Below are positions 1 to 64,000 of a stretch of DNA of 64,000 nucleotides, piece by piece. The notes under the pieces were generated by a model. It saw only the letters and a program-made list of their open reading frames with translations. It was not told the DNA's origin and made no database searches. Source of the DNA: a virus; IMG/VR virus record IMGVR_UViG_3300023257_000008, positions 62,001 to 126,000 of that record. One strand, written 5' to 3'. Both the position numbers and the translations under genes were made by a program. Numbering within the stretch: position 1 is the first letter of the stretch; every line of letters starts with the position of its first letter.

Positions 1-129
1 TATCCGGGGAAGAGGAGCAGCCATCGGCCACGATGCCGTAGACCCGCCCGTTCGGGATGACCCCGGCACGGGCGTAGTCCTCACAAACCTCGTGGGTTTT
101 CCCGATGGTGAAGTAGTAGTCAGCGTGCA
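1..129 (-). CDS. PP2C-like protein phosphatase, N-terminal fragment (runs off left edge)
   Basis: Reading the minus strand from the ATG at 129 gives 43 residues open to the window edge. They contain GKTHEVCEDY and then VADGCSSSPD, which resemble the start of PP2C-type Ser/Thr phosphatases, where an early metal-binding Asp-Gly sits in a VSDGCSSSPDTD-like motif. The second metal-binding region lies outside the window, so activity cannot be judged. It is the last gene of a minus-strand series that includes a vWA protein. PP2C and vWA proteins are known partners in TerY-type phosphorylation triads, but no kinase is visible here. Confidence 0.55.
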
Positions 130-348
130 TTAGGAGACCCTCCCCACGTGGATGCGAAGCATTTTCAGATGGAGAAGGGTCTCCTCTTCCCAGTCCTTCC
201 ACCCCGCAGCAGCCTGCGCCTTGTAGTCAGCATCCAGCGCATCCATCTCGGGCATCAGCCCCTGTTCCTTTGCCTGTGCCCGAACGAGGAGAGCATTCGC
301 TCGCCGGACAAACTGATACCGGATCTCCCGATTGGGTGCTGTCAACAT
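130..348 (-). CDS. Small unknown protein (72 aa)
   Basis: The start ATG at 348 overlaps the TGA of the upstream gene (TGATG), which implies translational coupling; a longer upstream reading in this frame is less likely. The product is charged and probably helical, with no recognised domain. It lies between the PP2C-like fragment and another unknown gene in the same operon. Confidence 0.6.
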   Translation of the reverse strand: MLTAPNREIRYQFVRRANALLVRAQAKEQGLMPEMDALDADYKAQAAAGWKDWEEETLLHLKMLRIHVGRVS

Positions 349-854
349 CAGACCCCCAGCCCGTGGGCCTTGTTGGTGGCTTCCTGGATGTCCTCCCAAC
401 TGGGGTCCTCTTCGGCTCCACCCCTGCGCCGAAGTTCCTTCCAGATGAAGCGCATGGTGTTGCACTGCATATAGATGGTCATTGGGTGGAGATTTAGGGT
501 GATCTGTACACCCAGCTTCAGGAACTCGGCACGAAGGTCGTCGGAGGACACATCGCTACGGTCCACGGCCCCGTCCGGCCCCTTCCTTACCTTGAGGTCG
601 TCCGCTAACTTCCGGGCCTCCATGATGGCGTCTTCACCGACGAAGCTCAGTTCCTCAAAACCGGACAGGGGATACCCAATGAGTTGGTAAAATTGCTCCC
701 AATCCTCCTGGGGGATGTTCGGAAGCATCCTCAGACCGCTCAGGTCCAGCCCCCCGGCGTCCAGCATATACCGGACGAGGCTGTTCGCCTTAAACCGGGG
801 TCGACCATCCTCATCGAGGAACATCGGTTGCATCGGGTGTTTGGAGTCAGGCAT
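348..854 (-). CDS. Unknown phage protein (168 aa)
   Basis: The start is chosen at 854 because AGGAGGT lies just upstream and because this start overlaps the end of the previous gene by only 8 nt; the frame stays open further upstream but antisense to that gene's coding. The protein is acidic and soluble, with no membrane segment and no motif I recognise. Operon member downstream of the 1515-1540 promoter. Confidence 0.65.
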   Translation of the reverse strand: MPDSKHPMQPMFLDEDGRPRFKANSLVRYMLDAGGLDLSGLRMLPNIPQEDWEQFYQLIGYPLSGFEELSFVGEDAIMEARKLADDLKVRKGPDGAVDRSDVSSDDLRAEFLKLGVQITLNLHPMTIYMQCNTMRFIWKELRRRGGAEEDPSWEDIQEATNKAHGLGV

Positions 855-1479
855 GTGGAGTACCTCCTGCACGAACAATCTCACAGTGGGTGATGAAATA
901 CGCTCTGGATTCGAGGCCAAAGCGGGCACTGAAACGATTGGCCTCCTCCCGGTATGCAAACCAGTAAACGTGACGGACTTTGTTACCCCCTGGTTCCAGC
1001 GAAGGAGTAGGATCAGGGACAAGCCAAACTTCGGGGGTATCCTCGGACCCATCATGCAGATGCGCCGGGGTCATTTCCACGTCACAGCGCAGAGGGGAAA
1101 TCTGTCCTCGGACTTTCTCGGGGGTGGGGCGGGAACCAGCCGGGCACCACTGATGAGAGGCACCGGGAAAACTGAAATCGAAGTCCAGCACCCGGATCAC
1201 CGCATCCTTCTCTGGCTGGAAGGCTCGGGTGAGCAAGTTCAATTGCTGCTGGTAACACCTGTTGCGGTGGGGGGTTCCGTGTACGACGACTCGGTGTCGC
1301 ATGTACCTCGTCGCTTCCGGGGGCCACCATCCGTCGTGCCCCAACAAAGCCGTCATCTGATCCGTGGGATCGCTCTCCGCTTCAAACTGTAGACTCAGCA
1401 CCGCAGCTTGTTCCTCAGAGAGGTTTCCCACGTGTCTGCGTATCCGCCTTTTGAGGTTATCGTAGGCCGTCCAACTCAT
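847..1479 (-). CDS. Unknown phage protein (210 aa)
   Basis: Strong Shine-Dalgarno AGGAGGT before the ATG at 1479, and a promoter-like element at 1515-1540. Rich in Arg, Trp and Pro, with several Cys and His residues but no clear zinc knuckle. It is the first gene of the short minus-strand operon 1479 to 1. Family not recognised. Confidence 0.65.
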   Translation of the reverse strand: MSWTAYDNLKRRIRRHVGNLSEEQAAVLSLQFEAESDPTDQMTALLGHDGWWPPEATRYMRHRVVVHGTPHRNRCYQQQLNLLTRAFQPEKDAVIRVLDFDFSFPGASHQWCPAGSRPTPEKVRGQISPLRCDVEMTPAHLHDGSEDTPEVWLVPDPTPSLEPGGNKVRHVYWFAYREEANRFSARFGLESRAYFITHCEIVRAGGTPHA

Positions 1480-1514
1480 CTAAACCTCCTCGGGGTCATC
1501 TGCCCTCACCTTGT

Positions 1515-1540
1515 CTACTCAGGACGAGACTCAGATGATC
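1515..1540 (-). promoter_or_regulatory. GATCATC-N13-GAGTAG promoter-like element
   Basis: On the minus strand GATCATC and GAGTAG are separated by exactly 13 nt. GAGTAG ends 35 nt before the start codon of the 847-1479 gene. It matches the element repeated at many other gene starts in the window. Confidence 0.75.
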
Positions 1541-1565
1541 CCCGAACGGGTAAGAGACGGGGTTC

Positions 1566-2315
1566 TCAAAAGGAAAGGGACTTGGACGGCCCCCCGCTAT
1601 TCAACGCCTGGCTCTGGCTGCTGATGCTCTGCGAGATGAACCCGCCCAGCTTGGCCAGGGCACCCTCGGTGGCGTCACCGATGGCGACGTACTGCTGGAA
1701 CCCGGCGTCGTTCTTGAAGGTCTCCAGCCACTGGTTCAAGCCCCCTGTGTCGGTGTTCACGCCGATGAGCACCGGCATGAGGGACTCCAGCGCCTCGCTG
1801 GTGCGGGCGTCCTCGATGGCCTCGGCCACCATTTTGCAGGTCGCCTTGGAAGCGTTGTCCATCCCGTCCGTGATGACGAACAGGGCACCGTTAACGGCGT
1901 AGTCGATCTTCGTCAGGTCGGCTCCGTACTGCGTCATCGCCTTGACCGCCGAGAAGGAGGCGTCGAACAGCGCCGTTGTGTGGCCGTAAGGCAGGCACCC
2001 GTCGTAGTCCGCCTCGTTGCAGTCGGGCAGCGGCTTGAAGCCGTGGAACTCCTGGATGTTCGTGTCGAACAGGAGCACCCGGAGCATCAGGTTGTCTGCC
2101 CGGTCGGACTTCCGGCAAGCCTGGACGCAGATCTTGATGGCCCCTTCCATCTCCTGACGGTACGAGCCGACCGATCCGCTGACGTCGACCACAAGGGTGG
2201 CCAGGGTGTACTCGGTCGCCCCGAGGTTGCCGATCTTGGCGGCGGAGAACCCGAAGTGGGTGCCTCCGATGGTGTGCTTTTCCAGATCCTGGTTCATGTC
2301 TGCAAACTTAGGCAT
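1566..2315 (-). CDS. vWA-domain protein with MIDAS motif
   Basis: About 249 aa. A hydrophobic strand leads into DVSGSVGS near residue 42, the DxSxS metal-ion-dependent adhesion site of von Willebrand A domains, with a downstream GHTTALFDA segment (the conserved Thr) and a VITDGMDNAS strand carrying the second Asp. It is therefore probably a metal-binding protein-interaction module, as in TerY-like proteins. The start at 2315 follows GGAGAGG; an in-frame ATG 33 nt upstream lacks a better site. It lies in the same orientation as the PP2C-like fragment at the left edge. A second, distinct vWA protein lies at 28746-29642. Confidence 0.85.
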   Translation of the reverse strand: MPKFADMNQDLEKHTIGGTHFGFSAAKIGNLGATEYTLATLVVDVSGSVGSYRQEMEGAIKICVQACRKSDRADNLMLRVLLFDTNIQEFHGFKPLPDCNEADYDGCLPYGHTTALFDASFSAVKAMTQYGADLTKIDYAVNGALFVITDGMDNASKATCKMVAEAIEDARTSEALESLMPVLIGVNTDTGGLNQWLETFKNDAGFQQYVAIGDATEGALAKLGGFISQSISSQSQALNSGGPSKSLSF

Positions 2316-2406
2316 CGTCCTCTCCTTGATTTGACTGTCCGGAGACAATCGTGGTAAAGAAACCGTTGAGTCTATTCCGATCTAAATTGGCCACAGAGGT
2401 ACAAAA

Positions 2407-3519
2407 ATGCGAGGGAGAACTTGGACACAGGATGAGATTGTGGCTTTCTTTGCACGGCAGAAGTTTCTTCTCATCTCGACTTACAGAAAGGCCAACCTTC
2501 CAATAGAGTACAAATGCTCCTGCGGAAAGATTGCTCAGATCAGTTTGGACGGCTTGAAACAACGTCTCCGAAAAGGTAAACCAGCTTGCTCCCATAAGCG
2601 GAAAGTGGCTTTCACTCTGAAGGAGGTCCGGGACTTTTTTGCGGAACACGGATGCATCTTGATTACAGACACCTACACCGGATGTAATCAACGGTTGACG
2701 TATCAATGTTCGTGTGGGAGACAAACTGCTGAGACTAACTTCAGGATTTTCAAACACAAAGGGGGTGGTCATTGCCGCCTTTGTATTCGAGAAGGGATTT
2801 CGTCTCGTAGTCAGAAAACAATGAGAGACCCCAAAGTCCTGGCCAAACAGAGAGAAACATTTAGACGTAACTATGGAGTCGACAACCCCCTCCAAAATCC
2901 CGGCGTAAAACAAAAAAGGGAACAAACGTGCCTGAAAAGATATGGCGTTCGGAGTGTCAACCAGGACCCGGAAATTAAAGCCCGGCAACGAGCAAGTTTT
3001 CGGGCTAAATACGGAGTTGACCATTTCATGCAAAACCCTGATTCTCTTGCCCGATACAGAAAAACTTTGCTGGATCGTTACGGGGTACCTAGCCTTGCCT
3101 TCCTGAGTGGTAGATCGTCGATTGAAGCCCAACGTTTTTTCACTGCACTTTTTGATCTGTTGCCAAAGGCTTTCCAAGGAAAATGCTATTTCTCCCCCCG
3201 AACACATGAATTCAATGTGTGGTTCCAAGGGAAATACTACAAATATGATTTCGTCCAGTCCCACTTGAAAAGAGTTATCGAATACAATGGGTCTCGTTTC
3301 CACCCCAGTGCAGATCAAACTCCCGATGAGATTGGTTGGTGTTTGTTTCGTCCCACACGTACTGTTCAAGAGGCAAGAGATTATGAACAACACAAACTGG
3401 ATGCCCTGCGTAACCGAGGCTTTGGTATCCTGATCGTGTGGGACTATGAAGCTAAACATAATCTGGACTCGACTCTTCAAAAATGCCTGGCCTTCCTTGG
3501 AGTTACGCCAAAAAGCTAA
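2407..3519 (+). CDS. Free-standing homing-endonuclease-like protein
   Basis: 370 aa, on the opposite strand from its neighbours. The N-terminal half holds two zinc-ribbon-like Cys clusters (YKCSCGK and YQCSCGR...CRLC). The middle has repeated RNYGVDNPLQNP / KRYGVRSVNQDP / AKYGVDHFMQNP units, a DNA-binding repeat typical of phage homing enzymes. The C-terminus has a Vsr/PD-(D/E)XK-like core: YKYDF, then a VIEYNGSRFHP segment and LIVWDYE. The lower-GC codon usage and position between two minus-strand genes are consistent with a mobile insertion. Its 3' end overlaps the end of pncA by 17 nt. Cleavage site unknown. Confidence 0.75.
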   Translation: MRGRTWTQDEIVAFFARQKFLLISTYRKANLPIEYKCSCGKIAQISLDGLKQRLRKGKPACSHKRKVAFTLKEVRDFFAEHGCILITDTYTGCNQRLTYQCSCGRQTAETNFRIFKHKGGGHCRLCIREGISSRSQKTMRDPKVLAKQRETFRRNYGVDNPLQNPGVKQKREQTCLKRYGVRSVNQDPEIKARQRASFRAKYGVDHFMQNPDSLARYRKTLLDRYGVPSLAFLSGRSSIEAQRFFTALFDLLPKAFQGKCYFSPRTHEFNVWFQGKYYKYDFVQSHLKRVIEYNGSRFHPSADQTPDEIGWCLFRPTRTVQEARDYEQHKLDALRNRGFGILIVWDYEAKHNLDSTLQKCLAFLGVTPKS

Positions 3520-4390
3520 CCGAATCTGACAGTTGCATTCCCTTGGCTGTCATCTCCTGTATGAACTGGTCTCCGAGAAACTCGAAACCAGCGACATTAG
3601 AGGAGGCATCGGTCAAGAGCACCAGTTTTTTGATGTATTTGGGATCAGAAAAGCAACTTCCAACGTCAGTAACCGTTGAAGCAACACAGTGGGACAGGGC
3701 CTCCCCGGTCACGGCGATGATGTCAGCCTCCTCCAAACTCTGGATGAGACCCGTATTGATCTGGGTAGTTGGGTCGGTGGGATCAGGCACCTCGGCCTTG
3801 ACGCCGCTGAAGTGTTCCGTCCAGGGGTTGCTTCCTTTGGTCACGTACTCCACAGTGCCCGGCCCCTGAAGGCACCACTCCTTCAGTGCCTGCCGAAGTT
3901 CCGGGACCACATTGTGTCCCCAATCCCCGATGAGGCAGTGCATCGGCCACACGACGTGCGGGTAGCGCCCATTAGCTGCGAGCGCCTGAAGGTACCCGAA
4001 TGAGCCCTTTCCAGTCGGCCCACCCTGGTGGAGGAAGCTGGGCATCGCCGTGGTGTACTCCTCGTCGGTCGGGTGCAGACCGGCGGCGTCGGCGTTAAAC
4101 TTGACGATCCGCTTTCCGTCTGGGTGGATGCCCAGGATTGTGAAAGGTTCAGGATGTGCCCCGTCCCCGATCCGTTTCCACCACGCTGGACGTTCGATGG
4201 CCACCTCGTGGTGACTGTCAAGCGTGACGTGGATGTCGTTCAGCTTGTGGCCAATACGGCGGATCAGGGCTGCAACCCTGGCCATGTCCTGATCCGCACC
4301 AGGAACGACAAGGGCACCCCTGTTACCATGGCCATCGTCCGCCACACAAAAATCGTTTTGGGGGTCCACAATTAACAGATCTACTCGCAT
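3503..4390 (-). CDS. pncA: Nicotinamidase-like cysteine hydrolase
   Basis: 295 aa, PncA/isochorismatase fold. VDPQNDF at residues 8-14 supplies the catalytic Asp. TLDSHHE near 57 matches the metal-binding DxH region. VTKGSNP supplies the catalytic Lys and GEALSHCVASTV the nucleophilic Cys. Predicted reaction: nicotinamide to nicotinate plus ammonia. It is longer than typical bacterial PncA (about 210 aa), mainly through insertions between these motifs. Its start overlaps the end of nadE by 10 nt, so the two are coupled. With pncB it would feed nicotinate into the Preiss-Handler route. Confidence 0.85.
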   Translation of the reverse strand: MRVDLLIVDPQNDFCVADDGHGNRGALVVPGADQDMARVAALIRRIGHKLNDIHVTLDSHHEVAIERPAWWKRIGDGAHPEPFTILGIHPDGKRIVKFNADAAGLHPTDEEYTTAMPSFLHQGGPTGKGSFGYLQALAANGRYPHVVWPMHCLIGDWGHNVVPELRQALKEWCLQGPGTVEYVTKGSNPWTEHFSGVKAEVPDPTDPTTQINTGLIQSLEEADIIAVTGEALSHCVASTVTDVGSCFSDPKYIKKLVLLTDASSNVAGFEFLGDQFIQEMTAKGMQLSDSVSFLA

Positions 4391-5508
4391 GATTCTTCCT
4401 CCAGTGTGAGTTCGTTACTCAGGAGCCCCTGCTCCACGAGTTCCTGTCGAGTCCCCAACGTGGGGATATTAGGATTGAGTTTGTGTCGGGTGGTTTTCTC
4501 TGCATAGCGTGCCGCCATCAGGAAGCTCACCACCTCTACCGGGGTGAAGTCTTCCCAGGGGAAGAACCCATCGTCCTGGGAGAAGTCCGCCATCTCCCGC
4601 CAGAGACCGTCGTGGATCTCTGCGTTCCCGAACAGGATCTGCTGGGGGAACCGGACGGGGTGGCCACCCATGCTGTTGTCCAGGAACCGGGACACCCGCT
4701 CGATGGTGCCGAAAGATGTGACCCTCCCGGTCTCCGGGTCGATGCTTCCGTAGGTGAAGGGTACTTTGAGCCACCGTCTCACCTCGGTCTCATCGCTGTG
4801 ATCGTCGCCGGTCCCCCAGAGATCTGCCGAGGGCTTGGCCTTGATGGTGTCGATGTACGCCTGTCGGGCTTTGGGGAACCGTTCTCCCAGGCCCCAGGCC
4901 AACTGGAACACTTCGGTCTTGGACAGCATCGCCAGGGGATTGGTGTCCACCTCGCCGTCGCCACCCTTTTGATAGTAGCGCAGGAAGCGGTCCTCGCACT
5001 CGTTCCCCGTCCCGTGACGGATGCCCCCACCCATCAGCCGGTTGCACGCACGTCCGATGGGTGCCCGCAGGCAGGAACGAATGGAGCCGATAATCGTGGG
5101 ATCTTTGTTAATCCGTTCCTGGATCTCCCTACGAAAGGATTCCCCTGGGGAATGGGCTACGGAGGTAGGGCCATTGCTGAACCTGTTCACCCCATTGACC
5201 AACGAATTGACAGCTTCTTTGATCAGGTGATCACAGATCCTCGTGTAATCCCCATTGGCCATCGGAACACCCAGCCCATCGGCCAGCGCCTGCGCCCTGG
5301 CCGTCTGCTTCGGGTTGGTGTCGATGCGGGAGTGAACGAGGGTCAACCGCTCAGGGCCGACCGCCAGTGTCAGGAGGCCAGCCATCACAGCGGAGTCGAG
5401 TCCGCCGCTCAGGTCCAGTTCTGCACGGGGGACATGGGCGTCCTGATGGTACTGTTCGATGGCAGCGACACGGTTGTCGATCAGGGCCTGTACGTCTGTC
5501 ACGGGCAT
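4381..5508 (-). CDS. nadE: NAD synthetase, ammonia-dependent type
   Basis: 375 aa. SGGLDSAVMAGLL near residue 34 is the PP-loop of N-type ATP pyrophosphatases. KPSADLWGTGDDHSDE late in the protein resembles the NadE segment PSAxLxxxxxDE that closes over the active site. No glutaminase domain is present, so it should use free ammonia. Predicted reaction: deamido-NAD + ATP + NH3 to NAD. The start at 5508 follows AGGAGAG; a long upstream extension in the same frame lacks such a site and overlaps another gene. An insertion of about 60 aa after the PP-loop makes it longer than E. coli NadE (about 275 aa). Confidence 0.85.
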   Translation of the reverse strand: MPVTDVQALIDNRVAAIEQYHQDAHVPRAELDLSGGLDSAVMAGLLTLAVGPERLTLVHSRIDTNPKQTARAQALADGLGVPMANGDYTRICDHLIKEAVNSLVNGVNRFSNGPTSVAHSPGESFRREIQERINKDPTIIGSIRSCLRAPIGRACNRLMGGGIRHGTGNECEDRFLRYYQKGGDGEVDTNPLAMLSKTEVFQLAWGLGERFPKARQAYIDTIKAKPSADLWGTGDDHSDETEVRRWLKVPFTYGSIDPETGRVTSFGTIERVSRFLDNSMGGHPVRFPQQILFGNAEIHDGLWREMADFSQDDGFFPWEDFTPVEVVSFLMAARYAEKTTRHKLNPNIPTLGTRQELVEQGLLSNELTLEEESCE

Positions 5509-5783
5509 GACGTTTCTCTCCTGTTTGTGGGGATCCCCCGCTGTAACCACTGGCTGAGTACGAGGATGGACTGCCTCAGGAGCCACTTCCTCAGGACCGG
5601 GATGGATGAACGCCGCCACCCCTCGGGTAACGTAACGCTCATCACTGTTTTGCACCTGTAGCACATGGCGCAGGGTTCGGGGGCACCGTGCTCCTCGTCC
5701 GCTTGGGCGATGAACAGATCTGCTTTGCCGAGGGCATGTCTCATCCCGCAGGAGCAAATGTGTAGAAGCAACCGTCTGGCCAT
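5499..5783 (-). CDS. Small Cys-rich protein in NAD operon
   Basis: 94 aa. The N-terminal half has CSCG and CAMCYRC, a possible zinc ribbon. The start at 5783 lies 19 nt after a strong promoter-like element, which supports expression from here. It overlaps the start of nadE by 10 nt. The C-terminal third is basic and less convincing as folded protein, so the function and even the full extent are uncertain. Confidence 0.5.
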   Translation of the reverse strand: MARRLLLHICSCGMRHALGKADLFIAQADEEHGAPEPCAMCYRCKTVMSVTLPEGWRRSSIPVLRKWLLRQSILVLSQWLQRGIPTNRRETSCP

Positions 5784-5802
5784 CTTGACATCCTACCCTC
5801 TC

Positions 5803-5828
5803 CTACTCAGCCGCCCGCTGCGATGATC
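5803..5828 (-). promoter_or_regulatory. GATCATC-N13-GAGTAG promoter-like element inside pncB 3' end
   Basis: Exact match with 13-nt spacing on the minus strand. It overlaps the last seven codons and the stop of pncB, so the promoter doubles as coding sequence. It would drive the Cys-rich gene, nadE and pncA separately from pncB. Confidence 0.75.
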
Positions 5829-7324
5829 ATTCGATCTCTCTGGCGGTCCAGTTCTCTGCTGATGGCCTCGGTCGCAGGGCTCATTCCGACCACCTGGACC
5901 CCCCCGTGTACCTGAGACTCCCACCAGTCCAACCAATCCTCGTTGCGGACATTGTGCAACAGGACATAACCCTCGGGAGCATCTTCACCCCTCTGCCCAA
6001 CGAGCCCCAGCGGAAAATCTCCGAGACCCTCTCCCCAGCACGGAATCAACCGAAAAATCACGGGGATCCCCGCCAGGGAGTCCTTGCCCGGCGTTCCGCT
6101 CCACTTCTTCCTGGGGCCGCTGGAGAAACACAGCTTGAACACCGCCGAGACGTTGTTCCGCTTGTATGCTGAGGGAGAGGGCACGGACACGATGAAACCT
6201 CCGTATCCGTACAGCCGCCGCTCGGGGTCCACATCACTGTGTCCCATGCAAAACGCTTCCATCTGCACGGTGCGCTCGTCGGTGTAGCCGTCCTCGAAGA
6301 TGTAGTTGGGTTGGGTACCGTGTTCCTTCTCGGCCTGATAGAACAGGCGAAACTGCTCCACCTGGTTGCCGGAGTCACAGCGCACGGAGCACCTTCGGGC
6401 CAGATCCTCCCGCATTGCCTGAATCGCAGCGGGGATCCCCGAGTTGATGGGGTCATAGGTGTCGAACAGGTAGGAAGGCGGCTCGGAGCGCATGTCCCGG
6501 ATGGCCCGGAAACCATTGATGTCCTCACCCCACCGTTCCTGGTGCTCGTGGCCCGTCGTCCCCACCGGGATCATGTAGAGTTCCCAGGCGAGGAAGACGT
6601 TGGAGGTCTTGTTCATCCCGTAGGCCCGACACTGCTGCACGGCCATCCGATGCTGCTGCATACAGGTGGCCCCCCGCATCCCAACCTCGAAGGCCCGGTG
6701 CGCCTGTGTCATCCCGCCCGTGGCGGCGAGGCCGTTGCCGAGGATCTTGAGGATCTGACCCCGAACCCCCTCCTCGTACTCGTCGGCCTGCACATCGATA
6801 GTGACGCCTTCGATCCCCATCGTCTCCTGCACGAGCTTGATGATCTGGCCTTCCATCTCACAGGAGGCTTTGAATTCACGCACCCCCTGCTTCATCGCCG
6901 TGGCGACCTGGATGGAGAAGTTGAGCATGATCACGAGCGGCTCCAGCCAGGAGACCAGGAAGCTCGGCCCGGTGACGGTGAGGACCGGCTCCTTCGCCAG
7001 CACCCAGGATCCCTTCGGGGCACAGGTCATCGTGACCTTGCCTCGCAGGGCCTCTTCCATCGCCTGGGTCAGCCCATACCCGTTGGCCGTCAGGAAGGCT
7101 GACTCCTTCACCGTAGGCATCTCGGGGAGCATCGCCTCCACGACCTCACGCATGTTGAAAGGAATGTAGTGCGGCCCACCCCGGCGCATCGTGAAGTAGA
7201 AGGTCTCCTCCCGCAGGGGGAAGCCCGCCTGGGCCATCGAGAACTTGTACCCATCGGTCATCAGCGCCGAGGGGCGTTCCCGTCCCGTCATCAGCATAAC
7301 CAGCGACTTTTCAGTGTTCGGCAT
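5807..7324 (-). CDS. pncB: Nicotinate phosphoribosyltransferase-like protein
   Basis: 505 aa. TDGYKFSMAQAGF near residue 22 matches the NAPRTase/NAMPT N-terminal motif. SNVFLAWELYMIPVGTTGHEH holds the GTxxHE signature with the phosphorylated His. VRCDSGN, IFEDGYTDE and YGYGGF match the substrate and PRPP-binding loops. Predicted reaction: nicotinate + PRPP (+ATP) to nicotinate mononucleotide. The start at 7324 has GAGGAGGG six nt upstream and lies 22 nt from its promoter. Length is close to bacterial NAMPT (about 490 aa), so nicotinamide specificity is not excluded, although the GTxxHE motif and the adjacent pncA favour nicotinate. Confidence 0.8.
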   Translation of the reverse strand: MPNTEKSLVMLMTGRERPSALMTDGYKFSMAQAGFPLREETFYFTMRRGGPHYIPFNMREVVEAMLPEMPTVKESAFLTANGYGLTQAMEEALRGKVTMTCAPKGSWVLAKEPVLTVTGPSFLVSWLEPLVIMLNFSIQVATAMKQGVREFKASCEMEGQIIKLVQETMGIEGVTIDVQADEYEEGVRGQILKILGNGLAATGGMTQAHRAFEVGMRGATCMQQHRMAVQQCRAYGMNKTSNVFLAWELYMIPVGTTGHEHQERWGEDINGFRAIRDMRSEPPSYLFDTYDPINSGIPAAIQAMREDLARRCSVRCDSGNQVEQFRLFYQAEKEHGTQPNYIFEDGYTDERTVQMEAFCMGHSDVDPERRLYGYGGFIVSVPSPSAYKRNNVSAVFKLCFSSGPRKKWSGTPGKDSLAGIPVIFRLIPCWGEGLGDFPLGLVGQRGEDAPEGYVLLHNVRNEDWLDWWESQVHGGVQVVGMSPATEAISRELDRQRDRMIIAAGG

Positions 7325-7346
7325 TTCAACCCTCCTCACCTTGCAC

Positions 7347-7372
7347 TACTCCACACGGTTCCGGGATGATCC
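7347..7372 (-). promoter_or_regulatory. Promoter-like element for pncB
   Basis: GATCATC-N13-GAGTAG on the minus strand, ending 22 nt before the pncB start. It forms a divergent pair with the element at 7406-7431. Confidence 0.75.
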
Positions 7373-7405
7373 CTGCCAGTCTCGGAAAAACTGGAGGGTG
7401 GCGAA

Positions 7406-7431
7406 GATCATCCGAGGGCGGTTGTGAGTAG
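7406..7431 (+). promoter_or_regulatory. Promoter-like element for 7454 operon
   Basis: GATCATC-N13-GAGTAG on the plus strand, 22 nt before the ATG at 7454. With the 7347-7372 element it defines a divergent control region of about 85 nt. Confidence 0.75.
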
Positions 7432-7453
7432 ATGAGGGCAGGAGGTGACCCCT

Positions 7454-7636
7454 ATGGACGGACTGCTGAGACTGGGCCTTGTTGTAAACGAAGTGGAGCC
7501 GGGCGGTTTCTTCTGCCTCCCGTGCCCGACGAGACCCTTCTGGGACACCTTCCTTTGGGGTGCCGTGAGCATGGGGCTGATCTGGGCATTTTGTGCGCTG
7601 GGGTTCGCCATCCGTGTCCACCGCAGGAAGGGCTGA
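7454..7636 (+). CDS. Small single-span membrane protein
   Basis: 60 aa. AGGAGGT eight nt upstream selects the ATG at 7454. Residues about 35-53 form a hydrophobic helix (WGAVSMGLIWAFCALGFAI) followed by a basic RVHRRKG tail, so an N-out or hairpin-free single span is likely. The stop overlaps the next start (TGATG). Function unknown. Confidence 0.65.
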   Translation: MDGLLRLGLVVNEVEPGGFFCLPCPTRPFWDTFLWGAVSMGLIWAFCALGFAIRVHRRKG

Positions 7637-8361
7637 TGTTCGATTGCACGACCCCCGAGTACGACGCCCTGTACGCCCCCTGGCTGAAGGATCCGGGCAA
7701 GCTCCTGCGGCTCGTTCACTACGACCCCACCCAGGACACCCTGCTGGACCTGTGCGGCGGTACAGGAGCCGTGGCCTGCCACGCCCTGGTCTGCCGGGCG
7801 GAGGCCACAGGGCGGGGCTACGCCGGTCCTGCGGTGGTCCTGTTGGACAAAAGCCCCAGGGTCGATGACCACACCTTTGGGAAGTACATCATGTCCGTTC
7901 CCTTCGACGTCAACAAACTGTGGCCTTCGGTGAAGAAACCCCTCGACGTGATCGTGTGCCGTCAGGCGCTCGGTTACGTCCAAGACCTTGGGGCGTTCTT
8001 CTATCAGGTGGCGCATCGTCTGCATCCAAGGGGCAGGTTCGTCTTCAACACCTTTGAGAACGCTCCAAGGTGGCAGATGCGGAAACACGAAGACACATCG
8101 GGTCGACCCTATAGGGGCTTTTCCCTGATGGTGGGACGCTGGATCGGGCATCTCCAGATGACAAAGGCGTGGGACCACAGATTCCACATGAAGCGTTGGC
8201 GCTGGGACATCTCCATTTTCCGGCACCACACCCGTGAAGAGATCGAGAAGGCCATGGACAAGTATTTCACCTTCGCCGTAGAAAACGAGGGCAACAGCCT
8301 GCGGTACGTCTGCAACCACAAGGCACAACACGGAGGGGGCTGGCAATGGCCAACATCCTGA
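7636..8361 (+). CDS. Class I SAM-dependent methyltransferase
   Basis: 241 aa. TLLDLCGGTGAVA near residue 36 is SAM-binding motif I; VVLLDKSPR holds the acidic residue of motif II; PLDVIVCRQALGYVQD fits motif IV of small-molecule or biotin/ubiquinone-type methyltransferases. The substrate cannot be told. It is coupled to its neighbours by overlaps at both ends (TGATG upstream, 16 nt downstream), so it probably works with the CoaB-like fusion. Confidence 0.75.
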   Translation: MFDCTTPEYDALYAPWLKDPGKLLRLVHYDPTQDTLLDLCGGTGAVACHALVCRAEATGRGYAGPAVVLLDKSPRVDDHTFGKYIMSVPFDVNKLWPSVKKPLDVIVCRQALGYVQDLGAFFYQVAHRLHPRGRFVFNTFENAPRWQMRKHEDTSGRPYRGFSLMVGRWIGHLQMTKAWDHRFHMKRWRWDISIFRHHTREEIEKAMDKYFTFAVENEGNSLRYVCNHKAQHGGGWQWPTS

Positions 8362-9506
8362 TCACAGCAGGTCCGGTCCACGCACCCCTGGACGACAACA
8401 AGATCATCTCCAACCGGGTGCGGGGAATCTGGGCCTGGAACATCGCTCGCCGTCTCCACCTTGGGGGGCATCAGATCACGATGCTGCTTCCGGATTACAT
8501 GAGGACCCATGATCCGTTAGACCAGGACACCAGGGATTTCCGGCGGCTTTATCACCGAGGGTTCAAATCCTACCGGGCGGAGTGTCAGATGCTGGCACCC
8601 CAGATGGATGCCGCAATACTCGCCGCTGCGGTCGTCAACTGGATCCCCTCTGAACCCGTCAAGGGGAAGATGACGACCAAGGGGTACAAGGCAGGAGCTG
8701 TTATCCAGATCCCGTTCACACTGGCCCCACGGGTACTGGCTGATATGCGTCCGGCCAATCCCAAGTTAAACCTCGTCGGGTGCAAACTCTGCTCGGGTGT
8801 TTCCTATGGGGAAATGATAGATGCCGCCTACGGACTTCTCCTGGATTCCCACTGCAACCTCGTCGTGGCCAACGACCTCAAGAACCTCCACTGCAAGTAT
8901 CTGGTGTACCCCGACCGGACGGTTGTGTCGTACCTGGACAGGTGGGACGACTTCAACGTCGCCGTCAGTCAGGTGCTGACCGACGAGTACTACTCGACAG
9001 TCGTTGGGGGCATCCATCCCGTTGAGGTTTCCGAGGAAAAACTCCACTGGGCGAAGTACCTGTTCGACAAAATTGCGGACCTCTATCGAGATCGATTCCT
9101 GACGATCAAGGAGGGGGAACACCAGCATACCTTCGGGGCTATTGCTGTGAACATCCAGCCCGGCCTGTGGCTCTGTTCCCCTCGGCACAAGATGCCGGAC
9201 TTCACCAGCGCCGACGCTGTGGTGACCCGAGTGGATGTGGAGAACCTTGAGGTGAACACCCTGGCAGGGAAGGCCACCTTGAACGCACCGTACATGCTTG
9301 CGATGGGCGAAGGGCACAAGGCCCCAGCGGTCCTCCATCTCCATGAGCAAGTACCCGACTGGGACACCCTCCCCTATGCCCCGCCGGGGACCAAACGGGA
9401 CCGGATACAGTATGGGGAAGAAGGCTGTCATTCCTACATCAACATCAAGGGCCACGGATTTGTGGCCTGCCTGGATGAAGACTGTGCCGTTTGGAAGAAT
9501 TGCTGA
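8346..9506 (+). CDS. CoaB-like (phosphopantothenoylcysteine synthetase) / class II aldolase fusion
   Basis: 386 aa with two apparent modules. Residues 1-175: ILITAGPVHAPLDD, then IISNRVRGIWAWNIARRL and GGHQITML match the nucleotide-binding start of the CoaB half of Dfp/CoaBC, and AAILAAAVVNWIPSEPVKGK matches its AAVADW-type segment followed by a Lys-rich stretch. Residues about 220-350: FGAIAVNIQPGLWLCSPRHK, VVTRVDVE, GKATLNAPYML and LHLHEQ resemble class II aldolase/adducin folds, including a metal-site HLH. Predicted role is ligation or sugar-phosphate chemistry on a pantothenate-like or nucleotide-linked substrate; the exact reaction is not known. Confidence 0.65.
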   Translation: MANILITAGPVHAPLDDNKIISNRVRGIWAWNIARRLHLGGHQITMLLPDYMRTHDPLDQDTRDFRRLYHRGFKSYRAECQMLAPQMDAAILAAAVVNWIPSEPVKGKMTTKGYKAGAVIQIPFTLAPRVLADMRPANPKLNLVGCKLCSGVSYGEMIDAAYGLLLDSHCNLVVANDLKNLHCKYLVYPDRTVVSYLDRWDDFNVAVSQVLTDEYYSTVVGGIHPVEVSEEKLHWAKYLFDKIADLYRDRFLTIKEGEHQHTFGAIAVNIQPGLWLCSPRHKMPDFTSADAVVTRVDVENLEVNTLAGKATLNAPYMLAMGEGHKAPAVLHLHEQVPDWDTLPYAPPGTKRDRIQYGEEGCHSYINIKGHGFVACLDEDCAVWKNC

Positions 9507-9507
9507 G

Positions 9508-9533
9508 GATCATCTGGGGGAGGATCAGAGTAG
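9508..9533 (+). promoter_or_regulatory. Promoter-like element directly before the HD gene
   Basis: GATCATC-N13-GAGTAG, only 7 nt before the ATG at 9541. If GAGTAG acts as a -10 box, transcription would begin at or next to the A of the start codon. Confidence 0.75.
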
Positions 9534-9540
9534 ACTAGGT

Positions 9541-10098
9541 ATGAGTGAACGACTCACACAAGCCCTGGAGTTTGCAACACAGGCACACGGCGACCAGACT
9601 TACGGGGCGGACTTGTCCTACAGCACCCACCTCGTGGATGTGGTTGTGATCCTGAACGAGTTCGGCTACACCGAAGCCGCCGGAGAGGTGGAGATGCTGG
9701 TAGCGGCATACCTCCACGACGTGGTGGAGGACACCGAGGTCACCGAGGAACAGGTTGCGGAGAGGTTCGGCGTCAACGTCGCCCGGATGGTCCGCTTCTG
9801 CACGGACGAACCGGGACACAACCGGAAAACCCGGAAGACGAACACCTACGCCCGATGCCGTGCAGACCTGAACAAGGAACCCTGGGTGTACCTGCGGGGG
9901 TCCATCGTCAAGCTGGCTGATAGGCTGGCCAATATCAGGAACTGCCACGCTCACCGACCGGACCTCCTTCACATGTACTGGAAGGAGAAGGACACCTTCC
10001 GACAGGCCCTTAAGGTTTCCGGCGTGGCCGAACCTATGTGGGCTGAGTACGACCGACTGCTGGCCAATAAACCACCTAAGACACCGAGGCACAAATGA
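9541..10098 (+). CDS. HD-domain alarmone hydrolase-like (Mesh1/SpoT-type)
   Basis: 185 aa. The order ALEFATQAHGDQTY, YSTHLVDVV, AAYLHDVVEDTEVT and a later IVKLADRLANI is that of the SpoT/Mesh1 HD hydrolase domain: His of the first helix, the HD pair, the ED pair and the final Asp. Predicted to remove pyrophosphate from (p)ppGpp or hydrolyse a related nucleotide. No synthetase, TGS or ACT domain is present, so it is a stand-alone small hydrolase. Start codon at 9541 as noted is almost at the predicted transcription start. The stop overlaps the RNA ligase start (ATGA). Confidence 0.75.
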   Translation: MSERLTQALEFATQAHGDQTYGADLSYSTHLVDVVVILNEFGYTEAAGEVEMLVAAYLHDVVEDTEVTEEQVAERFGVNVARMVRFCTDEPGHNRKTRKTNTYARCRADLNKEPWVYLRGSIVKLADRLANIRNCHAHRPDLLHMYWKEKDTFRQALKVSGVAEPMWAEYDRLLANKPPKTPRHK

Positions 10099-11204
10099 GT
10101 ACCTTCACCGTCACTGTCACCCGCCTGCGGGCGGTCGAGAAGCACCCCAACACTGACCGGATGGAACTGGCCGTCGTCGGGGACTACCGAAGCTGCATCC
10201 TGATGGATCAGTACAGAGCCGGAGACCTCGTAGCGTACATTCCCGAGGCGGCGATCCTCCCCGACCCTGTCCTGGAACGTCTCAACATGAAAGATTCCTC
10301 CCTGCTTTCGGGTAAGGCCCGGAACAGGGTTAAGGCCATCCGACTCAGGGGACAGCTTTCACAAGGTATCTGCTACCCAGCGGAACCGGACTGGAAGGAA
10401 GGCCAGGACGTTGCGGAGATCCTGGGCATCATCAAGTACGTGCCACCCATCCCAGCACACCTGGGAGGACAGGTCTGGCCCGTTGGCCGGGAACACACCT
10501 GGAACTTCGACATCGAGAACGTAAAGCGCTGGCCGGATGTCCTCATCGAAGGTGAGCCAGTGGTGTTCTCCGAAAAGATCCACGGCACAGGGGCGTGTTT
10601 CGGAGTGATCCCTGGCGAGGACGCAGCGAATGAGCCACGGCTGTTGGTATCTTCCAAGGGGCTCTTCGCCAAGGGGTTGGCTTTTAAGGACGTCCCCGAG
10701 AACGACCACAACATCTACATCAGGGTGGCCCGACACGTTCAGGCCAAAGTCAGAATCCTTAAGATCTTCGGACACATGATTCGGGAGATGGGTCTCGCCG
10801 TCTACGTCTTGGGTGAGATTTACGGGATCCAGGATCTGAAGTACGGAGCCAACCCAGGGCAGGACGAGACCCTGGGGTTCCGGGTGTTCGCCATCTACGT
10901 GGGAGCACCCAGCAGAGGTGACTTCTCAGATGACCGCAACCTGGAGCGGCTCTGTGGACTGTTGGAGTGGCCTCGGGTGCCGGTGTTGTACCGGGGGCCT
11001 TTCAGCAAGGCCCTGATGCTGGAGCACACGAATGGACGGGAGACCGTGTCAGGTCAGGAGCTTCACATGAGGGAAGGTCTCGTAGTGACCACAGCGGAGG
11101 AACGGACGCACCCAGAACTGGGCCGGGTCATCCTCAAGAGCGTCAGTGCTGCCTACCTGACCCGGAAGGGAAAGAAGGGCGTGGAACTCACCGAGTTCGA
11201 CTAG
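10095..11204 (+). CDS. RNA ligase, Rnl5/DraRnl type
   Basis: 369 aa. The N-terminal 110 aa read as an OB-like domain (VGDYRSCILMDQYRAGDLVAYIPE). The nucleotidyltransferase core follows: EKIHGTG with the adenylated Lys near 160 (motif I), LGEIYG (motif III), EGLVV (motif IV) and ILKSVSAAYL (motif V). This layout is that of Deinococcus DR_B0094-type RNA ligase, which seals 3'-OH/5'-PO4 nicks. In phages such enzymes can repair tRNA or other RNA cut by host anticodon nucleases; that role is inference. Confidence 0.8.
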   Translation: MSTFTVTVTRLRAVEKHPNTDRMELAVVGDYRSCILMDQYRAGDLVAYIPEAAILPDPVLERLNMKDSSLLSGKARNRVKAIRLRGQLSQGICYPAEPDWKEGQDVAEILGIIKYVPPIPAHLGGQVWPVGREHTWNFDIENVKRWPDVLIEGEPVVFSEKIHGTGACFGVIPGEDAANEPRLLVSSKGLFAKGLAFKDVPENDHNIYIRVARHVQAKVRILKIFGHMIREMGLAVYVLGEIYGIQDLKYGANPGQDETLGFRVFAIYVGAPSRGDFSDDRNLERLCGLLEWPRVPVLYRGPFSKALMLEHTNGRETVSGQELHMREGLVVTTAEERTHPELGRVILKSVSAAYLTRKGKKGVELTEFD

Positions 11205-11213
11205 GAGCAACAG

Positions 11214-11612
11214 ATGGCCACAACCACCAGACTTTCCAAAGCACACGGACCACAGATCAAAGAGTCCCTACAGGCTCTTGGGTTCGCTGTAACTTCCCGT
11301 CCGTATCAGCGTGACGGGAGTGCCGAAGCGCTCCCAACTGCCATCTACGTTTACATCTCACTCCGTGACCACCGAACGTACCTCGGGTGCATCCGGTGGG
11401 TTTCCAATGTAGGGTGGCGAATGGAACTGGTACTGCCGACTCTGCACACGGAAGAGGAACTGGATTTGGCGATGAGCCAACTCCAAGGGACCAGGGCCAC
11501 GCTGAAAGAAGCGGGGGACACCTGGAACAAATACAAAAAGAGCAAGTCCCAGCGGAACTGGGCCGAACACCTCGGCGTCCTTGCCGCTTACTACACGGGC
11601 GGTATGGGGTAA
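11214..11612 (+). CDS. Unknown phage protein (132 aa)
   Basis: AGGAGCAACAG before the ATG. Basic, alpha/beta, with a C-terminal KYKKSKSQRNW segment that may bind nucleic acid. No family recognised. Last gene of the 9541-11612 transcription unit before the next promoter-like element. Confidence 0.6.
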   Translation: MATTTRLSKAHGPQIKESLQALGFAVTSRPYQRDGSAEALPTAIYVYISLRDHRTYLGCIRWVSNVGWRMELVLPTLHTEEELDLAMSQLQGTRATLKEAGDTWNKYKKSKSQRNWAEHLGVLAAYYTGGMG

Positions 11613-11617
11613 AAAGG

Positions 11618-11643
11618 GATCATCTCAGCCGACCCCAGAGTAG
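11618..11643 (+). promoter_or_regulatory. Promoter-like element upstream of rIIA operon
   Basis: GATCATC-N13-GAGTAG on the plus strand, 21 nt before the ATG at 11665. Confidence 0.75.
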
Positions 11644-11664
11644 ACTGTGTGTAGGGAGGTTGCG

Positions 11665-11904
11665 ATGACGATGACCAAAGGCCAGCAAGAGTTCCTTGAC
11701 CAGTACACCAGGAAGCTGATGGTGGACTGGTGCCAGCGGGCACTGACGAGAACCATGTCGCTGTGTATGGATAACAGCGTCTTCACACAGCATGCCAAAG
11801 ACAAAAAATGGATCTCCATCACAGGGTCCGGGCAAGGTCCCAAAATAGAGATCCGCATCCTTTCATCTGGGTGGGCAACTGCCGCCCGTTTCCTGAAGAG
11901 GTAA
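11665..11904 (+). CDS. Small unknown protein upstream of rIIA
   Basis: 79 aa; GGGAGG precedes the ATG. Contains MTKGQQEFLDQYTRKLM and several basic residues. Seven nt separate it from rIIA, so it is co-transcribed with it. Function unknown. Confidence 0.55.
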   Translation: MTMTKGQQEFLDQYTRKLMVDWCQRALTRTMSLCMDNSVFTQHAKDKKWISITGSGQGPKIEIRILSSGWATAARFLKR

Positions 11905-11911
11905 GTCCCAA

Positions 11912-13969
11912 ATGAGGACGAACACCGACCCGAGAGTGGTGAAGGACAGCGGCATCCAGGCCGAGGGAACCTTCGGGATCTCCTTCGAGAACCAGACGCA
12001 CATCATGATGATCCTGCGTGACACGCTCTACACCGATAAGGTACTGGCGGTCCTGCGGGAGTATGCCTCCAACGCCTGGGACGCCCACCGGGACGCTGGG
12101 AAGCCCGACGTCCCCATTAAGGTGACGTTGCCCACCGTAATGGAACCCAACCTGATCATCCGTGACTACGGGTTGGGGATGTCCGACGACGACGTGTTCC
12201 GCATCTACACCCAGTACGGCGAGAGCACCAAGCGGGACTCGGACAATGCGGTCGGGATGCTTGGCATCGGTTCCAAGTCAGGCTTCGCCTACTCGGACAG
12301 CTTCACTGTCACCTCCTGGCACGGTGGTGTGAAGCGGGTGTACGTTGCGGTGCTGGACGCCACGAACGCAGGCGAAATGAAACGCCTCTACGAGGAAATC
12401 TGCGGGGACGAGACCGGAGTGGAGATCCAGATCCCGGTGCAACCCCAAGACGTCGCTGAGTTCGAGACCAAGGCCCAGCGCCTGTTCCCCTACTTCACCC
12501 CGCTCCCTGAGATCAACTGCACCCTCCCCACGTTGGAGAAAACGGTTGGCACCCACGGCTACTACTCGGGTTCAGGACGCCAGGGCTGGGTCGCCATCAT
12601 GGGTTGCGTGCCCTACCGCATCAACGTCGACCAACTTCCCGCCGATGCAGACGTTTCCTACAGCATCCTGCACAGGACCAGCGGGGCGCTCTTCTTCGCC
12701 ATCGGGGACGTTCAGGTTTCCGCCAACCGGGAGGAACTGAAGTACTCGGACAGTACGAAGAAGGCCCTCATCCGCAAATTCCAGCTCCTCCAGGAAGACT
12801 ACGTTGAGGACATGCTCAAGACCCTGCGGAGCAGGAAGGCCAACCACTGGGAGCGACGCATCAAGATCAGCAACGTCAAACACTCCCTAAAGCTCCCAGT
12901 CCCCGACTCCTTCAAGGAGTTCGCAGCCACCTCGGTGGCCCTGTACAAGCAGGAAGAGGCCCCCGACCTGTTCACCATCATGATGGGGGACCGGGGAATA
13001 GGCCTCCCAGTGAACGGCTACACCAAGCTCGTAATCCAGGATGACCGCCGACCACTGGCTGGCTTTTACCTGGACTACCACGACTTCGTCATTAAGGTGC
13101 CCAAGGGTACCGACTTGGACGCAGTCCGCAAGGAACTGGACGCAGTCCTAGAAAAGGCCAAACTGACGGGCATCCCCATCGAGAACCTGTCCAACTACAC
13201 CTGGGCGGAGCAATACACCCAGACGGGGTCGATACGGATCCCCAACAAGAAACATCAGGTCAAGGCCTTCGCCCTGAAGGAGGACACCCGCTGCTTCCGG
13301 CATCCTTGGTCCGACAACTGGAAGATCAAAAAACGGGAACCGACCGATGTTGACGTGTACATCGTCATGGAAAAATTCCAGGAGGTAGGCAACGAGGACT
13401 TCTACACCCTCTACAGCCAAGACAGAGATCTGGCCAAGGGCCTGGGCATCGAGATGCCTCCCGTGTACGGGTACAAGAGCACGGAAAAGAACCCCGTGGC
13501 CCCCGACACCCTCAAGGGCACATCCTACCGGGAATGGCGGGTCGGATTCTTCCGCTCGCAACTCACCCCTGAGCGGAAGAAGATCCTCCAGACCCTCCGC
13601 TGGGCCGACGTGTTCAGCGACTGCGACTGGGACTTCCGCTCCGTGATAAGAAACACTGATGAGTTCCTGGCCCTCCTGCACCAGGAACTGGGCGGCTGGC
13701 ATCTCCTCTACAAGTACTTCCGCCACTACGCCAAGGCCCGTCGCCTCAAGGTGGACAACAGGAACACCCTGAACAGTCTGCTGCAAACACTGGGGGAGAA
13801 CAGTGTTCCCTACAAGGCTGACATAGCAACGCAGGAAATGAAGGACACCTATCCCCTGTTCGTTGCCCACCGGGGCATCTACAAACTCCGGGGAAAGCAG
13901 GCCAAACTGTGGTTCGATTACATTCGTATGGTAGACCGGGATCATCTGGCGAGCCAGCAGAGTAGTTAG
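11912..13969 (+). CDS. rIIA: rIIA-like GHKL ATPase
   Basis: 685 aa, close to T4 rIIA (725 aa). LREYASNAWDAH near residue 50 is the N-box of GHKL ATPases, IIRDYGLGMSDDDV the G1 box, and GMLGIGSKSGFAYSDSF the G2/lid region. The remainder is the poorly conserved rIIA body. In T4, rIIA and rIIB are membrane-associated and block exclusion by lambda Rex. It is followed 24 nt later by rIIB. The last codons (DHLASQQSS) are written by the next promoter element. Confidence 0.85.
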   Translation: MRTNTDPRVVKDSGIQAEGTFGISFENQTHIMMILRDTLYTDKVLAVLREYASNAWDAHRDAGKPDVPIKVTLPTVMEPNLIIRDYGLGMSDDDVFRIYTQYGESTKRDSDNAVGMLGIGSKSGFAYSDSFTVTSWHGGVKRVYVAVLDATNAGEMKRLYEEICGDETGVEIQIPVQPQDVAEFETKAQRLFPYFTPLPEINCTLPTLEKTVGTHGYYSGSGRQGWVAIMGCVPYRINVDQLPADADVSYSILHRTSGALFFAIGDVQVSANREELKYSDSTKKALIRKFQLLQEDYVEDMLKTLRSRKANHWERRIKISNVKHSLKLPVPDSFKEFAATSVALYKQEEAPDLFTIMMGDRGIGLPVNGYTKLVIQDDRRPLAGFYLDYHDFVIKVPKGTDLDAVRKELDAVLEKAKLTGIPIENLSNYTWAEQYTQTGSIRIPNKKHQVKAFALKEDTRCFRHPWSDNWKIKKREPTDVDVYIVMEKFQEVGNEDFYTLYSQDRDLAKGLGIEMPPVYGYKSTEKNPVAPDTLKGTSYREWRVGFFRSQLTPERKKILQTLRWADVFSDCDWDFRSVIRNTDEFLALLHQELGGWHLLYKYFRHYAKARRLKVDNRNTLNSLLQTLGENSVPYKADIATQEMKDTYPLFVAHRGIYKLRGKQAKLWFDYIRMVDRDHLASQQSS
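13940..13965 (+). promoter_or_regulatory. Promoter-like element inside rIIA 3' end, for rIIB
   Basis: GATCATC-N13-GAGTAG overlapping the final rIIA codons, 28 nt before the rIIB start. This would let rIIB be expressed apart from rIIA. Confidence 0.75.
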
Positions 13970-13993
13970 AGTGTCACAACGGAGGAGGAACCT

Positions 13994-14971
13994 ATGAGCT
14001 ACGTTTACACGGTTACGAAAGAGAGCGTCACGGTCATGGTGGAGGGCAAGCCCATCACCGTGTCCAAGGACTCCCTGAACTTCACGGGCCTGCGGGATGC
14101 CCTGATGGCAGAGGATTGGGATGCCGTGCCCGGCTACCTGACGGTGGCCAAGGGCGTGGAGTCCTGGGCCAAGGGCAACTTCACGGTGAAGGGCGGCAGC
14201 GTCTACTGCAAGGGTGAGGCGGTCCCCACCAACCTGAACCAGCGGATCCTCGAAGCCGCCACCCAGGGCAGCGACCCGACCTACCTGATGAAGTTCTGGG
14301 AGCGCCTCCAGGCGAACCCGTCCTGGAGTTCCGTGACCCAGCTCTTCGGGTTCCTGAAGCACGAGGGCATCCCCATCGACCAGGACGGCTGCTTCCTGGC
14401 GTACAAGTCGGTGCGGCGGGACTACATGGATCACCACAGCCGCACGGTGGCGAACACCATCGGGTCCGAACACGAGATGCCCCGTAACAAGATCTCGGAC
14501 GACCCGACGAAGGCGTGCCACATCGGCTACCACGTCGGGGCGCTGGGCTATGCCAGCACCTTTCACGCCGGGGACGGAAGCCGCATCGTGATCTGCAAGG
14601 TGGACCCGGCGGACGTTGTGTGCATCCCCCATGACGTCGACCAGATGAAGATGCGGGTGTGCAAGTACAAGGTGATTGGACACCACGCCCACCAGCTCCC
14701 CTCCTCCACGATGGCGACGATGTCCAAGGGTTCGGCGGTCAAGAAGAGCCGCAAGGTCAAGAAGGCCGAGAAGAAGATCGATGCGAAGAACCACCGGCTG
14801 GATGAGGCCGAGTACGCCCGGCTGGACGGCTGCGACAACTTCCAGCTCTTGGAGGAGAGCCTCAAGACCCTGCGGAAGTACGCCGCCCACCACCTGAGGA
14901 TCGTCGGGGCCTGCAAGATCCCTGGTGGAAAGCTGGCCCTCGTGGATGCCATCCTGAAGGTCCAGGGGTAG
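13994..14971 (+). CDS. rIIB: rIIB-like protein
   Basis: 325 aa, about the T4 rIIB length. GCFLAYKSVRRDYMDHHS, the IGYHVGALGYAS segment and VDPADVVCIPHD are characteristic of rIIB proteins. GGAGGAGG lies 6 nt before the ATG. Residues about 245-265 are strongly basic (KKSRKVKKAEKK). It acts with rIIA, judged from known T4 genetics and the adjacent position here. Confidence 0.8.
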   Translation: MSYVYTVTKESVTVMVEGKPITVSKDSLNFTGLRDALMAEDWDAVPGYLTVAKGVESWAKGNFTVKGGSVYCKGEAVPTNLNQRILEAATQGSDPTYLMKFWERLQANPSWSSVTQLFGFLKHEGIPIDQDGCFLAYKSVRRDYMDHHSRTVANTIGSEHEMPRNKISDDPTKACHIGYHVGALGYASTFHAGDGSRIVICKVDPADVVCIPHDVDQMKMRVCKYKVIGHHAHQLPSSTMATMSKGSAVKKSRKVKKAEKKIDAKNHRLDEAEYARLDGCDNFQLLEESLKTLRKYAAHHLRIVGACKIPGGKLALVDAILKVQG

Positions 14972-15477
14972 AGTACTTCCGCTCGCAACCCTGAAGAAAT
15001 GCTCTCCTCCAAAACCAGTCGTAAAAGCGAGGTGGCATCTCGGGCGTAGTCCGTTGCCTTGTGGAGAGCATGCCGCCGTTTCCTGACCATGTCCTCAGAA
15101 TTTTGTTTATGTGTGCCTAGTCTAAGATGTTTAGGATTGCAACAGCCAGGTGTGTCACAGGAATGCAAAACACAGGATTTTCCCGGTTCTTTCAAGTGAG
15201 TTAAAGCCCAAGCTACTCTGTGTGCCATCCAGGGTTTCCCATTCATCATAAACTGACCGTAACCCTTCCCGGTACAGGATGCCTGCCACAACCAACAATC
15301 ATCTTCCTTTAGGACAGACACCTTTTTCCAGAACCTTTCCTGAAGAGCACCGTCATCTAACGCTTGTCTCCTTTTTGTAGGATGGTGGTAGTTATAACAA
15401 CTTTTGCACATCCCACGAGCAAATTTCTTAACTGTGTCCCAATCTCTACCACAACGTTGACAAACATTCGTCTTCAT
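14563..15477 (-). CDS. HNH homing endonuclease with antisense read-through tail
   Basis: The functional part is at 15477 to about 15000: an N-terminal CQRCGRDW...CKSCY zinc finger, then CWLWQASCTGKGYGQF, AHRVAWAL and HSCDTPGCCNPKHLRLGT, which is the HNH_3 type with Cys-ligated zinc. No stop follows the HNH domain; the frame runs on for about 410 nt antisense through the 3' end of rIIB, giving a tail with no conserved look. The ATG at 15477 begins 2 nt after the tnpB stop at 15480, so the two may be co-expressed as one cassette. Confidence 0.7.
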   Translation of the reverse strand: MKTNVCQRCGRDWDTVKKFARGMCKSCYNYHHPTKRRQALDDGALQERFWKKVSVLKEDDCWLWQASCTGKGYGQFMMNGKPWMAHRVAWALTHLKEPGKSCVLHSCDTPGCCNPKHLRLGTHKQNSEDMVRKRRHALHKATDYARDATSLLRLVLEESISSGLRAEVLYPWTFRMASTRASFPPGILQAPTILRWWAAYFRRVLRLSSKSWKLSQPSSRAYSASSSRWFFASIFFSAFLTLRLFLTAEPLDIVAIVEEGSWWAWCPITLYLHTRIFIWSTSWGMHTTSAGSTLQITMRLPSPA

Positions 15478-15479
15478 AG

Positions 15480-16751
15480 TCAACAATGCTGTAGTAATTT
15501 TTTACTTTCATTGTCTTTTATAGTGGCGGGGACTATAGACTCCCGCCCTTCGTCAAACAAACCATCAGAAGTCCAAAAGAACCCTTTGCGATTTATTTGA
15601 CTTAGCCGTACCCACCATGGGATCTCAAAGAGACCGAGTTTCAAGTTGGAAGCCGCATTCAAATCAGCATCAGTGGTAAAGCCACATTTGCCACATTTGA
15701 ACGTCTTGCCTTTCCTGTTACTCTTACGGACCCAGCCACACAAGCTACACCTCTGAGACCTGAACTCGTTCGCAACCTCTCGAAAAAGGAAACCTTCCTC
15801 CTCTGAGAGACGAACAAGTTTGTCTTTGATCAAAGTGTAACGCCAATGTGACATGTATCGTGAACTCCGCTTTGATAAGCGGAGATGCTTGATCTTTTCA
15901 AAACGAACTTCCCTTACGTCCTTGAAGTTGAGTTGGTTCAATGACCAATGAATGTAGTTTTTACGATGCTCTTGGGCGCAACGAAAACCATTCGATCCCT
16001 TTTGCTTACGAGCAAGTTTTGCTTGGATCGTTTGGAGGTTATGCCCGTGAGGACACGACAGTGTCGTTGCACCATTTGAAAGAGTCAGCGCAGTTGTTAT
16101 ACCTTGGTCTGCACCAACTACCTGACTCCCTGAAGCGTTTTTGTTTGGTACTTCGTAAACTAAATGTAGTGTGTCCTCAGAGATTCTAACACACACTTTC
16201 AGGATCCCCTTAGTCTGCCACTTGTTAGAACATCGAGTTCTTTTGATAGGGATTCTAATGTATGGAGTCCCAAGGGATGAGAGTTGGACAAACAAAAAGA
16301 GGTCTGTCTCTTGGAAACCCACAAAGCGTGAATCTAATTCCAGCTTGATTCCTGAAGCGTTTGGCTTAACAAGAGGTTGCTGGTCAATTTTCGACTGAAG
16401 GCGTTTGTACTTGCCTCCTTCTCGCTGAAGGTTGGCTAACACAAAAAGTTGTTTCCGTCGTTTTTCTGTTGCTGCCTTGAGCATCATGATAGCTTGTTTA
16501 CCAGCAGCTTGTTGAAGCCTTGCTGACATCTCTGTTGGGAACTGTTTGAGGTATTTTGTGGGTAGAAGGCTCTTACCTTTGAAATCCAGCCTGTTTGAGC
16601 TTGGATGAACTCCCCATGTTGAAAAACCATTCTCCCATATATCGTTTATGATTTGTTGGGTAAAAAGGCGGTACTCTCCGATAAGCTCTCCTACCAATTG
16701 CACCTTACCTGGGTTTGTAAACCGCAAACTATGGGCAGAAGACCTAATCAT
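15480..16751 (-). CDS. tnpB: TnpB RNA-guided nuclease homologue (IS200/IS605-like)
   Basis: 423 aa. GADQGITTAL carries the first RuvC Asp, VRFEKIKHLR the Glu, CSLCG...CGKCG the zinc ribbon, and DADLNAASNL the final Asp, so the nuclease looks intact. No TnpA transposase lies beside it. The omega-RNA of TnpB systems normally spans the tnpB 3' end; a GC-rich inverted repeat at about 15522-15548 (GGCGGGG...CCCGCC) fits. AAGGTGGC precedes the ATG. It sits between rIIB and virion genes. Confidence 0.85.
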   Translation of the reverse strand: MIRSSAHSLRFTNPGKVQLVGELIGEYRLFTQQIINDIWENGFSTWGVHPSSNRLDFKGKSLLPTKYLKQFPTEMSARLQQAAGKQAIMMLKAATEKRRKQLFVLANLQREGGKYKRLQSKIDQQPLVKPNASGIKLELDSRFVGFQETDLFLFVQLSSLGTPYIRIPIKRTRCSNKWQTKGILKVCVRISEDTLHLVYEVPNKNASGSQVVGADQGITTALTLSNGATTLSCPHGHNLQTIQAKLARKQKGSNGFRCAQEHRKNYIHWSLNQLNFKDVREVRFEKIKHLRLSKRSSRYMSHWRYTLIKDKLVRLSEEEGFLFREVANEFRSQRCSLCGWVRKSNRKGKTFKCGKCGFTTDADLNAASNLKLGLFEIPWWVRLSQINRKGFFWTSDGLFDEGRESIVPATIKDNESKKLLQHC

Positions 16752-16849
16752 TTAGCCACCTTAAGTTCCCAACCCCATGATCGTAGTTTACTAAAGGAAA
16801 ACAGAAAATACAAGCCTTCTTACCGAAGCAGACGATACCCCCACTATAA

Positions 16850-16874
16850 CCAGTAGACCCAAGATGTCTACTGG
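16850..16874. repeat. Hairpin upstream of tnpB (candidate IS left-end hairpin)
   Basis: CCAGTAGAC, a 7-nt loop, then GTCTACTGG: a perfect 9-bp stem without a T-run, about 100 nt upstream of the tnpB start. IS200/IS605 elements carry subterminal hairpins at the left end, which this resembles. It also lies 58 nt before the virion gene at 16932, so a regulatory role is possible. Confidence 0.5.
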
Positions 16875-16931
16875 TACAGCACCTGTCGGCTCGGTAGAGC
16901 GGTTATTAGGCCCACTCCGTAGGGAGGGGCT

Positions 16932-17252
16932 ATGCTCAAAGTGAACACCGTCTACGGACTTGTAACAGCCTCTGGTGCTGTCTCAGGAACTGCCCTTGTG
17001 ACCCGACCCCGAGATGGCTTCCGCCATCTGTTCCTTGTGACACTCTCTGCAGCAGGGATCGTGTGGGTCGAGGCCGCTGTTGATCCGGGGGTGTCACCCA
17101 TCCGCTGGGTACCTGTATCGGCTACCGTCACAGTTTCAGGCGAGATCCCCCTGGAGGGGAACGTCACCAACTTGAGGGTAGCGTGGAGCGGTAACGCCGG
17201 GTTGGTTACGGTCGATTTGCTCCAGTCAGCCCTCATCCCCGACGTTTATTGA
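16932..17252 (+). CDS. Virion-associated small protein, copy 1
   Basis: 106 aa, beta-rich. Clear tandem paralogue of the next gene: both have DGFR(H/V)LFLVTLSAAG, then VWVEAA, IRWVP and VDL(L/V)QSAL. GGGAGGGGC precedes the ATG. Location directly before tail-fibre-type genes suggests a virion decoration or fibre-associated role; this is by context only. Confidence 0.65.
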   Translation: MLKVNTVYGLVTASGAVSGTALVTRPRDGFRHLFLVTLSAAGIVWVEAAVDPGVSPIRWVPVSATVTVSGEIPLEGNVTNLRVAWSGNAGLVTVDLLQSALIPDVY

Positions 17253-17260
17253 GGTGATAG

Positions 17261-17584
17261 ATGCTTGACCTGAATGAGACCTACGGGTTTGTGGAAGCCT
17301 CAGTTGCTGGGGCAGACAATGCAGAGATGGTACGATCCCAGGATGGATTCCGTGTTCTTTTCCTTGTGACCCTCTCGGCGGCTGGGAATGTTTGGGTCGA
17401 AGCGGCAGCGGAACCTGTACATCCGGGCCTCATCCGTTGGGTGCCCATCTCCGGAACCGTCACGACCACGGACAGCATCGCCGTGTCTGGGAACTTCCAA
17501 AATCTCAGGGTTATCTGGACAGCAAACACAGGCACCGTGTCCGTGGACCTAGTTCAGTCTGCCTTAAGCCCAAAAGCATACTGA
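17261..17584 (+). CDS. Virion-associated small protein, copy 2
   Basis: 107 aa, paralogue of 16932-17252 along its full length, 8 nt downstream of it. The spaced repeats of VTLSAAGxVWVEAA and SxLxPxxY endings point to a recent duplication followed by divergence. Confidence 0.65.
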   Translation: MLDLNETYGFVEASVAGADNAEMVRSQDGFRVLFLVTLSAAGNVWVEAAAEPVHPGLIRWVPISGTVTTTDSIAVSGNFQNLRVIWTANTGTVSVDLVQSALSPKAY

Positions 17585-17624
17585 GAGCTTCATGTTTGAC
17601 TAGGTATTTCCGAGGAGGTGTAAA

Positions 17625-19214
17625 ATGCCCACTGGTGGAGGATTCAATCAGGGAATTGAGGGACCTCCCTCTGGTCCTGCCGGAGGCGACCTTGCTGGAA
17701 CCTATCCCAACCCAACTGTTCCGGGGGTCGCCAGTCTGACAACACAGAGGGACAGCCAACAGGATCCTACAGGGTTTTCACGCCCTGAGAACGTGACGGT
17801 CAGCTACGACTCCACGACTCGCCAAGTTACGGTCACCCAAGGCGGTGGCATAAAGGTGCTGTTCAATGGGGTGGAATACACTGTTGCCAGCCCCTGGGTA
17901 AGTTCCGCCCACACCGCTGCTGCAAACATTTATTATCTTACCTATGTCCTTGCAGGAGGGCCACCCACCGTTCCTACCTTGTCGTGGTCCACAACATTTT
18001 GGGAGTACTACGAAGGTCTGGTTGCCTATGTGAACTATGAGCAGCCAGCGGGGGTGAGCTTCTCCCAGCGGGAATGTCATGGACTGATGCCTTGGCAAAG
18101 CCACGAGGTACTACACTATCAGATTGGGACGTTCCGGGACAGCGGACTGACACTCACGGGGGGCACCTATACAATCCAACCGGGGGCACCCGCTGATGCG
18201 GACAACACGCCGGGAGTCGATCAGGGAGTCGTTCAGGATGAGGATTTGCAAACCACAATTGCTGCCTGGATCCAGGGGACATACACGACGATGCGACTCA
18301 CAGGAGCCGGTATTTCGGCTTACGATAACACCGCCGTCGTCCCTTACCGCAGTGCCGCTTCCTATATGTACTGCAACACGTACAATCCTGGAACGGGGAC
18401 GTTCAGTGAGGACACTGCCAGCAACGGAAAATACCTGAACGTCTATGGGATTGCTATCCCCACAACAGCAGATGTCGCTTCACAAACTTATCGCATCCTG
18501 TGGATCCAACCGCAAATACAATACTCGTCTCTCGCTGAAGCTCAGGGTGAGGACTACAGGGAACTGCAATATGGTGACTTCCTTACGTTAGTCACGGAGT
18601 CTACTGTTTTTGTTCGTCTTACATTCCGAACGAATGCCTCGTATGGAACAACGGGCAAATGCCGCATCGAGGATCTCACATACATCACAGGTAACAGGTC
18701 ATCCCTGGTTAGCTCCGGTGGGGTTACAGCCTCGCACGCTCTGCTCACGGACAGGGAGGAACCGCTTCAGCATCCCGAAGAAGCCCTCTACCTCCAAGAG
18801 AGCACAACCCTCGCTGACCTGGAGTGGTCGGGAAGCACCCACAATCTCCCCTTTGCAGAGACCGCCGCCGTTGGTGACATCATGTACATTGATGCCAACG
18901 GGAAGGCGGCGAAGGCGCTCGGGGATGCTACGGGGCTTCTCCCTGTCCGGTACCTCGTACTGGAGACCGTGGACGCCGCTGCTGTTGCAGCCTCTACCCC
19001 AATGCTGGTTCTTCAACGGGGTCTTTTCCGTAATGACGCTTGGGGCTGGGCGGTTGGTGGTCGGGCGGGAGCTTTGTATCTTCACGTCACGGTTGCAGGA
19101 ACGATGCAGCAAGCGGTCCCTGGCAGCGGTGACTTCCTTCAGGTGGTAGGTGTTACCCGTTCCGCAACCATCATCGAGTTCAATCCACCAGTGGTATGGG
19201 CTGAGGTCCCCTAA
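17625..19214 (+). CDS. Tail-fibre/structural protein
   Basis: 529 aa. GPAGGDLAGTYPNPTVPG near the N-terminus is a recurring junction motif in phage tail fibres and collar proteins. The rest is Gly/Ser/Thr-rich and beta-strand-like. GAGGAGG precedes the ATG. Stop and the next start overlap (TAATG), so it is translated with the beta-helix protein, a likely partner on the particle. Confidence 0.65.
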   Translation: MPTGGGFNQGIEGPPSGPAGGDLAGTYPNPTVPGVASLTTQRDSQQDPTGFSRPENVTVSYDSTTRQVTVTQGGGIKVLFNGVEYTVASPWVSSAHTAAANIYYLTYVLAGGPPTVPTLSWSTTFWEYYEGLVAYVNYEQPAGVSFSQRECHGLMPWQSHEVLHYQIGTFRDSGLTLTGGTYTIQPGAPADADNTPGVDQGVVQDEDLQTTIAAWIQGTYTTMRLTGAGISAYDNTAVVPYRSAASYMYCNTYNPGTGTFSEDTASNGKYLNVYGIAIPTTADVASQTYRILWIQPQIQYSSLAEAQGEDYRELQYGDFLTLVTESTVFVRLTFRTNASYGTTGKCRIEDLTYITGNRSSLVSSGGVTASHALLTDREEPLQHPEEALYLQESTTLADLEWSGSTHNLPFAETAAVGDIMYIDANGKAAKALGDATGLLPVRYLVLETVDAAAVAASTPMLVLQRGLFRNDAWGWAVGGRAGALYLHVTVAGTMQQAVPGSGDFLQVVGVTRSATIIEFNPPVVWAEVP

Positions 19215-20365
19215 TGGCTGATCTGGACATAGGCGTAGGACAGACTTATGCCACGGTAGCAGTGGCCTATCTTGCTGCTGGCGTAGGGGACTCATTCCTC
19301 TATCACGCTACAGGGGGTGCCCCGACAACTTTCGATGAGCCACACACCCATTTTCTGCTAAATGGGCTGACCATCAAGCCAGCTCCCGGTGACGAGGGAC
19401 TGATTACGGTTAGACCTTCTGGTTCACCTGCTTATTTGTGGGTTGCGGAATCCGACATTATGCTAATTCAAGGACTAAAACTTGCTCTTGGTGTTGGAAC
19501 AGTTGACAAGTTCATTGGGATTCAGGGATGCAACGACGGCGTCATTGATAACTGCGAATTTACTGTCCCGAGTTTTGGTCGTGGAATCGATCTTGGTCCG
19601 GTACCGGCTGCGGCTGATGGGTGGACTGTTCAGGAGTGCAAGTTTACTTGCACGGGTAATGGCATAGGACTCTACCCGGCATCTCTCTCTAATTTCGTGG
19701 TTAAGGATAGCACGTTCTTTGTAGAGAGCGGGCATGGGGTGTACAACTTCTACACAACAACACAGTTAGCTGAGCGTTGCAAATTCATTGGCGACGGTGT
19801 CAATCCCGGTCACGGACTATGTACCCTGCGTTACGGAACTGTTCGCAATTGTATTTTCGCTGACTTGGATTATGGTATACAAGGAGACCGTTTCAGCACC
19901 ACTACAGGTGGGGTAAACAATAATACGTTCTATAACTGTACCCAGGGTATCCAGCTTGGAGTAAACGATGGTATAGCTGCTCTTGACAATAACGCTTTTG
20001 TCAATTGTGGGACGGGGATTTATAGGTCCGCCTCGGTCAATACTCCCAACGCCCCGGACAGTAATTTGTTCTTCGGCAACGGAACCGACTACGTCAATTA
20101 CACGCCCCCGATCAACTCCCAGACCACGAATCCTCTGTTTACAGATGCTGCAAATCAGGTTTTTACTTTCCCAACAGGTTCACCTCTAGAAGACAATGGG
20201 AAAAATCTTGCAGGAATAGTGGATGATGATCACATAGGTACACCAAGACCCCAAGGACCAGCCTGGGATATCGGAGCTTATGAACTCGGTTGGAAAGGTG
20301 CCTTTTGTGGGGCGCTCCTATCAAAACTTTGTGGGAAAGTCATTACCCATTACTGTGGAGGGTAG
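19214..20365 (+). CDS. Right-handed beta-helix tail-spike-like protein
   Basis: 383 aa. Repeating rungs of the form DNCEF, QECKF, KDSTF, RNCIF, NNTFYNC and NNAFVNC spaced by about 22-30 residues are the hallmark of parallel beta-helices, as in pectate-lyase-like tail spikes. The C-terminal HIGTPRP...WDIGAYE is typical of secreted beta-helix proteins. Likely binds or cleaves surface glycan; catalytic residues are not identifiable. Confidence 0.7.
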   Translation: MADLDIGVGQTYATVAVAYLAAGVGDSFLYHATGGAPTTFDEPHTHFLLNGLTIKPAPGDEGLITVRPSGSPAYLWVAESDIMLIQGLKLALGVGTVDKFIGIQGCNDGVIDNCEFTVPSFGRGIDLGPVPAAADGWTVQECKFTCTGNGIGLYPASLSNFVVKDSTFFVESGHGVYNFYTTTQLAERCKFIGDGVNPGHGLCTLRYGTVRNCIFADLDYGIQGDRFSTTTGGVNNNTFYNCTQGIQLGVNDGIAALDNNAFVNCGTGIYRSASVNTPNAPDSNLFFGNGTDYVNYTPPINSQTTNPLFTDAANQVFTFPTGSPLEDNGKNLAGIVDDDHIGTPRPQGPAWDIGAYELGWKGAFCGALLSKLCGKVITHYCGG

Positions 20366-20369
20366 AAAA

Positions 20370-20741
20370 GTGGACGTTTCTACCCTCTACGATGTGAACC
20401 AAGAAGTCTGGGTTGTAGATCACGAAGCCGAAATGGTGAACGTAGCATGCCCCCAGTGCGGGTCCACAGGAAGACTGGCATCTCCCCAGGGACACGCCCG
20501 AGTCTGCCCCTCCTGCCAGGGGATGGCCAAACGCACCGGCCAGTTCGTTCTTTCTCCTCGTCTCGTTTCAATTCAAATGATGTACATCATTGGACGCCCG
20601 AGTGGCGTGTCTATCTTCTACAGGATGCGTGAGGTGCCCGACGTGAGCTTCCCCGAGGACAGCGTATATGAGTCCAAGGAAGCCACACAAACCGCAATGC
20701 AAATTCCCAAGACCCGTGCCGAAGAAGCTGTCAGCGAGTAG
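20370..20741 (+). CDS. Zinc-ribbon phage protein
   Basis: 123 aa from a GTG at 20370, chosen because GGAGGG lies 7 nt upstream and the previous gene stops at 20365. The frame is open upstream to an ATG at 20280, which would overlap the beta-helix gene. CPQCGSTGRL...CPSC forms a zinc ribbon. Context suggests a minor virion or assembly protein. Confidence 0.55.
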   Translation: MDVSTLYDVNQEVWVVDHEAEMVNVACPQCGSTGRLASPQGHARVCPSCQGMAKRTGQFVLSPRLVSIQMMYIIGRPSGVSIFYRMREVPDVSFPEDSVYESKEATQTAMQIPKTRAEEAVSE

Positions 20742-20748
20742 ATGATGC

Positions 20749-20771
20749 CAGGAGGTTGAACCTGCTTCCTG
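20749..20771. repeat. Imperfect hairpin before tnpB 2
   Basis: Outer stem CAGGA/TCCTG with inner GGTT/AACC. It lies immediately upstream of the second tnpB and may be that element's left-end hairpin. Confidence 0.35.
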
Positions 20772-20864
20772 AAAAGTTGGACAAACCTGGGCAAAGATGG
20801 CCACACACAAAACACATGAGGAAAAGACTTGACTTGGAGGAATGCCCTCTGTATCCTTTGAACT

Positions 20865-22148
20865 ATGAGGAAGGTAACCCACGGCAGAGCTTGGTTTCCC
20901 GATCCAGAAAGGGGCCGGATTCTCTTCCTCATGAAGGTTCAAGCCTCTGCAGTTCGGGCAGCTTATCAACAAATGCGACGGACAGGGGACTTTGGGAACC
21001 CTGTCAAGCGAGCACTAAAACCGCACTACATGACTGACCTGAACCAGCGATACATCGCTGATGCCTGTGGGTTTGCGGCCCAAAAGCGTAATGTACCCTC
21101 GGTGATCTTTGGGGGTAAGCGGGCTTGGAGAGACCTCCAAAGAGGCAAACTCTCCAAGGAGGACTGGGTACAGAAAAGAAACGCACTCCTCTACTCCCGA
21201 GGCGACAAGTCACACAAGGGCAACCCCAACATCCGTATCCAAGGGAACAAGATCCTTGTCAACGATCCTTCAGAAAGAGGACGTTGGATCGAGGGTATAT
21301 TCTGGATGCCCAAGAAGTTTGACTTCAATCCTGATTGTTACGACGTGAGGCTTATCTATCGAAAAGGTCAAGTCGAGGTCAAGATCTCCTCGGAGTTTCC
21401 AACTCCTCGGATCGTAACGAAACCTGTCAGTCAGGGAGCCATTGGGATCGATTGCAACCCTGATGGTCTTGCAGTCGTTGAGACAAACGCCCAGGGCCAG
21501 CTAGTCCATCACCACTACGAGAACGAACAACGTATCCGTTTTGCTAGATCAGAGAAGCGGACCTATGATATCCGGTTGCTCGCAGCCCAAGTGGTCTTGT
21601 TTGCTTTCCTCACCAGGAAACCCCTGGTACTTGAACAATTGAGTTTCCGTGCAGGTAAACAAAAGGGTCCTAAGTTCAATCGGATGAAACACAACTTCCT
21701 CCATAAGCAGATGCTCGATGCTATCAGGTCCCGAGCAACTAAGATGGGTGTTGAGGTTATGGATGTCAACCCTGCGTTCACCTCCATCTTGGGCAAATTG
21801 AAATATCAGGATATGTACTCTTTGAATGTCCACACTGCTGCAGCGTTAGTGATAGCTCGCAGGGGTCAAGGATTTTTAGAGAGTCAACGTTTTACGGACA
21901 AGCTTACAGGTCGTGGGGGTTCTCGGATTAACCTGGAAGGAAGATCCCGAAAACATACTTTACGTCCGAAGGCTTGGTCGTGGTTAAGGGACGAGTTCCT
22001 GAAACCAAAGAATAGTCGCCCTCACAGGGCTGCTACCAGCTCCTGTAATGATACAGGCATGCGTAGTAACTTGGGTGAGATTCCCAAGGACGAATCCTCG
22101 ACTATAACTGGTCGTCGGGGTCATTTACCTGAAGAGGTGGATGCTTAA
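20865..22148 (+). CDS. tnpB: TnpB-related protein without zinc ribbon
   Basis: 427 aa of the IS605 accessory 'TnpB-related' type. IGIDCNPDGLAVVE holds the first RuvC Asp and LVLEQLSF the Glu. The C-terminal NVHTAAALVIARRG corresponds to the last RuvC block, where Asn stands at the position many TnpBs fill with Asp; the family often shows this and lacks the CxxC fingers, so activity is unclear. No TnpA nearby. There is no good Shine-Dalgarno site at this ATG, and the upstream frame has stops at about 20829 and 20862, so the true 5' end may be damaged. Confidence 0.75.
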   Translation: MRKVTHGRAWFPDPERGRILFLMKVQASAVRAAYQQMRRTGDFGNPVKRALKPHYMTDLNQRYIADACGFAAQKRNVPSVIFGGKRAWRDLQRGKLSKEDWVQKRNALLYSRGDKSHKGNPNIRIQGNKILVNDPSERGRWIEGIFWMPKKFDFNPDCYDVRLIYRKGQVEVKISSEFPTPRIVTKPVSQGAIGIDCNPDGLAVVETNAQGQLVHHHYENEQRIRFARSEKRTYDIRLLAAQVVLFAFLTRKPLVLEQLSFRAGKQKGPKFNRMKHNFLHKQMLDAIRSRATKMGVEVMDVNPAFTSILGKLKYQDMYSLNVHTAAALVIARRGQGFLESQRFTDKLTGRGGSRINLEGRSRKHTLRPKAWSWLRDEFLKPKNSRPHRAATSSCNDTGMRSNLGEIPKDESSTITGRRGHLPEEVDA

Positions 22149-22165
22149 GGTGGTGAAAGGACGCC
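22000..22165 (+). ncRNA. Candidate omega-RNA / right end of tnpB 2
   Basis: The 3' part of the gene carries CTCCTGTAATGATACAGG, AACTTGGGTGAGATTCCCAAG and GACTATAACTGGTCGTCGGG, a set of short hairpins typical of IS605-family right ends and TnpB guide-RNA scaffolds. The guide would start just 3' of the element end, whose exact position I cannot fix. Confidence 0.45.
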
Positions 22166-22209
22166 AGAGAATTGGGTAAGTTTGTCCAATATCTCGAAAC
22201 CAGGCATTA

Positions 22210-22728
22210 ATGGGCTTCACCGAACGACGCACTATCGCTCGCTTCCTTCTCCAGGACGGGGCCATCACCCGCACTGTGGATGTAGAGGCACCACCGGGGG
22301 AACGAGACCCAGCTTGCAAGGTCATTGAGCAACCGAGTGGGGCCTTGGGTGTCAGCTTCATAGACCAAGTCGTAGCCGAGGTTGAAGACCCAGCGACGGG
22401 TGATCCAATCATCTGCTGCTCGGCTCCCCTCTGGAAATCCGCAGGTACCTTCTACTTCCGGGGGTTGGTGGCGACTGAGGATGACATCCGAGCAGGTCGA
22501 GTGTCATTCCCTACGCTGGTACATCAAAACATCCAGAATCAAATGGTAGCACACGAGTGGAATCTCATCATTTACTTCGAGGGGGGCCAACTCTTCCTGC
22601 CCTTCAACCCGAAGGTAGACCTTGCACCCAACGCAATCGGGATGTTCCAGATGCAACACGCACTCCTTCCTGACAGAGTCATTGGTCCTATAACATTGGG
22701 GGTGTGGATGTACCTGGGAGCAGACTAG
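22210..22728 (+). CDS. Unknown phage protein, probable virion component
   Basis: 172 aa, no motif recognised; contains hydrophobic beta-type segments (EWNLIIYFEGGQLFLPF). It follows the tnpB insertion and ends the plus-strand virion block, overlapping the convergent endolysin stop by 4 nt. Confidence 0.55.
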   Translation: MGFTERRTIARFLLQDGAITRTVDVEAPPGERDPACKVIEQPSGALGVSFIDQVVAEVEDPATGDPIICCSAPLWKSAGTFYFRGLVATEDDIRAGRVSFPTLVHQNIQNQMVAHEWNLIIYFEGGQLFLPFNPKVDLAPNAIGMFQMQHALLPDRVIGPITLGVWMYLGAD

Positions 22729-23759
22729 GTCAGTTCCCAACTCGGACGTCCGCCGAAGGGTCCGGCCTCGGGAGTACCCGTGATCTCGGAGTTGTTCGTG
22801 ACCCGGCAGGTACGCCAAGACTGGCCCACCGACTCCCTGTCCGTCATTCGACGCCAGGTCTGCCTGGCCCCTGAGTAGAACTTCTTCCCTCCGACGACGG
22901 GGTAGTTCCCGTCCGCACCGAACCTATAGATGCCGCTCGGAATGGGCTGGCCGGGGTTGTGGGGATCCTCCAACCAGAAGCCGTCGTCGCCGCCCACCTT
23001 GATGGCCAGGACGATGTGATGGGACATGGGCAGCACGTTGACCTGATTCAGCCACTCCCACTGTGTGTAGAGGGTGGACATGGAAGCCTTCCGTAGCCGG
23101 GTGCCATCCGATTCGCAGTACTCAGCGAAGCCAGGGATCTTCGTGTTCTTGTAGATTTTGTCATGGGGCCAGTCCACAATGTAGGAGGCGCTCCTCCCGA
23201 CCCTGAAGTTGAAGTCCCCGTTGGCGGCGAGCCACCAGCCCATGAACCATCCGGTCCAGGGGCTGCACGTCCCACCGTGGAGAGGTGCCTTAAGGTCGTG
23301 GCCCGGAGCGACCGACGAGATGGAACCATCGGGCATCGGGAAGCCCAGATCCCCCGCTCGGAACTCTTTGCTGCCGTACAGGTAGGGGTTCGACCAGCCG
23401 CAGTAGTGGAAGCCCTGGCCACCGTCGCAGGTCTGCTGGAGCTTGAGTGCATCGCTGAACCGGCGGTCCCGCTCGTTCCGGGGCAGACCGCAAGGAAGGG
23501 CGATGACCTCAGCGTAGGTGTCGATGATGCTTGGGTCCACGGGAACCGTGGGGGCGATGGCATCCAATGCTGCCCAGGTCTGGTTGCCGACGATCCCGTC
23601 AGTTGTCAGACCCTTGTGCTTCTGGAAAGCCTTGACAGCGATGTCTGTCCCGCCCCCGAAGATGCCGTCGATGGGACCACACCCGAACCCCGCCTGAGTC
23701 AGCTTGTCCTGAAGGACCGCAACCTCGACCCCTCGCATCCCTCGTCTCAGTGTCGTCAT
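22725..23759 (-). CDS. Endolysin: peptidoglycan-binding domain plus Cys-hydrolase-like domain
   Basis: 344 aa. Residues 1-70 form a PG_binding_1 domain (RGMRGVEVAVLQDKL, then GIFGGGTDIAVKAFQ, ending GIVGNQTWAAL). The C-terminal domain has GGTCSPWTGWFMGWW, a Cys before an aromatic helix, and SHHIVLAIKV, a His on a strand, the order expected of NlpC/P60- or CHAP-type amidases. No signal peptide, so a holin would be needed. AAGGGGGC precedes the ATG. Confidence 0.7.
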   Translation of the reverse strand: MTTLRRGMRGVEVAVLQDKLTQAGFGCGPIDGIFGGGTDIAVKAFQKHKGLTTDGIVGNQTWAALDAIAPTVPVDPSIIDTYAEVIALPCGLPRNERDRRFSDALKLQQTCDGGQGFHYCGWSNPYLYGSKEFRAGDLGFPMPDGSISSVAPGHDLKAPLHGGTCSPWTGWFMGWWLAANGDFNFRVGRSASYIVDWPHDKIYKNTKIPGFAEYCESDGTRLRKASMSTLYTQWEWLNQVNVLPMSHHIVLAIKVGGDDGFWLEDPHNPGQPIPSGIYRFGADGNYPVVGGKKFYSGARQTWRRMTDRESVGQSWRTCRVTNNSEITGTPEAGPFGGRPSWELT

Positions 23760-23807
23760 AGTGCCCCCTTGGCGTTACTGCCTAAGAACACTGTACCAAT
23801 AGGAGGC

Positions 23808-25037
23808 TTATCGAGGACGCTTCATCAGAGAGATTCCCACACCGTCACCCATCGGGATCGTCGTGGCGATAACTTCTTTCCCCAGGACACCCTGCCGGTA
23901 GTAAAGGTGGACCTTGCGTCCGCCCGTTTTGGGAAGAGCCTCAGCGAGGATCTGTTGGGTGGCTTGGGATGAGGACAGGAGCAGCACAAAGTCGGAGCGG
24001 GCAGCCACGAGAGACCGTACAAGGTCCGTGTGCCGCCCCTCCAAATGGAACTCGAAGTTACCACTTCCAGGCCACGGTGGATCGGCAATGATCACCCGAC
24101 CCTCTTTGTCTACACCATTCCCGAGAACCTCAGAGAAGTCCAGGCGTGTCAGGGTTGCCCCCTGGAGCGCCCTCGTGACCCCCTCTACGGCTTGCACCGG
24201 AGGTTGGCGTGAGGACCCCGGTGGCCCCTCGGCGGGCGAGTTAATCCGTTTGGCGGACCCTGAGCTAAACATCCGGGATGCCCAGTAAAACAGAGCCGAC
24301 CCCAGGGGGTCCTCCAGAGGGTTTTCCATGGCCTCTTGGTAACGGGAGAGCAGCCTGTCTCTAGGCCATGTCTTGCACATCTGCCCTCGGAGCGCCCGGA
24401 TATCAGCCAGGAGAGGATCCGGGTCAGACACCAGATCATTGGTGAACCGCCAGAGGAGGGGATGCAGGTCGTTCCAAGCCACCACGGTGCCCCCATATTC
24501 GGACACAGCCATCGCTATCTTGCTGGCCCCTCCGAACAGGTCGATCACCTCTCTACCTGCCATGAAGGGAGCGATGGTTTTTCGGGCAACCGCCCCAGGC
24601 CAGGGGAAAAGATACTGTGGGGATGCTGAAGCCTTATCGCATGATTGGCGGACCCTGTTCCTGTAGTTTTTGTTCTTTTTCCGTACCCTTTCCAAACATC
24701 TTACACAAAGACGGACACTGCCTCCAGTACGATCACTCCCGCAGGCAGAACAAAGACCCTTCTCTGCAAGATCACTCTGTCTCGTTCTAATCTTTTTGCG
24801 ACAAGCAGAACAATAATTGTGGCCACTCATCACTTCATCAGGGGGAAACGGTTTCCGACACTTGGGGCACTGCCCTCTAAGGGACGCCCGAAAACGTCCC
24901 AACGCATTTTGGATGTCAAGGACACTGCGTCCAGGAAGAAGGTTGAGAGAGTGGATCTTGGTAGTCGTCAGACCATTAACGTTGGCCTCCTCAACGACAG
25001 CCCAATCTTGTGGCGTCCATGGTGTGTAGCTGCCCAT
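23808..25037 (-). CDS. DNA adenine methyltransferase, D12 class, with N-terminal zinc fingers
   Basis: About 409 aa from the ATG at 25037. CPKCRKPF...CSACRKK and CSACGSD...CVRC give two zinc ribbons in the first 130 aa. IDLFGGASKIAMAV is the FxG SAM-binding motif and VIIADPPWPG the DPPW catalytic motif, in D12 order. Predicted to make N6-methyladenine in phage or host DNA. A GAGTAG site ending at 25076 lies 38 nt before the chosen start. An in-frame ATG at 25136 is possible but would lie upstream of that promoter. Confidence 0.75.
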   Translation of the reverse strand: MGSYTPWTPQDWAVVEEANVNGLTTTKIHSLNLLPGRSVLDIQNALGRFRASLRGQCPKCRKPFPPDEVMSGHNYCSACRKKIRTRQSDLAEKGLCSACGSDRTGGSVRLCVRCLERVRKKNKNYRNRVRQSCDKASASPQYLFPWPGAVARKTIAPFMAGREVIDLFGGASKIAMAVSEYGGTVVAWNDLHPLLWRFTNDLVSDPDPLLADIRALRGQMCKTWPRDRLLSRYQEAMENPLEDPLGSALFYWASRMFSSGSAKRINSPAEGPPGSSRQPPVQAVEGVTRALQGATLTRLDFSEVLGNGVDKEGRVIIADPPWPGSGNFEFHLEGRHTDLVRSLVAARSDFVLLLSSSQATQQILAEALPKTGGRKVHLYYRQGVLGKEVIATTIPMGDGVGISLMKRPR

Positions 25038-25075
25038 CAGTGGATGAGGGTGTGTTTTGCTTTCATCCTTCTTGT

Positions 25076-25081
25076 CTACTC
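25076..25081 (-). promoter_or_regulatory. GAGTAG-only promoter-like site
   Basis: TTTGGAGTAGAC on the minus strand with a poor upstream half (TACCGTC at the expected place). Same TTTGGAGTAG core as at 30088. Confidence 0.4.
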
Positions 25082-25137
25082 CAAAGGCACTGTCGACGGT
25101 AGCCTCCTTATAAACATCGAATGGATAGAGGTGCAAA

Positions 25138-25467
25138 ATGGCCGGAAAACTGAACGCTCAGAACACCCTGGGAGATGCCCTCCAGATGTACTGCATGGCA
25201 GTTCTGGAAAAGGTCAGTCGGACCATCCCCGATTCCAAGGTTGAACCCAACGGGCAATCTGCTGCTAAGATGTTGACCCCTGCCAGCATTGGGTACAGCT
25301 ACATCTACGTGGGTTTCCTGCCCAACGGAGACCTTCAGGTGTTGAGCCACGGTGCTCTCGCTTCAGGACGACCGGCAGCCCTAGTCGGTTCCATCAAGTT
25401 GGGCCGGGCTGTGGGCTTAACGGTAAAGGCCCTGGCCAGCAAGATCATCACTAAGTTGGAGAACTGA
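25138..25467 (+). CDS. Unknown protein (109 aa)
   Basis: AGAGGTG precedes the ATG. An amphipathic start and a central SYIYVGFLPNGDLQVLSHG strand pair; no family recognised. One nt separates it from the ParB-fold gene, so they are co-translated. Compact length and position suggest a virion or partner protein for the next gene. Confidence 0.6.
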   Translation: MAGKLNAQNTLGDALQMYCMAVLEKVSRTIPDSKVEPNGQSAAKMLTPASIGYSYIYVGFLPNGDLQVLSHGALASGRPAALVGSIKLGRAVGLTVKALASKIITKLEN

Positions 25468-25468
25468 C

Positions 25469-26512
25469 GTGAGGACACCAGCACAAAGGCTGGCCTGCCG
25501 ATACGTCAACGCCATTGAGTTCTCCAACGAAGACGCTCTGAAGGATTATCTGAGGGAACACCCCAAGGCAGACCCGCACAGACACAAGGTCAAAAGCCCT
25601 GATGGTAAGAGCAAAGCCCCCGAGGACAAACCCAAGGGGGGCAAGGGTGTTGGGACGACCGACGTGGAGAAGGCCAAAGAGAAAGCCAAAGGTCTTCCCC
25701 AGGAAGTCCGGGATAGGTTGGACAAATATCATCTTGACGTTGTCGGGGATGACATTGACCAGGCCATCGAAATCGCCAAGAAGTTGAGCGAAGGGATCGA
25801 CAAATCCGCTGACGTCTGCAAACTCTCTCCTCCCGTGTGTGATGGGAACCTGGGGCTGTCCCGTGACAAGATGCCACAGATCCCCGGAGATATGTCCGTC
25901 AAAGAAATGCTGGATGCGACAAAGAAGGATGGCAGTTCCGACGAAGGTGCCCGTGCCAAGGGGAAAGCTGCTGTGGAAGCGGGAGCCGACCCGGATGATG
26001 ACCGCACGATCCTTAATCAAATGTTGGACACTCTCAAGGGCGAAGGCGTGACCGTCAAACCTGAGAAAGTGCCGGTCGGTCAACTCAAGGCAACCCAGAA
26101 GGAGATCAAAGCAGGGAAGACCTTTGGGATGGCAGACTCACATCTGAAGGGCACCTTCCCCAACATCGGGGATCAGATCGTAATCTCCTCCGATGGCCAC
26201 ATTCTGGATGGGCACCATCGCTGGGCCGCTCTCCTGACCATTGACCCCAAGCGCACGATGAACGTGATCCGGGTCGGTGTCACGATGAAGGACATGCTGG
26301 ATCGTGCGGATGAGATGCCCGGTGTTTACCGTGAAGACTTCCAGGGAAAGCCTCTAGCCCTGCCGGACGACATCAAAAAGCGGAAGAAAAGGTACCTCAA
26401 GAAACGGGATAAGGGAAAGAAGAGTTCCTTAAGAACTGGGGTACTACGCCTCGCTCAGACGCATCCGAAATACCGCAGGCACCTCATTCCTATTCTCCGT
26501 CATCACCGTTAG
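25469..26512 (+). CDS. ParB/sulfiredoxin-fold protein with LAxTHPxYRxHL C-terminal motif
   Basis: 347 aa from a GTG. A basic low-complexity linker at 25-70 precedes a helical region. The C-terminal half has VISSDGHILDGHHRWAALL, the GHHRW box of ParB-type nuclease/CTPase folds. The last 25 residues read LRLAQTHPKYRRHLIPILR, closely matching the N-terminus of the protein at 50057-50542. The N-terminal RLACRYVNA also looks like a conserved phage peptide. Likely a virion or DNA-associated protein. Confidence 0.6.
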   Translation: MRTPAQRLACRYVNAIEFSNEDALKDYLREHPKADPHRHKVKSPDGKSKAPEDKPKGGKGVGTTDVEKAKEKAKGLPQEVRDRLDKYHLDVVGDDIDQAIEIAKKLSEGIDKSADVCKLSPPVCDGNLGLSRDKMPQIPGDMSVKEMLDATKKDGSSDEGARAKGKAAVEAGADPDDDRTILNQMLDTLKGEGVTVKPEKVPVGQLKATQKEIKAGKTFGMADSHLKGTFPNIGDQIVISSDGHILDGHHRWAALLTIDPKRTMNVIRVGVTMKDMLDRADEMPGVYREDFQGKPLALPDDIKKRKKRYLKKRDKGKKSSLRTGVLRLAQTHPKYRRHLIPILRHHR

Positions 26513-27074
26513 CGGCTTCCTTGAAGACGACTTCCTCGTCCTCGGCAAGGAAAGTCACATCATCATTTTCAGGTTCCTCGGTGATGAAGCCGACCTCGTC
26601 CCTCTCTGGGATCACCCCTAGCCCCAGAGTGTCCGGTCCGAACGTCTCCAAGATGTCAGCGTTGAAGGAGTCTACCTCCTCCGGTGTTGCCTTCTTGTGG
26701 GGACCCTTGTAAGAGGACAGGGGAGTGACCGGCGGATGAACCGCTCGTGGCTTCCTTTTCATACCATGGGTCAGGAACCGAGTAACGCCAGGGACTGTCG
26801 ATGTGATGAGTTCGTAGAGCAACGCCGTGGGAAGGTCCACAATAAAGGGCTTCCCATCCTTGCACCACACGTGCCCGTCCAGGGTAGCGTAAAACACCTC
26901 ATCAGGAGCTAACCGTAAACGGTCGACCCCATCCCTGGCCCCCAGGAGAATCGTGCGGTCTCCCGCTTGAAAAGGGAAGAACAACAGACGGGTCAGAGTG
27001 TTCTTCAGGGCGGTCAGCATTGCTGGTGATAGGATCGGAAAGGAACGGGGCGGAAGTCTGAAAGGCCAACGCAT
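26490..27074 (-). CDS. Unknown protein (194 aa)
   Basis: AGGAGTATCCC before the ATG. Basic N-terminus, then a globular middle with WCKDGKPFIVDLPTA; the last 50 residues are very acidic (EPENDDVTFLAEDEEVVF). Convergent with the ParB-fold gene, overlapping by 23 nt. Function unknown. Confidence 0.55.
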   Translation of the reverse strand: MRWPFRLPPRSFPILSPAMLTALKNTLTRLLFFPFQAGDRTILLGARDGVDRLRLAPDEVFYATLDGHVWCKDGKPFIVDLPTALLYELITSTVPGVTRFLTHGMKRKPRAVHPPVTPLSSYKGPHKKATPEEVDSFNADILETFGPDTLGLGVIPERDEVGFITEEPENDDVTFLAEDEEVVFKEAANGDDGE

Positions 27075-27292
27075 GGGATACTCCTATGATGGACTGCGTT
27101 CTTAGACAGTACCCCAGAAGTCTTGAAGCTTTGTCAAGTAAAAGTTTTCGGCTAGTATGGTGCAGGAGTTTCCAGTGGCCGAGGAGTTTAGGGTAACTCC
27201 TACTTGTGAAACCCTGCGAGTTGGGCGAGAACTTCCATGGGGCCAAAGAAACAGCGTGCCGGAAAATTCAAGGACAAACTCCCGGACTGCGC

Positions 27293-27463
27293 TCAATCTA
27301 TACGTGGGATGTCCACACCTAGTTGTTGCACGAGAACACTTCCCGTACTACTGACATACATGGGAATGCAACCGCATTTGGGACAGACGGCCCCAATTCC
27401 TGGAGGGACTACGTAACGAGAATGGCAACTCCGGCATTTTACGATCCGGGTCACATCAGGCAT
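27293..27463 (-). CDS. Small zinc-ribbon protein after purA
   Basis: 56 aa; the ATG at 27463 overlaps the purA stop (TAATG), the main reason for this start. CRSCHSRYVVPPG...CPKCG is a clear zinc ribbon. The stretch 27075-27292 before the next gene shows no convincing ORF. Confidence 0.5.
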   Translation of the reverse strand: MPDVTRIVKCRSCHSRYVVPPGIGAVCPKCGCIPMYVSSTGSVLVQQLGVDIPRID

Positions 27464-28737
27464 TACACTTTTATGTTTGTCCATTTGTCTTTGTCACTCC
27501 AAGACTGTGCTACCACCGGCAGTCCCAGTTCCCTCGTCAATAGTTCAATCACGTCATCGTAGGTTTCGTAACGAGGCACGGGGTTGTGACACAGCGCCAG
27601 ATCCCGAATGGTCCGGTTGCCCATGCCATCGTACTGGTCACAGTAGCGTTTGGACTCGGGGATCTGATCCATGTGTGTGACCACGATCCCGTCGAGACCT
27701 TTCATGGACCCCACGGAGTACCGAAGCAGGGGGAGGTCCAGGTCACCCATGCGGAACCCCTGTTGCCACTCGTTGAAGACGTTGTGCGGGTCGGTGCTGG
27801 CCAGGACCGAGTTCTCGGTCGGCAACGGCCCGACGCCGTGCCTGTGGGCGTAGGTGCGGGTGACCCCCAGCATCGTGTGTTCAAAGTCCCCCAGGTACGG
27901 CAGGGCCTCACTGACAACCGTTCTGGAATGAGTGATGAACGGAATGGTCCCAATGTCCCTGTCCAGGAGAGCCCCCTGAGAACCCTCGAAAATACAGGGA
28001 CCGCCTCTCAGGTAACTGTAAAGCACATCCTGGAATCCCCGCTTGATGCAGGAACCAAGGATCGAACTCAACTCATGGAGTTTCTCAGCGTACAGATGGG
28101 CGCTGTGATAACACACCCCCAGTTCTTTCCTGTACAGAGCCTGGGCATCGGGGCAGAATAATTCAACAATCTCATTCTTGGCGACCCTGATCGCCTCCAG
28201 CTTGTCCGCCAGCTCGATCCGGTGGGTGGATCGAGCGTTGCCCTGGAGGTATCCCTGGATAGCGGCACCGGCACGAAGCACCAGTTCAGGGTGGTTCCGA
28301 ACATCATCGAAAGTGTCCCCTACCCCGAGGCCCACCGAGGATAATCGACCACCTTCGGCAACCTCACGATGGACTTCCCGTGCCCTGTTCAGCGCCCGGT
28401 GATACCACGTCGTCGTGGGGCAGTTGGGGGAAATGTGCAAACGTAAGAGGAGATCCCCCAGGCCATTGGTCCGATGGGCATCGGCTTCACGAATCAAGCT
28501 CAGGGGATTCCAGGCCATCTTGTCCGTGATGAAGGTCTGGACGATGGAGGACACAGCACACCCGGAACCGAACTGAGCGAAGATGTGGCTGACATCACCC
28601 CGAACGACCCTGTGTGCCGCTTGGCACCCACCGGAGAACCTGATGTTAGCTTTCGCCCCCAGTACATCGGTCAGCTTGGCTACCGTGTGACCCTTCCCCT
28701 CGTCCCCGAAGAGAAGTCCCCCTACAACGTAGTGCAT
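27463..28737 (-). CDS. purA: Divergent adenylosuccinate synthetase
   Basis: 424 aa, the usual PurA length. FGDEGKGHTVAKL aligns with the GDEGKGK(I/V)VD loop and keeps the catalytic Asp. RFSGGCQAAHRVV aligns with RYQGGHNAGHTLV and keeps the catalytic His but changes neighbouring residues. SSVGLGVGDTF resembles the GxGxGxT region. Predicted reaction: IMP + Asp + GTP to adenylosuccinate, or a related ligation. PurZ enzymes of diaminopurine phages lack the catalytic Asp, so the retained Asp argues for an A-type enzyme; specificity should still be treated as open. AGGAGGG precedes the ATG. Confidence 0.8.
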   Translation of the reverse strand: MHYVVGGLLFGDEGKGHTVAKLTDVLGAKANIRFSGGCQAAHRVVRGDVSHIFAQFGSGCAVSSIVQTFITDKMAWNPLSLIREADAHRTNGLGDLLLRLHISPNCPTTTWYHRALNRAREVHREVAEGGRLSSVGLGVGDTFDDVRNHPELVLRAGAAIQGYLQGNARSTHRIELADKLEAIRVAKNEIVELFCPDAQALYRKELGVCYHSAHLYAEKLHELSSILGSCIKRGFQDVLYSYLRGGPCIFEGSQGALLDRDIGTIPFITHSRTVVSEALPYLGDFEHTMLGVTRTYAHRHGVGPLPTENSVLASTDPHNVFNEWQQGFRMGDLDLPLLRYSVGSMKGLDGIVVTHMDQIPESKRYCDQYDGMGNRTIRDLALCHNPVPRYETYDDVIELLTRELGLPVVAQSWSDKDKWTNIKV

Positions 28738-28745
28738 CCGCCCTC

Positions 28746-29642
28746 CTACTTCTTCGCCTTCTTCGTCTTCGCTTTGACCTTCTTCCCCAGGGGCTTCGAC
28801 TTCGCAGCCAGCGACTCGGTGTAACCCTTGATGGTCGTGGTGACCGTCTCGATCCGTTCCTCGCTCTGGCCCCGGTCCTTCATATCCTGGATGTATTCAT
28901 CCAAGGTCCGGGACTCGCACACCATAGCGATGAGACCGAGCATCGTGTCCACGATGGCCTTGGGATCCGGGAGGAGGAGGAAACGCTCCGCCATCAGGGT
29001 GCGCCACTGAGCGACAATGGCCTCGTCCTGCTGGGTGTAGCGACTCCCGCAATAGGGCCAGTGGATGTGGAACACCTCGAACTTTTCCATGAGTCCCTGG
29101 AAGACCACGTCGTTGGGGAATCCGTCCGTCATCGGGTAGTAGCCCTCGTCTCCGATGAAGAAGAAGAACGGCTTCACGGCATTGGGGATGTCGCACTGGT
29201 TGACGTAGAACGCCGCTGCCATGTCGTAGCTCTCCTGCATCGTCCCGCCGCCACCGCCTTCCAGCCAGAGCTTCTTGAGCCAGGGATGGATGGCCTTAGC
29301 CTTCTCGAACGGCGTCACCTGGAGCGGGGCACGGTCCGAGAACACGTCCCCGACGCAGCAGAAGGAAAGAGCCGGGTCCGTCAGGTAGCCCTGCTGCTCG
29401 ATCTGGCCCCAGAACATCGGCATCTTGTCGTACATGATGCGGGCGGAGTCTCCCATGGACCCCGTGACGTCGAGGGCCACCACGACCGGGTGCTTGACGT
29501 CCGTGGAGAGCTTGGTCGTCTTGTCGGGGACAACCGTCGAGTCTGCCTGCGTTGTGCCGCTGAACGTCCGGGCCGAACCCGTTGAGTACGACCGTCCCGA
29601 GTCCGCTGTGCCGACTGACACATCATAGCTTGAACCACCCAT
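28746..29642 (-). CDS. vWA-domain protein with Lys-rich tail
   Basis: 298 aa. VVVALDVTGSMGDS near residue 55 is a complete MIDAS start, GGGGGTMQESYDMAA supplies the Thr loop and FFFIGDEGYYP the second acidic site. The last 20 residues are Lys-rich (KPLGKKVKAKTKKAKK), suggesting nucleic-acid or membrane contact. Not closely similar to the vWA protein at 1566-2315. It precedes purA in the same operon with an 8-nt gap. Confidence 0.85.
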   Translation of the reverse strand: MGGSSYDVSVGTADSGRSYSTGSARTFSGTTQADSTVVPDKTTKLSTDVKHPVVVALDVTGSMGDSARIMYDKMPMFWGQIEQQGYLTDPALSFCCVGDVFSDRAPLQVTPFEKAKAIHPWLKKLWLEGGGGGTMQESYDMAAAFYVNQCDIPNAVKPFFFFIGDEGYYPMTDGFPNDVVFQGLMEKFEVFHIHWPYCGSRYTQQDEAIVAQWRTLMAERFLLLPDPKAIVDTMLGLIAMVCESRTLDEYIQDMKDRGQSEERIETVTTTIKGYTESLAAKSKPLGKKVKAKTKKAKK

Positions 29643-29655
29643 CTGTTACCTCCTG

Positions 29656-30066
29656 CTAAAGTTCCACTGTAAAACGCACAACGTCGTGACGCCCGGACGG
29701 GTGCTCCTGGAGGGAGAACGTCAGGGGGATCACGTCTACGAGCTTCATTGCTTCCTTGATGGCATTCAGCTTGGAGGGGTTGGCGCAGATGAAATCGATC
29801 TCCAAAGGCTTGGCTCCGAAGGCTTCCTCCCAGAGAAGCATGAGCCGTCCCTTCTCCTCATCATGGACAGCCTGGAACAGAGCCTCACCCTCAGGACAAC
29901 ACGCCGTCACGGCCTTCCCGCAGGGTCCCACGCCCATCTTCAGGTAACGGAGGGCGTCCCCCCACTCCCCAGCCATGTACTTCTCCCGGACCTCGGCCAG
30001 CACGGGACAGCCATCGGCCTCCGGGCATTGGGCTGTGACCTTGTCCAGCATCTCAGTGATCTGCAT
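29656..30066 (-). CDS. Unknown Cys-containing protein (136 aa)
   Basis: AGGAGGTTG precedes the ATG and a GAGTAG site ends 21 nt upstream. Has five Cys (QCPEADGCP, GPCGKAVTACCPEG), which may bind metal. First gene of the operon with the vWA protein and purA. Confidence 0.6.
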   Translation of the reverse strand: MQITEMLDKVTAQCPEADGCPVLAEVREKYMAGEWGDALRYLKMGVGPCGKAVTACCPEGEALFQAVHDEEKGRLMLLWEEAFGAKPLEIDFICANPSKLNAIKEAMKLVDVIPLTFSLQEHPSGRHDVVRFTVEL

Positions 30067-30087
30067 TTCAACAACCTCCTGCCTGTT

Positions 30088-30113
30088 CTACTCCAAAGGG
30101 GCACTTGATGTTT
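30088..30113 (-). promoter_or_regulatory. Promoter-like element, weak upstream half
   Basis: GAGTAG with AAACATC 13 nt upstream (five of seven matches to GATCATC). Diverges from the strong element at 30124-30149. Confidence 0.55.
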
Positions 30114-30123
30114 CGGCTGAGAG

Positions 30124-30149
30124 GATCATCTCTGACATGATGGGAGTAG
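30124..30149 (+). promoter_or_regulatory. GATCATC-N13-GAGTAG promoter-like element
   Basis: Exact match on the plus strand, 30 nt before the ATG at 30180. Confidence 0.75.
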
Positions 30150-30179
30150 TTAAGGTGATGGAAAACCACGGAGGAACCC

Positions 30180-30740
30180 ATGGCGAATCCCAACTGGACC
30201 GAAGACCTGAAGGATGTGATCGACTTTCACCGGTGCCTGCTTCAGGTCCAACACAAACAGGCCGGAGCAGCCCTCATCTTTGCTGCCTTGGGAAAAGGGC
30301 TGCTGCAAGACCGTAAGGCCGCTGACATCACCCCCGAAGACGTGCGCCTGCTGCTGGCCAAAACCACAAACCTCGCATCCACCTCGGAAGCCAGCGCTCT
30401 GCGAATGTCCCTGACCACGTTGCTGGTGATGCACAAAGAAGACAGGCCCGCATGCGTGCAGCAGCAACCCATCCAGGTGGACAAAGAGGTCCACCTGACC
30501 TTTGGGACCACGATATTTCACATCTCCTCGGCCTACGTCCGGTGGGAGACCCCCGGAAAGGCGATGGAGTGCGGCTGCTTCGACCGCACTGACCCCAGCC
30601 ACGTCTGTTACAAGGACGATCAGTTGATCATCGAGATCCCGCACATGGGGACGCTGGAGTTCAAACTGCACGATGACGAGACCGTCGAGGACATCAAGAA
30701 GCTGGTGTGGACGTTGAAGATGGGGCCGGAATACTGTTAG
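30180..30740 (+). CDS. Unknown protein (186 aa)
   Basis: GGAGGAACCC before the ATG. N-terminal half helical with KQAGAALIFAALGKGLL; C-terminal half with a CGCFDRTDPSHVC segment. Single-gene unit under its own promoter. Convergent 4-nt overlap with the next gene. No family recognised. Confidence 0.6.
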   Translation: MANPNWTEDLKDVIDFHRCLLQVQHKQAGAALIFAALGKGLLQDRKAADITPEDVRLLLAKTTNLASTSEASALRMSLTTLLVMHKEDRPACVQQQPIQVDKEVHLTFGTTIFHISSAYVRWETPGKAMECGCFDRTDPSHVCYKDDQLIIEIPHMGTLEFKLHDDETVEDIKKLVWTLKMGPEYC

Positions 30741-30970
30741 CTCTCGTTCCCAGAGTTCTTGGTGCTGACGAAGTCGTTCAGTTTCCCCGCCAGTGTGATC
30801 ACGTCTTCGGGAGACGGGGGATCAATGAACCGAACATCCCGTGCCTTGTCCCCCTTCCGGTTGGCATTTGACATCTCCGCTGACATCCGCACGTCCCAAG
30901 GCTGATAAAGCATGTCCTTGGCGATGTTCACCAACTCCAAACGCATCCTGTAACCACTGTCCTGTCCCAT
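30737..30970 (-). CDS. Small conserved-looking phage protein (77 aa)
   Basis: MRLELVNIAKDML and PSPEDVITLAGKLNDFVS give two predicted helices flanking a polar middle. This resembles short helical proteins of T4-like phages, but I cannot name the family. GGAGG precedes the ATG. Confidence 0.55.
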   Translation of the reverse strand: MGQDSGYRMRLELVNIAKDMLYQPWDVRMSAEMSNANRKGDKARDVRFIDPPSPEDVITLAGKLNDFVSTKNSGNES

Positions 30971-31033
30971 AATTTCCTCCCAGTGCGTGTGTGTAGCCGC
31001 TCACCTTGGGCGACCTGGAATGACTGTACCACG

Positions 31034-31956
31034 CTAATCAGCGTGGATAATACCGAAACCAAGCTGGGGTGTCAGGAAACCGTCAATGTTCTGGACTGAC
31101 AGGACACCTCCGATGAGTTCCATCTTCATTTCTTTGCCATAATAGTCCCACACGAAGGGCGTCCGGCTGACATGTGCCGGGATCTCGTCACGGGGAAAAG
31201 CTGACTTCCAACCGCTCTGATCCATCGTGGCCTTCCAGTCGTAGAACTTGCCCTCCTTCGGGACAAGGCCCTCCTGTTTGTCACCATAGTTCAGGAAGGC
31301 TGAGATCCAGCCCGTCATGTCGTCTGTCCCCGAACCAGAGAAGTGCTTGTACAGGGAGGACCAGAAGCCCTCGTCGTAGGGTGCCCCCGCAGCCTGGGCT
31401 GCAATCGTGGCCAGGACAGGAAGGAGATGGTCGAAATAATCCTTCAGGTGAGGGTCGAACATCTTGGCCAGTTCTGTGCTCGCCAGCAGCAGCTTTCGGT
31501 AGTCCTCTGGGCAACCCAGGAGTCTGATGGAGGGCAGGCCACACCTCGTGGTGCAGCGGTAGGAGAAGAAGGGAGAGGCAGCATCCATGAAGGCCACCAG
31601 TGTTCCCGCTTGCGACGCCACGGTGTGGGTCGAGAAGGTCGGGAACATCTGATCCATTGTTTCCTGCGGGCACCGTTCCGCCAGGGCTGTGTAGAACAGA
31701 CCCATCATCTCGTGCCACGGGGAAGGAGATCCAAGGATCAGGTGGTCATGCCGAACATGGACAAGCTGCTTCTCATCCGACGCCGTGAACAGCGCCCGGT
31801 AGTCCTCTGGATTTTGCTTGACCGTGATCGCCACCTCATGAAGGACAAGATACATCAGGACGTCGGGAGACAAGGCGATGGGCCAGTGTTCCGAGAATGC
31901 CGTGTGGACGGTGTGGAAGAGGAGGCTGCGCCCGCTCGGAGGGTTGCCAGCAGTAG
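31034..31956 (-). pseudogene. DUF4419-type gene, 5' end missing or frameshifted
   Basis: The frame reads HTAFSEHWPIALSPDVLMYLV, FSTHTVASQ, FFSYRCTTRCGLPSIRLLG, the LLPVLATIAAQAAG segment and FWSSLYKHFSGSG, in the order of DUF4419 proteins. Conservation begins at about 31935, but the only usable start is a TTG at 31873; upstream the frame hits a stop at 31957. The missing 5' end abuts the tnpB remnant at about 32167-32301, so truncation by the insertion is the simplest view. A frameshift into the reading from 32070 is the alternative. Confidence 0.6.
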
Positions 31957-32166
31957 CTCAAAACAGCCTTTAATAGGGACTCTTTGCGTCGGGGAGGGGT
32001 CAAAAATCCTTGACTTGATCCTCCCTCTTCTTACTGTACTCAGCGTAAGGGCGATAGCCAAGCTCTTCAAAATGTTCTTTGGGACTTTGGGTTTGGTGGT
32101 TGGTGAGGAGAGACCTCACTGTAAAACTCAAATCGTTGAAGAACTTAGCAGTCTTAACGATTGTGA

Positions 32167-32301
32167 ATGACCGGGAGTTCCTCGGTTACAGCCTGTGGAG
32201 AGGAAAGCTCTGGCTTGGTGCCTTTTGACCAAGTGAAACTATCCTCAGTGAAGCAGGAACCTAACGTCAGTCAAGGTTTGTCCTTGATTGAGTCAGTTTA
32301 G
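32167..32301 (+). pseudogene. tnpB C-terminal remnant
   Basis: The frame reads SSVTACGEESSGLVPFD then VKLSSVKQEPNVSQ, which is the usual TnpB tail (VTACGE... VKQEP). Nothing recognisable of the catalytic part remains upstream. The following sequence keeps GAAGCAGGAACC, as at many IS605 right ends. Confidence 0.55.
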
Positions 32302-32644
32302 GAGAACGGTACATCAGGTCTACCATCTCAGGATGGGACAGATGTTCGTAGTGGATCTTCTCCGCCCCCTGTTCCCTCCGTTGTGGTTCCTCCCACGAAT
32401 CCAAATGCACACGAAGAATCTGAGGGGTTTTGATGGACAGCGCTCGTCCGACGAACGTCTTTGCGTCCACAGTCTCCGTCAGGGCACGCTCCACCTGAAC
32501 AAGACCCGTCCCGTAAATGTTAGGAATGGCCACGTCGAAGTCCCGACAGACCCGGTTGGGACTGTTCCCCTCCACGGAAGAGAAGCCCCCGGCACGAATG
32601 ACCCGTCCGTCGTCTACTGCGTCCTGAACGATTTTCTTTTCCAT
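32267..32644 (-). CDS. Unknown protein (125 aa), 3' end altered by IS remnant
   Basis: Start at 32644 after GGAG. Reads VIRAGGFSSVEGNSPNRVCRD, then FVGRALSIKTPQILRVHLD. The last dozen codons lie inside the tnpB remnant, so the native C-terminus may have been replaced. No family recognised. Confidence 0.5.
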   Translation of the reverse strand: MEKKIVQDAVDDGRVIRAGGFSSVEGNSPNRVCRDFDVAIPNIYGTGLVQVERALTETVDAKTFVGRALSIKTPQILRVHLDSWEEPQRREQGAEKIHYEHLSHPEMVDLMYRSPKLTQSRTNLD

Positions 32645-32729
32645 CCTATTTTCTCCGTTTACATTCACAAGCCAACGACTGATACTACTCTAACGGGCAA
32701 GTAAACGGCACTCTTGGACAGGATAAGGA

Positions 32730-32755
32730 GATCATCGGGGTGGCGTCGAGAGTAG
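32730..32755 (+). promoter_or_regulatory. GATCATC-N13-GAGTAG promoter-like element
   Basis: Exact match, 20 nt before the ATG of the phosphoesterase gene. Confidence 0.75.
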
Positions 32756-32775
32756 ACTGAGTACGGGAGCAGATC

Positions 32776-33483
32776 ATGCAGCGACTTCTAATAGCTTCAG
32801 ATTTCCACACTGACATCAACAGGAGACTTCCCACCCTGGCCGGTGCTGATGTCCTTGTCCTTGCGGGAGACGTCGGTCAACTGGACGCTCTCGTGCTCAC
32901 CATCCCACTCCTGTGTGATCTGTTCCCCCACATCGTCTACGTTGCGGGCAACCACGAGTACTACGAGTCCTCGTTTGATGCCACCCACGAGGTGCTGTCC
33001 CAACTCAGCGCCAAGTTCTCCAACTTCCACTGGCTGAACAACGGCACCGTAACCATCGAAGGTCAACGGTACGTGGGGACAACCCTGTGGTTCCCAGAAA
33101 CGCCTCGGGCGTTGGGGTTCGCCCACGGTTTTACGGATTTCAAACACATCGCAGATATGTGGACCCGGTTCGGGGAGGAGAACACCAAGGCCCAGAAGTT
33201 CCTGAATAAAACGGTGCAATCAGACGACATTGTGGTAACCCATCATGCACCGACCCCGAAGAGCATTCACCCACAGTACAAAATCAGCGCTGCCAACATC
33301 TTCTACGTCTGTGATATGGAACGCCTGATTGAACGGGTGCAGCCCAAGCTCTGGGTACACGGACACATGCACACACCCGTGGATGTGATGCTGGGGGAGA
33401 CACGGGTTCTGGCGAACCCCTACGGGTACGAAAGCCGAAGGGAAACCAGGAACTTCAATCCGGACCTGATTGTAGAGACCTGA
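32776..33483 (+). CDS. Calcineurin-type metallophosphoesterase
   Basis: 235 aa with all five metal motifs in order: SDFHTD (7-12), LVLAGDVG, GNHEYYES, VTHHAPTP and HGHMHTP. Typical of small cytoplasmic phosphoesterases; substrate could be a nucleotide, cyclic nucleotide or phosphoprotein. Expressed from its own promoter element. Confidence 0.85.
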   Translation: MQRLLIASDFHTDINRRLPTLAGADVLVLAGDVGQLDALVLTIPLLCDLFPHIVYVAGNHEYYESSFDATHEVLSQLSAKFSNFHWLNNGTVTIEGQRYVGTTLWFPETPRALGFAHGFTDFKHIADMWTRFGEENTKAQKFLNKTVQSDDIVVTHHAPTPKSIHPQYKISAANIFYVCDMERLIERVQPKLWVHGHMHTPVDVMLGETRVLANPYGYESRRETRNFNPDLIVET

Positions 33484-33487
33484 AAAT

Positions 33488-33513
33488 GATCCTCACAGTC
33501 GACCCTGGAGTAG
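33488..33513 (+). promoter_or_regulatory. Promoter-like element, GATCCTC variant
   Basis: GATCCTC-N13-GAGTAG, one mismatch in the upstream half, 30 nt before the ATG at 33544. Confidence 0.65.
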
Positions 33514-33543
33514 ATGGGGTGTCCTTCAACGAGGAGTTCGACT

Positions 33544-33663
33544 ATGGAAAGGCCAGTCGTTGACTACAAGACCATCCACACCATGGATGACACGGTGGCG
33601 CTGGACGAGGCCATCAGGGAGCACATCCAGAAGGGATGCAACCCTATGGGGAACCCCGCATGA
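33544..33663 (+). CDS. Very small protein (39 aa)
   Basis: GAGGAG before the ATG and a promoter element 30 nt upstream. Acidic helix (DDTVALDEAIREHIQK). Stop overlaps the next start (ATGA). Confidence 0.5.
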   Translation: MERPVVDYKTIHTMDDTVALDEAIREHIQKGCNPMGNPA

Positions 33664-33722
33664 GGGTGACTGCCGACCACCGCTACTACTACCAGACCAT
33701 GGTCCTGCGGGTGAGGCGATGA
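33660..33722 (+). CDS. Possible 20-aa peptide
   Basis: Begins in an ATGA overlap with the gene before and ends in an ATGA overlap with the gene after. This exact nesting on both sides supports translation, but length is minimal. Sequence rich in Tyr and Arg. Confidence 0.35.
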   Translation: MRVTADHRYYYQTMVLRVRR

Positions 33723-34003
33723 GTAGACACAAGGGACGGAAAGTCCTGGACTACTACCAGCGCACCATCCCCAACTGGGACATCACCGTCTTCGGGGTCG
33801 TGATCGAGTCCCCCGACGCCGTGGATGAGGAGAGGATGGCCCAAGTTGGCCAAGGGCTTGTTTGGACCTATTCCAAAGAGTGGGCTGAAGGGAAACAGGA
33901 GATGATCTCCGTCCCCCATGCCTACGAACCCATCTCAGAGGAACAGTTCGAAGCCGCAAAGGCACGAGGTTGGACACGGTTCCCTGTAGAGGAGAAAAAG
34001 TGA
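33719..34003 (+). CDS. Unknown protein (94 aa)
   Basis: Starts MSRHKGRKVLDYYQR in an ATGA overlap. Compact alpha/beta with ITVFGVVIESPDAVDE and EQFEAAKARGWTRFP. No family recognised. Confidence 0.55.
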   Translation: MSRHKGRKVLDYYQRTIPNWDITVFGVVIESPDAVDEERMAQVGQGLVWTYSKEWAEGKQEMISVPHAYEPISEEQFEAAKARGWTRFPVEEKK

Positions 34004-34068
34004 GACATCTACGAACCCCTCTCAGAAAAGGTGCAATACAGGACACGACTCCCAGTAGAGGAGGAATG

Positions 34069-34293
34069 ATGAAAATCTGGAAAGGACTCGGCTGGATGCT
34101 TCTCTTTCTGGCCTTCATGTTCTTCATTGGCTGCTTCATTTACGTCTCCCATCACGACGCCCTCTGTAAACAACAGTGTGTTGCCGAAGGCTTTGACGGT
34201 GGTGTGGCTTGTAGGGGCGAAACCCAGTGCCGCTGTACGGTGGGCACGGTGAGGCCCCAGAAAAAGGGATCATCTGCCGACCCCACAGAGTAG
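34069..34293 (+). CDS. Membrane-anchored Cys-rich small protein
   Basis: 74 aa. Start at 34069 is favoured over an adjacent in-frame ATG by spacing from GAGGAGG. One transmembrane segment (LLFLAFMFFIGCFIYV), then a Cys-rich outer part (CKQQCVAEGFDGGVACRG...CRC). Its stop TAG is the end of the next GAGTAG promoter box. Confidence 0.55.
   Translation: MKIWKGLGWMLLFLAFMFFIGCFIYVSHHDALCKQQCVAEGFDGGVACRGETQCRCTVGTVRPQKKGSSADPTE
34268..34293 (+). promoter_or_regulatory. Promoter-like element inside preceding gene's 3' end
   Basis: GATCATC-N13-GAGTAG; the final TAG is the stop codon of the membrane-protein gene. 41 nt before the ATG at 34335. Confidence 0.75.
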
Positions 34294-34334
34294 TCTCAGT
34301 GAGGGGGAAATGACCCCCACAAGGAGACCCCACG

Positions 34335-34595
34335 ATGATGCACGAAGCCTACCAAGTTTGGAACACGAAAACCGATGAGGAACACTGTGTGTTGGACACA
34401 CTGAGCGACGCCAAGCATTACGCTCGGGAAGACGGCCTGACCCACTTCGAGATCTGGCGGGGATGGCTGGATGCCACCTGCGACGATTTCATCGAGGACG
34501 TCCGGATCGTGTTCTGCAATCCTTACGAAGGCGAAGACGAGCGAGCGCTGATGGCCCTGGGCCTGTCCTGTCAGGCCGAAAGTATCCGTTGCTGA
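34335..34595 (+). CDS. Unknown acidic protein (86 aa)
   Basis: AAGGAGACC before ATGATG. Reads VWNTKTDEEHCVLDTLSDAK and THFEIWRGWLDATCDDF. First gene of a four-gene set to 35408. Confidence 0.55.
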   Translation: MMHEAYQVWNTKTDEEHCVLDTLSDAKHYAREDGLTHFEIWRGWLDATCDDFIEDVRIVFCNPYEGEDERALMALGLSCQAESIRC

Positions 34596-34606
34596 GGAGA
34601 GGGACA

Positions 34607-35017
34607 ATGTCTGTTTGGAAGCAACGTCTGACCGTAGAGAACCTGGAAGAGGTGGGGGAACGCCTGCGGGGCCTCCTGGAGGACAAAGAATACGTCTTCG
34701 TGGCCTCTCAAGAGGGCCGTCTCCCTGTCGTCCGTATAGGTTTACGGTTGGACCCCAGCCGCAGTTACCCGAAGGGTATGCCTGTTCAGACCCTTCGGGT
34801 AGGCTGCTACGGTTTCATCAAGGTAGCGGAAAACAACACTAAGGGTTGGACTCTGGGAACAGGCCCGGCCCACAGAGAGGACGACGAACCCTACGAGACC
34901 CCCGAGGTGACCTTTCACTCTGACCGAGTAGCAATCAGTTTCAGGACAGACTCAGGATTCGTGTCCCACTGGGTTCTTGTTGTAACCGGAGACATTCCGG
35001 TGGGTGAGAAAAAATGA
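34607..35017 (+). CDS. Unknown protein, paralogue of 57003-57395
   Basis: 136 aa. Shares QRLTV(E/D)N(L/I)EEVGERLRGLLEDK, ETP(E/Q)VTF and HWV(L/I)(V/I)VTG with the gene at 57003-57395, so the two form a family, 22 kb apart and on opposite strands. GAGGAGAGG precedes the ATG. Stop overlaps the next start (ATGA). Confidence 0.65.
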   Translation: MSVWKQRLTVENLEEVGERLRGLLEDKEYVFVASQEGRLPVVRIGLRLDPSRSYPKGMPVQTLRVGCYGFIKVAENNTKGWTLGTGPAHREDDEPYETPEVTFHSDRVAISFRTDSGFVSHWVLVVTGDIPVGEKK

Positions 35018-35199
35018 AAAACCACCCCACAGGATCCCTTCATCGCACAGTGGATGGCCACCAGGGTGTCGTTTCCAAGGAACGGTGTCCTGGCTGCGGG
35101 TGCCTGTCCGTCTTGTACTACAAGCCTCGACGCAAGCTGGTGAAGGAATGCCTGAACTGCGGACCACTAGAACTGGTCCGGTTACTGATGACAGGATGA
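35014..35199 (+). CDS. Small zinc-ribbon protein
   Basis: 61 aa, ATGA overlap with the gene before. CPGCGCLSVLYYKPRR...CLNC is a zinc ribbon. Confidence 0.6.
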   Translation: MKNHPTGSLHRTVDGHQGVVSKERCPGCGCLSVLYYKPRRKLVKECLNCGPLELVRLLMTG

Positions 35200-35216
35200 T
35201 CAAGTAGGAGAGTCCC

Positions 35217-35408
35217 ATGACTGTAATGACCAAGAAGCTCGTGCGTGTGAACCCTAACCTCTGGGAGGTGCGTATCGTATCCACCAAGCCCTACCACACC
35301 GAAACCATCTCCAACGGTGTCCTGTTCAGCACGGACGACATAACCAACGACAGGGATCTCGTCATCGCCGTCCTGGGTGCCCCGATCAGCAACCCGATGA
35401 CCCCATGA
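35217..35408 (+). CDS. Unknown small protein (63 aa)
   Basis: TAGGAGAG before the ATG. Beta-rich (KLVRVNPNLWEVRIVST). Ends about 50 nt before an IS607 remnant. Confidence 0.5.
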   Translation: MTVMTKKLVRVNPNLWEVRIVSTKPYHTETISNGVLFSTDDITNDRDLVIAVLGAPISNPMTP

Positions 35409-35457
35409 TCAGGTGGCTCAAAGCCAGCGAGATTATTTTTCAGAGGACACCGCAAGG

Positions 35458-35624
35458 GTACTTGACAGCACCCGATTTACTTACTAAAGTCTAACTATTC
35501 CTGCTTGAAACAGGAAGCTGTTACGGTAGGAAGGCTCATGCTGATTGGGTAGGAAGCTCTGGTGTGCTCAGACGTTCTGGGGACGAACACATTAAAGCTA
35601 ACGATCATCCGAGAGGCGTAAAAC
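35458..35624 (+). mobile_element. IS607-family deletion remnant A
   Basis: Begins GGGTACTTGACAG, as does copy B near 59158, and similar to GGGGTATTTGAACAG at the full element's left end. It shares TTACTTACTAAAGTCTAA and CTGCTTGAAACAGGAAGCTG with copy B, then follows the tnpB 3' coding region (GATTGGGTAGGAAG, TGCTCAGACGTTCTGG). The right end is missing; homology stops at GTAAAACG, where ClpP-like coding begins on the other strand. Confidence 0.75.
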
Positions 35625-35912
35625 GTGAGCGTGAACGGGGTACCCTAGTTGCCTGATGTAGTGGTAGGCCGACAACCCCGCCAGCAAGCCACCTCCGTAG
35701 GAGTCGAGATAGAGGTGGACGGGGGGAGGGTCCACCTCGGGGTAGGCGCTGAACGTTGTGCGAAGGGACTGTGCCGCCTCCTCAACCTGGCGACACAGGT
35801 CAGCAACTGACTCGTGGCTCACGTCCTTGAAGAAGTAGACCCTGTTCCCCGCTGGGGGAGTACTTAGGCCACCCATCGGCATAAGTTTCCTGTTTGCCCT
35901 CTCCCGAGCCAC
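35598..35912 (-). pseudogene. ClpP-like protease fragment cut by IS607 remnant
   Basis: VYFFKDVSHESVADL, then VHLYLDSYGGGLLAGLSAYHYI matches the N-terminal half of ClpP-family proteases, with the S-GG oxyanion strand written here as DSYGGG. The catalytic Ser, His and Asp parts that should follow are absent: homology ends at the remnant boundary near 35625 and the frame stops at 35598. The start is unclear (GTG at 35912 or ATG at 35882). Confidence 0.6.
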
Positions 35913-35942
35913 CCATCTGCAACCGTCGCATCACATCACTCA

Positions 35943-36395
35943 TCACCGTGATCCCCCCATTCCCAGGTCTGTCGTTTTAAAGAATGCGACCGCCTCTCCC
36001 AGATCTACGCAGATCAAGTCGGCCAGCTTGAACATCAACTCAGGCTCTACATGCTCGGGCACGAGGACGGCAGTCGGCTTCCCCTGCCCGCAGAACCACC
36101 CTGCCTCCCAACTGGCGGACCGCCCAGCAGGGAGCACAAACAAGCAGACATCGCAGTCCTTCATGGCGGCGAAGTCGCACCGGAAGCCCTGCTCCGCTAT
36201 CGGGTGGGCCAGTGCCCCAACGTAAGTTGCCGGATCCCATTCCTGCCAGTCTGGATCGATCTCCGACCAGTGGAACCCCTCATCCCCAGGGGCTGGATGT
36301 CGGAAGTCGTAGACGTCGAAACCTTCCGCCCTGAGTTGCCGCACGACTTCTTGTTGGTACTTGTTTCGCCAGGAACTCGCTACATAGACCCTCAT
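35943..36395 (-). CDS. Nucleoside 2-deoxyribosyltransferase-like protein
   Basis: 150 aa. MRVYVASSWRNKYQQEVV at the start, DFAAMKDCDVCLFVLPAG and SASWEAGWFCGQGKP match the small nucleotide-processing Rossmann family that includes 2-deoxyribosyltransferases (catalytic Glu in the WEAG segment). GGAGGGGACAGG before the ATG. Predicted to cleave or exchange N-glycosidic bonds in nucleosides or nucleotides. Confidence 0.7.
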   Translation of the reverse strand: MRVYVASSWRNKYQQEVVRQLRAEGFDVYDFRHPAPGDEGFHWSEIDPDWQEWDPATYVGALAHPIAEQGFRCDFAAMKDCDVCLFVLPAGRSASWEAGWFCGQGKPTAVLVPEHVEPELMFKLADLICVDLGEAVAFFKTTDLGMGGSR

Positions 36396-36476
36396 CCTGT
36401 CCCCTCCCCGGCTGTACACGATGACCTCCGCCATCGTGTACAGCCGGTCCATCTCAGTTCTCTGGGTCAGCGCTGT

Positions 36477-36743
36477 TCACCAGAGGTCATTGGTCACGTC
36501 GAATTTTCTGACTGGGAACGACCAACCAGAAGGAGACTCGTTCCAGCCCACGGCGATGCCGTTGACGAGGACGCACCAGGACGACACGTACTTGTGGCGG
36601 CCCGGCCATTTGGTTTGGCTGATGACTTTGGCATCTCGCCAGTTGTCCCATAAGACAGGCTCGTCACTGTATTTGAAAGCCAGGGAGTCGTCGTATTGTC
36701 CCAGTATGAGTTCAGGGAAGAAGTCGCTTAGTAGGTCAGTCAT
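36477..36743 (-). CDS. Unknown protein (88 aa)
   Basis: Start overlaps the upstream stop (ATGA). Trp-rich, acidic. No family recognised. Confidence 0.5.
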   Translation of the reverse strand: MTDLLSDFFPELILGQYDDSLAFKYSDEPVLWDNWRDAKVISQTKWPGRHKYVSSWCVLVNGIAVGWNESPSGWSFPVRKFDVTNDLW

Positions 36744-37063
36744 TTCCGTGCCTCGACATCGGTGTCGGTAAGTTGCTGGAGAGTCGCTATAAAGGCGTCG
36801 GCAGCGGCCAACGCCGACTTCCGTTCTTGAGTAGTCAGACCGCCCTTGGTGCCGTTACCGCTTGCACGAAAAAGATCTGTCTGTTCCTTCGGCATCGGCG
36901 GCGTTTCGAACTTCGCTGCTGCTTGCCCAGCCAGCCTCCAAACTTGTTCTGTTGGCATTGTCCACGAGCCATCGGCATTGAACGTCCCGCAATTGGCGAA
37001 CATAAACCCCATCCAGTCAGCCCAGTTGTTGTGGATTACCTTCGCCACATCATCTCTGTTCAT
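36740..37063 (-). CDS. Unknown helical protein (107 aa)
   Basis: Start at 37063 is favoured by GAGGAG spacing. Reads VAKVIHNNWADWMGF, then RKSALAAADAFIATLQQL. No family recognised. The stretch 37064-37178 upstream shows no ORF. Confidence 0.5.
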   Translation of the reverse strand: MNRDDVAKVIHNNWADWMGFMFANCGTFNADGSWTMPTEQVWRLAGQAAAKFETPPMPKEQTDLFRASGNGTKGGLTTQERKSALAAADAFIATLQQLTDTDVEARK

Positions 37064-37178
37064 CCTCATTCTCCTCGTTCCTTATCGTCGGACAGCGCCC
37101 CCGATGTGCGCTACGAATCCGCCGGTCTGCCGCATTGTCAGTGATAAGAATGCTCCTGGAACAGTTCAAACGAGGCTT

Positions 37179-37361
37179 TCACTGACCTTCCGGCCAGGTG
37201 AAAGCCTCAGCCTTGTCCCGGAGTACGAGCATTGCATCCTTGAACCGGATCCGAAAACCCTCCCACCCGCTAAGGCGCAAAGGTCTTGCAGGAACCCATT
37301 TGCCGTTGATCTCAGCCTGGACTTTATTCCAGCTCTGTAAGCTCTTCAATGACCACGCCAT
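37179..37361 (-). CDS. Unknown small protein (60 aa)
   Basis: TAGGAGGAGATC before the ATG, nine nt after the stop of the upstream gene. Basic, with four Trp. Function unknown. Confidence 0.5.
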   Translation of the reverse strand: MAWSLKSLQSWNKVQAEINGKWVPARPLRLSGWEGFRIRFKDAMLVLRDKAEAFTWPEGQ

Positions 37362-37370
37362 GATCTCCTC

Positions 37371-37829
37371 CTACTCGCCACACAAAGGATAGGGGAAGCA
37401 TCCTGATAGGGCACAGCCCATCGACGGGGGCCGTACCTTTGGAAACAGTCCCGTCATCAATTCAGCGAAACTGTTCGGTTCGATCTCAGGGATTTCCAGC
37501 GTCTCCACACCCTTGGGTTCCGACGTCAGGTACGAGAGCACCGCCACCGTGATCGGGGTTGTATCCCAGATGCAGAAGACCGTCTGGTTGACATCCACGT
37601 CCTCGGCCCGAGAAGCAGCGTCAAGGGCCACGACAGCCCGTTCCAACTCCTGCTTGACCCGGTACGCCTTCTCAGGCCAAGAGTCCCACTCGGTGCCGAC
37701 AGGGACACGAGGAGCAGTGATCCGCTTCCGGGTTATCGTCTCCACCCTCACACCATCCCACAACAGGCTGGGAGTCCCCTGATCCACGTTTACGATGGGA
37801 GCCCCCAAAAAAGACACGTCAAAATGCAT
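37371..37829 (-). CDS. Unknown protein, possible paralogue of 37870-38334
   Basis: 152 aa; start at 37829 after GGAGGGGG. A GAGTAG site at 37854-37859 lies 24 nt upstream. FLGAPIVNVDQGTPSLLWDG parallels the neighbour's GTPFCAVPKGTTVFLWDWG, suggesting an old tandem duplication. C-terminus has two Cys in SMGCALSGCFPYP. Confidence 0.55.
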   Translation of the reverse strand: MHFDVSFLGAPIVNVDQGTPSLLWDGVRVETITRKRITAPRVPVGTEWDSWPEKAYRVKQELERAVVALDAASRAEDVDVNQTVFCIWDTTPITVAVLSYLTSEPKGVETLEIPEIEPNSFAELMTGLFPKVRPPSMGCALSGCFPYPLCGE

Positions 37830-37853
37830 CACAATCCCCCTCCACACGGAGGT

Positions 37854-37859
37854 CTACTC
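37854..37859 (-). promoter_or_regulatory. GAGTAG-only promoter-like site
   Basis: GTTGGAGTAGAC on the minus strand, 24 nt before the ATG at 37829; upstream half not conserved. Confidence 0.4.
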
Positions 37860-37869
37860 CAACGAGGAC

Positions 37870-38334
37870 TCAACGGCTCCGATTAAACAATGCCCTAGAC
37901 ATCCGCTTCCCCACAGCACCTTTCCATTCCGTGGGGATCCGTTCTATCGAACCCAGCTTGAACTCGGTCTCCCCAATAGGCTCCTTGACCGAACGAGCAA
38001 AGGCCCCGACGTCAAGACCCCAGACATTCGGCTTCACAAGCTGAGGGAGCGTCATGACGACCACAATGATCTGATTGATCTTGGGTTTCGTCCCGTTGTG
38101 AGTCGAAACGTATGTTACATTTTCCACACCACGCTGGATCTGTCCCTTGAAATACCTAGCAGCTTGCCGGGGATTTGTTGTTCGGACCTCCAGCATTCGT
38201 CTTGGGAGACGGATCCCCCTCCTATCATACGGGTGTGGACTGACGGAACCCCAGTCCCAAAGGAAAACAGTCGTTCCTTTCGGAACAGCACAAAAGGGCG
38301 TTCCGTTAAGCTGGAAGTCGATCAGATAACGCAT
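37870..38334 (-). CDS. Unknown protein (154 aa)
   Basis: GGAGGCTC precedes the ATG. N-terminus similar to 37371-37829; then RRMLEVRTTNPRQAARYFKG and a basic C-terminus. No family recognised. Confidence 0.55.
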   Translation of the reverse strand: MRYLIDFQLNGTPFCAVPKGTTVFLWDWGSVSPHPYDRRGIRLPRRMLEVRTTNPRQAARYFKGQIQRGVENVTYVSTHNGTKPKINQIIVVVMTLPQLVKPNVWGLDVGAFARSVKEPIGETEFKLGSIERIPTEWKGAVGKRMSRALFNRSR

Positions 38335-38396
38335 CCCCTAGAGCCTCCACACAGTTGTCTACCTGGTTGAAAGTTTATCTGGTCGTAGAAATAAAG

Positions 38397-38693
38397 CTAG
38401 GGCAAAATGACTGTCTCACCAGAACCCATCGGTTGGGTGACTTCAACAGAGAGTTGCCGCCGTTCTTCCTTCAAGGCATCGGCCAGTTCCGGGAACAGCC
38501 GAAGCATGATGGTCGCAGCGACGACGTTGCAGTCCACCATCTCCACCTTCTTGACCCCGAAGACTTCGGTGCTGTCATAGATGGCACATGCGATGTTGGC
38601 TATGTATCCGTGGAAGAAACCCCCCGGCTGAAAACCGTCCTTCCTGAAAGCCCCTATGAGGATACGTCGTGCGAAAGGAACTAAATTAAACAT
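38397..38693 (-). CDS. Unknown protein (98 aa)
   Basis: GGAGGTGTCC before the ATG. Hydrophobic middle GYIANIACAIYDSTEVFG; no certain membrane span. GGGTAGAGT upstream resembles a degenerate GAGTAG box. Confidence 0.5.
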   Translation of the reverse strand: MFNLVPFARRILIGAFRKDGFQPGGFFHGYIANIACAIYDSTEVFGVKKVEMVDCNVVAATIMLRLFPELADALKEERRQLSVEVTQPMGSGETVILP

Positions 38694-38857
38694 CGGACAC
38701 CTCCGTTTTGATATACTCTACCCGTCAGGCGGGCGGTAATCTCTCTATCAGAAACATCCCCTGAGACTCAAGGGGGATCAGCATGAGCAACCGAAAAAGA
38801 CTCACACACCAGGGATCTAGCCTGGCAGAACAGTATCCTCAAAGTAGAGGTAGTACG

Positions 38858-39252
38858 ATGAAGCTATTGTCAGCAGCCGAGTGCGGAAGGACCAGGCATC
38901 AGGCAATGTTCAGTGCCAATGGGAGTACAAACGAGGGGTCATCCATTTCCAAAGTCTGCTCCCCTCTTACTCGAACACTACCGCTCTGGTCGGCAAACTG
39001 GGTGATGAACTCAACCACTTGATGGAACAGTTCGCTAGAAGGCTGGGTTCCAGTGTTGACCCTGTTACAAGGGGCACCATCAAGACAGAGGGGAGCGCCG
39101 AGATTAAGCCAAATGGAAAGAGTCTCATCATCTATGGCATAGTCAGTTACAGGGGTGCCCCTGATGTGAACTCTGAAGCCGTTAACGACGCAGTGAAGGA
39201 AACAGCCAAGCACCTTAGGTTACGTATCAAGCCCGTGGTCTGGTCGGTTTAG
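38858..39252 (+). CDS. Tagged small protein with apparent frameshift
   Basis: ATG at 38858 reads MKLLSAAE, the tag seen on other small genes, and then loses frame; the frame starting at 38881 (GTG) continues as 123 plausible residues (KRGVIHFQSLLPSYSNTT, LIIYGIVSYRGAPDV). Either a frameshift lies near 38880, or the gene uses the GTG and the tag frame is short. An ATG at 38783, in the tag frame, also has a good ribosome site. Confidence 0.45.
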
Positions 39253-39285
39253 TGGGGTACCCTCACTTCTAAACTCACCCCGTTG

Positions 39286-39291
39286 GAGTAG
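39286..39291 (+). promoter_or_regulatory. GAGTAG-only promoter-like site
   Basis: GTTGGAGTAGAC, 25 nt before the ATG at 39317; upstream half not conserved. Confidence 0.4.
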
Positions 39292-39316
39292 ACACATCCA
39301 ACGGAGGACCCAAACC

Positions 39317-39535
39317 ATGACACAGAACTGCGCCAAAAAGATCCAACACTGGAAACCCTTCTGTTATCCCTGCCACACCTGTGGAGCCAAAGCCGTGACT
39401 GTCCTGACCGACATGCCTGAAGGAATGTTTGGAGATCAGGATCTCGCCAAGTGTTCCGCCTGCGGCAAGCAAGGGACTGTTCAGGTGGCCGACCCCGAGT
39501 CGGTCTACATCACCTGGGACGGCGAAGAGGAATAG
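39317..39535 (+). CDS. Small zinc-ribbon protein (72 aa)
   Basis: GGAGGACCC before the ATG. CYPCHTCGAKA and CSACGKQG form a zinc ribbon; acidic C-terminus. Confidence 0.6.
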   Translation: MTQNCAKKIQHWKPFCYPCHTCGAKAVTVLTDMPEGMFGDQDLAKCSACGKQGTVQVADPESVYITWDGEEE

Positions 39536-39555
39536 ACCCACAAGGAAGGTCCGTC

Positions 39556-39807
39556 ATGCCCGAACCGATGCCGTTTAAAACTGCCCAGGATGCTTTCAGC
39601 TTCATGAAGGTCCTCCACAGGTGCGCTCAAGACCGGGGACTGCTGACAGAGTACGACCGGCTCCACGGGACAAACCTCCTGCTCCAAGGAGCACCCCTCG
39701 ATCTCATGGTAGACAAAGCCACCGGACGCCCCACAGGGGAATTCCGACATTTTGCGGACTTCGTCCGTGAAACCTTCTGGAGACCCCTCGAAGATCATCA
39801 CCTCTAG
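39556..39807 (+). CDS. Unknown protein (83 aa)
   Basis: AAGGAAGG before the ATG, 20 nt after the zinc-ribbon gene. Helical, acidic, no family recognised. Confidence 0.5.
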   Translation: MPEPMPFKTAQDAFSFMKVLHRCAQDRGLLTEYDRLHGTNLLLQGAPLDLMVDKATGRPTGEFRHFADFVRETFWRPLEDHHL

Positions 39808-39874
39808 ATTCGGAGTAGCGTTTGTGCAACAAGGGCACCAACGAAAGTGGTTGCCCAAAAGGTAGGTTCGCCAA

Positions 39875-40255
39875 ATGCAACGTTTCCTGACCCAAGTCCT
39901 TCTCGTCACGCTCATCATGGGCTGGTTCTTCCATGTGAACCGCCCGGCACAGAGAGCGTACATGCCACTCTCGTCACCCTACTACATGGGCTTCGCTTTC
40001 GGTTACGCTGACAACTGGCACGACGGCTGGAGCGTCAAGTACGAACTGGTGGCCAGCCGAAAGGAGGTTTCAGCCTGGGTCGACCTCCGCATCCGCAAAA
40101 CCTACACAATGGTCGGCTGGAATACCACAGCCGCAGTCTTCCATTGGCACGTCCTGAACGACTCCGGTGTGATCGACTACTGGTTTGATGAGGACGGAGT
40201 AGAGCACTGGAGACAAGGCGGCTTCACCCTGTGGTCAACAGCCCCCACCAACTAA
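39875..40255 (+). CDS. Membrane-anchored or secreted protein (126 aa)
   Basis: N-terminal signal anchor (FLTQVLLVTLIMGWFFHV) followed by an aromatic-rich beta domain with seven Trp. Weak ribosome site. Function unknown. Confidence 0.5.
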   Translation: MQRFLTQVLLVTLIMGWFFHVNRPAQRAYMPLSSPYYMGFAFGYADNWHDGWSVKYELVASRKEVSAWVDLRIRKTYTMVGWNTTAAVFHWHVLNDSGVIDYWFDEDGVEHWRQGGFTLWSTAPTN

Positions 40256-40366
40256 GACGGGATCGAACACAGATAAAGGGGTATTTGAACAGCAGCCAAA
40301 AACCCACCTGAACCTCAGTTTTTCTCGGTGATTCCTTTATAGCTTCCACATTGGTATAGTGGGGGC

Positions 40367-40567
40367 ATGAAACGAACCATTATCATCCGAGTGACCGCAA
40401 CCGAGTTTAAAACGTCTGATGGACGGGTGATCCCACATTTCATTCCGTTCGATCCCGATGAGGTGCCTACCGTCGAAGAGTTCCAACGGCAGTACAATAG
40501 GTGGCACAAGATCTTTGAAGATCAAGGTTTGATGCTTCCTGCTTCTGGAGACGAAAATGCCGACTAA
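40367..40567 (+). CDS. Small ORF within IS607 element, upstream of tnpA
   Basis: 66 aa; overlaps the tnpA start by 11 nt and lies inside the inferred left end, so it belongs to the element. TGGTATAGT just upstream looks like an extended -10 box of a house-keeping promoter. Reads MKRTIIIRVTATEFKTSDG; function unknown, possibly a leader or accessory peptide. Confidence 0.5.
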   Translation: MKRTIIIRVTATEFKTSDGRVIPHFIPFDPDEVPTVEEFQRQYNRWHKIFEDQGLMLPASGDENAD

Positions 40568-41186
40568 CTGTCTCCTAGCCCTTACTAAGGCAGCAGAAGC
40601 CCTTGGTGTTCATAGGAACACGCTTCGGGATTGGGCAGATGAAGGCAAGTTCCCCCACGTTCGCACCGTGGGTGGGCACCGCCGATTCAAGCAATCAGAT
40701 ATTGACACCTTGCGAGGGGATCTTCCTGTCGACTCCAGTACGGAACGAGTTGCCATCTACTGCCGAGTCAGCAGTCACGACCAGAAGAAGTCGGGCGATC
40801 TTGAGCGTCAAGTCGGGCGAGTTACGACACACAGCGTCACGAAACAGTACAAGCTAGTTGAGGTGCTTCAAGACGTGGGTTCAGGTATGTCCGACACCCG
40901 ACCCAAACTCCAAAAGTTGTTCAAACTGGTCAACACCCATGAGATCGATCGGGTGGTTGTCGAACACAAAGACCGTCTGAGTCGTTTCGGGTTCAACCTG
41001 ATCGAAGCTTACTTCAGCAGCCATGATGTTACCATCGAGTGGGTACAAGAAATGTTGGGCAAGTCCTACGAGGAGGAGTTGGTCGAGGACATTTTGACGC
41101 TCATGTCATCATTTTCAGCAAAAATTTACGGGAAGCGTTCGGCTGACCGACGTAGAGCGAAAAAAGAAGCGGAGGTGGTAGGATGA
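40557..41186 (+). CDS. tnpA: IS607 TnpA serine recombinase
   Basis: 209 aa. N-terminal MerR-like helix-turn-helix (TKAAEALGVHRNTLRDWADE, KFPHVRTVGGHRRF), then the resolvase domain: VAIYCRVSSHDQKK with the catalytic Ser, DVGSGMSDTRPKLQKL and VVEHKDRLSRFGF. This DNA-binding-first layout is specific to IS607. Its stop overlaps the tnpB start. Confidence 0.9.
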   Translation: MPTNCLLALTKAAEALGVHRNTLRDWADEGKFPHVRTVGGHRRFKQSDIDTLRGDLPVDSSTERVAIYCRVSSHDQKKSGDLERQVGRVTTHSVTKQYKLVEVLQDVGSGMSDTRPKLQKLFKLVNTHEIDRVVVEHKDRLSRFGFNLIEAYFSSHDVTIEWVQEMLGKSYEEELVEDILTLMSSFSAKIYGKRSADRRRAKKEAEVVG

Positions 41187-42598
41187 AGTGTCGTATCTTT
41201 CGACTTCATAAGGATACCAACCGTTCCAAGGTTGAAAAACTGGAGGCACTCCATCAGGAATACGTCAGCTACGTCCGCATTTGCGTGCAGACGATGCTCG
41301 ACAACCGGATCTACAACCTTCCGAAATCAGCAAAGCAAACGTTCTTCTCACGGGCTGCGAACCTTACCAGCCAAATTGAAAAGAACGCTAGAGACCATGC
41401 CGTTCAAATTGTAGATACCTGGGCAAAGGGTGTCTATGCCCGTAAGCTGAAGCCCACCATTACCAATTTCAGACACGACGGTACGATCACAAACGAGGAT
41501 GTCAAAGCTCTCTGTACCATCGGGTTGAAGCAGATCAGCAAACCTTGGAAGTTCATCACCCAAGACCACTTGGATGCCTATCACACTCTGTTGGATACTT
41601 ACGGAGGTAACCCACCAGTCGTAAGAGATAAAATTCCGATAAGACTGTCCGAAATGACAGCCCGGCTTGAAAACCCAAGCAAGGCAGTCACAGCAGACTT
41701 TTGGTTGCGGGTTTCTTCGTTAGAAGCTCGCAAATCAGTTTGGTTACCTCTCGTTGGAAATCCTTACGTCCAACAAGCTGACCAAGTCAACAAGGGGCTA
41801 TCAGCCCGTAAAACCAGGAGGGGTTTCTGGAGATTTGAAGCCGTCAGTAAAGATGAATGGGTTGTTCCTGAGGCACAAGAAGGTTGGTCGAAGTTGGGTG
41901 TTGACGTGGGTTTGAACGTTCTAGCAGCTACTTCCGATGGGGTTCTTTACGGTGGATTTGTCAAACCTAAGTTCGACAAATTGTACGCTCGGATCAAGAC
42001 ATTACGGGCGAATCGACAACGACAAGGTCTTAAGGAAAACAGTCCTCGGCTTGATCGATTAGAGTCCCGTCTAACAGGGCTCGTGAAGACTGAGACTGGT
42101 CGTGTCGTAAACACCTTTGTAAGGAAACATCCTGAAACTATATTCGTAGTAGAGGATCTCGATCTGTCTGGTTGTAGGGGTCAGAAGCGTTTTGCTTATC
42201 GTGCGTTACAGACCAATCTGGAGAGGAAAGCTTCTATCGAAAAGGTGAACCCTGCATATACGAGTCAAGAGTGTCCTTCTTGTGATTACGTTCATCGTGG
42301 TAATAGGAGATCAATTAGTTTCCAATGCCGCTGTTGTGGCAGGGAGGCTCACGCTGATTGGGTAGGAAGTTCTGGTGTGCTCAGACGTTCTGGGGACGAA
42401 CACATTAGGACTGGTGATCACCCTCGTAGCGTAAAACGAGTGCTAAGAGAGCGATTCCGTCTTCGACGGACCAGTTCCTTGGGATTCGGGAGGTTAGAGC
42501 AACCTTCGTCCTCGCCCTTACCGTTGGGCAGGAGGCTTACTACCGTTGAATTAGGTTTACCTGACGGCGGCACAGCTTCAAACTTGATGCTCACCTAG
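41183..42598 (+). CDS. tnpB: IS607 TnpB RNA-guided nuclease homologue
   Basis: 471 aa. LGVDVGLNVLAAT gives the first RuvC Asp, IFVVEDLDLSG the Glu, CPSCDYVHRG...CRCCG the zinc ribbon and EAHADWVGSSG the last Asp. The C-terminal tail of about 90 aa is basic and Ser-rich and likely coincides with the omega-RNA-coding region. Guide sequence would start right after position 42623 (AAAGTCATCC...). Confidence 0.9.
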   Translation: MKCRIFRLHKDTNRSKVEKLEALHQEYVSYVRICVQTMLDNRIYNLPKSAKQTFFSRAANLTSQIEKNARDHAVQIVDTWAKGVYARKLKPTITNFRHDGTITNEDVKALCTIGLKQISKPWKFITQDHLDAYHTLLDTYGGNPPVVRDKIPIRLSEMTARLENPSKAVTADFWLRVSSLEARKSVWLPLVGNPYVQQADQVNKGLSARKTRRGFWRFEAVSKDEWVVPEAQEGWSKLGVDVGLNVLAATSDGVLYGGFVKPKFDKLYARIKTLRANRQRQGLKENSPRLDRLESRLTGLVKTETGRVVNTFVRKHPETIFVVEDLDLSGCRGQKRFAYRALQTNLERKASIEKVNPAYTSQECPSCDYVHRGNRRSISFQCRCCGREAHADWVGSSGVLRRSGDEHIRTGDHPRSVKRVLRERFRLRRTSSLGFGRLEQPSSSPLPLGRRLTTVELGLPDGGTASNLMLT

Positions 42599-42655
42599 AT
42601 TTAGGTAGGTTTTAAGGAACGGTAAAGTCATCCCGTTGACGACCCCGGAGAAACC

Positions 42656-42898
42656 ATGACACGACTACTCACGATCATCCTACTCCTATTGGCTGCCCCC
42701 ACAATGGCACAGGAGATTCCAACCACAGCCACCACATCCTGGGGGACACAGGTCGAGTTCCAAACTACCGAGGAAGGAACAAGGGCACGAATCGCACCCA
42801 CCAGCCCCTGGCAACCCTGCTACCTGGTACCAGCGGTCGGAGGTGGACACGTGCTCGCCTGCATCGGAGTAGGTAGCTTCACGGTGGGTGAACAATGA
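42656..42898 (+). CDS. Secreted small protein with signal peptide
   Basis: 80 aa. MTRLLTIILLLLAAPTMAQE is a textbook signal peptide with an AxA-like cleavage site. The mature part has two Cys. Overlaps the next start (ATGA). Opens a four-gene plus-strand set; a spanin or envelope role is possible but not shown. Confidence 0.6.
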   Translation: MTRLLTIILLLLAAPTMAQEIPTTATTSWGTQVEFQTTEEGTRARIAPTSPWQPCYLVPAVGGGHVLACIGVGSFTVGEQ

Positions 42899-43218
42899 TC
42901 GCCACAATCAATGCTCTGGGCTGGCTCCTGGGAACCCTCGTTGGATGGGGTCTTGTCTTTCTCGTTCTGGGGGCCGTTTGGGCAGCCTCCAGGACACAAT
43001 GGAAACGACCAGCCCCCGTAAAAAGATGGGAGGACCAAGTAGACCTGACCCTGAATCAAAGGACATGCTGGAGATGTGGGGCCGAGAGGGTCTCCGTGAA
43101 CAAGGAGGACAATCCTGTCCTCACATACGACTGCGGAACCAAGGTCTACATCGACATGGACATCGAACGGATCGTCAACATACTGGGGAAGGACTGCCAC
43201 CGGAAGGACACACCATGA
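42895..43218 (+). CDS. Membrane protein with Cys motif (107 aa)
   Basis: N-terminal span (LLGTLVGWGLVFLVLGAVWA), then CWRCG and a distant DCG/DC pair. Coupled by ATGA at both ends. Confidence 0.55.
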   Translation: MIATINALGWLLGTLVGWGLVFLVLGAVWAASRTQWKRPAPVKRWEDQVDLTLNQRTCWRCGAERVSVNKEDNPVLTYDCGTKVYIDMDIERIVNILGKDCHRKDTP

Positions 43219-43361
43219 TCGCCACAGCGGTAAATGCGGATCTCATCGTAGAATGGACCTACATAATAAGCGGCGGGCTGGGTGTCTTCGGCCTAGTTGC
43301 CCTCTATCTGGGGCTGAAACAGTGCAAACCTGAAGACAAATCAACACAGGACACACCATGA
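43215..43361 (+). CDS. Small membrane protein (48 aa)
   Basis: ATGA overlap with the gene before and after. One span (IISGGLGVFGLVALYLG). The leader GGACACACCATGATCG is repeated at the next gene. Confidence 0.5.
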   Translation: MIATAVNADLIVEWTYIISGGLGVFGLVALYLGLKQCKPEDKSTQDTP

Positions 43362-43813
43362 TCGACCGCTTCTGGATCCTAATGGACGAATACGGCAACC
43401 CCATCTACACCCACAAAGACCGGAAACGGGTCGAGATCATCGGCAACCTCAAAGCCACAGCCTACGTCCCGGAAGACACCAAGGATAGGACACAGGAAGT
43501 GGTGGATACCCACCACCTTGCACTCTCCATGGCCTGCATCCTACTCCAACGAGCAGTGACAGGGGACGACAAACCCAACCGAGCCGAGGTCGACGCCGCA
43601 AGACGCACGCTGCTCCGTAAAGCAAAGGAACTCTACGACCGGACAAAGACGGACGGTGGACTGGACGACCTCTACATGGCGGACTGGAACGTCGGCGGCT
43701 GGACCCCACCACTACCGAAGAGCCCCTACACGGACGGAGACCCCTACGAGTTCCATGGAGTGGACGACTGGGCCGGATGCCCCAAAGGGCCTTGCAAGGA
43801 CCAACCCGACTGA
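43358..43813 (+). CDS. Unknown protein (151 aa)
   Basis: Same GGACACACCATGATCG leader as the gene before. Reads MACILLQRAVTGDDKPNRAE, helical and acidic; two Cys near the C-terminus. Function unknown. Confidence 0.55.
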   Translation: MIDRFWILMDEYGNPIYTHKDRKRVEIIGNLKATAYVPEDTKDRTQEVVDTHHLALSMACILLQRAVTGDDKPNRAEVDAARRTLLRKAKELYDRTKTDGGLDDLYMADWNVGGWTPPLPKSPYTDGDPYEFHGVDDWAGCPKGPCKDQPD

Positions 43814-43826
43814 TTTACACTGTAAA
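43814..43826. promoter_or_regulatory. Palindrome TTTACACTGTAAA
   Basis: Perfect 6-bp arms around one base, just after a stop codon and between convergent gene sets; a candidate operator. Confidence 0.35.
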
Positions 43827-43859
43827 CACAGGGGGACACAATGGAAGTCCGCATCAGCC

Positions 43860-44096
43860 TCATCCAGCACGACGGAAACGACCCCACACCAGATACAGTT
43901 CCTCCAGGATCCCCCACAATAAAGGAGAACCGTCAGCATCCTTCAAGTCAGGTGCAGCAAAGACGTCGTGAGAGAACTCAGACAAGTCACCCCAATCCCG
44001 ACAGACCTCCATCTCAAGGTCCAGCCTGTCAATGGCGATCCGAGTGTAACCAGCATCCCCACACACACGGAGGAAGATCTTGGTGACGTCATTCAT
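43860..44096 (-). CDS. Unknown protein (78 aa)
   Basis: Start overlaps the upstream stop (ATGA). Reads MNDVTKIFLRVCGDAGYTRI, then an acidic part. An antisense frame starting at 43841 also has a plausible leader, so the strand is less than certain. Confidence 0.45.
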   Translation of the reverse strand: MNDVTKIFLRVCGDAGYTRIAIDRLDLEMEVCRDWGDLSEFSHDVFAAPDLKDADGSPLLWGILEELYLVWGRFRRAG

Positions 44097-44443
44097 GGAA
44101 GCTCCCGAACAGTGTGATCCTCAAACAAAGAAGCCTGACGATCAACTTGAAAAAGTTGAGGATTGATCCCAGCTTCCCGAGCCATACGTCGAGCATCATC
44201 ACGCATGAAAAGAGTTGCCTCCTTGGTCAAGCCCCTGAGAAACACAACCCGACCTGTGTCAGCCGCACACAAGGCAGCTAAAAGAGTTGTCGTGGTCCGA
44301 CCCGTTTGCCTAACCGCCAACTCCTCCACACTATAGGACTTTCCTTTTCGCCAGTCCTGAGCAAAAGCCTTTTTACGATATTCCTCTCTAGGAAGACACC
44401 CACACCGGATAGCCATTGCATCAATTTGCTGGTTAATGTTCAT
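44093..44443 (-). CDS. Possible P-loop protein (116 aa)
   Basis: RQTGRTTTTLLAALCAA resembles the GRTTxxLLAAL variant P-loop of small phage proteins, followed by RVVFLRGLTKEA. No full ATPase domain is present at this length. Function unknown. Confidence 0.5.
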   Translation of the reverse strand: MNINQQIDAMAIRCGCLPREEYRKKAFAQDWRKGKSYSVEELAVRQTGRTTTTLLAALCAADTGRVVFLRGLTKEATLFMRDDARRMAREAGINPQLFQVDRQASLFEDHTVRELP

Positions 44444-44511
44444 TTGTGATCCCCTATACCACTACGAAGATTACTAACTCAAAACTGAGACCCCCACAAA
44501 CCACAGCATGA

Positions 44512-44913
44512 TCACACCTCCGTCTCCTTGAAGTACAACGGATGCCAATCCAGTGCCTCCATACAGAGTGGACAGTCCTCATCCCCAGACTTCCAACCCT
44601 TCTCCTCCAAAGCCTCACCACGCAAGCCACAGGCCGAACACTCACCCTCGACCTCCAGCAGGATTGGAGGCCAACCCTTCTTCGGACCATCAGCCAACGG
44701 TTCCAGCAGTCCTACCAAGATGCCCAGCATCCCCACAGCGTAGGAACTGACACCCGTAATGAGCTTCCCCTCCTGGTAAGCAACCTGACACCTCGGGTGC
44801 CTTGCCAGAGCCTTATTGCACGGCACACGATGCTCAATGAGAGCCCCCATCGCTACAGGGTCCGCATCCAGCAAACTGTTCAGGTACCCAAGAGCCTTCG
44901 CTACATCACTCAT
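44512..44913 (-). CDS. Unknown phage protein (133 aa)
   Basis: Start at 44913 after GGGGGTG. LNSLLDADPVAMGALIEHRV, then CNKALARHP and a C-terminal CSACG...CPLC zinc ribbon. The conserved-looking N-terminal part recurs in phage proteins of unknown role. Start overlaps the end of the next upstream gene by 8 nt. Confidence 0.6.
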   Translation of the reverse strand: MSDVAKALGYLNSLLDADPVAMGALIEHRVPCNKALARHPRCQVAYQEGKLITGVSSYAVGMLGILVGLLEPLADGPKKGWPPILLEVEGECSACGLRGEALEEKGWKSGDEDCPLCMEALDWHPLYFKETEV

Positions 44914-45370
44914 CGCCCACCCCCGTTTGAAGACTCTGGCGTCTCCTCGAATTTTGCTCCCGCAAACGTTCGAGATAGCCCCTGTAGATCTTCGTTTGGA
45001 AAGCAAGCCAGATGAAAAGATCTCCACGAAGAGATAAATGCTCCTCCCCCAGAAGATCCGTCAATTCGACTGCTATTGCTTCGCACGTCTCAGGTTTGAG
45101 TTGCTCGGTAAACTTTGTGGCAAAGTCCACAACATCATGGGGCTCTCCCCACGGATCAGTCGGAATCAACCACCGGACGCATGCCCGAGCTACACGTTCC
45201 AACTCGTCTTCATGTCCCAGGTATGCAGCCCGTATCTCAGAAGACGGATCAACCTCAAGCATCCCAGCCACGACATCAGTAGGACCGTTGCGTTGAAGGC
45301 AACGAAGTTTGATGCCCCTTGTTACAGCACGCTGGTACCTCAGCTTTTGCTCTTTCCTTCCTGTAGACAT
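44906..45370 (-). CDS. Unknown helical protein (154 aa)
   Basis: Start ATG at 45370 after GGGGGGG. Reads RAYLxHEDE-type charged helices and LSLRGDLFIWLAFQTKIYRG. No family recognised. Confidence 0.55.
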   Translation of the reverse strand: MSTGRKEQKLRYQRAVTRGIKLRCLQRNGPTDVVAGMLEVDPSSEIRAAYLGHEDELERVARACVRWLIPTDPWGEPHDVVDFATKFTEQLKPETCEAIAVELTDLLGEEHLSLRGDLFIWLAFQTKIYRGYLERLREQNSRRRQSLQTGVGDE

Positions 45371-45451
45371 AAGCACCCCCCCCTTGGATCACTCTACCCC
45401 GAACGCCCCCTGTACGTGACACCCCACGTAGTTAAAAGCACAGGAGGCCCA

Positions 45452-45670
45452 ATGTCCAACTACGACCCATTCTCCCCAGTGTCCATCACCCAACACATGA
45501 TCCAGAACCAGATACCACTCTTCACTATGATGCAGGAGCTACGGGCAGTGTGCGGCTGGGACGAGTACCAGGGGAACGAAGACCGCCCCTATGACGCTAC
45601 CCCGATGCTTATGGTAGGCATACTCCGCCGTAGGCTAAAGGACGCCGGAGAGGCTACCCTGCTGCGCTGA
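45452..45670 (+). CDS. Unknown small protein (72 aa)
   Basis: AGGAGGCCC before the ATG. Reads FSPVSITQHMIQNQIPLFTM, then GWDEYQG. No family recognised. Confidence 0.55.
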   Translation: MSNYDPFSPVSITQHMIQNQIPLFTMMQELRAVCGWDEYQGNEDRPYDATPMLMVGILRRRLKDAGEATLLR

Positions 45671-45718
45671 GACGGTAGATCCCCTGTAGACCCCGCTCCT
45701 CTGACAGGAGAGACCACG

Positions 45719-45754
45719 ATGAAGCTTATGACAGCGAAGGAGAACACAGCATGA
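45719..45754 (+). CDS. 11-codon tag peptide MKLMTAKENTA
   Basis: AGGAGAG before the ATG and an ATGA overlap with the next gene. The peptide is a copy of the tag that opens the next gene (MKLMSTKE); the DNA ATGAAGCTTATG is repeated. Either an upstream leader peptide or the scar of a duplicated tag. Confidence 0.45.
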   Translation: MKLMTAKENTA

Positions 45755-46143
45755 AGCTTATGTCAACCAAGGAAGTCCGACTCAAAACCGCCAGCATCCA
45801 AGGCCACGTTTTTGGAAAGGTCAAGGAACGCCCCCAGGGCGGAATGACCGTCGAGTTGGAACTCATGGCCGACACCGAGATGCTGAAAACGGTGGATGAC
45901 GTTCAGGCCATCATCCTAAGACACCAGCAGTTGGTCGGCCCCAAGTTCAACCTTCTCGTCCAGTTGCCCGGCAGATGGGTAAACCATCCCAAGTCCCTGG
46001 ATCTCGTAGCAACCACGGGAAGGGGCCTCAAGGTCTGGAGTACGTTCCTGCTCAGTACTGCCGAACAGGTGGACACCGAACAGGTACTAGCGACCATCGC
46101 AGCCTATGCGAAAAAGCATAAGGCTGCTTTCTACGCATCCTAG
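45751..46143 (+). CDS. Tagged unknown protein (130 aa)
   Basis: Begins MKLMSTKEVRLKTAS, a variant of the MKLLTAxDY tag. AAGGAG lies within the upstream peptide. Beta-rich body (MTVELELMADTEM, KFNLLVQLPGRWV). The 200 nt that follow hold no gene I can support. Confidence 0.6.
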   Translation: MKLMSTKEVRLKTASIQGHVFGKVKERPQGGMTVELELMADTEMLKTVDDVQAIILRHQQLVGPKFNLLVQLPGRWVNHPKSLDLVATTGRGLKVWSTFLLSTAEQVDTEQVLATIAAYAKKHKAAFYAS

Positions 46144-46344
46144 ACCCCCGTTTCAATCTCAGCCTCTCAAAAAAACCCCAGACCCTTTGGCAGATCTTCA
46201 GATCCCAGATTGCTTTTGGATCGTCATGTGCAGATGCAGGGACTACGAAGAGAGCAGCCCTGAACCGTAGCCCAGGGCTCCGCATGGACGTATCCACACG
46301 GGTGGAAGCCATAGGATAGGGACGGAAGACCGTAACGTCAAGGT

Positions 46345-46896
46345 TTAGTAGGCCCACCCCATGTCAAACAGGTACTTGAACCGTACAGAGCTACGACTGA
46401 TCAGGCTTTCCCAGTGTCTACAAAGACTCTGTAATGTCTCCGGATGCACGTCCCGCAGGACCAGCGGGTATTCCAAACGAGCGATAACCCACTCATCCTC
46501 CTGACTAATGACAGCCGTAGAAGGATCTGGAACTTCAAGGGACAGCACCCTGGGGCTGTGAACGATGACAGGGACTACAGAACGATGGGAACTAGGGAAT
46601 TCCCTTCTACACCGCTCTCGGGTCTCATCCGTGAGTTTGGTTTGGTAGAGACTGACCACAAGCTCTAACGAAGCCTTTCCTCTCATGTCCAAAGCCTTGA
46701 GGATGAGGCTTCTTCGAAATTCCTCCCGAGGAGCCTTTTCGTCAGGAGGATTTGTTTCTATCTCCTCCGCAATCATCTCATCAAAGGCTTGGTCGTCATC
46801 CGAAGTCTGTTCCTGAAGCAGTTTGAAGAAGGCTGCGGCTTCCTCTACCCCGTCAAACTGTAGTTCTCCCGCAGTCCCGTTCTGCAACCTAATCAT
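46345..46896 (-). CDS. Unknown protein (183 aa)
   Basis: GGAGGAAC before the ATG at 46896. Acidic N-terminal half, then RSLILKALDMRGKASLELVV. No family recognised. Confidence 0.55.
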   Translation of the reverse strand: MIRLQNGTAGELQFDGVEEAAAFFKLLQEQTSDDDQAFDEMIAEEIETNPPDEKAPREEFRRSLILKALDMRGKASLELVVSLYQTKLTDETRERCRREFPSSHRSVVPVIVHSPRVLSLEVPDPSTAVISQEDEWVIARLEYPLVLRDVHPETLQSLCRHWESLISRSSVRFKYLFDMGWAY

Positions 46897-47697
46897 TTTG
46901 TTCCTCCTACCCTCACCAATGTCGTCTCTGATCACCATACCGCCGTAGTGGAGACAGGACAGGTTGGACACCAGGGTTCCAGCCTGTACGGGGGTACTGG
47001 AGCTAGGGAGAGGGCCTACGGTGCAGGGAAGCCGTAGCGTTGACTGTAAGCCCCGCAAAGGGGGATGGCATAGGGATAACGGATAGGGTTAGGAAACGGC
47101 TACGTGGGGCCATAGCGGGCGTCAGGGAGGGTTTCAGGGGTTGTACCCTATCCTGGAAGGGGGATTCAAAGTAGGCGTTTCAAAATCAATACAGGTCCAA
47201 TACGCCTTTTTGGGACTCCAGATCACTTAGGCGCAGTTTTCCAGTCGGTTTCGCTTGACTTTGGGGTTGGGAGCGGAATGGGGGCTAACTCGACATCGAG
47301 TTAGTGGTTAGAGACGACAGAGAGACGAAACTGGGGGAGACGAGGGAGAGAGTTTTACACAACAGACAGAGGAGAAGGACAAAGGTGAGGGAGACAGGGG
47401 GTGAGTGGAAAGACAGGGGAGGGGTGAGTAGACAGGAGCGAGTGGGGAGGACTCATGGGTCGTGGGTGTGTCGTTTCCTGAGTCCTCTCACATGACGGGC
47501 GGAGGAGGACACGAGGAGAGATGTCCCGGTGTCTTCCTCAGCCTGTCGTGTCTGGTGTGTGGGGGACGGGGGCATCACTAAGACTTTGTGGTTGGGGTGT
47601 CTCTTCGTGTCGTGCGTCACGGTCCCACAGGGGAGGGTGGGGAGAACTCTCTGTCTCTGCTTATCGTGTGGCCAGGACAGCCATCCCAATGGGTGGC
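46897..47697. other. Long intergenic region, strand-biased composition
   Basis: About 800 nt without a convincing gene. The part 47300-47460 is almost pure A/G on the plus strand (GGGAGACGAGGGAGAGAG and similar). It holds the palindrome at 47285-47304. A 63-codon plus frame here is Arg-rich and reads the purine tract, so I do not call it. Confidence 0.5.
47285..47304. promoter_or_regulatory. Perfect palindrome CTAACTCGACATCGAGTTAG
   Basis: Nine-bp arms around a 2-nt centre, at the start of the purine-rich tract and where plus-strand C-richness gives way to G-richness. Candidate operator or replication-related site. Confidence 0.5.
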
Positions 47698-48000
47698 TCA
47701 GTCGGTGAGCATCTGTTCGTAGTCGGTTGCTGTGAGCAGTGCTGCTCTTCGGCTGCTGGGGATGGTGTTTTGTTTGACGACCTTTATGATGTCGTGGGGG
47801 TCCACCTTCGTCTTTGTGACGTAGACGAGATCATCCAGGAGGTCATCCATCTTCACTGAGATCCCCTCGTCCTTCACGTACTTCTGGACGAGGGATTTGA
47901 TGAGCGCTGGTTTGTGCAGCCTGTCGAGTACTCTCTGCATCTCTGCGGCGAGTGCTTTGGCATCCTGAAGGGGGTTGGCTCTTCCTGCGTTGTGGCTCAT
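47698..48000 (-). CDS. Tagged protein, paralogue of the 49235 start
   Basis: 100 aa. Shares with 48924-49235 the order MSxxA...LQDA, ISVK(M/L)DD(L/I)L(D/E)D, KVDP and NTIPSS/HTIPSS. C-terminus ALLTATDYEQMLTD is the tag in C-terminal position. AGGAGACC before the ATG. Confidence 0.65.
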   Translation of the reverse strand: MSHNAGRANPLQDAKALAAEMQRVLDRLHKPALIKSLVQKYVKDEGISVKMDDLLDDLVYVTKTKVDPHDIIKVVKQNTIPSSRRAALLTATDYEQMLTD

Positions 48001-48023
48001 TGTGGTCTCCTGTGCTTGTCGTT

Positions 48024-48431
48024 TCATTTGGATTGCGTCTGGGTCAGGTTATTTTGCATCATCCATCGATAGAGACGGACGCTGATGTCGTTGGCTGTGA
48101 GGGAGGTGTTGTAGTCGATGTTCAGTGGGAGGGGTTTGAGGGTGACGTTGCTCAGTCGTGACTTAGGTTGGATCTCCAACTCGATTTGGTTCTTGGTGAA
48201 ATTGGCTTTCATGACCAGCATGACATCTACAACGATTTCGTCGTCTCTGACTTTGAAGAGCAGGTTGGTCTTGGCCTTCACAGTGCCGCCGAAGGGGCCG
48301 AATGGTTTGGCTAGTTGTGTGGCCAGGGACCGGACAAACCGGAAGGCTGTGGCTATCCAGAGATCTTCCCAGAAGTAGCTTGCTCCGGCTGTCAGGGTAT
48401 GTTCGTAGTCGGATGCTGTGAGTAGCTTCAT
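48024..48431 (-). CDS. N-terminally tagged protein (135 aa)
   Basis: Begins MKLLTASDYEHTLTAGASYF; GGAGACTGAG before the ATG. Beta-rich body (VVDVMLVMKANFTKNQIELE). The same frame stays open upstream to 48566 and reads well (KPFDKLPRKRIPLDPED), so an internal tag in a longer protein is the alternative. Confidence 0.6.
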   Translation of the reverse strand: MKLLTASDYEHTLTAGASYFWEDLWIATAFRFVRSLATQLAKPFGPFGGTVKAKTNLLFKVRDDEIVVDVMLVMKANFTKNQIELEIQPKSRLSNVTLKPLPLNIDYNTSLTANDISVRLYRWMMQNNLTQTQSK

Positions 48432-48535
48432 CTCAGTCTCCGGGGTTGTCTGATGGTTGTAGTTTCCCATACGGAGCTTCTCCAAGTCTTCGGGGTCTAA
48501 GGGGATCCGTTTTCTCGGTAGTTTGTCAAAGGGTT

Positions 48536-48916
48536 TCACAGTCCTGACCTCGTTTTCAGATCCCAAGGTCCCCAGTGTCCATGTCTGAGGATGTTCTTCT
48601 GGGCTTGCCTCCAGGTATAGACCTTGAGGTTGTGGATCTCAGCTATCTGTCCCAGGGCGTAGTAGACGGCCTTGGGCATCACGATATGTCTTCCATTGGA
48701 CAGATCGATAACATTGTTCCCGTCCTCATCCCAGGCGTGTCCGAAGGTTTTCCCTTCTAGTGGTCCCTGCCCGGCGACTTCCCCATGTACAAGTCTGATG
48801 CCGTGGTCACGTCTTCCGGACCCCATGATGTATTTGCCAGCAGCTTCGTAGCAGTTGCCCAGTGCTGAGGTTTTATCCAGCGCTGCTTTGTAGTCTGCTG
48901 TGGTTAGGAGTCTCAT
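48536..48916 (-). CDS. N-terminally tagged papain-like protein
   Basis: 126 aa. Tag MRLLTTADYKAAL, then GNCYEAAGKYIMG with Cys, LVHGEVAGQG, GHAWDEDGNNVIDLSNG with His and Asp, and PKAVYYALGQI. This Cys-His-Asp order resembles a family of small phage papain-like or transglutaminase-fold proteins; catalysis is not shown. Confidence 0.6.
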   Translation of the reverse strand: MRLLTTADYKAALDKTSALGNCYEAAGKYIMGSGRRDHGIRLVHGEVAGQGPLEGKTFGHAWDEDGNNVIDLSNGRHIVMPKAVYYALGQIAEIHNLKVYTWRQAQKNILRHGHWGPWDLKTRSGL

Positions 48917-48923
48917 CGGTGTC

Positions 48924-49724
48924 TTAGTCTCCGTCCGTGAGCATGTTCTCGTAGTCGGATGCTGTCAGGAGTGTGGCGTGTCTTCCGCTGCTGGGGATGG
49001 TGTGCTGGTTGACCAGTCTCATGATTTGACGGGGGTCGACTTTGACCCTGGTGGCGACGTAGATGATGTCTTCCAGGATGTCATCCAGCTTCACTGAGAT
49101 CCCGGCCCTTTTCACGTACCTCTCCATGAGGTCCTTGATGCTGCGTGGTTTGAGTATGGAGCTGAGTTGCCCCTGGATGTTTGCTGCGAGCTGATTAGCG
49201 TCCTGGAGAGTGATGGCTGATGCTGTCTGACTCATTGGTGTCTCCTGGGTCGCTACCCTGATGGGCACGTCGAAGAAACTAAGGGAGGGTCCGTTTTTGA
49301 TCCTGATTCCCTTCCTTTTTGCCTCAGCTAGAAACTTCCGCACATTGGCCAGGTTGTTGCCCCCTTGGAACAACAGGACAACGGCCCGCCCGGACATGAA
49401 CGGATGAGCGTCGTGCTGGGACTCCAGTTCCTCTCTCACAAAGTAGCTCAGATCCTCGGGGTACTCTACAGTTAGCGCTATGTCAACCCCCGTACTGTAT
49501 ACGGGCCATCCCAGTTTCTTAGCGGCCTCCAGGAAGGCTGTTCCTTTCGCTCCATCTCGTTCACTAAACAACACTACCGTGTCCCTGCGACCCCTCTCAA
49601 CTCTGCCGTGGAACTTGGAGGCCAGCTTCCGAACATCCGTGGACGAGGGGCCGTCCCCAACGACAATGAAATGGTCTACCCTACCTGCTTGTTTCGTTGC
49701 TGTAACGACAAGAGTGTTTGACAT
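48924..49724 (-). CDS. Two-part ORF ending in the tag; internal start at 49235
   Basis: 266 aa. The first part (to about residue 163) reads LVVTATKQAGRVDHFIVVGDG, with an NADAR/Rossmann-like feel but no firm match. The second part starts with an in-frame ATG at 49235 that has its own AGGAGACACC and matches the paralogue at 47698-48000. C-terminus LLTASDYENMLTDGD is the tag. So either a fusion or a gene nested in frame. Confidence 0.6.
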   Translation of the reverse strand: MSNTLVVTATKQAGRVDHFIVVGDGPSSTDVRKLASKFHGRVERGRRDTVVLFSERDGAKGTAFLEAAKKLGWPVYSTGVDIALTVEYPEDLSYFVREELESQHDAHPFMSGRAVVLLFQGGNNLANVRKFLAEAKRKGIRIKNGPSLSFFDVPIRVATQETPMSQTASAITLQDANQLAANIQGQLSSILKPRSIKDLMERYVKRAGISVKLDDILEDIIYVATRVKVDPRQIMRLVNQHTIPSSGRHATLLTASDYENMLTDGD

Positions 49725-49789
49725 GGGTGCCTCCTACCCCTTCAGGATTTATTAGGAGATCACCGTGCCAAGCGGGAGGGGTGTACTGG

Positions 49790-50017
49790 TTATTTGGCTT
49801 TGGAGGCTTTGATAAGTTCCTTGTCAATGGCCAGCACGAGGCTTCGGACTGACCGATCTGCTTTGCCTTCAAGAAACTTCTTAGGTTCGTCTACGCCTAG
49901 TGTCTTGCAGGCGTCCAACAGAACTTTACGCACTGCCTTGTCCGCTTTCATCAGGTAAGGGGAGTAGGCTCCCTTTTTGGAAGTGTCTTCGTATTCGGCT
50001 GCTATCATAAGTTTCAT
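49790..50017 (-). CDS. N-terminally tagged small protein (75 aa)
   Basis: Begins MKLMIAAEYEDTSKKG; AGGAGGAGCC before the ATG. Lys-rich helical body (DKELIKASKAK). GAGTAG at 50030-50035 lies 12 nt upstream of the start. Confidence 0.6.
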   Translation of the reverse strand: MKLMIAAEYEDTSKKGAYSPYLMKADKAVRKVLLDACKTLGVDEPKKFLEGKADRSVRSLVLAIDKELIKASKAK

Positions 50018-50056
50018 GGGCTCCTCCTGCTACTCTTTGGGGGGGTTATTGGAGGA

Positions 50057-50542
50057 TCACCGTACAGACGGGGCTACGTTTTCTTCTTCCATCCAGGTCT
50101 GAAGGGTTCGGACCACGGCGTCTGCTATTTTACTGGGTGTTGCCACAGCGCTAGAGCTTTTCCCAATCAAAGAGAAGGTGATCAGGGATCGGGTGTTGGC
50201 CCCTTTGCTGAGGACGTCAACTCCAAGGATCTGTCCTGGCCATCCGATGGTAAAACGTACTTGGGTTTTGTGTGGCCTACGCATGACTTCACTGACGTCT
50301 GTACGGGTCACAAATGTTTCAAGACTCAAGTTTGACTGATTTATAGCAAAACCCAGTCGTTTCAGCCTTGCCACCACCTGGGGTAAGATCGTAGCCAACA
50401 CCCAATTGTTAGTCGCTTGTTGCCAGACGTCCACCCAGCGCTCCCCAGAGGCTGTTCTGAGCAGGGGGGCCAGGTGTGTCCTGTATTGGGGGTGTGTTGT
50501 CGCCAGGTTGGTCAAACCTGCAAGCAGTCTTTTGTTTGTCAT
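50057..50542 (-). CDS. Unknown protein with N-terminal LAxTHPxYRxHL motif
   Basis: 161 aa. Residues 11-29 (TNLATTHPQYRTHLAPLLR) nearly repeat the C-terminus of the ParB-fold protein at 25469-26512. Body is beta-rich (KTQVRFTIGWPGQILGVDVL). GGGGAGACCC before the ATG. Confidence 0.6.
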   Translation of the reverse strand: MTNKRLLAGLTNLATTHPQYRTHLAPLLRTASGERWVDVWQQATNNWVLATILPQVVARLKRLGFAINQSNLSLETFVTRTDVSEVMRRPHKTQVRFTIGWPGQILGVDVLSKGANTRSLITFSLIGKSSSAVATPSKIADAVVRTLQTWMEEENVAPSVR

Positions 50543-50638
50543 GGGTCTCCCCTTCCAGTCTACTACGAATAGGTTTATAGGCCCACTATCGTTACCTGGC
50601 GGGTACTCACAGCATCTAGGGGTGACCGCTGTGGCCCT

Positions 50639-50992
50639 CTAGCGAGGCGTGAGGACAGTGGAGACGACGATGCCACGGGCGAAGAGGAGATCGAGTAGGA
50701 CGAACGATGCCGTCAGCGTCTCCTTTGTCTGCAGCTTCGTCCAGCCTTCGGAAGTCAGGACTGCTGCGAGCATGTTCTCTCGGTGGTAGTAGTCGAGATG
50801 GTTCGTCAGTACGCTACGGAGACTGACGACAGCTTCAGTGATGCCTTTGCCTTGTCCCATTAGATTGAAGCAGCCGCATTTGGCGAGGATTTTATCGGGA
50901 TCGGAGATGGAAGCCAACATTGTGGCTTCGGAGAATACCCTAATGATGTCACCGTCGAAGAGTAGCAAACCGTTGTCGTGGGTGTAGATCAT
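50639..50992 (-). CDS. Unknown protein (117 aa)
   Basis: GAGGAGGACATC before the ATG at 50992. Reads YTHDNGLLLFDGDIIRVF and TASFVLLDLLFARGIVV. Two CCCACAGAATCT repeats lie about 90 nt upstream. Confidence 0.55.
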   Translation of the reverse strand: MIYTHDNGLLLFDGDIIRVFSEATMLASISDPDKILAKCGCFNLMGQGKGITEAVVSLRSVLTNHLDYYHRENMLAAVLTSEGWTKLQTKETLTASFVLLDLLFARGIVVSTVLTPR

Positions 50993-51077
50993 GATGTCCT
51001 CCTCAGTGAACTGTCGCTTTCCTTCGTTACCCTTGTCAAGGTTACCCCGGTGACGCAGAGATGTTCGAGTCAGGGCA

Positions 51078-51108
51078 CCCACAGAATCTAGGGTGACCCA
51101 CAGAATCT
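51078..51108 (+). repeat. Tandem CCCACAGAATCT repeats
   Basis: CCCACAGAATCTAG and CCCACAGAATCT separated by GGTGA; first members of the family that is dense at 59.5-62.4 kb. Confidence 0.7.
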
Positions 51109-51123
51109 GAAATGCTTAGGGTT

Positions 51124-51549
51124 TTAGTGGGCGGGACTGGACATGACTTTGAGATGGTTCTTTCGTGCAAAAGTTTCCACAACGTTTGTGAGACCCGGAT
51201 CGTTATCCCGAGTACGGAAGGTTGCTTCAACGAAACCCCCAAGATGGTTTCCACGTGCTGTTATGACGGGGACACGAACCGCTGCAAAGTCCCAGCGCAC
51301 CCCTTCCCTTTGCAACATTGCCAACAGTTGTGTTTTCAGTTTCTCCGTTATTTCATCCAGTCCATCCACCAGATAACTGACACCACGCGTACTCATACTT
51401 GACCCGGCATCAACCTCAACGGTAACGGTTGCCGTTGTTTTTTCTCTGAGTGAGAAAACCTTTAGGTAGAGGCTCGCCCCATTGATCGACAGGTTGACAC
51501 CGACACGATTAAGCATTCCCTTGTAGTCGTTTGCCGTCAGTAACTTCAT
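51124..51549 (-). CDS. N-terminally tagged protein (141 aa)
   Basis: Begins MKLLTANDYKGMLNRVG; GAGGAGAAAG before the ATG. Beta-rich body (TTATVTVEVDAGSSMSTRGV). The intergenic 51550-51709 shows no gene. Confidence 0.65.
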   Translation of the reverse strand: MKLLTANDYKGMLNRVGVNLSINGASLYLKVFSLREKTTATVTVEVDAGSSMSTRGVSYLVDGLDEITEKLKTQLLAMLQREGVRWDFAAVRVPVITARGNHLGGFVEATFRTRDNDPGLTNVVETFARKNHLKVMSSPAH

Positions 51550-51709
51550 AGGACTTTCTCCTCAGTTGTGCTGCTGCCTTGCAAGAACAGATCGTTAGTG
51601 AGTCCTTTTTGATGGGACATTCAAAGTCTCCCTAAGACCCAAACAGTGTCCTTGATAGGGAGATTATTGTCCGCTGTACCAGTAAGGTTTTAGGACAGGT
51701 GTTCAGGGT

Positions 51710-51937
51710 CTATTTCTTTGGGATGACAATTTCGGTGGGGAATGTTCCCTGGATCTGGCCGCAGTCGAGACAGTAGGAGAACCGGAGGTAGTCGCCGCCA
51801 CCGATCCCTACGTTCTCAGGGACTTCGCCGTCCTCCCCCGTCACCTCAACGGTCACGTCAAGACTGAAGCTGCACATATCGCTCGTTTTGCCAATGACGT
51901 CTGCAACTCGGCTACTCTTACAACGTTGACAAACCAT
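51710..51937 (-). CDS. Zinc-ribbon protein ending PTEIVIPKK
   Basis: 75 aa. CQRCKSSRV at the start pairs with CLDCGQIQG; the type is common in phages. The last nine residues are identical to the end of the unrelated protein at 56181-56849. Promoter element at 51976-52001. Confidence 0.65.
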   Translation of the reverse strand: MVCQRCKSSRVADVIGKTSDMCSFSLDVTVEVTGEDGEVPENVGIGGGDYLRFSYCLDCGQIQGTFPTEIVIPKK

Positions 51938-51955
51938 CTGAGTCCTCCACGGGGA

Positions 51956-52231
51956 TCATCCGTCCCTCACTTTAACTACTCTGTGGGTGGCCAAGATGAT
52001 CCCATAAGTGAGGTTTGGCACCCTGTAGGGATAGTTTTTTAGTCCTCGTGGTCGAGGGGGCTCGTCCCTAGTGTCTAGGCGGGTTCGTGCCCCCGGCCCG
52101 ATACAGCGATCGTTTTCTTCATGAACACGACCGTGGTAGCACTTGCCAAACCGGGGGCAGGACGGAACGTTGCACAGTCTATCTGGACCAGGATCTTCGT
52201 CGTAGTCTGGGCCATACTCAAAAAACGGCAT
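51956..52231 (-). CDS. Cys-containing protein (91 aa), last gene of 54.2 kb operon
   Basis: GGAGGCTGTG before the ATG at 52231. CNVPSCPRFGKC...C forms a possible zinc site. The last codons are written by the promoter element for the next gene. Confidence 0.55.
   Translation of the reverse strand: MPFFEYGPDYDEDPGPDRLCNVPSCPRFGKCYHGRVHEENDRCIGPGARTRLDTRDEPPRPRGLKNYPYRVPNLTYGIILATHRVVKVRDG
51976..52001 (-). promoter_or_regulatory. GATCATC-N13-GAGTAG promoter-like element
   Basis: Exact match on the minus strand inside the 3' end of the preceding gene, 38 nt before the start at 51937. Spacer ends GACCCACA-like (CACCCACA). Confidence 0.75.
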
Positions 52232-52952
52232 CACAGCCTCCATCGTAGCCCGGCGGCTCCTCTTTGTGGTGGACCCCGTCAAGGATTTGCCCACCACCAA
52301 GTTTGCTCCCCAGCGTTTTGATCACAAAATGAGTCCCTGACATATGGCAGGCTTGCCTTATGGAGCGGAACCAATCGAGATCACAGCCTCGGGCTTTTGC
52401 CCCGCCAAATTCTCCTGCACAGATAACCCACCTGATCCCCGACAATGGGGGATCCATGCGCCCAAGAATTGGAGCAAACGAAACATATTTCTCGGCAACA
52501 TCAAAGCCCCTGAGGGTATCAATTCTGTCGAAGTATTCAGCGCTCTCGACGGAAACCCCAAATGCCCAGTTGTCGGGGATGGATGTTTGACGTTGTAGCG
52601 CCAATCGCATCCCCTCCACATGACGAGTCAGAAAATAATACTTGTGTTGTTGGTGCGCTCGGCAGGCGTCGAAAACACGGTCAACATGACGCTCTATCCC
52701 AGGTTGGAATAAATCTGCATGTGTGCCGACATAAACTCGCTTCGGCTCTGGCTCCCGCAGTGCGTGGAGGGCCTCGAGGTTGAAGAAGCGATCGGTGCGA
52801 CGGTATCGAACAGCGAAGCAATTGGCGCATCCCTCAGAAACGGCCTGACATCCTCCGACTGTATTGATGATCATAAACGGTGCCCCCGACAAAACGGGGA
52901 TGTCGTCTGCGTCTCCGAGTCGGTACGCTGTGGGCCATTTTGTCTCTCTCAT
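52218..52952 (-). CDS. DUF5131 (phage Gp37/Gp68-type) protein
   Basis: 244 aa. IINTVGGCQAVSEGCANCFA holds the CxxxxxGCxxC cluster of this family, which resembles radical-SAM iron-sulfur sites. KYYFLTRHVEGM, NWAFGVSVES, YVSFAPILG and WVICAGEFGGAKAR follow in family order. Reaction unknown. GAAGTGGGGG before the ATG. Confidence 0.8.
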   Translation of the reverse strand: MRETKWPTAYRLGDADDIPVLSGAPFMIINTVGGCQAVSEGCANCFAVRYRRTDRFFNLEALHALREPEPKRVYVGTHADLFQPGIERHVDRVFDACRAHQQHKYYFLTRHVEGMRLALQRQTSIPDNWAFGVSVESAEYFDRIDTLRGFDVAEKYVSFAPILGRMDPPLSGIRWVICAGEFGGAKARGCDLDWFRSIRQACHMSGTHFVIKTLGSKLGGGQILDGVHHKEEPPGYDGGCDAVF

Positions 52953-52999
52953 CCCCCACTTCCTCACGCTGCCCACCGGGCCGTTACAGCCCCCAAATC

Positions 53000-53161
53000 T
53001 CATCCTGTGTCACCGTCAAGGAAGTCTATGGGGTGGCCACACTTGGGGCAGCAGAGATTGGGGATCTTCAATGTGAACAGGTCATGGAGTCGACAAAGGT
53101 TGCAGTCGTCCTCGGTTTCGAGATCAATGTTATGGTCCTTCAGGAACTCTTTAACTTTCAT
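53000..53161 (-). CDS. Small zinc-ribbon protein (53 aa)
   Basis: AGGAGAGCTT before the ATG, which overlaps the upstream stop (ATGA). Reads MKVKEFLKDHNIDLETEDD then CNLC and CCPKCGHP, a zinc ribbon. Confidence 0.6.
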   Translation of the reverse strand: MKVKEFLKDHNIDLETEDDCNLCRLHDLFTLKIPNLCCPKCGHPIDFLDGDTG

Positions 53162-53352
53162 AAGCTCTCCTGTGGTTCCGTTGAGGTGCCAAATCCCCGG
53201 ACGTAGACGAGAGCTTTGTCGAATCCTCTCAGTTCAGCTTCCTGGTCCCTCTTAAACGCCTCGCTGGCTCTCCCTGCCGCTGGGGCCGCACAGTTCCCTA
53301 TCATACGGAGTAACTCTCGTTTACTCTCCAGGTGCTGGATGAGATCCTTCAC
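53158..53352 (-). CDS. Unknown small helical protein (64 aa)
   Basis: GTG start in a GTGA overlap with the gene before; AAAGGAG upstream. Helix-rich, basic. Confidence 0.55.
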   Translation of the reverse strand: MKDLIQHLESKRELLRMIGNCAAPAAGRASEAFKRDQEAELRGFDKALVYVRGFGTSTEPQESL

Positions 53353-53456
53353 TTTGACTCCTTTAGTTTAGAGTGTCCGCAGAACGGACAACTCCACCCG
53401 CCTGTCATTTGCTCCATCCATTGCCCGCAAACGGGACACATCCGTGCGTAGCTCAT
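53349..53456 (-). CDS. Zinc-knuckle peptide (35 aa)
   Basis: ATGA overlap upstream and GTGA overlap downstream. CPVCGQ...CPFCGH is a complete four-Cys zinc site in a very short chain. Confidence 0.55.
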   Translation of the reverse strand: MSYARMCPVCGQWMEQMTGGWSCPFCGHSKLKESK

Positions 53457-54172
53457 TTTGACCCCTTCGTATAGCGGACTCTCTTCTCCGTCTTCTCGAA
53501 GAACTCTTGAGCGTCCTCATCCAAAGAGTTCAGGCCCACAGTCCCGTCCTCCAAAAGGGCAACATCGTTTCCGTCTCCCTTGACGACCCACACGTTGTCT
53601 TCTGCCACCACGTCCGGTTCCTCTGGGATAAAGAACTTGGCGTTGGCGAAGCTGAGAAGGAGACCTCCAGCAGCAGAGTTGATCTTCCCCAGGACTTTCC
53701 CACCGATGGTTGTGAGCGTCACCTGTGGGCCACCGGACTGTGCAGCGTCCATGGAGATCAGGATGCCACCCTTCATCACTGCTTCTGTCCGCTCCCAGAT
53801 CTTCAGGTGCTGGTCGATTCGTTTCGTCAACTCCATACTCAGACGATCAGTCCTGTCCTCACCCAACAGGTTCTCCATGTACTCATAGTCAGCGTCGGTC
53901 TCGAAGTGTTCCCGGTGATGCCGTCCTACTACAGTCAGGCGCTCATCCGACTGAATAAGATGGGCGTGAACATCCCGCTGCTCCTGTGTCATCTCGCCAG
54001 AGTGAATATGGTACCATTTGTGATGGTCCGACCACATCAACGGGGTGGTGACCAGAAGCCCCTTCCCATCGCTACTCAGTCCCAGGACGTGAACCTCCTG
54101 AGTCTTTTCCGAGGTCATACCCTCTTCGAGTTTGAGGGGGTCCGTCCAAGCCGTCTTCACTTTGTCCGTCAT
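53453..54172 (-). CDS. Unknown protein (239 aa), first gene of operon
   Basis: GGAGGACAGC before the ATG at 54172. Central part reads WYHIHSGEMTQEQRDVHAHL with several His; later LLSFANAKFFIPEEPDV. Starts a coupled chain of six genes to 51956. Confidence 0.6.
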   Translation of the reverse strand: MTDKVKTAWTDPLKLEEGMTSEKTQEVHVLGLSSDGKGLLVTTPLMWSDHHKWYHIHSGEMTQEQRDVHAHLIQSDERLTVVGRHHREHFETDADYEYMENLLGEDRTDRLSMELTKRIDQHLKIWERTEAVMKGGILISMDAAQSGGPQVTLTTIGGKVLGKINSAAGGLLLSFANAKFFIPEEPDVVAEDNVWVVKGDGNDVALLEDGTVGLNSLDEDAQEFFEKTEKRVRYTKGSK

Positions 54173-54199
54173 GCTGTCCTCCATGGGTCAATGGTTCCT

Positions 54200-54205
54200 C
54201 TACTC
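54200..54205 (-). promoter_or_regulatory. GAGTAG-only promoter-like site
   Basis: GTAGAGTAGAGG on the minus strand, 27 nt before the start at 54172; upstream half not conserved. Confidence 0.4.
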
Positions 54206-54380
54206 TACCGCCAGGCTGCGGAGACGCCCAAAAGTAGACAGATGAGCGCTGGGTCTGAAATCGGCCCTGATGAGAGACATCATCAGGGCCACCATCCCAG
54301 GGGGGGTCGATTTCGGGCGTAATCCGGTGCTACGACACGAAGAGGGGAGCCTCGGGAAAACGTTTTCCCGCGATTGAGGG

Positions 54381-54411
54381 CAGTTGGATGACCAGACTGC
54401 TCATCCAACTG
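54381..54411. repeat. Eleven-bp perfect hairpin
   Basis: CAGTTGGATGA, a 9-nt loop, TCATCCAACTG. No T-run follows, so it is a structured RNA or operator rather than a terminator. Confidence 0.55.
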
Positions 54412-54523
54412 TCTGGGTGTCACACTGGGCCGCCAGCCTGTGTCACCATAGGACAGTGGTGTCCCACTTTGCGACAGTGGGGGTATGGCATCTGTCTCGC
54501 ATCTGTTGGCCAGGTCGCCAGGG

Positions 54524-54549
54524 GGGGTACACTAGGTGTACCCCTTTTT
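54524..54549 (+). terminator. Intrinsic terminator
   Basis: GGGGTACAC-TAG-GTGTACCCC followed directly by TTTTT on the plus strand. No plus-strand gene precedes it for about 8 kb, so it may end a non-coding RNA from this spacer. Confidence 0.65.
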
Positions 54550-54648
54550 ACGGGCCGCTCATCCAAGCACGTCTCTTTGGACTCAGGAGTCGCCTGGCCA
54601 CACCAACCTGTGACAGCGCTGCTTCACATTACGACAGACCTTCCTTCG

Positions 54649-54654
54649 GAGTAG
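54649..54654 (+). promoter_or_regulatory. GAGTAG-only promoter-like site
   Basis: TTCGGAGTAGT, 22 nt before the ATG at 54677; upstream half not conserved. Confidence 0.4.
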
Positions 54655-54676
54655 TAAACAGGACAAGGAGGTTCGA

Positions 54677-55828
54677 ATGCAAATCATCTATGCTCCAGAG
54701 GAAGTCCCACAGACGATGTCCAAGTCCCTTTTCCTAGCTGGTCCATCTCCTCGGGAGAAGACTCATCCCAACTGGCGTATTGAAGCTCTTACGTTACTGG
54801 AAAATTTCGGATACAATGGAACAGTTTTCATCCCTCTGCCTGAAGACGGCGTCTTCACCCACTCCTATTCTGACCAACTGGACTGGAAAACCAAGTGTCT
54901 GAACATGGCCGACGTCATCATGTTTTGGATCCCCCGAGATCTGAAGACCCTCCCGGCATTTACAACGAACCTAGAGTTCGGAACGTGGTGCGCTTCCGGC
55001 AAAATTGTCTATGGGCATCCACCTAGTGCTCCAAGAATGGGAGCCCTGGACTACCAGGCACAGCAGGAAAATGTCCCCATAAATGAGACCCTTGAGGAAA
55101 CCTTGAGGACAGCTCTGGGGATCCTGGGGGATGGTGCTCTTCGTGTAGGAGGGGAGTGCTCTGTGCCTCTCTACATTTGGAATTTGGCATCATTCCAGAA
55201 CTGGTACAGGGCTCAACGGAAAGCAGGGAACCGACTAGAGGGATCTACAGTGGAGTGGACCTTTCGGCCCGGTAAAAAGCCCTTCTTTTGGGTTCTCCAC
55301 GTCAATATGTACATCAAGTCTGAGGACCGGCACAAGACCAACGAGGTGGTCCTTTCCAGGCCCGACATTTCCACCGTGGTGGGATATCTTCCTCACAGCG
55401 ATGACCTAATGGAAACCGAAGTGGTGATCGTGCGGGAATTCCGTTCCCCCGCTGCCACCGTGGACGGTTTCATCCGAGAAGTTCCTGGGGGTTCCCCCAA
55501 GACAGCGATGGACCCTCAGAAGATTGCCAGAGAAGAATTCTTCGAGGAAACGGACGTGACGCTGACCGGAGAGTTCGTGAACATCGGCAACCGACAAATC
55601 GCCGGAACTCTCTCTGCCCACAAAGCGCATACGTTTGCCGTCCGCCTGTCATTGAAGGAGATGGAACTCCTGAAGGCTGAAGCCGGGAAGGTCCATGGAA
55701 TAGAGGAGGACACGGAAAGGACCTTCGTGGAGGTATACACTATCCGGGAAATCCTCCAGCAGGAAGACGTGGACTGGTCAAACATCGGAATGATCCTCAA
55801 TGTTCTTATCACCCACCTGTATGCCTAA
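54677..55828 (+). CDS. Deoxyribosyltransferase-like / Nudix fusion
   Basis: 383 aa. Residues 1-130: SLFLAGPSPREKTHPNWRIE, then ADVIMFWIPRDL and TNLEFGTW match the 2-deoxyribosyltransferase-like fold with a catalytic Glu. Residues 230-380: VVIVREFRSP, GFIREVPGGS and IAREEFFEETDV form a Nudix box (REExxEE), the family that hydrolyses nucleoside diphosphates such as ADP-ribose or NAD(H). Such fusions suggest processing of nucleotide or NAD-derived substrates, which fits the NAD genes at 3.5-7.3 kb. AAGGAGG before the ATG. Confidence 0.75.
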   Translation: MQIIYAPEEVPQTMSKSLFLAGPSPREKTHPNWRIEALTLLENFGYNGTVFIPLPEDGVFTHSYSDQLDWKTKCLNMADVIMFWIPRDLKTLPAFTTNLEFGTWCASGKIVYGHPPSAPRMGALDYQAQQENVPINETLEETLRTALGILGDGALRVGGECSVPLYIWNLASFQNWYRAQRKAGNRLEGSTVEWTFRPGKKPFFWVLHVNMYIKSEDRHKTNEVVLSRPDISTVVGYLPHSDDLMETEVVIVREFRSPAATVDGFIREVPGGSPKTAMDPQKIAREEFFEETDVTLTGEFVNIGNRQIAGTLSAHKAHTFAVRLSLKEMELLKAEAGKVHGIEEDTERTFVEVYTIREILQQEDVDWSNIGMILNVLITHLYA

Positions 55829-56176
55829 CGGTCCTGTAAGAGAGAACTGTATCTCTCAGTGAAAGAGGCCCCGCTCACGGGTGGTCCACAGAATCTGGGT
55901 CCGACACCTGGCGTCCATTATGCCACCCGAGGCCCACAGTGCCCTCCTGTGGGCCGTTCCCTCTCCAAGGGTAGTTGTTCCCCTACCCTATGCCCCGAGG
56001 CCGTTACCCTGATCTCTTCTCTCCGGTGGGAAAACGAAAGTACTTGTGGGCGCTCGACAACTTTGGGACCAGACGTAGGACTGCCTCCGAAGTTGTCGGT
56101 CACTGTGAGACTCAGTTGCACGAGAACATTTGAGACAGTCATGTGACAGAGAGGACTCTCGTCACCAGGTCAGTAC
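55829..56176. other. Intergenic region with two strong hairpins
   Basis: Stem 1: GGCCCACAG-N7-CTGTGGGCC at 55931-55955. Stem 2: CGACAACTT at 55055+1000 (56055-56063) pairing with AAGTTGTCG at 56090-56098. A CCACAGAATCT motif lies at 55886-55896. No gene supported. Confidence 0.55.
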
Positions 56177-56180
56177 TGGT

Positions 56181-56849
56181 CTATTTCTTTGGGATGACAA
56201 TTTCCGTAGGCAACTTTCCCGCACGGGCAAAAGGGATCAGGCGCAGAAATTCGGCCTCTGCATCGGCCTCTGCATCGGCCCTTGCATCGGCCTCTGCATC
56301 GGCCCTTGCACTGGCCCTTGCACTGGCATAGGCACTGGCCATGGCACTGGCCCTTGCACTGGCCCATGCACTGGCATAGGCACTGGCCCTTGCACTGGCA
56401 CTGGCACTGGCACTGGCCCAGGCCCAGGCCCTTGCACTGGCCCTTGCACTGGCCCTGGCACTCTTGTATGCCTCTTCCCTCAATTCCTCATTTCCCGTCT
56501 TGAGGAACTCCAATACGACCTCAGGAGCGTCCCACAGATGCACTACTTGAGCCGCACACCAACGGCTGAAGTACCGCAGGAGTGCGGTGGCATCAAACAT
56601 CCAAAGGACCCGACGCTCGGTTGCAACCGACTTGTCATCACTATGCAGGATCTGCCCGAAAAGGCGGACCCGGCAAAGCATCGGACCAGGAGCGTACTGC
56701 AAAGCATCAAGGATACTCTTACTGGCATGAAGACCCTGCTCACAAAGAATAGGTTCACAATCGACAGTCAGTTTTTCACCAACGATGACATCCCGACCGT
56801 CCTCATAACCCAGCTTCAAATCCTCACGAACGAAATGGTAACCGTACAT
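56181..56849 (-). CDS. Ala-rich repeat phage protein ending PTEIVIPKK
   Basis: 222 aa. The N-terminal 130 aa (GEKLTVDCEPILCEQGLHAS, then LQYAPGPMLCRVRLFG, the DDKSVATERRVLW segment) belong to a known phage family of unknown role that carries Ala-rich tails. Here a run of about 65 residues of A/S/R/D/E/W dipeptides follows, encoded by an array of GGCCCTTGCACT-like repeats at 56255-56460. The C-terminus PTEIVIPKK equals that of 51710-51937. GGAGGTGTTC before the ATG. Confidence 0.65.
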   Translation of the reverse strand: MYGYHFVREDLKLGYEDGRDVIVGEKLTVDCEPILCEQGLHASKSILDALQYAPGPMLCRVRLFGQILHSDDKSVATERRVLWMFDATALLRYFSRWCAAQVVHLWDAPEVVLEFLKTGNEELREEAYKSARASARASARAWAWASASASASARASAYASAWASARASAMASAYASARASARADAEADARADAEADAEAEFLRLIPFARAGKLPTEIVIPKK

Positions 56850-57002
56850 CAGAACACCTCCTGTGAAAGAGTCCCTATGCACTCTACCCCAACGGGGTGC
56901 CCACAGACTCCCCCCAACCCACGGTTAAAAAGCCCTTAGACGGCCAGCGTGGGCCTCCCCTACCCTATTCCCTAGTCCCTTCGCTACGAGGGTGCTTGTG
57001 CT

Positions 57003-57395
57003 TTAACTCAGAGCTTCCTCGGGGATGTTTCCAGTCACAATGATGACCCAGTGGAGAACACTCCCGTCTCTGGATCTGTGACTGATCCGGACCTTATCGT
57101 TATAGAAGGTCACCTGGGGTGTCTCAAAGGGTCTTTCCTTGGGTAAATTTTTGCCCGTCGAAACCTGCCAGATGTCCCCGTCATTCACGGTGAGGATCCC
57201 GAAGTCCTTCCTGATGATCGAGACAGTAATGGCCGTCCCTCTGGCCAACCGTTGCCCTGCAAAGACGTCAGGAACAAACCCATTACGTTCCGAGGTGGAG
57301 ACAAAGACGTAAATCTTGTCCTCCAAGAGGCCCCTGAGACGTTCCCCCACCTCCTCAATGTTATCCACGGTCAGTCGTTGACTCCAGATAGGCAT
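57003..57395 (-). CDS. Unknown protein, paralogue of 34607-35017
   Basis: 130 aa; GGGAGATTGTG before the ATG. Shares QRLTVDNIEEVGERLRGLLE and HWVIIVTGNIP with its paralogue. A GAGTAG site at 57434-57439 lies 38 nt upstream. Confidence 0.65.
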   Translation of the reverse strand: MPIWSQRLTVDNIEEVGERLRGLLEDKIYVFVSTSERNGFVPDVFAGQRLARGTAITVSIIRKDFGILTVNDGDIWQVSTGKNLPKERPFETPQVTFYNDKVRISHRSRDGSVLHWVIIVTGNIPEEALS

Positions 57396-57433
57396 CACAA
57401 TCTCCCTTGGGGACAGTCCCACCATCACATAAT

Positions 57434-57832
57434 CTACTCTGGCCCCACAGCCTGCAGCATCATCGCTGCCTTCCTGTAGGAACGACTCTGGGTCAGTTCC
57501 TTCCTGGTTCCACCATTGTTAAAAAGACGCTTGGAGACCAGCGCTGCGTCGTCCATCTCTGCTGCCGCCCACGCCGCTTCCTCAGGTGACAGTTTGAGCC
57601 GCCGGTCCTTGCGGGCACGGGCTTCCCAGATGAGGTCGTCAATGTGACCAGCAAACCGACGATGAGGTTTGCCACCACAAACAATGACCGCCTCACACCG
57701 GCTCGACAACTCGTCAAACTGTGCCTTGGTGAATTCGATAGTGGGTCTGCTGTCCCCAGCGTCCCGATGGAGCAGCCTTTCAGTAAGTGCCTGGGTCATC
57801 GCCACAAGCTCTGTCTTAGCTTTCGTATCCAT
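57434..57832 (-). CDS. Unknown helical protein (132 aa)
   Basis: GGGGGGAC before the ATG. Reads LSPEEAAWAAAEMDDAALVS, ending RSYRKAAMMLQAV. Its TAG stop is the end of a GAGTAG box, as at 34293. No family recognised. Confidence 0.6.
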   Translation of the reverse strand: MDTKAKTELVAMTQALTERLLHRDAGDSRPTIEFTKAQFDELSSRCEAVIVCGGKPHRRFAGHIDDLIWEARARKDRRLKLSPEEAAWAAAEMDDAALVSKRLFNNGGTRKELTQSRSYRKAAMMLQAVGPE

Positions 57833-57871
57833 TGTCCCCCCGCCCCAATGCGTGAATGTTCCAGTGCATCT

Positions 57872-58051
57872 TCAGCCCCCCTTTGCAGCGGGGCACTTTC
57901 CAGGCTTCGGTCCTTTGCCCGATCCTCTGGTTTTCACTTCCTTCCCACATCGTTTGCATACCCAGACGTCCATGCTGTAGGGGCGGTCCCGGTCACCGAA
58001 GGCATATCGAACCTCCTGGTCCACCCAGTTCCAATCGTGCCCAGCTTTCAT
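57872..58051 (-). CDS. Small Cys-containing basic protein (59 aa)
   Basis: MKAGHDWNWVDQEVRYAFGD then CKRCGKEV and a Lys/Gly-rich tail ending in KCPAAKGG; probable half zinc ribbon. GCTGAGCG before the ATG; begins 4 nt after the upstream stop. Confidence 0.5.
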   Translation of the reverse strand: MKAGHDWNWVDQEVRYAFGDRDRPYSMDVWVCKRCGKEVKTRGSGKGPKPGKCPAAKGG

Positions 58052-58054
58052 CGC

Positions 58055-58471
58055 TCAGCCCTCCAGTACCTGCACTGCCACCGCAGCGGTGAACGTCTGC
58101 TTCATCTGTCCGCAGCTCCTGGTCTGTACTGTGTAGCCAGGCACTTCGAACCGCTCGCCCCGGTAGGTGTACGGCCCCTTGACCTTGCCGTTCTTGTCCA
58201 CGAGGATGAACCGGACCAGGTCTTTTAGGATCCCCTCGATGGTGAAGTTCTCATCCAGTCGCCGCCAGGTGGGGTCACATGCCATGTTCACGAAGCATTC
58301 CCGCACATAGCGGGGGTTGATTTCTCTGTCGGTGTCGGCGTCGTAGCGGTCGATGATGCGCCGTGTGATCTCGCCCTTCCGATACTTTGTCCCGGACCAA
58401 TCACAGGTCCCTGGGAACTTGGCGGGGAAGGGCCTTGAAGTAGGGTAGGGGTTTCCATTGTTGACCGCCAT
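58055..58471 (-). CDS. Unknown protein (138 aa)
   Basis: AAGGAGACACC before the ATG, 42 nt after a promoter element. GTCDWSGTKYRKGEI and CFVNMACDPTW give Cys pairs. No family recognised. Confidence 0.6.
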   Translation of the reverse strand: MAVNNGNPYPTSRPFPAKFPGTCDWSGTKYRKGEITRRIIDRYDADTDREINPRYVRECFVNMACDPTWRRLDENFTIEGILKDLVRFILVDKNGKVKGPYTYRGERFEVPGYTVQTRSCGQMKQTFTAAVAVQVLEG

Positions 58472-58513
58472 GGTGTCTCCTTGTCAGGGGGTCATTTGCC
58501 CCCCTCACTTTAA

Positions 58514-58539
58514 CTACTCTGTAGAGTACTGAGATGATC
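58514..58539 (-). promoter_or_regulatory. GATCATC-N13-GAGTAG promoter-like element
   Basis: Exact match on the minus strand. Flanking sequence (TAGTTAAAGTGAGGG downstream and AAGTGA.GTTTG upstream) is also shared with the element at 51976-52001. Confidence 0.75.
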
Positions 58540-58805
58540 CCACGAAGGTTGGTAGTCTGAGACTCATAAGTGAAGTTTGACACTCTGTAGGGCTGGTTTT
58601 TAGGCGTCGTTCCTACAGACTAAAGTTGGAGACGCCACCAGACTGCGCTCCTTCTGAAACCGCTAACGTCTCTGCTTTCCGAACCATCAACTGCGTAGAC
58701 CTACTCAGGGTTGCGCCTTGAATCAGTCAGCCACGCAGCGCCAGTCCATCCACAACAACGCTTGCTGCGTTACCCCCCGCACGGCTTCACAATGGGAAAC
58801 AGGAC

Positions 58806-59158
58806 ACCGTTCCTCAAAACCTGCTAAAACCTACAGGCATCAAGTTTGAGGCTGTGCCGATCCTTGGTGACCCAAGTGCCTCGGTAGTAAGCCTCCGGCC
58901 CAACGGTAAGGGCTCGGATGACGGATGCTCCTTCCGCCCGAATCCCAAGGAACTGGTCCGTCTTCGACGGAATCGCTCTCCCAGCACTCGTTTTACACCT
59001 CTTGGATGATCGTTAATACCAATGTGTTCGTCTCCAGAACATCTGGGCACACCAGAACCTCCTACCCAATCAGCGTAAGCCTTCCTGCCACAACAGCTTC
59101 CTGTTTCAAGCAGGAATAATTAGACTTTAGTAAGTATGAAGGGCACTGTCAAGTACCC
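58806..59158 (-). mobile_element. IS607 deletion derivative B with both ends
   Basis: About 350 nt. Left end GGGTACTTGACAG at 59158, then the same internal segment as remnant A, then the tnpB 3' region (CTGATTGGGTAGGAGG, TGGAGACGAACACATT) and right end GTTTTGAGGAACGGT. It lacks tnpA and the tnpB catalytic core, but keeps the region that encodes the omega-RNA scaffold. It lies 27 nt downstream of a promoter element. The stretch 58600-58805 beyond its right end shows no gene. Confidence 0.75.
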
Positions 59159-59184
59159 CCCTAGTCGCGGTCGTTACACAAGGT

Positions 59185-59210
59185 CTACTCCGCAGGTCGG
59201 TGAGATGATC
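59185..59210 (-). promoter_or_regulatory. Promoter-like element reading into IS607 derivative B
   Basis: GATCATC-N13-GAGTAG on the minus strand. No gene follows before the element B, so the insertion may have displaced or removed the original target gene. Confidence 0.7.
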
Positions 59211-59228
59211 CTGGCAGCCCCCTCTTAG

Positions 59229-59244
59229 CTTACGACAACGTAAG
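59229..59244. repeat. Small hairpin CTTACG-ACAA-CGTAAG
   Basis: Perfect 6-bp stem with a 4-nt loop in the spacer upstream of the promoter at 59185. Confidence 0.4.
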
Positions 59245-59298
59245 ACCGCCACCCACGCCAACGTAACACCCACCAGGCTGCCACAGTTGGATGAGTCG

Positions 59299-59466
59299 TC
59301 AGGTCATCTGAGATTCTAAGTGACAATTGCTCGGGCAGCCCGCCCCACAACACGACAGAGGTGTCGCAAAGTAGGACAGTGTGACCACCCACCCTCTCGT
59401 CTCAGACGTTTTCACCAAGATGAAACGCCCAACGTCCGCTTCACACCCGTTTTCGGAGACCCGCAT
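59299..59466 (-). CDS. Doubtful small ORF (55 aa)
   Basis: GAGGTAG before an ATG at 59466; reads GRFILVKTSETRGWVVTLSY. Overlaps repeat words shared with 54.4 kb, so it may be non-coding. Confidence 0.25.
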   Translation of the reverse strand: MRVSENGCEADVGRFILVKTSETRGWVVTLSYFATPLSCCGAGCPSNCHLESQMT

Positions 59467-59576
59467 AAACACTACCTCAGAATGAGTTGGGACACCCTGT
59501 AGGGAGAGTAAAAGAACAGGCCCCAAAAGGGAGGCCACAGAATCTAGAGGAAGACACCCCACTCTCCCCACTTCAG

Positions 59577-59601
59577 CTACTCTGTGGGTCAGCAGATGGT
59601 C
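59577..59601 (-). promoter_or_regulatory. Degenerate promoter-like element
   Basis: GACCATC-N12-GAGTAG, one nt shorter and one mismatch; spacer ends GACCCACA. No firm gene downstream for about 100 nt. Confidence 0.4.
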
Positions 59602-59609
59602 CCCACAGG

Positions 59610-59915
59610 CTACCGGGTTACCCCCAGACGCTTGAGAGCCCTCAGGTTCATAGCACAACCACACGACCAGCAGTCCCACCCATCCCGAGCAAAACTTAGA
59701 AGGTACTGATTGCCCGGCTTCTCCTCAGTGTGGCCATAGTCCCGAGCGTAACCACCATCCTCAGTCAGTTCCGTGACCACCCCAAGGGTGTACCCCCACA
59801 GTGTAGGCACCAGCACAGGCATCCCCACCTCAAGGTCACTGTAGCTGATCAGGTGATGTTTGACCTGTCCCCCTTTAGGAAGCAAGGCAGCCCAGCCTTC
59901 TCCTCCGACGTCCAA
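59610..59915 (-). CDS. Unknown protein (about 70-101 aa, start uncertain)
   Basis: ISYSDLEVGMPVLVPTLWGY, then VVTELTEDGG and CWSCGC near the end. No ATG with a ribosome site precedes LISYSDLEVG; a TTG at 59915 overlaps the upstream gene by 67 nt, and the first ATG is at 59822. Confidence 0.5.
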   Translation of the reverse strand: MDVGGEGWAALLPKGGQVKHHLISYSDLEVGMPVLVPTLWGYTLGVVTELTEDGGYARDYGHTEEKPGNQYLLSFARDGWDCWSCGCAMNLRALKRLGVTR

Positions 59916-60055
59916 GGAACCTCAAGGTCTGGAGTCAGACCCTCAGGGAGCTTAAAGACCGCACCACCAATCCTCTCGTAACAGTAAAACTGGCTTACGC
60001 TCTTCCCGTCGTTACCCTTCACTACCGTCAGCGGTGTCATCACTGGAATCTTCAT
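59849..60055 (-). CDS. Unknown small protein (68 aa)
   Basis: GGAGGGAATGAG before the ATG at 60055. Reads MKIPVMTPLTVVKGND and GGAVFKLPEGLTPD. Co-transcribed with the gene after it. Confidence 0.55.
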   Translation of the reverse strand: MKIPVMTPLTVVKGNDGKSVSQFYCYERIGGAVFKLPEGLTPDLEVPWTSEEKAGLPCFLKGDRSNIT

Positions 60056-60065
60056 CTCATTCCCT

Positions 60066-60127
60066 CCATGCTCCCACCAGTCTACCCTAAGACAGCCCCC
60101 AAAGGGCGTCACCCTAGATTCTGTGGG
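60066..60127. repeat. 62-nt repeat, copy 1
   Basis: CCATGC...CCACCAGTCTACCC...CAGCCCCCAAAGG, ending CTAGATTCTGTGGG; matches 61101-61163 with few differences. Confidence 0.75.
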
Positions 60128-60214
60128 GCCAAAGAACCTTTTCCTTTTGTGATCCATCCCCAAAGATGTTATATGAGAAATGAAAACCTGCAGGCGTCTG
60201 TGAGGCGGTAGCAT

Positions 60215-60614
60215 ATGGGTGTGACGATCTCAGCACGACAGGAAAAGGCTCACCATTAGTCTCCTGAGACCCTCCCGTAAAACGAAAACCCAACTCTACG
60301 TCGTTACTAACCGTAAATGAGTTGGCGACCCATGTAGGGAGCCTTTTGTACCACCCCGAAGGGACGACCCACAGAATCTAGAGTATTGCCCCAGTCAAGT
60401 ACTATAGTACTTTGTCAGTACGGTTTATTTCTGCACCCCACACAGCGAAAGTACTGGACTCCCACAGAAGGCCAACCACAGAATCTAGACCACACAGCCT
60501 CAGTACTCCTGTCAAGACAATCCCAGATCTTTTCCTGATCACACCAGCGACTGTTTTGCTTGCTTTCCCCAAAGAAGCCTCCCACAGAATGTCCGAAAGT
60601 ACTGGACAAAGCAT
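60215..60614. repeat. Intergenic repeat cluster
   Basis: 400 nt with CCCACAGAATCTAG at 60368-60381, CCACAGAATCTAG at 60476-60488, CCCACAGAAT at 60581-60590, and many AGTACT words (60400-60420, 60450, 60598). Frames here read repeat sequence only, so no gene is called. Confidence 0.65.
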
Positions 60615-60950
60615 CTACCAGTCACCACTCGAAAAAGGAAGTCCCGCCACGCCAGCAGCCTCCTTGCAAATCACACCACACCCCTTACGAAGCTGAGCAC
60701 AGCGGTCACAATAGTAACGGTCAACCATGGAAGGTTTGCCACAACCCAAACAAGGACGACGATCCGGCTTCTGAAGCCCCATATGCCAATCCAGAAAGTC
60801 ATCCAAGTCATAAGCCAGCATGTTGCTAAAGAAACGAACGGAGTCCCAGCCCCGACGAATTGCCTCACGACGCATAGCCGCACGGTCAGTCCCATAAAGC
60901 GTTGCCGCCTCTAAAGTCGAGATGTAATCATCAGGTGACGCAATCCCCAT
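60615..60950 (-). CDS. Helix-turn-helix plus zinc-ribbon protein
   Basis: 111 aa from the ATG at 60950. Residues 8-55 (YISTLEAATLYGTDRAAMRR, then SVRFFSNMLAYDLDDFLDW) resemble excisionase/MerR-like HTH domains; CLGCGKPSMVDRYYCDRC is a zinc ribbon. A likely DNA-binding regulator beside the repeat cluster. Confidence 0.6.
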   Translation of the reverse strand: MGIASPDDYISTLEAATLYGTDRAAMRREAIRRGWDSVRFFSNMLAYDLDDFLDWHMGLQKPDRRPCLGCGKPSMVDRYYCDRCAQLRKGCGVICKEAAGVAGLPFSSGDW

Positions 60951-61314
60951 AGACAAACCCCCACAGCAAAATCACACACAGTAACTACTCAGAAACGCCC
61001 CCACATGAGCCACCGCAAAAAAAAGGCTCCCACCATGCTCCGACATGTCATTTTGTGTGCCCCCGAAAAGCAGGGGTCACCCACTAACGACGCCAAAATC
61101 CCATGCCCCCACCAGTCTACCCCAACACAGCCCCCAAAGGACGTCACACCTAGATTCTGTGGGTCTACAGGGACACACCCATAACGTTGCTCTCAGTTTA
61201 CCTGGGAGACGGAAGCTCTGCCAAGCCGAAAGTGGGCCATACCCGTGGGCCGTGACGTTCTATTTCTTTACGGAGCAGACCCAGACACCGACGAATCGTT
61301 TGCCTTCACCTAGA
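60951..61314. other. Transcribed spacer without gene; candidate leader or ncRNA
   Basis: Lies downstream (minus strand) of the promoter at 61315-61340. Contains only very short frames. Holds repeat copy 2 at 61101-61163 and a near-hairpin GTGACCCC...GGGGGCAC at about 61058-61082. Confidence 0.4.
61101..61163. repeat. 62-nt repeat, copy 2
   Basis: Partner of 60066-60127; also ends in CTAGATTCTGTGGG. Confidence 0.75.
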
Positions 61315-61340
61315 CTACTCTGTGGGTCGCTGAGATGATC
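61315..61340 (-). promoter_or_regulatory. GATCATC-N13-GAGTAG promoter-like element
   Basis: Exact match on the minus strand; spacer ends GACCCACA, the same letters that start the CCCACAGAATCTAG repeats. A repeat lies 15 nt further upstream (61355-61368). Confidence 0.75.
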
Positions 61341-61354
61341 CCCCACCGGGATAA

Positions 61355-61368
61355 CCCACAGAATCTAG
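61355..61368 (+). repeat. CCCACAGAATCTAG repeat
   Basis: Exact copy of the 14-mer, followed by CAGTCAAGTACT and GAAAGTACTGG words as at 60368. Confidence 0.7.
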
Positions 61369-61459
61369 GTCAGCACCCCACAGTCAAGTACTTTCCAGTA
61401 CTCTTTGCCCAGATCTTTTTGTGCAGATTACAACGAAAGTACTGGACTTTTCCAGTGCT

Positions 61460-62359
61460 CTAGTGAGCGTCCCGGTAATGATGAATCTCACGCCTAAGGT
61501 AAGCGTATGCCTTGGACATCGTAGCCGGGGACTCATCCAAGACAGCACCAGCATATTCCCAGGCCATGCCCTTGCCTCTTTTCAGCAAAGGCATGGCCTG
61601 TATCGCTAACTCACGTTGAGGATGGGGACGTAAAGAATCCATCAGGTCCAGCATCAACGACTCCTCAGATACATCAGACGGATCCGTCACCACGCCCACC
61701 AACGCACGGTCATCCCCCGCATCTACCGTTGTCAGCCCATCCTCAGTCCAACCAGGCAACCCCGCCTGCATCACACTACGATAACGTTGCGACCGCCTGT
61801 GGTAATTCGATAACACACACCGACAGACCATGTGAACGTAATGACCAAAGGACGCCACCCGAGCATCGAAGGGGCACTTGCCCTTGTTGCGGATGAGTAT
61901 CCCCTTGTAAACTTCCTGAAGAACATCCTCCGGCTCATAACGAGCCGCTCGCATCTTCCCAGAGAACCCCTTGTAGAGGAGCTTCGCTACCTCACGGCCA
62001 CGCACCGCCAAGTCAATACCCAGATTCTGTGGGTCACCCAACCGACGTACCGAAACAATGCCCGAAGGAGTTGACAAGCTCGACGGATCAATAGCCCAAC
62101 CACCCGGACCCAGAGCTTCTAGGATCGGTGACGAAGCACTCCTGCCTCTAGGGGTGTGACGCCCCGTCCGGAAGTAACGGTCCAGCGTCCAATGACGAGC
62201 CTCAGGATGACCCGTTACCATGATGAGTAGCTTGCGTGCCGAGTCGAACGTCTCAGCACCTGTAGGCCGCTCTAGTGTATAGATACGGCCACCCTCCGTC
62301 TCCCGTACTCGAACTTCATCACAACCATCATTCGACCGGGTGTAGAGAATCTGTGGCAT
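61460..62359 (-). CDS. ECF-like sigma factor
   Basis: 299 aa. Residues about 145-205 read YEPEDVLQEVYKGILIRNKG, then ASFGHYVHMVCRCVLSNYHRR: sigma region 2 with the EDxxQE core-binding helix and the hydrophobic -10 recognition helix ending in RR. Residues about 250-298 (DSLRPHPQRELAIQAMPLL, then WEYAGAVLDESPATMSKAYA) match region 4, a -35-binding HTH. No region 1.1 or 3. The N-terminal 130 aa are extra and unknown. ATG at 62359 follows TAGGAG, inside a CTAGATTCTGTAGG variant of the repeat. Predicted to redirect RNA polymerase to phage promoters. Confidence 0.8.
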   Translation of the reverse strand: MPQILYTRSNDGCDEVRVRETEGGRIYTLERPTGAETFDSARKLLIMVTGHPEARHWTLDRYFRTGRHTPRGRSASSPILEALGPGGWAIDPSSLSTPSGIVSVRRLGDPQNLGIDLAVRGREVAKLLYKGFSGKMRAARYEPEDVLQEVYKGILIRNKGKCPFDARVASFGHYVHMVCRCVLSNYHRRSQRYRSVMQAGLPGWTEDGLTTVDAGDDRALVGVVTDPSDVSEESLMLDLMDSLRPHPQRELAIQAMPLLKRGKGMAWEYAGAVLDESPATMSKAYAYLRREIHHYRDAH

Positions 62360-62837
62360 AAGCAACTCCTACAGAATCTAGATTTCAATTCGAGTCAAGC
62401 AATCTCTTTCTTCGTGCCGGTTTGACATTCGGGCCACCTAGCGTTACGCCCCCGACCTGACTGACGCTGCCATTCTCAGCGATCCCCAGTCTGGGGCCTC
62501 CCAACTTTCCTACTCCTTGGGCGTTGGGGTGTCAAGAAAACGGTGTGAAAAGGAGGGACTTTGCCGGTTTTTCCTCTATAACGATTGCCCGACCTATCAG
62601 GGACGGTTCCGGCTATCGCTGGAATTGTCAGGGATACGTCCCTATAAACCCCCATGTGGCCTTCAGTGGCTATTTCCGATCACTTTGTGGTTGTTGTCAT
62701 GTGGTCTTACGTTCTAGGGGATTGGGTACACTGGCTGTATATGCTTTTAGGGGATCCCACGTGGCCTTGTGTGGGCGTTTCTGGTCCTTCTGCGGGTTGT
62801 GTATCCTTATTGGGGTGAAGGGGCTTAGGTGGGGGGC
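62360..62837. other. Intergenic region, G/T-rich plus strand
   Basis: 480 nt. C-rich on the plus strand to about 62500, then G/T-rich. No ribosome sites with good frames. TACAGAATCTAG at 62370-62381. Possible control or origin region; nothing else seen. Confidence 0.45.
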
Positions 62838-63299
62838 TTAGGTGGGCTGGCTGGGGTGTTCTATTCCTAACGCCTTTTGTGTAGGTGGGTCTAACCGGAT
62901 GGTGTTGCTGTAGGGTGTGTCATAGTCCTCGTAGGCCCGCCATGGGCCTTCCCACTGCTGGTTTCCTATGGTCAGCGTGGCATTGAACTTTTCATTGACA
63001 TAGCTGGGCCATGTGCCGGGGCACAGACGTGTCCTCAGGTGGATGCGATGGTGGTCTCCGTCTTTACTCGTGGTATGACTCAGGACGGGGACATTGCGCC
63101 CCTGGGTCTTCAGCGTCCCGATCCTTGGGTTTGGGTAGGTTGTAACGACCGAGAGTCGGGGCAGGTCTTTGCCTTGGTCGATCCAGTTGATGTAGGGTCG
63201 CAGTTCGTCGTGGTAGGAGAGCCACCCCTCGTATCTGGTCAGCATCTTCCGGGCCATGTGCCAACCTTCCCAGTTGTCCCGGTAGGTGTTCTCCCACAC
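62838..63299 (-). CDS. Unknown protein (139-153 aa)
   Basis: Either GTG at 63299 or ATG at 63257; the latter has AAGGTTGG upstream. Reads YEGWLSYHDELRPYINWIDQ and WRAYEDYDTPYSNTIRLDPP; rich in Trp and Tyr. Follows the next gene by 8 nt. No family recognised. Confidence 0.55.
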   Translation of the reverse strand: MWENTYRDNWEGWHMARKMLTRYEGWLSYHDELRPYINWIDQGKDLPRLSVVTTYPNPRIGTLKTQGRNVPVLSHTTSKDGDHHRIHLRTRLCPGTWPSYVNEKFNATLTIGNQQWEGPWRAYEDYDTPYSNTIRLDPPTQKALGIEHPSQPT

Positions 63300-63307
63300 G
63301 ACGACTG

Positions 63308-64000
63308 CTACGGGGGCGTTTTCTTGATCGCTTTTGGGGTCCGGCGGCGATCATTCCAGAAGGCCATGAAGCCATTGGGGCCGTCCCAGGCTTCCTTGAA
63401 CGGCTTGTGTTCGCTCTTGATCCTGGGGAGATCTTCCAGATCGTGGGAGCAGCAGGCGCAGACGCTCCCTTGGAGATCCACGGTGCATTCCCAGATTGCC
63501 GTGGTATTCAGTCCCTGGATGTCCTTCAGCCATGCCTGATAGTCCCCCACCGCCCTTTTGACATCAATCTTGGTGGGCATCCTGGTAGATTCGTTCTCCC
63601 TGTCGTGTGCCACGTCGCTCGGGGTAGGCTCGGTCTCGGGATGCTCGGGTTCCGGCCATACCACCAGAAGGGCATGGAGGGCGTCGGTGGCCGTCATGAT
63701 CTTGGTCGTGACGCCTGCCTTGGTGAGCAGTTTGGACAGCAGTTCGTGGGTCTCCCCCCAGGTCTTGTTGATGGTGTCGGCCAACTTGCGGGGGTCGCTA
63801 GGGGGGAAGGTGCCAGGGCTGAGTGCTTGAAACACGGAGCGCAGGCACTGTTCCCACACGCCCATTGGTGTAACGGGAGTCTTCGGGATCTGGACCTTCT
63901 CGTGCCGGAGATTCCAGTAGGTGAGGAAGCCGAAATCGATGCCGTGCCACGCCGTGTGGAAGGCGTCGTCCGTTTTCGTAAACTGGTACAGGTCGGACAG
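63308..64000 (-). CDS. Unknown protein, 5' part beyond right edge
   Basis: The frame is open from 64000: FTKTDDAFHTAWHGIDFGFL, then WEQCLRSVFQALSP, a middle of acidic linker (PEHPETEPTPSD) and CACCSHDL. The ATG at 63865 is internal. No family recognised. Confidence 0.55.
   Translation of the reverse strand: MSDLYQFTKTDDAFHTAWHGIDFGFLTYWNLRHEKVQIPKTPVTPMGVWEQCLRSVFQALSPGTFPPSDPRKLADTINKTWGETHELLSKLLTKAGVTTKIMTATDALHALLVVWPEPEHPETEPTPSDVAHDRENESTRMPTKIDVKRAVGDYQAWLKDIQGLNTTAIWECTVDLQGSVCACCSHDLEDLPRIKSEHKPFKEAWDGPNGFMAFWNDRRRTPKAIKKTPP

What the first reader, a model, noticed from the sequence alone, without database searches (positions are those of the whole stretch)
38858..51549. A shared peptide tag, (M)KLLTAxDYExxL, on unrelated small proteins at either end
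N-terminal: MKLLSAAE (38858), MKLMTAKENTA (45719), MKLMSTKEV (45751), MKLLTASDYEHTL (48431), MRLLTTADYKAAL (48916), MKLMIAAEYEDT (50017), MKLLTANDYKGML (51549). C-terminal: ALLTATDYEQMLTD (47698 gene) and LLTASDYENMLTDGD (48924 gene). The proteins behind the tag are otherwise dissimilar. T4 uses a short N-terminal capsid-targeting peptide (MKxxxxFLxEA-like) for internal proteins that are packaged and injected. This could be an analogous packaging, localisation or degradation signal that also works at the C-terminus.
Basis: partly seen in the sequence, partly recalled or inferred. Interest (0 to 1): 0.85.

Follow-up and report, generated by a model that had tools for sequence, protein, structure and literature searches.

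The report
Swappable address tags in giant phages
A giant bacterial virus puts the same short peptide on the beginning or end of a set of otherwise unrelated small proteins, and other giant viruses do the same with different peptides in the same place, which looks like a set of interchangeable address labels that probably mark proteins to be loaded into the virus particle and injected into the host.

Summary
The core LL-T-A-x-D-Y occurs seven times in the 188-kb phage record, against 0.03 expected, and always at a protein end. Five N-terminal carriers are mutually unrelated; one lies 75 kb away. The two C-terminal carriers are paralogues. Three plus-strand copies are partial.

The tag is not part of the domain behind it: relatives of the 48916 protein match only from about residue 12-20. 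It is one of several tags. Tag B (LIRLAxxxPxLRxxLLPLL) sits on four proteins here and on 5-20 per record in eleven other large phage records, at either end. Tags C (RVAxRYL), D (YDYDRR) and E (LLREYIRELL) fill the same slot elsewhere. Homologous ADP-ribosyltransferases carry B, C or D depending on the phage. Tag D was predicted from two of them and then found on other N-termini of that phage and of a second one. Terminases, PhoH proteins and helicases carry none (0/28).

Best explanation: lineage-specific, interchangeable docking peptides that load effector cargo into the head, working like the T4 and P1 capsid-targeting sequences. The address role is well supported; the compartment is inferred. 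Tag A shows no sequence similarity to the T4 signal, so it is an analogue, not shown to be a member.

The parts
51511..51549 (-). Tag A, N-terminal: MKLLTANDYKGML, on the gene 51124-51549 (141 aa)
   Evidence: ribosome site GAGGAG upstream; no relative found in viral contigs
49982..50017 (-). Tag A, N-terminal: MKLMIAAEYEDT, on the gene 49790-50017 (75 aa)
   Evidence: AGGAGGAG ribosome site
48927..48971 (-). Tag A, C-terminal: LLTASDYENMLTDGD, end of the ORF 48924-49724; a 104-aa product from the ATG at 49235 is likely
48878..48916 (-). Tag A, N-terminal: MRLLTTADYKAAL, on the gene 48536-48916; the domain behind (GNCYEA...HGHWGPWDL) is conserved in other phages without this tag
48393..48431 (-). 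Tag A: MKLLTASDYEHTL, N-terminus of the gene 48024-48431, or residue 37 if the GTG at 48539 is used
47701..47739 (-). Tag A, C-terminal: LLTATDYEQMLTD, end of the gene 47698-48000 (ORF to 48027); paralogue of the C-terminal part of 48924-49724
45751..45774 (+). Partial tag A (MKLMSTKE, no Tyr) on the gene 45751-46143
45719..45754 (+). 11-codon ORF that is only a tag (MKLMTAKENTA*), strong ribosome site, ATGA overlap with the 45751 gene; looks like a 32-bp tandem duplication of the gene start
38858..38881 (+). Partial tag A (MKLLSAAE), out of frame with the protein 38881-39252; probable frameshift or decay
50444..50533 (-). Tag B, N-terminal, on the gene 50057-50542 inside the same gene cluster as the tag A genes
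   Evidence: profile match E 2.4e-14 in the record
25469..26512 (+). Gene with tag C-like RLACRYVNA (25487-25513) and the H-P-K-A-D linker (25517-25606) at the N-terminus and tag B (26423-26509) at the C-terminus; ParB-like DGHHRWAA motif in the middle (motif seen by eye, no Pfam match)

Best explanation
The peptide is a short, transferable docking tag, one of several equivalent tags used by different lineages of giant tailed phages. Shown here: it is added to the ends of otherwise unrelated proteins; it lies outside the folded domain; its amino-acid sequence is kept while codons drift; and the same protein slot is filled by different tags in different phages. Inferred: each tag, probably a short amphipathic helix, binds one partner in that phage, most likely the inner core or scaffold of the prohead, so that 5-20 effector proteins per phage are loaded into the head and injected with the DNA. 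This would work like the capsid-targeting sequence of phage T4 internal proteins or P1 DarB. C-terminal copies and copies between domains would do the same job, because the partner recognises the peptide and not a free N-terminus.
For: Count and position far beyond chance. Relatives of the 48916 domain match only from residue 12-20 and carry other N-termini or none; in the predicted structure the tag is a separate low-confidence helix followed by a loose linker. The conserved H-P-x-A-D linker is preceded by tag A (G000:35463), tag B (5 of 30 loci) or tag C (11-13 of 30). Homologous ART-PolyVal enzymes in five phages carry tag B, C or D in the same N-terminal slot. Tag D, inferred from two of these, was then found at or near the N-terminus of 12 proteins in two phage records; the reversed-pattern control was 0 in those two. 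Next to a 48916 homologue, the gene that starts in the same stop-start overlap carries tag E where ours carries tag A. Tag B: 41 N-terminal, 4 C-terminal, 4 internal; 5-20 copies in each of 11 records. Strict tag match 5/6 on ARTs against 0/28 on terminases, PhoH proteins and helicases, p = 2e-5. ARTs and ParB domains are polyvalent-protein domains predicted to be packaged and injected (PMC5512222). Precedents: a ~10-aa signal in T4 IPII/IPIII (PMC9958956); the first 30 residues of P1 DarB suffice to package a reporter (PMC9024508).
Against: No virion proteomics for any tagged phage; the compartment is inferred from a few identifiable domains, and most tagged proteins match no family. The window's record has no terminase match and no head gene was found among the proteins scanned, so packaging genes cannot be compared in the same genome. 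Tag A has no significant similarity to the T4 signal. C-terminal use is not a feature of the T4 or P1 signals. No T4-type prohead protease was found, though that search's control was silent too. Tag A is known from one phage population only.
Confidence: 0.55

Rival explanations
1. The tags are docking peptides for another shared place: a phage-built compartment, the membrane, or a hub protein that acts during infection, and not the virion.
For: The same facts (shared slot, either end, interchangeable tags) fit any single binding partner. Giant phages are known to sort proteins into a nucleus-like compartment (PMC11087766).
Against: The known phage nucleus pathway uses a surface-exposed region of the cargo and the PicA importer, and no short terminal peptide is described in the passages read. 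Terminases, PhoH proteins and helicases, the last two plausible compartment clients, carry no tag. ART effectors, which act on the host, do.
Confidence: 0.22
2. The shared start is a translation-start cassette or a recombination hot spot that spreads between genes without a role for the peptide.
For: Tag-coding DNA is locally similar among neighbours (48431 and the 47698 tag share 22/24 nt), and a 32-bp tandem copy exists at 45719/45751.
Against: Copies at C-termini and inside proteins; codons differ mainly silently and the distant copy shares only 12-14/24 nt; unrelated peptides occupy the same slot in other phages.
Confidence: 0.08
3. A proteolytic maturation or degradation signal: the A-x-[DE] inside the tag is a cleavage site for a head protease, as A-x-E is in phage SPN3US.
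For: Tag A contains A-x-D/E or T-A-D; the SPN3US head protease cuts after A-x-E (PMC10052503).
Against: More than half of the strict tags have D, not E, at that place; tags B-E have no common cleavage motif; cutting a C-terminal tag would remove only a few residues.
Confidence: 0.07
4. The tagged proteins are distant members of one family and the tag is part of it.
For: True for the two C-terminal carriers.
Against: N-terminal carriers show no similarity beyond the tag, and the 48916 family lacks the tag elsewhere.
Confidence: 0.03

Closest known systems
Capsid-targeting sequence of phage T4 internal proteins (IPII, IPIII; related start in IPI)
   Same: About 10-15 residues at the N-terminus, shared by otherwise different small proteins; separable from the domain behind.
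   Different: Different sequence (no significant alignment); tag A and tags B and C also occur at C-termini; more proteins per phage; no protease or scaffold identified here.
N-terminal packaging signal of phage P1 DarB
   Same: A short N-terminal stretch that directs an effector to the head (PMC9024508).
Polyvalent proteins of phages and conjugative elements (PMC5512222)
   Same: Tagged proteins include ART-PolyVal and ParB-like domains; the 48916 domain is fused to a zeta-toxin-type kinase in marine phages.
   Different: Mostly small single-domain proteins here; no mention of shared terminal tags in the passages read.
Long propeptides of giant-phage head proteins (SPN3US, phiKZ)
   Same: N-terminal targeting of ejected head proteins proposed.
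   Different: Those are mostly 100-250 residues and cleaved (PMC5694885, PMC10052503); these tags are 10-30 residues.

Membership tests
T4-type capsid-targeting sequence | Short N-terminal peptide shared by otherwise unrelated small proteins | tested here: met
T4-type capsid-targeting sequence | Sequence like the T4 IPI-III N-termini | tested here: not met
   tag A p 0.06-0.95 against real IPI-III N-termini; tag E weak similarity, p 0.004-0.23 uncorrected
T4-type capsid-targeting sequence | Located at the N-terminus only | tested here: not met
   C-terminal tag A (47698, 48924), tag B (4 proteins) and tag C (2 proteins)
T4-type capsid-targeting sequence | Sufficient to package a foreign protein | not testable with these tools
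   needs a cultured phage
T4-type capsid-targeting sequence | Removed by a gp21-type prohead protease | tested here: inconclusive
   Peptidase_S77 not found in 22 records, but the control was silent too
Polyvalent / injected effector proteins | Carry effector domains such as ART or ParB-like nucleases | tested here: inconclusive
   Met for some relatives with tags B, C and D: ART-PolyVal, DRAT; ParBc_2 just below its cut-off. Tag A carriers themselves: no family match
One homologous domain family | Similarity continues beyond the tag | tested here: not met
   N-terminal carriers: no; the two C-terminal carriers: yes
Phage nucleus import cargo | Encoded with PicA and chimallin | not tested
   no model run for PicA or ChmA

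The most novel reading that the evidence does not exclude
Giant phages use a general, modular protein-addressing code: each lineage has its own short tag and matching receptor, the tag works at either end or between domains, and effector genes gain or lose membership in the injected cargo by swapping tags.
Probability: 0.45. Interest if true: 0.88.

Novelty: new variant of a known kind. Interest (0 to 1): 0.74.

Why it matters
If the tags mark injected cargo, they give a simple sequence rule for listing the injected effectors of uncultured giant phages, most of which match no known family. They would also show how such cargo is recruited and exchanged. The tag swap on homologous ARTs makes the question directly testable, and tags that work at either end could serve as loading handles for protein delivery. 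No open paper in the searched library contains the peptide strings tried.

Tried and rejected
PHROGs and Pfam scans of the tagged window proteins: no family. Relatives of the C-terminal pair and of the 51549 protein: none in viral contigs. Tag A pattern scans of all viral contigs: only two near-identical contigs of the same phage plus scattered single hits (an internal stretch of another protein, and single N-terminal matches without companions); absent from the other tag-B phage records tested. Fold search of the 48916 domain: no significant match; several papain-like cysteine proteases or deamidases among weak hits (E above 0.05), so a Cys-His-Asp enzyme is only a guess. Model of the C-terminal carrier too poor to use. 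T4 prohead protease and one terminase family: no hits; another terminase model found it in 15 of 23 records, so the relatives are tailed phages. Two L172 proteins looked like ARTs by eye, but Pfam and PDB searches did not support it, so this is not claimed. A looser search for a tag C-like motif in the L011 record gave 29 hits against 20 for the reversed control, so it is uninformative.
Full report
Names used here. Tag B is LRxxLIRLAxxxPxLRxxLLPLLKxA. Tag C is RVAxRYLxA. Tag D is M(x)nYDYDRRxxA. Tag E is MxLLREYIRELLTEA. The 'linker' is EFxxEEALKxYLxEHPKADxxxHxVK.

Where it is. The window is bases 62001-126000 of a 188,175-base virus record. RIIA, RNA ligase, NAD-dependent DNA ligase and NAD salvage genes suggest a large tailed phage. 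No terminase match and no head gene among the proteins scanned point to a fragment of a larger genome.

Observation. Every peptide is present as described. In the window the N-terminal form occurs six times with zero in shuffles, and the form with Tyr six times against 0.07. Over the predicted proteome of the whole record, 7 were seen against 0.034 expected, all at ends. A seventh strict carrier lies 75 kb away at record position 35463. Five N-terminal carriers are unrelated beyond the tag; the two C-terminal carriers are paralogues. Codon comparison over the seven tags gives 46 identical, 55 synonymous and 46 non-synonymous pairs, and the distant copy shares only 12-14 of 24 nucleotides with the others. 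Selection on the peptide fits better than recent DNA copying, though some neighbours (48431 and the 47698 tag, 22/24 nt) may also be recent copies.

The tag is outside the domain. The protein at 48536-48916 has 16 viral relatives and one in a contig binned with a bacterium. They match from about residue 12-20 on. Several begin directly at the domain; others have different N-termini, one of them (L010) with a tag C-like VANRYLES. In an AlphaFold2 model the tag is a low-confidence helix (6-14), then a loose linker (14-19), then the domain. Some relatives are fused to a zeta-toxin-type kinase region.

Other tags in the same genome. An all-against-all comparison of protein ends found tag B at three N-termini and one C-terminus, one of them (50057-50542) inside the tag A gene cluster. 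Tag B also occurs about eleven times in the 485-kb metagenomic phage LR745208.1, on proteins that are different behind the tag. A profile found 5-20 copies in each of eleven large phage records and none or one in the rest. Of 49 tag B copies examined, 41 are N-terminal, 4 C-terminal and 4 internal. Start codons were chosen near the tag where several were possible, so the N-terminal count leans somewhat towards N-terminal.

Same slot, different tags. The linker follows tag A in this phage (record 35463), tag C-like RLACRYVNA in this phage (window 25469), and tags B or C elsewhere (5 and 11-13 of 30 loci; classes assigned by eye). ART-PolyVal enzymes found by an independent Pfam search in 23 records carry tag B (G013), tag C (G019, G025), a tag C-like peptide (G010) or, twice in G030, a new start with DYDRR. 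This made a prediction: DYDRR should start other proteins in G030. It was found on eight proteins in G030, two of them the ARTs, and on four in G033, at or near the N-terminus; the reversed-pattern control was zero in those two records. In contig L172 the gene that overlaps the stop codon of the 48916 homologue carries tag E at about residue 36, where this phage's gene, read from its overlapping GTG, carries tag A at residue 37. The two downstream proteins are not detectably similar, so this is a similar place in the gene order, not proof of orthology.

What kind of proteins are tagged. Of 79 tagged proteins only a few match Pfam: ART-PolyVal, DRAT (also an ADP-ribosyltransferase), a ParB-like nuclease just under its cut-off, DUF2958, pentapeptide repeats. 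Six ARTs: five strict tag matches and one near match. Twenty-eight terminases, PhoH proteins, helicases and other ATPases from the same records: none. Fisher p = 2e-5, or 1e-4 without the one ART record chosen through its own tag. ARTs and ParB domains are typical of polyvalent proteins, predicted to be packaged and injected (PMC5512222).

Mechanism. The simplest reading is a cargo tag read by one partner per phage. T4 and P1 provide tested precedents for short packaging signals (PMC9958956, PMC9024508). Tag A is not similar to the T4 signal, and its C-terminal use differs, so this is 'works like', not 'is a member of'. The compartment is an inference, with about one chance in five that the tags serve another place.

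Limits. Uncultured phages only; tag A itself is known from one population. No tag A carrier matches a known family, so the effector argument rests on relatives with tags B, C and D.

Noticed in passing
window 40557-42598 and several other places in the record (e.g. G000 12075-13358, 39298-40578, 132569-134035, 152650-154826): Many TnpB-like transposase genes, two of them with a MerR-like serine recombinase partner; a heavy load for one phage fragment.
   Followed up: no
window 4381-13969: NAD synthetase-like and nicotinamide phosphoribosyltransferase-like genes next to an HD phosphohydrolase, an RNA ligase and RIIA; a possible NAD-centred counter-defence block.
   Followed up: no
window 45719-45754: An 11-codon ORF that encodes only the tag, with a strong ribosome site and a stop-start overlap with the next tagged gene.
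   Followed up: partly
window 38858-39252: Tag start and the following protein are in different frames, which suggests a frameshift (natural or assembly).
   Followed up: partly
window 25469-26512: ParB-like motif protein with tag C-like and linker segments at its N-terminus and tag B at its C-terminus.
   Followed up: yes
L046:27462-28844 (LR745208.1): Acidic protein with two tag A-like segments (LIKACDYEDAL, LLTAADYTAAI) and repeats of PLSDLPEELQDNVKDPPESVKKLKEEM; a similar segment precedes tag B in L069.
   Followed up: no
L172 (contig binned as Ca. Peribacter): Run of overlapping genes with tag E at their starts, and also between domains; probably a phage contig in the bin.
   Followed up: partly
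window 48530 and L010/L011: Another short shared peptide, FDxLPKKRV: upstream of the conserved domain in L010 and L011, and at the start of the next gene in this phage.
   Followed up: partly
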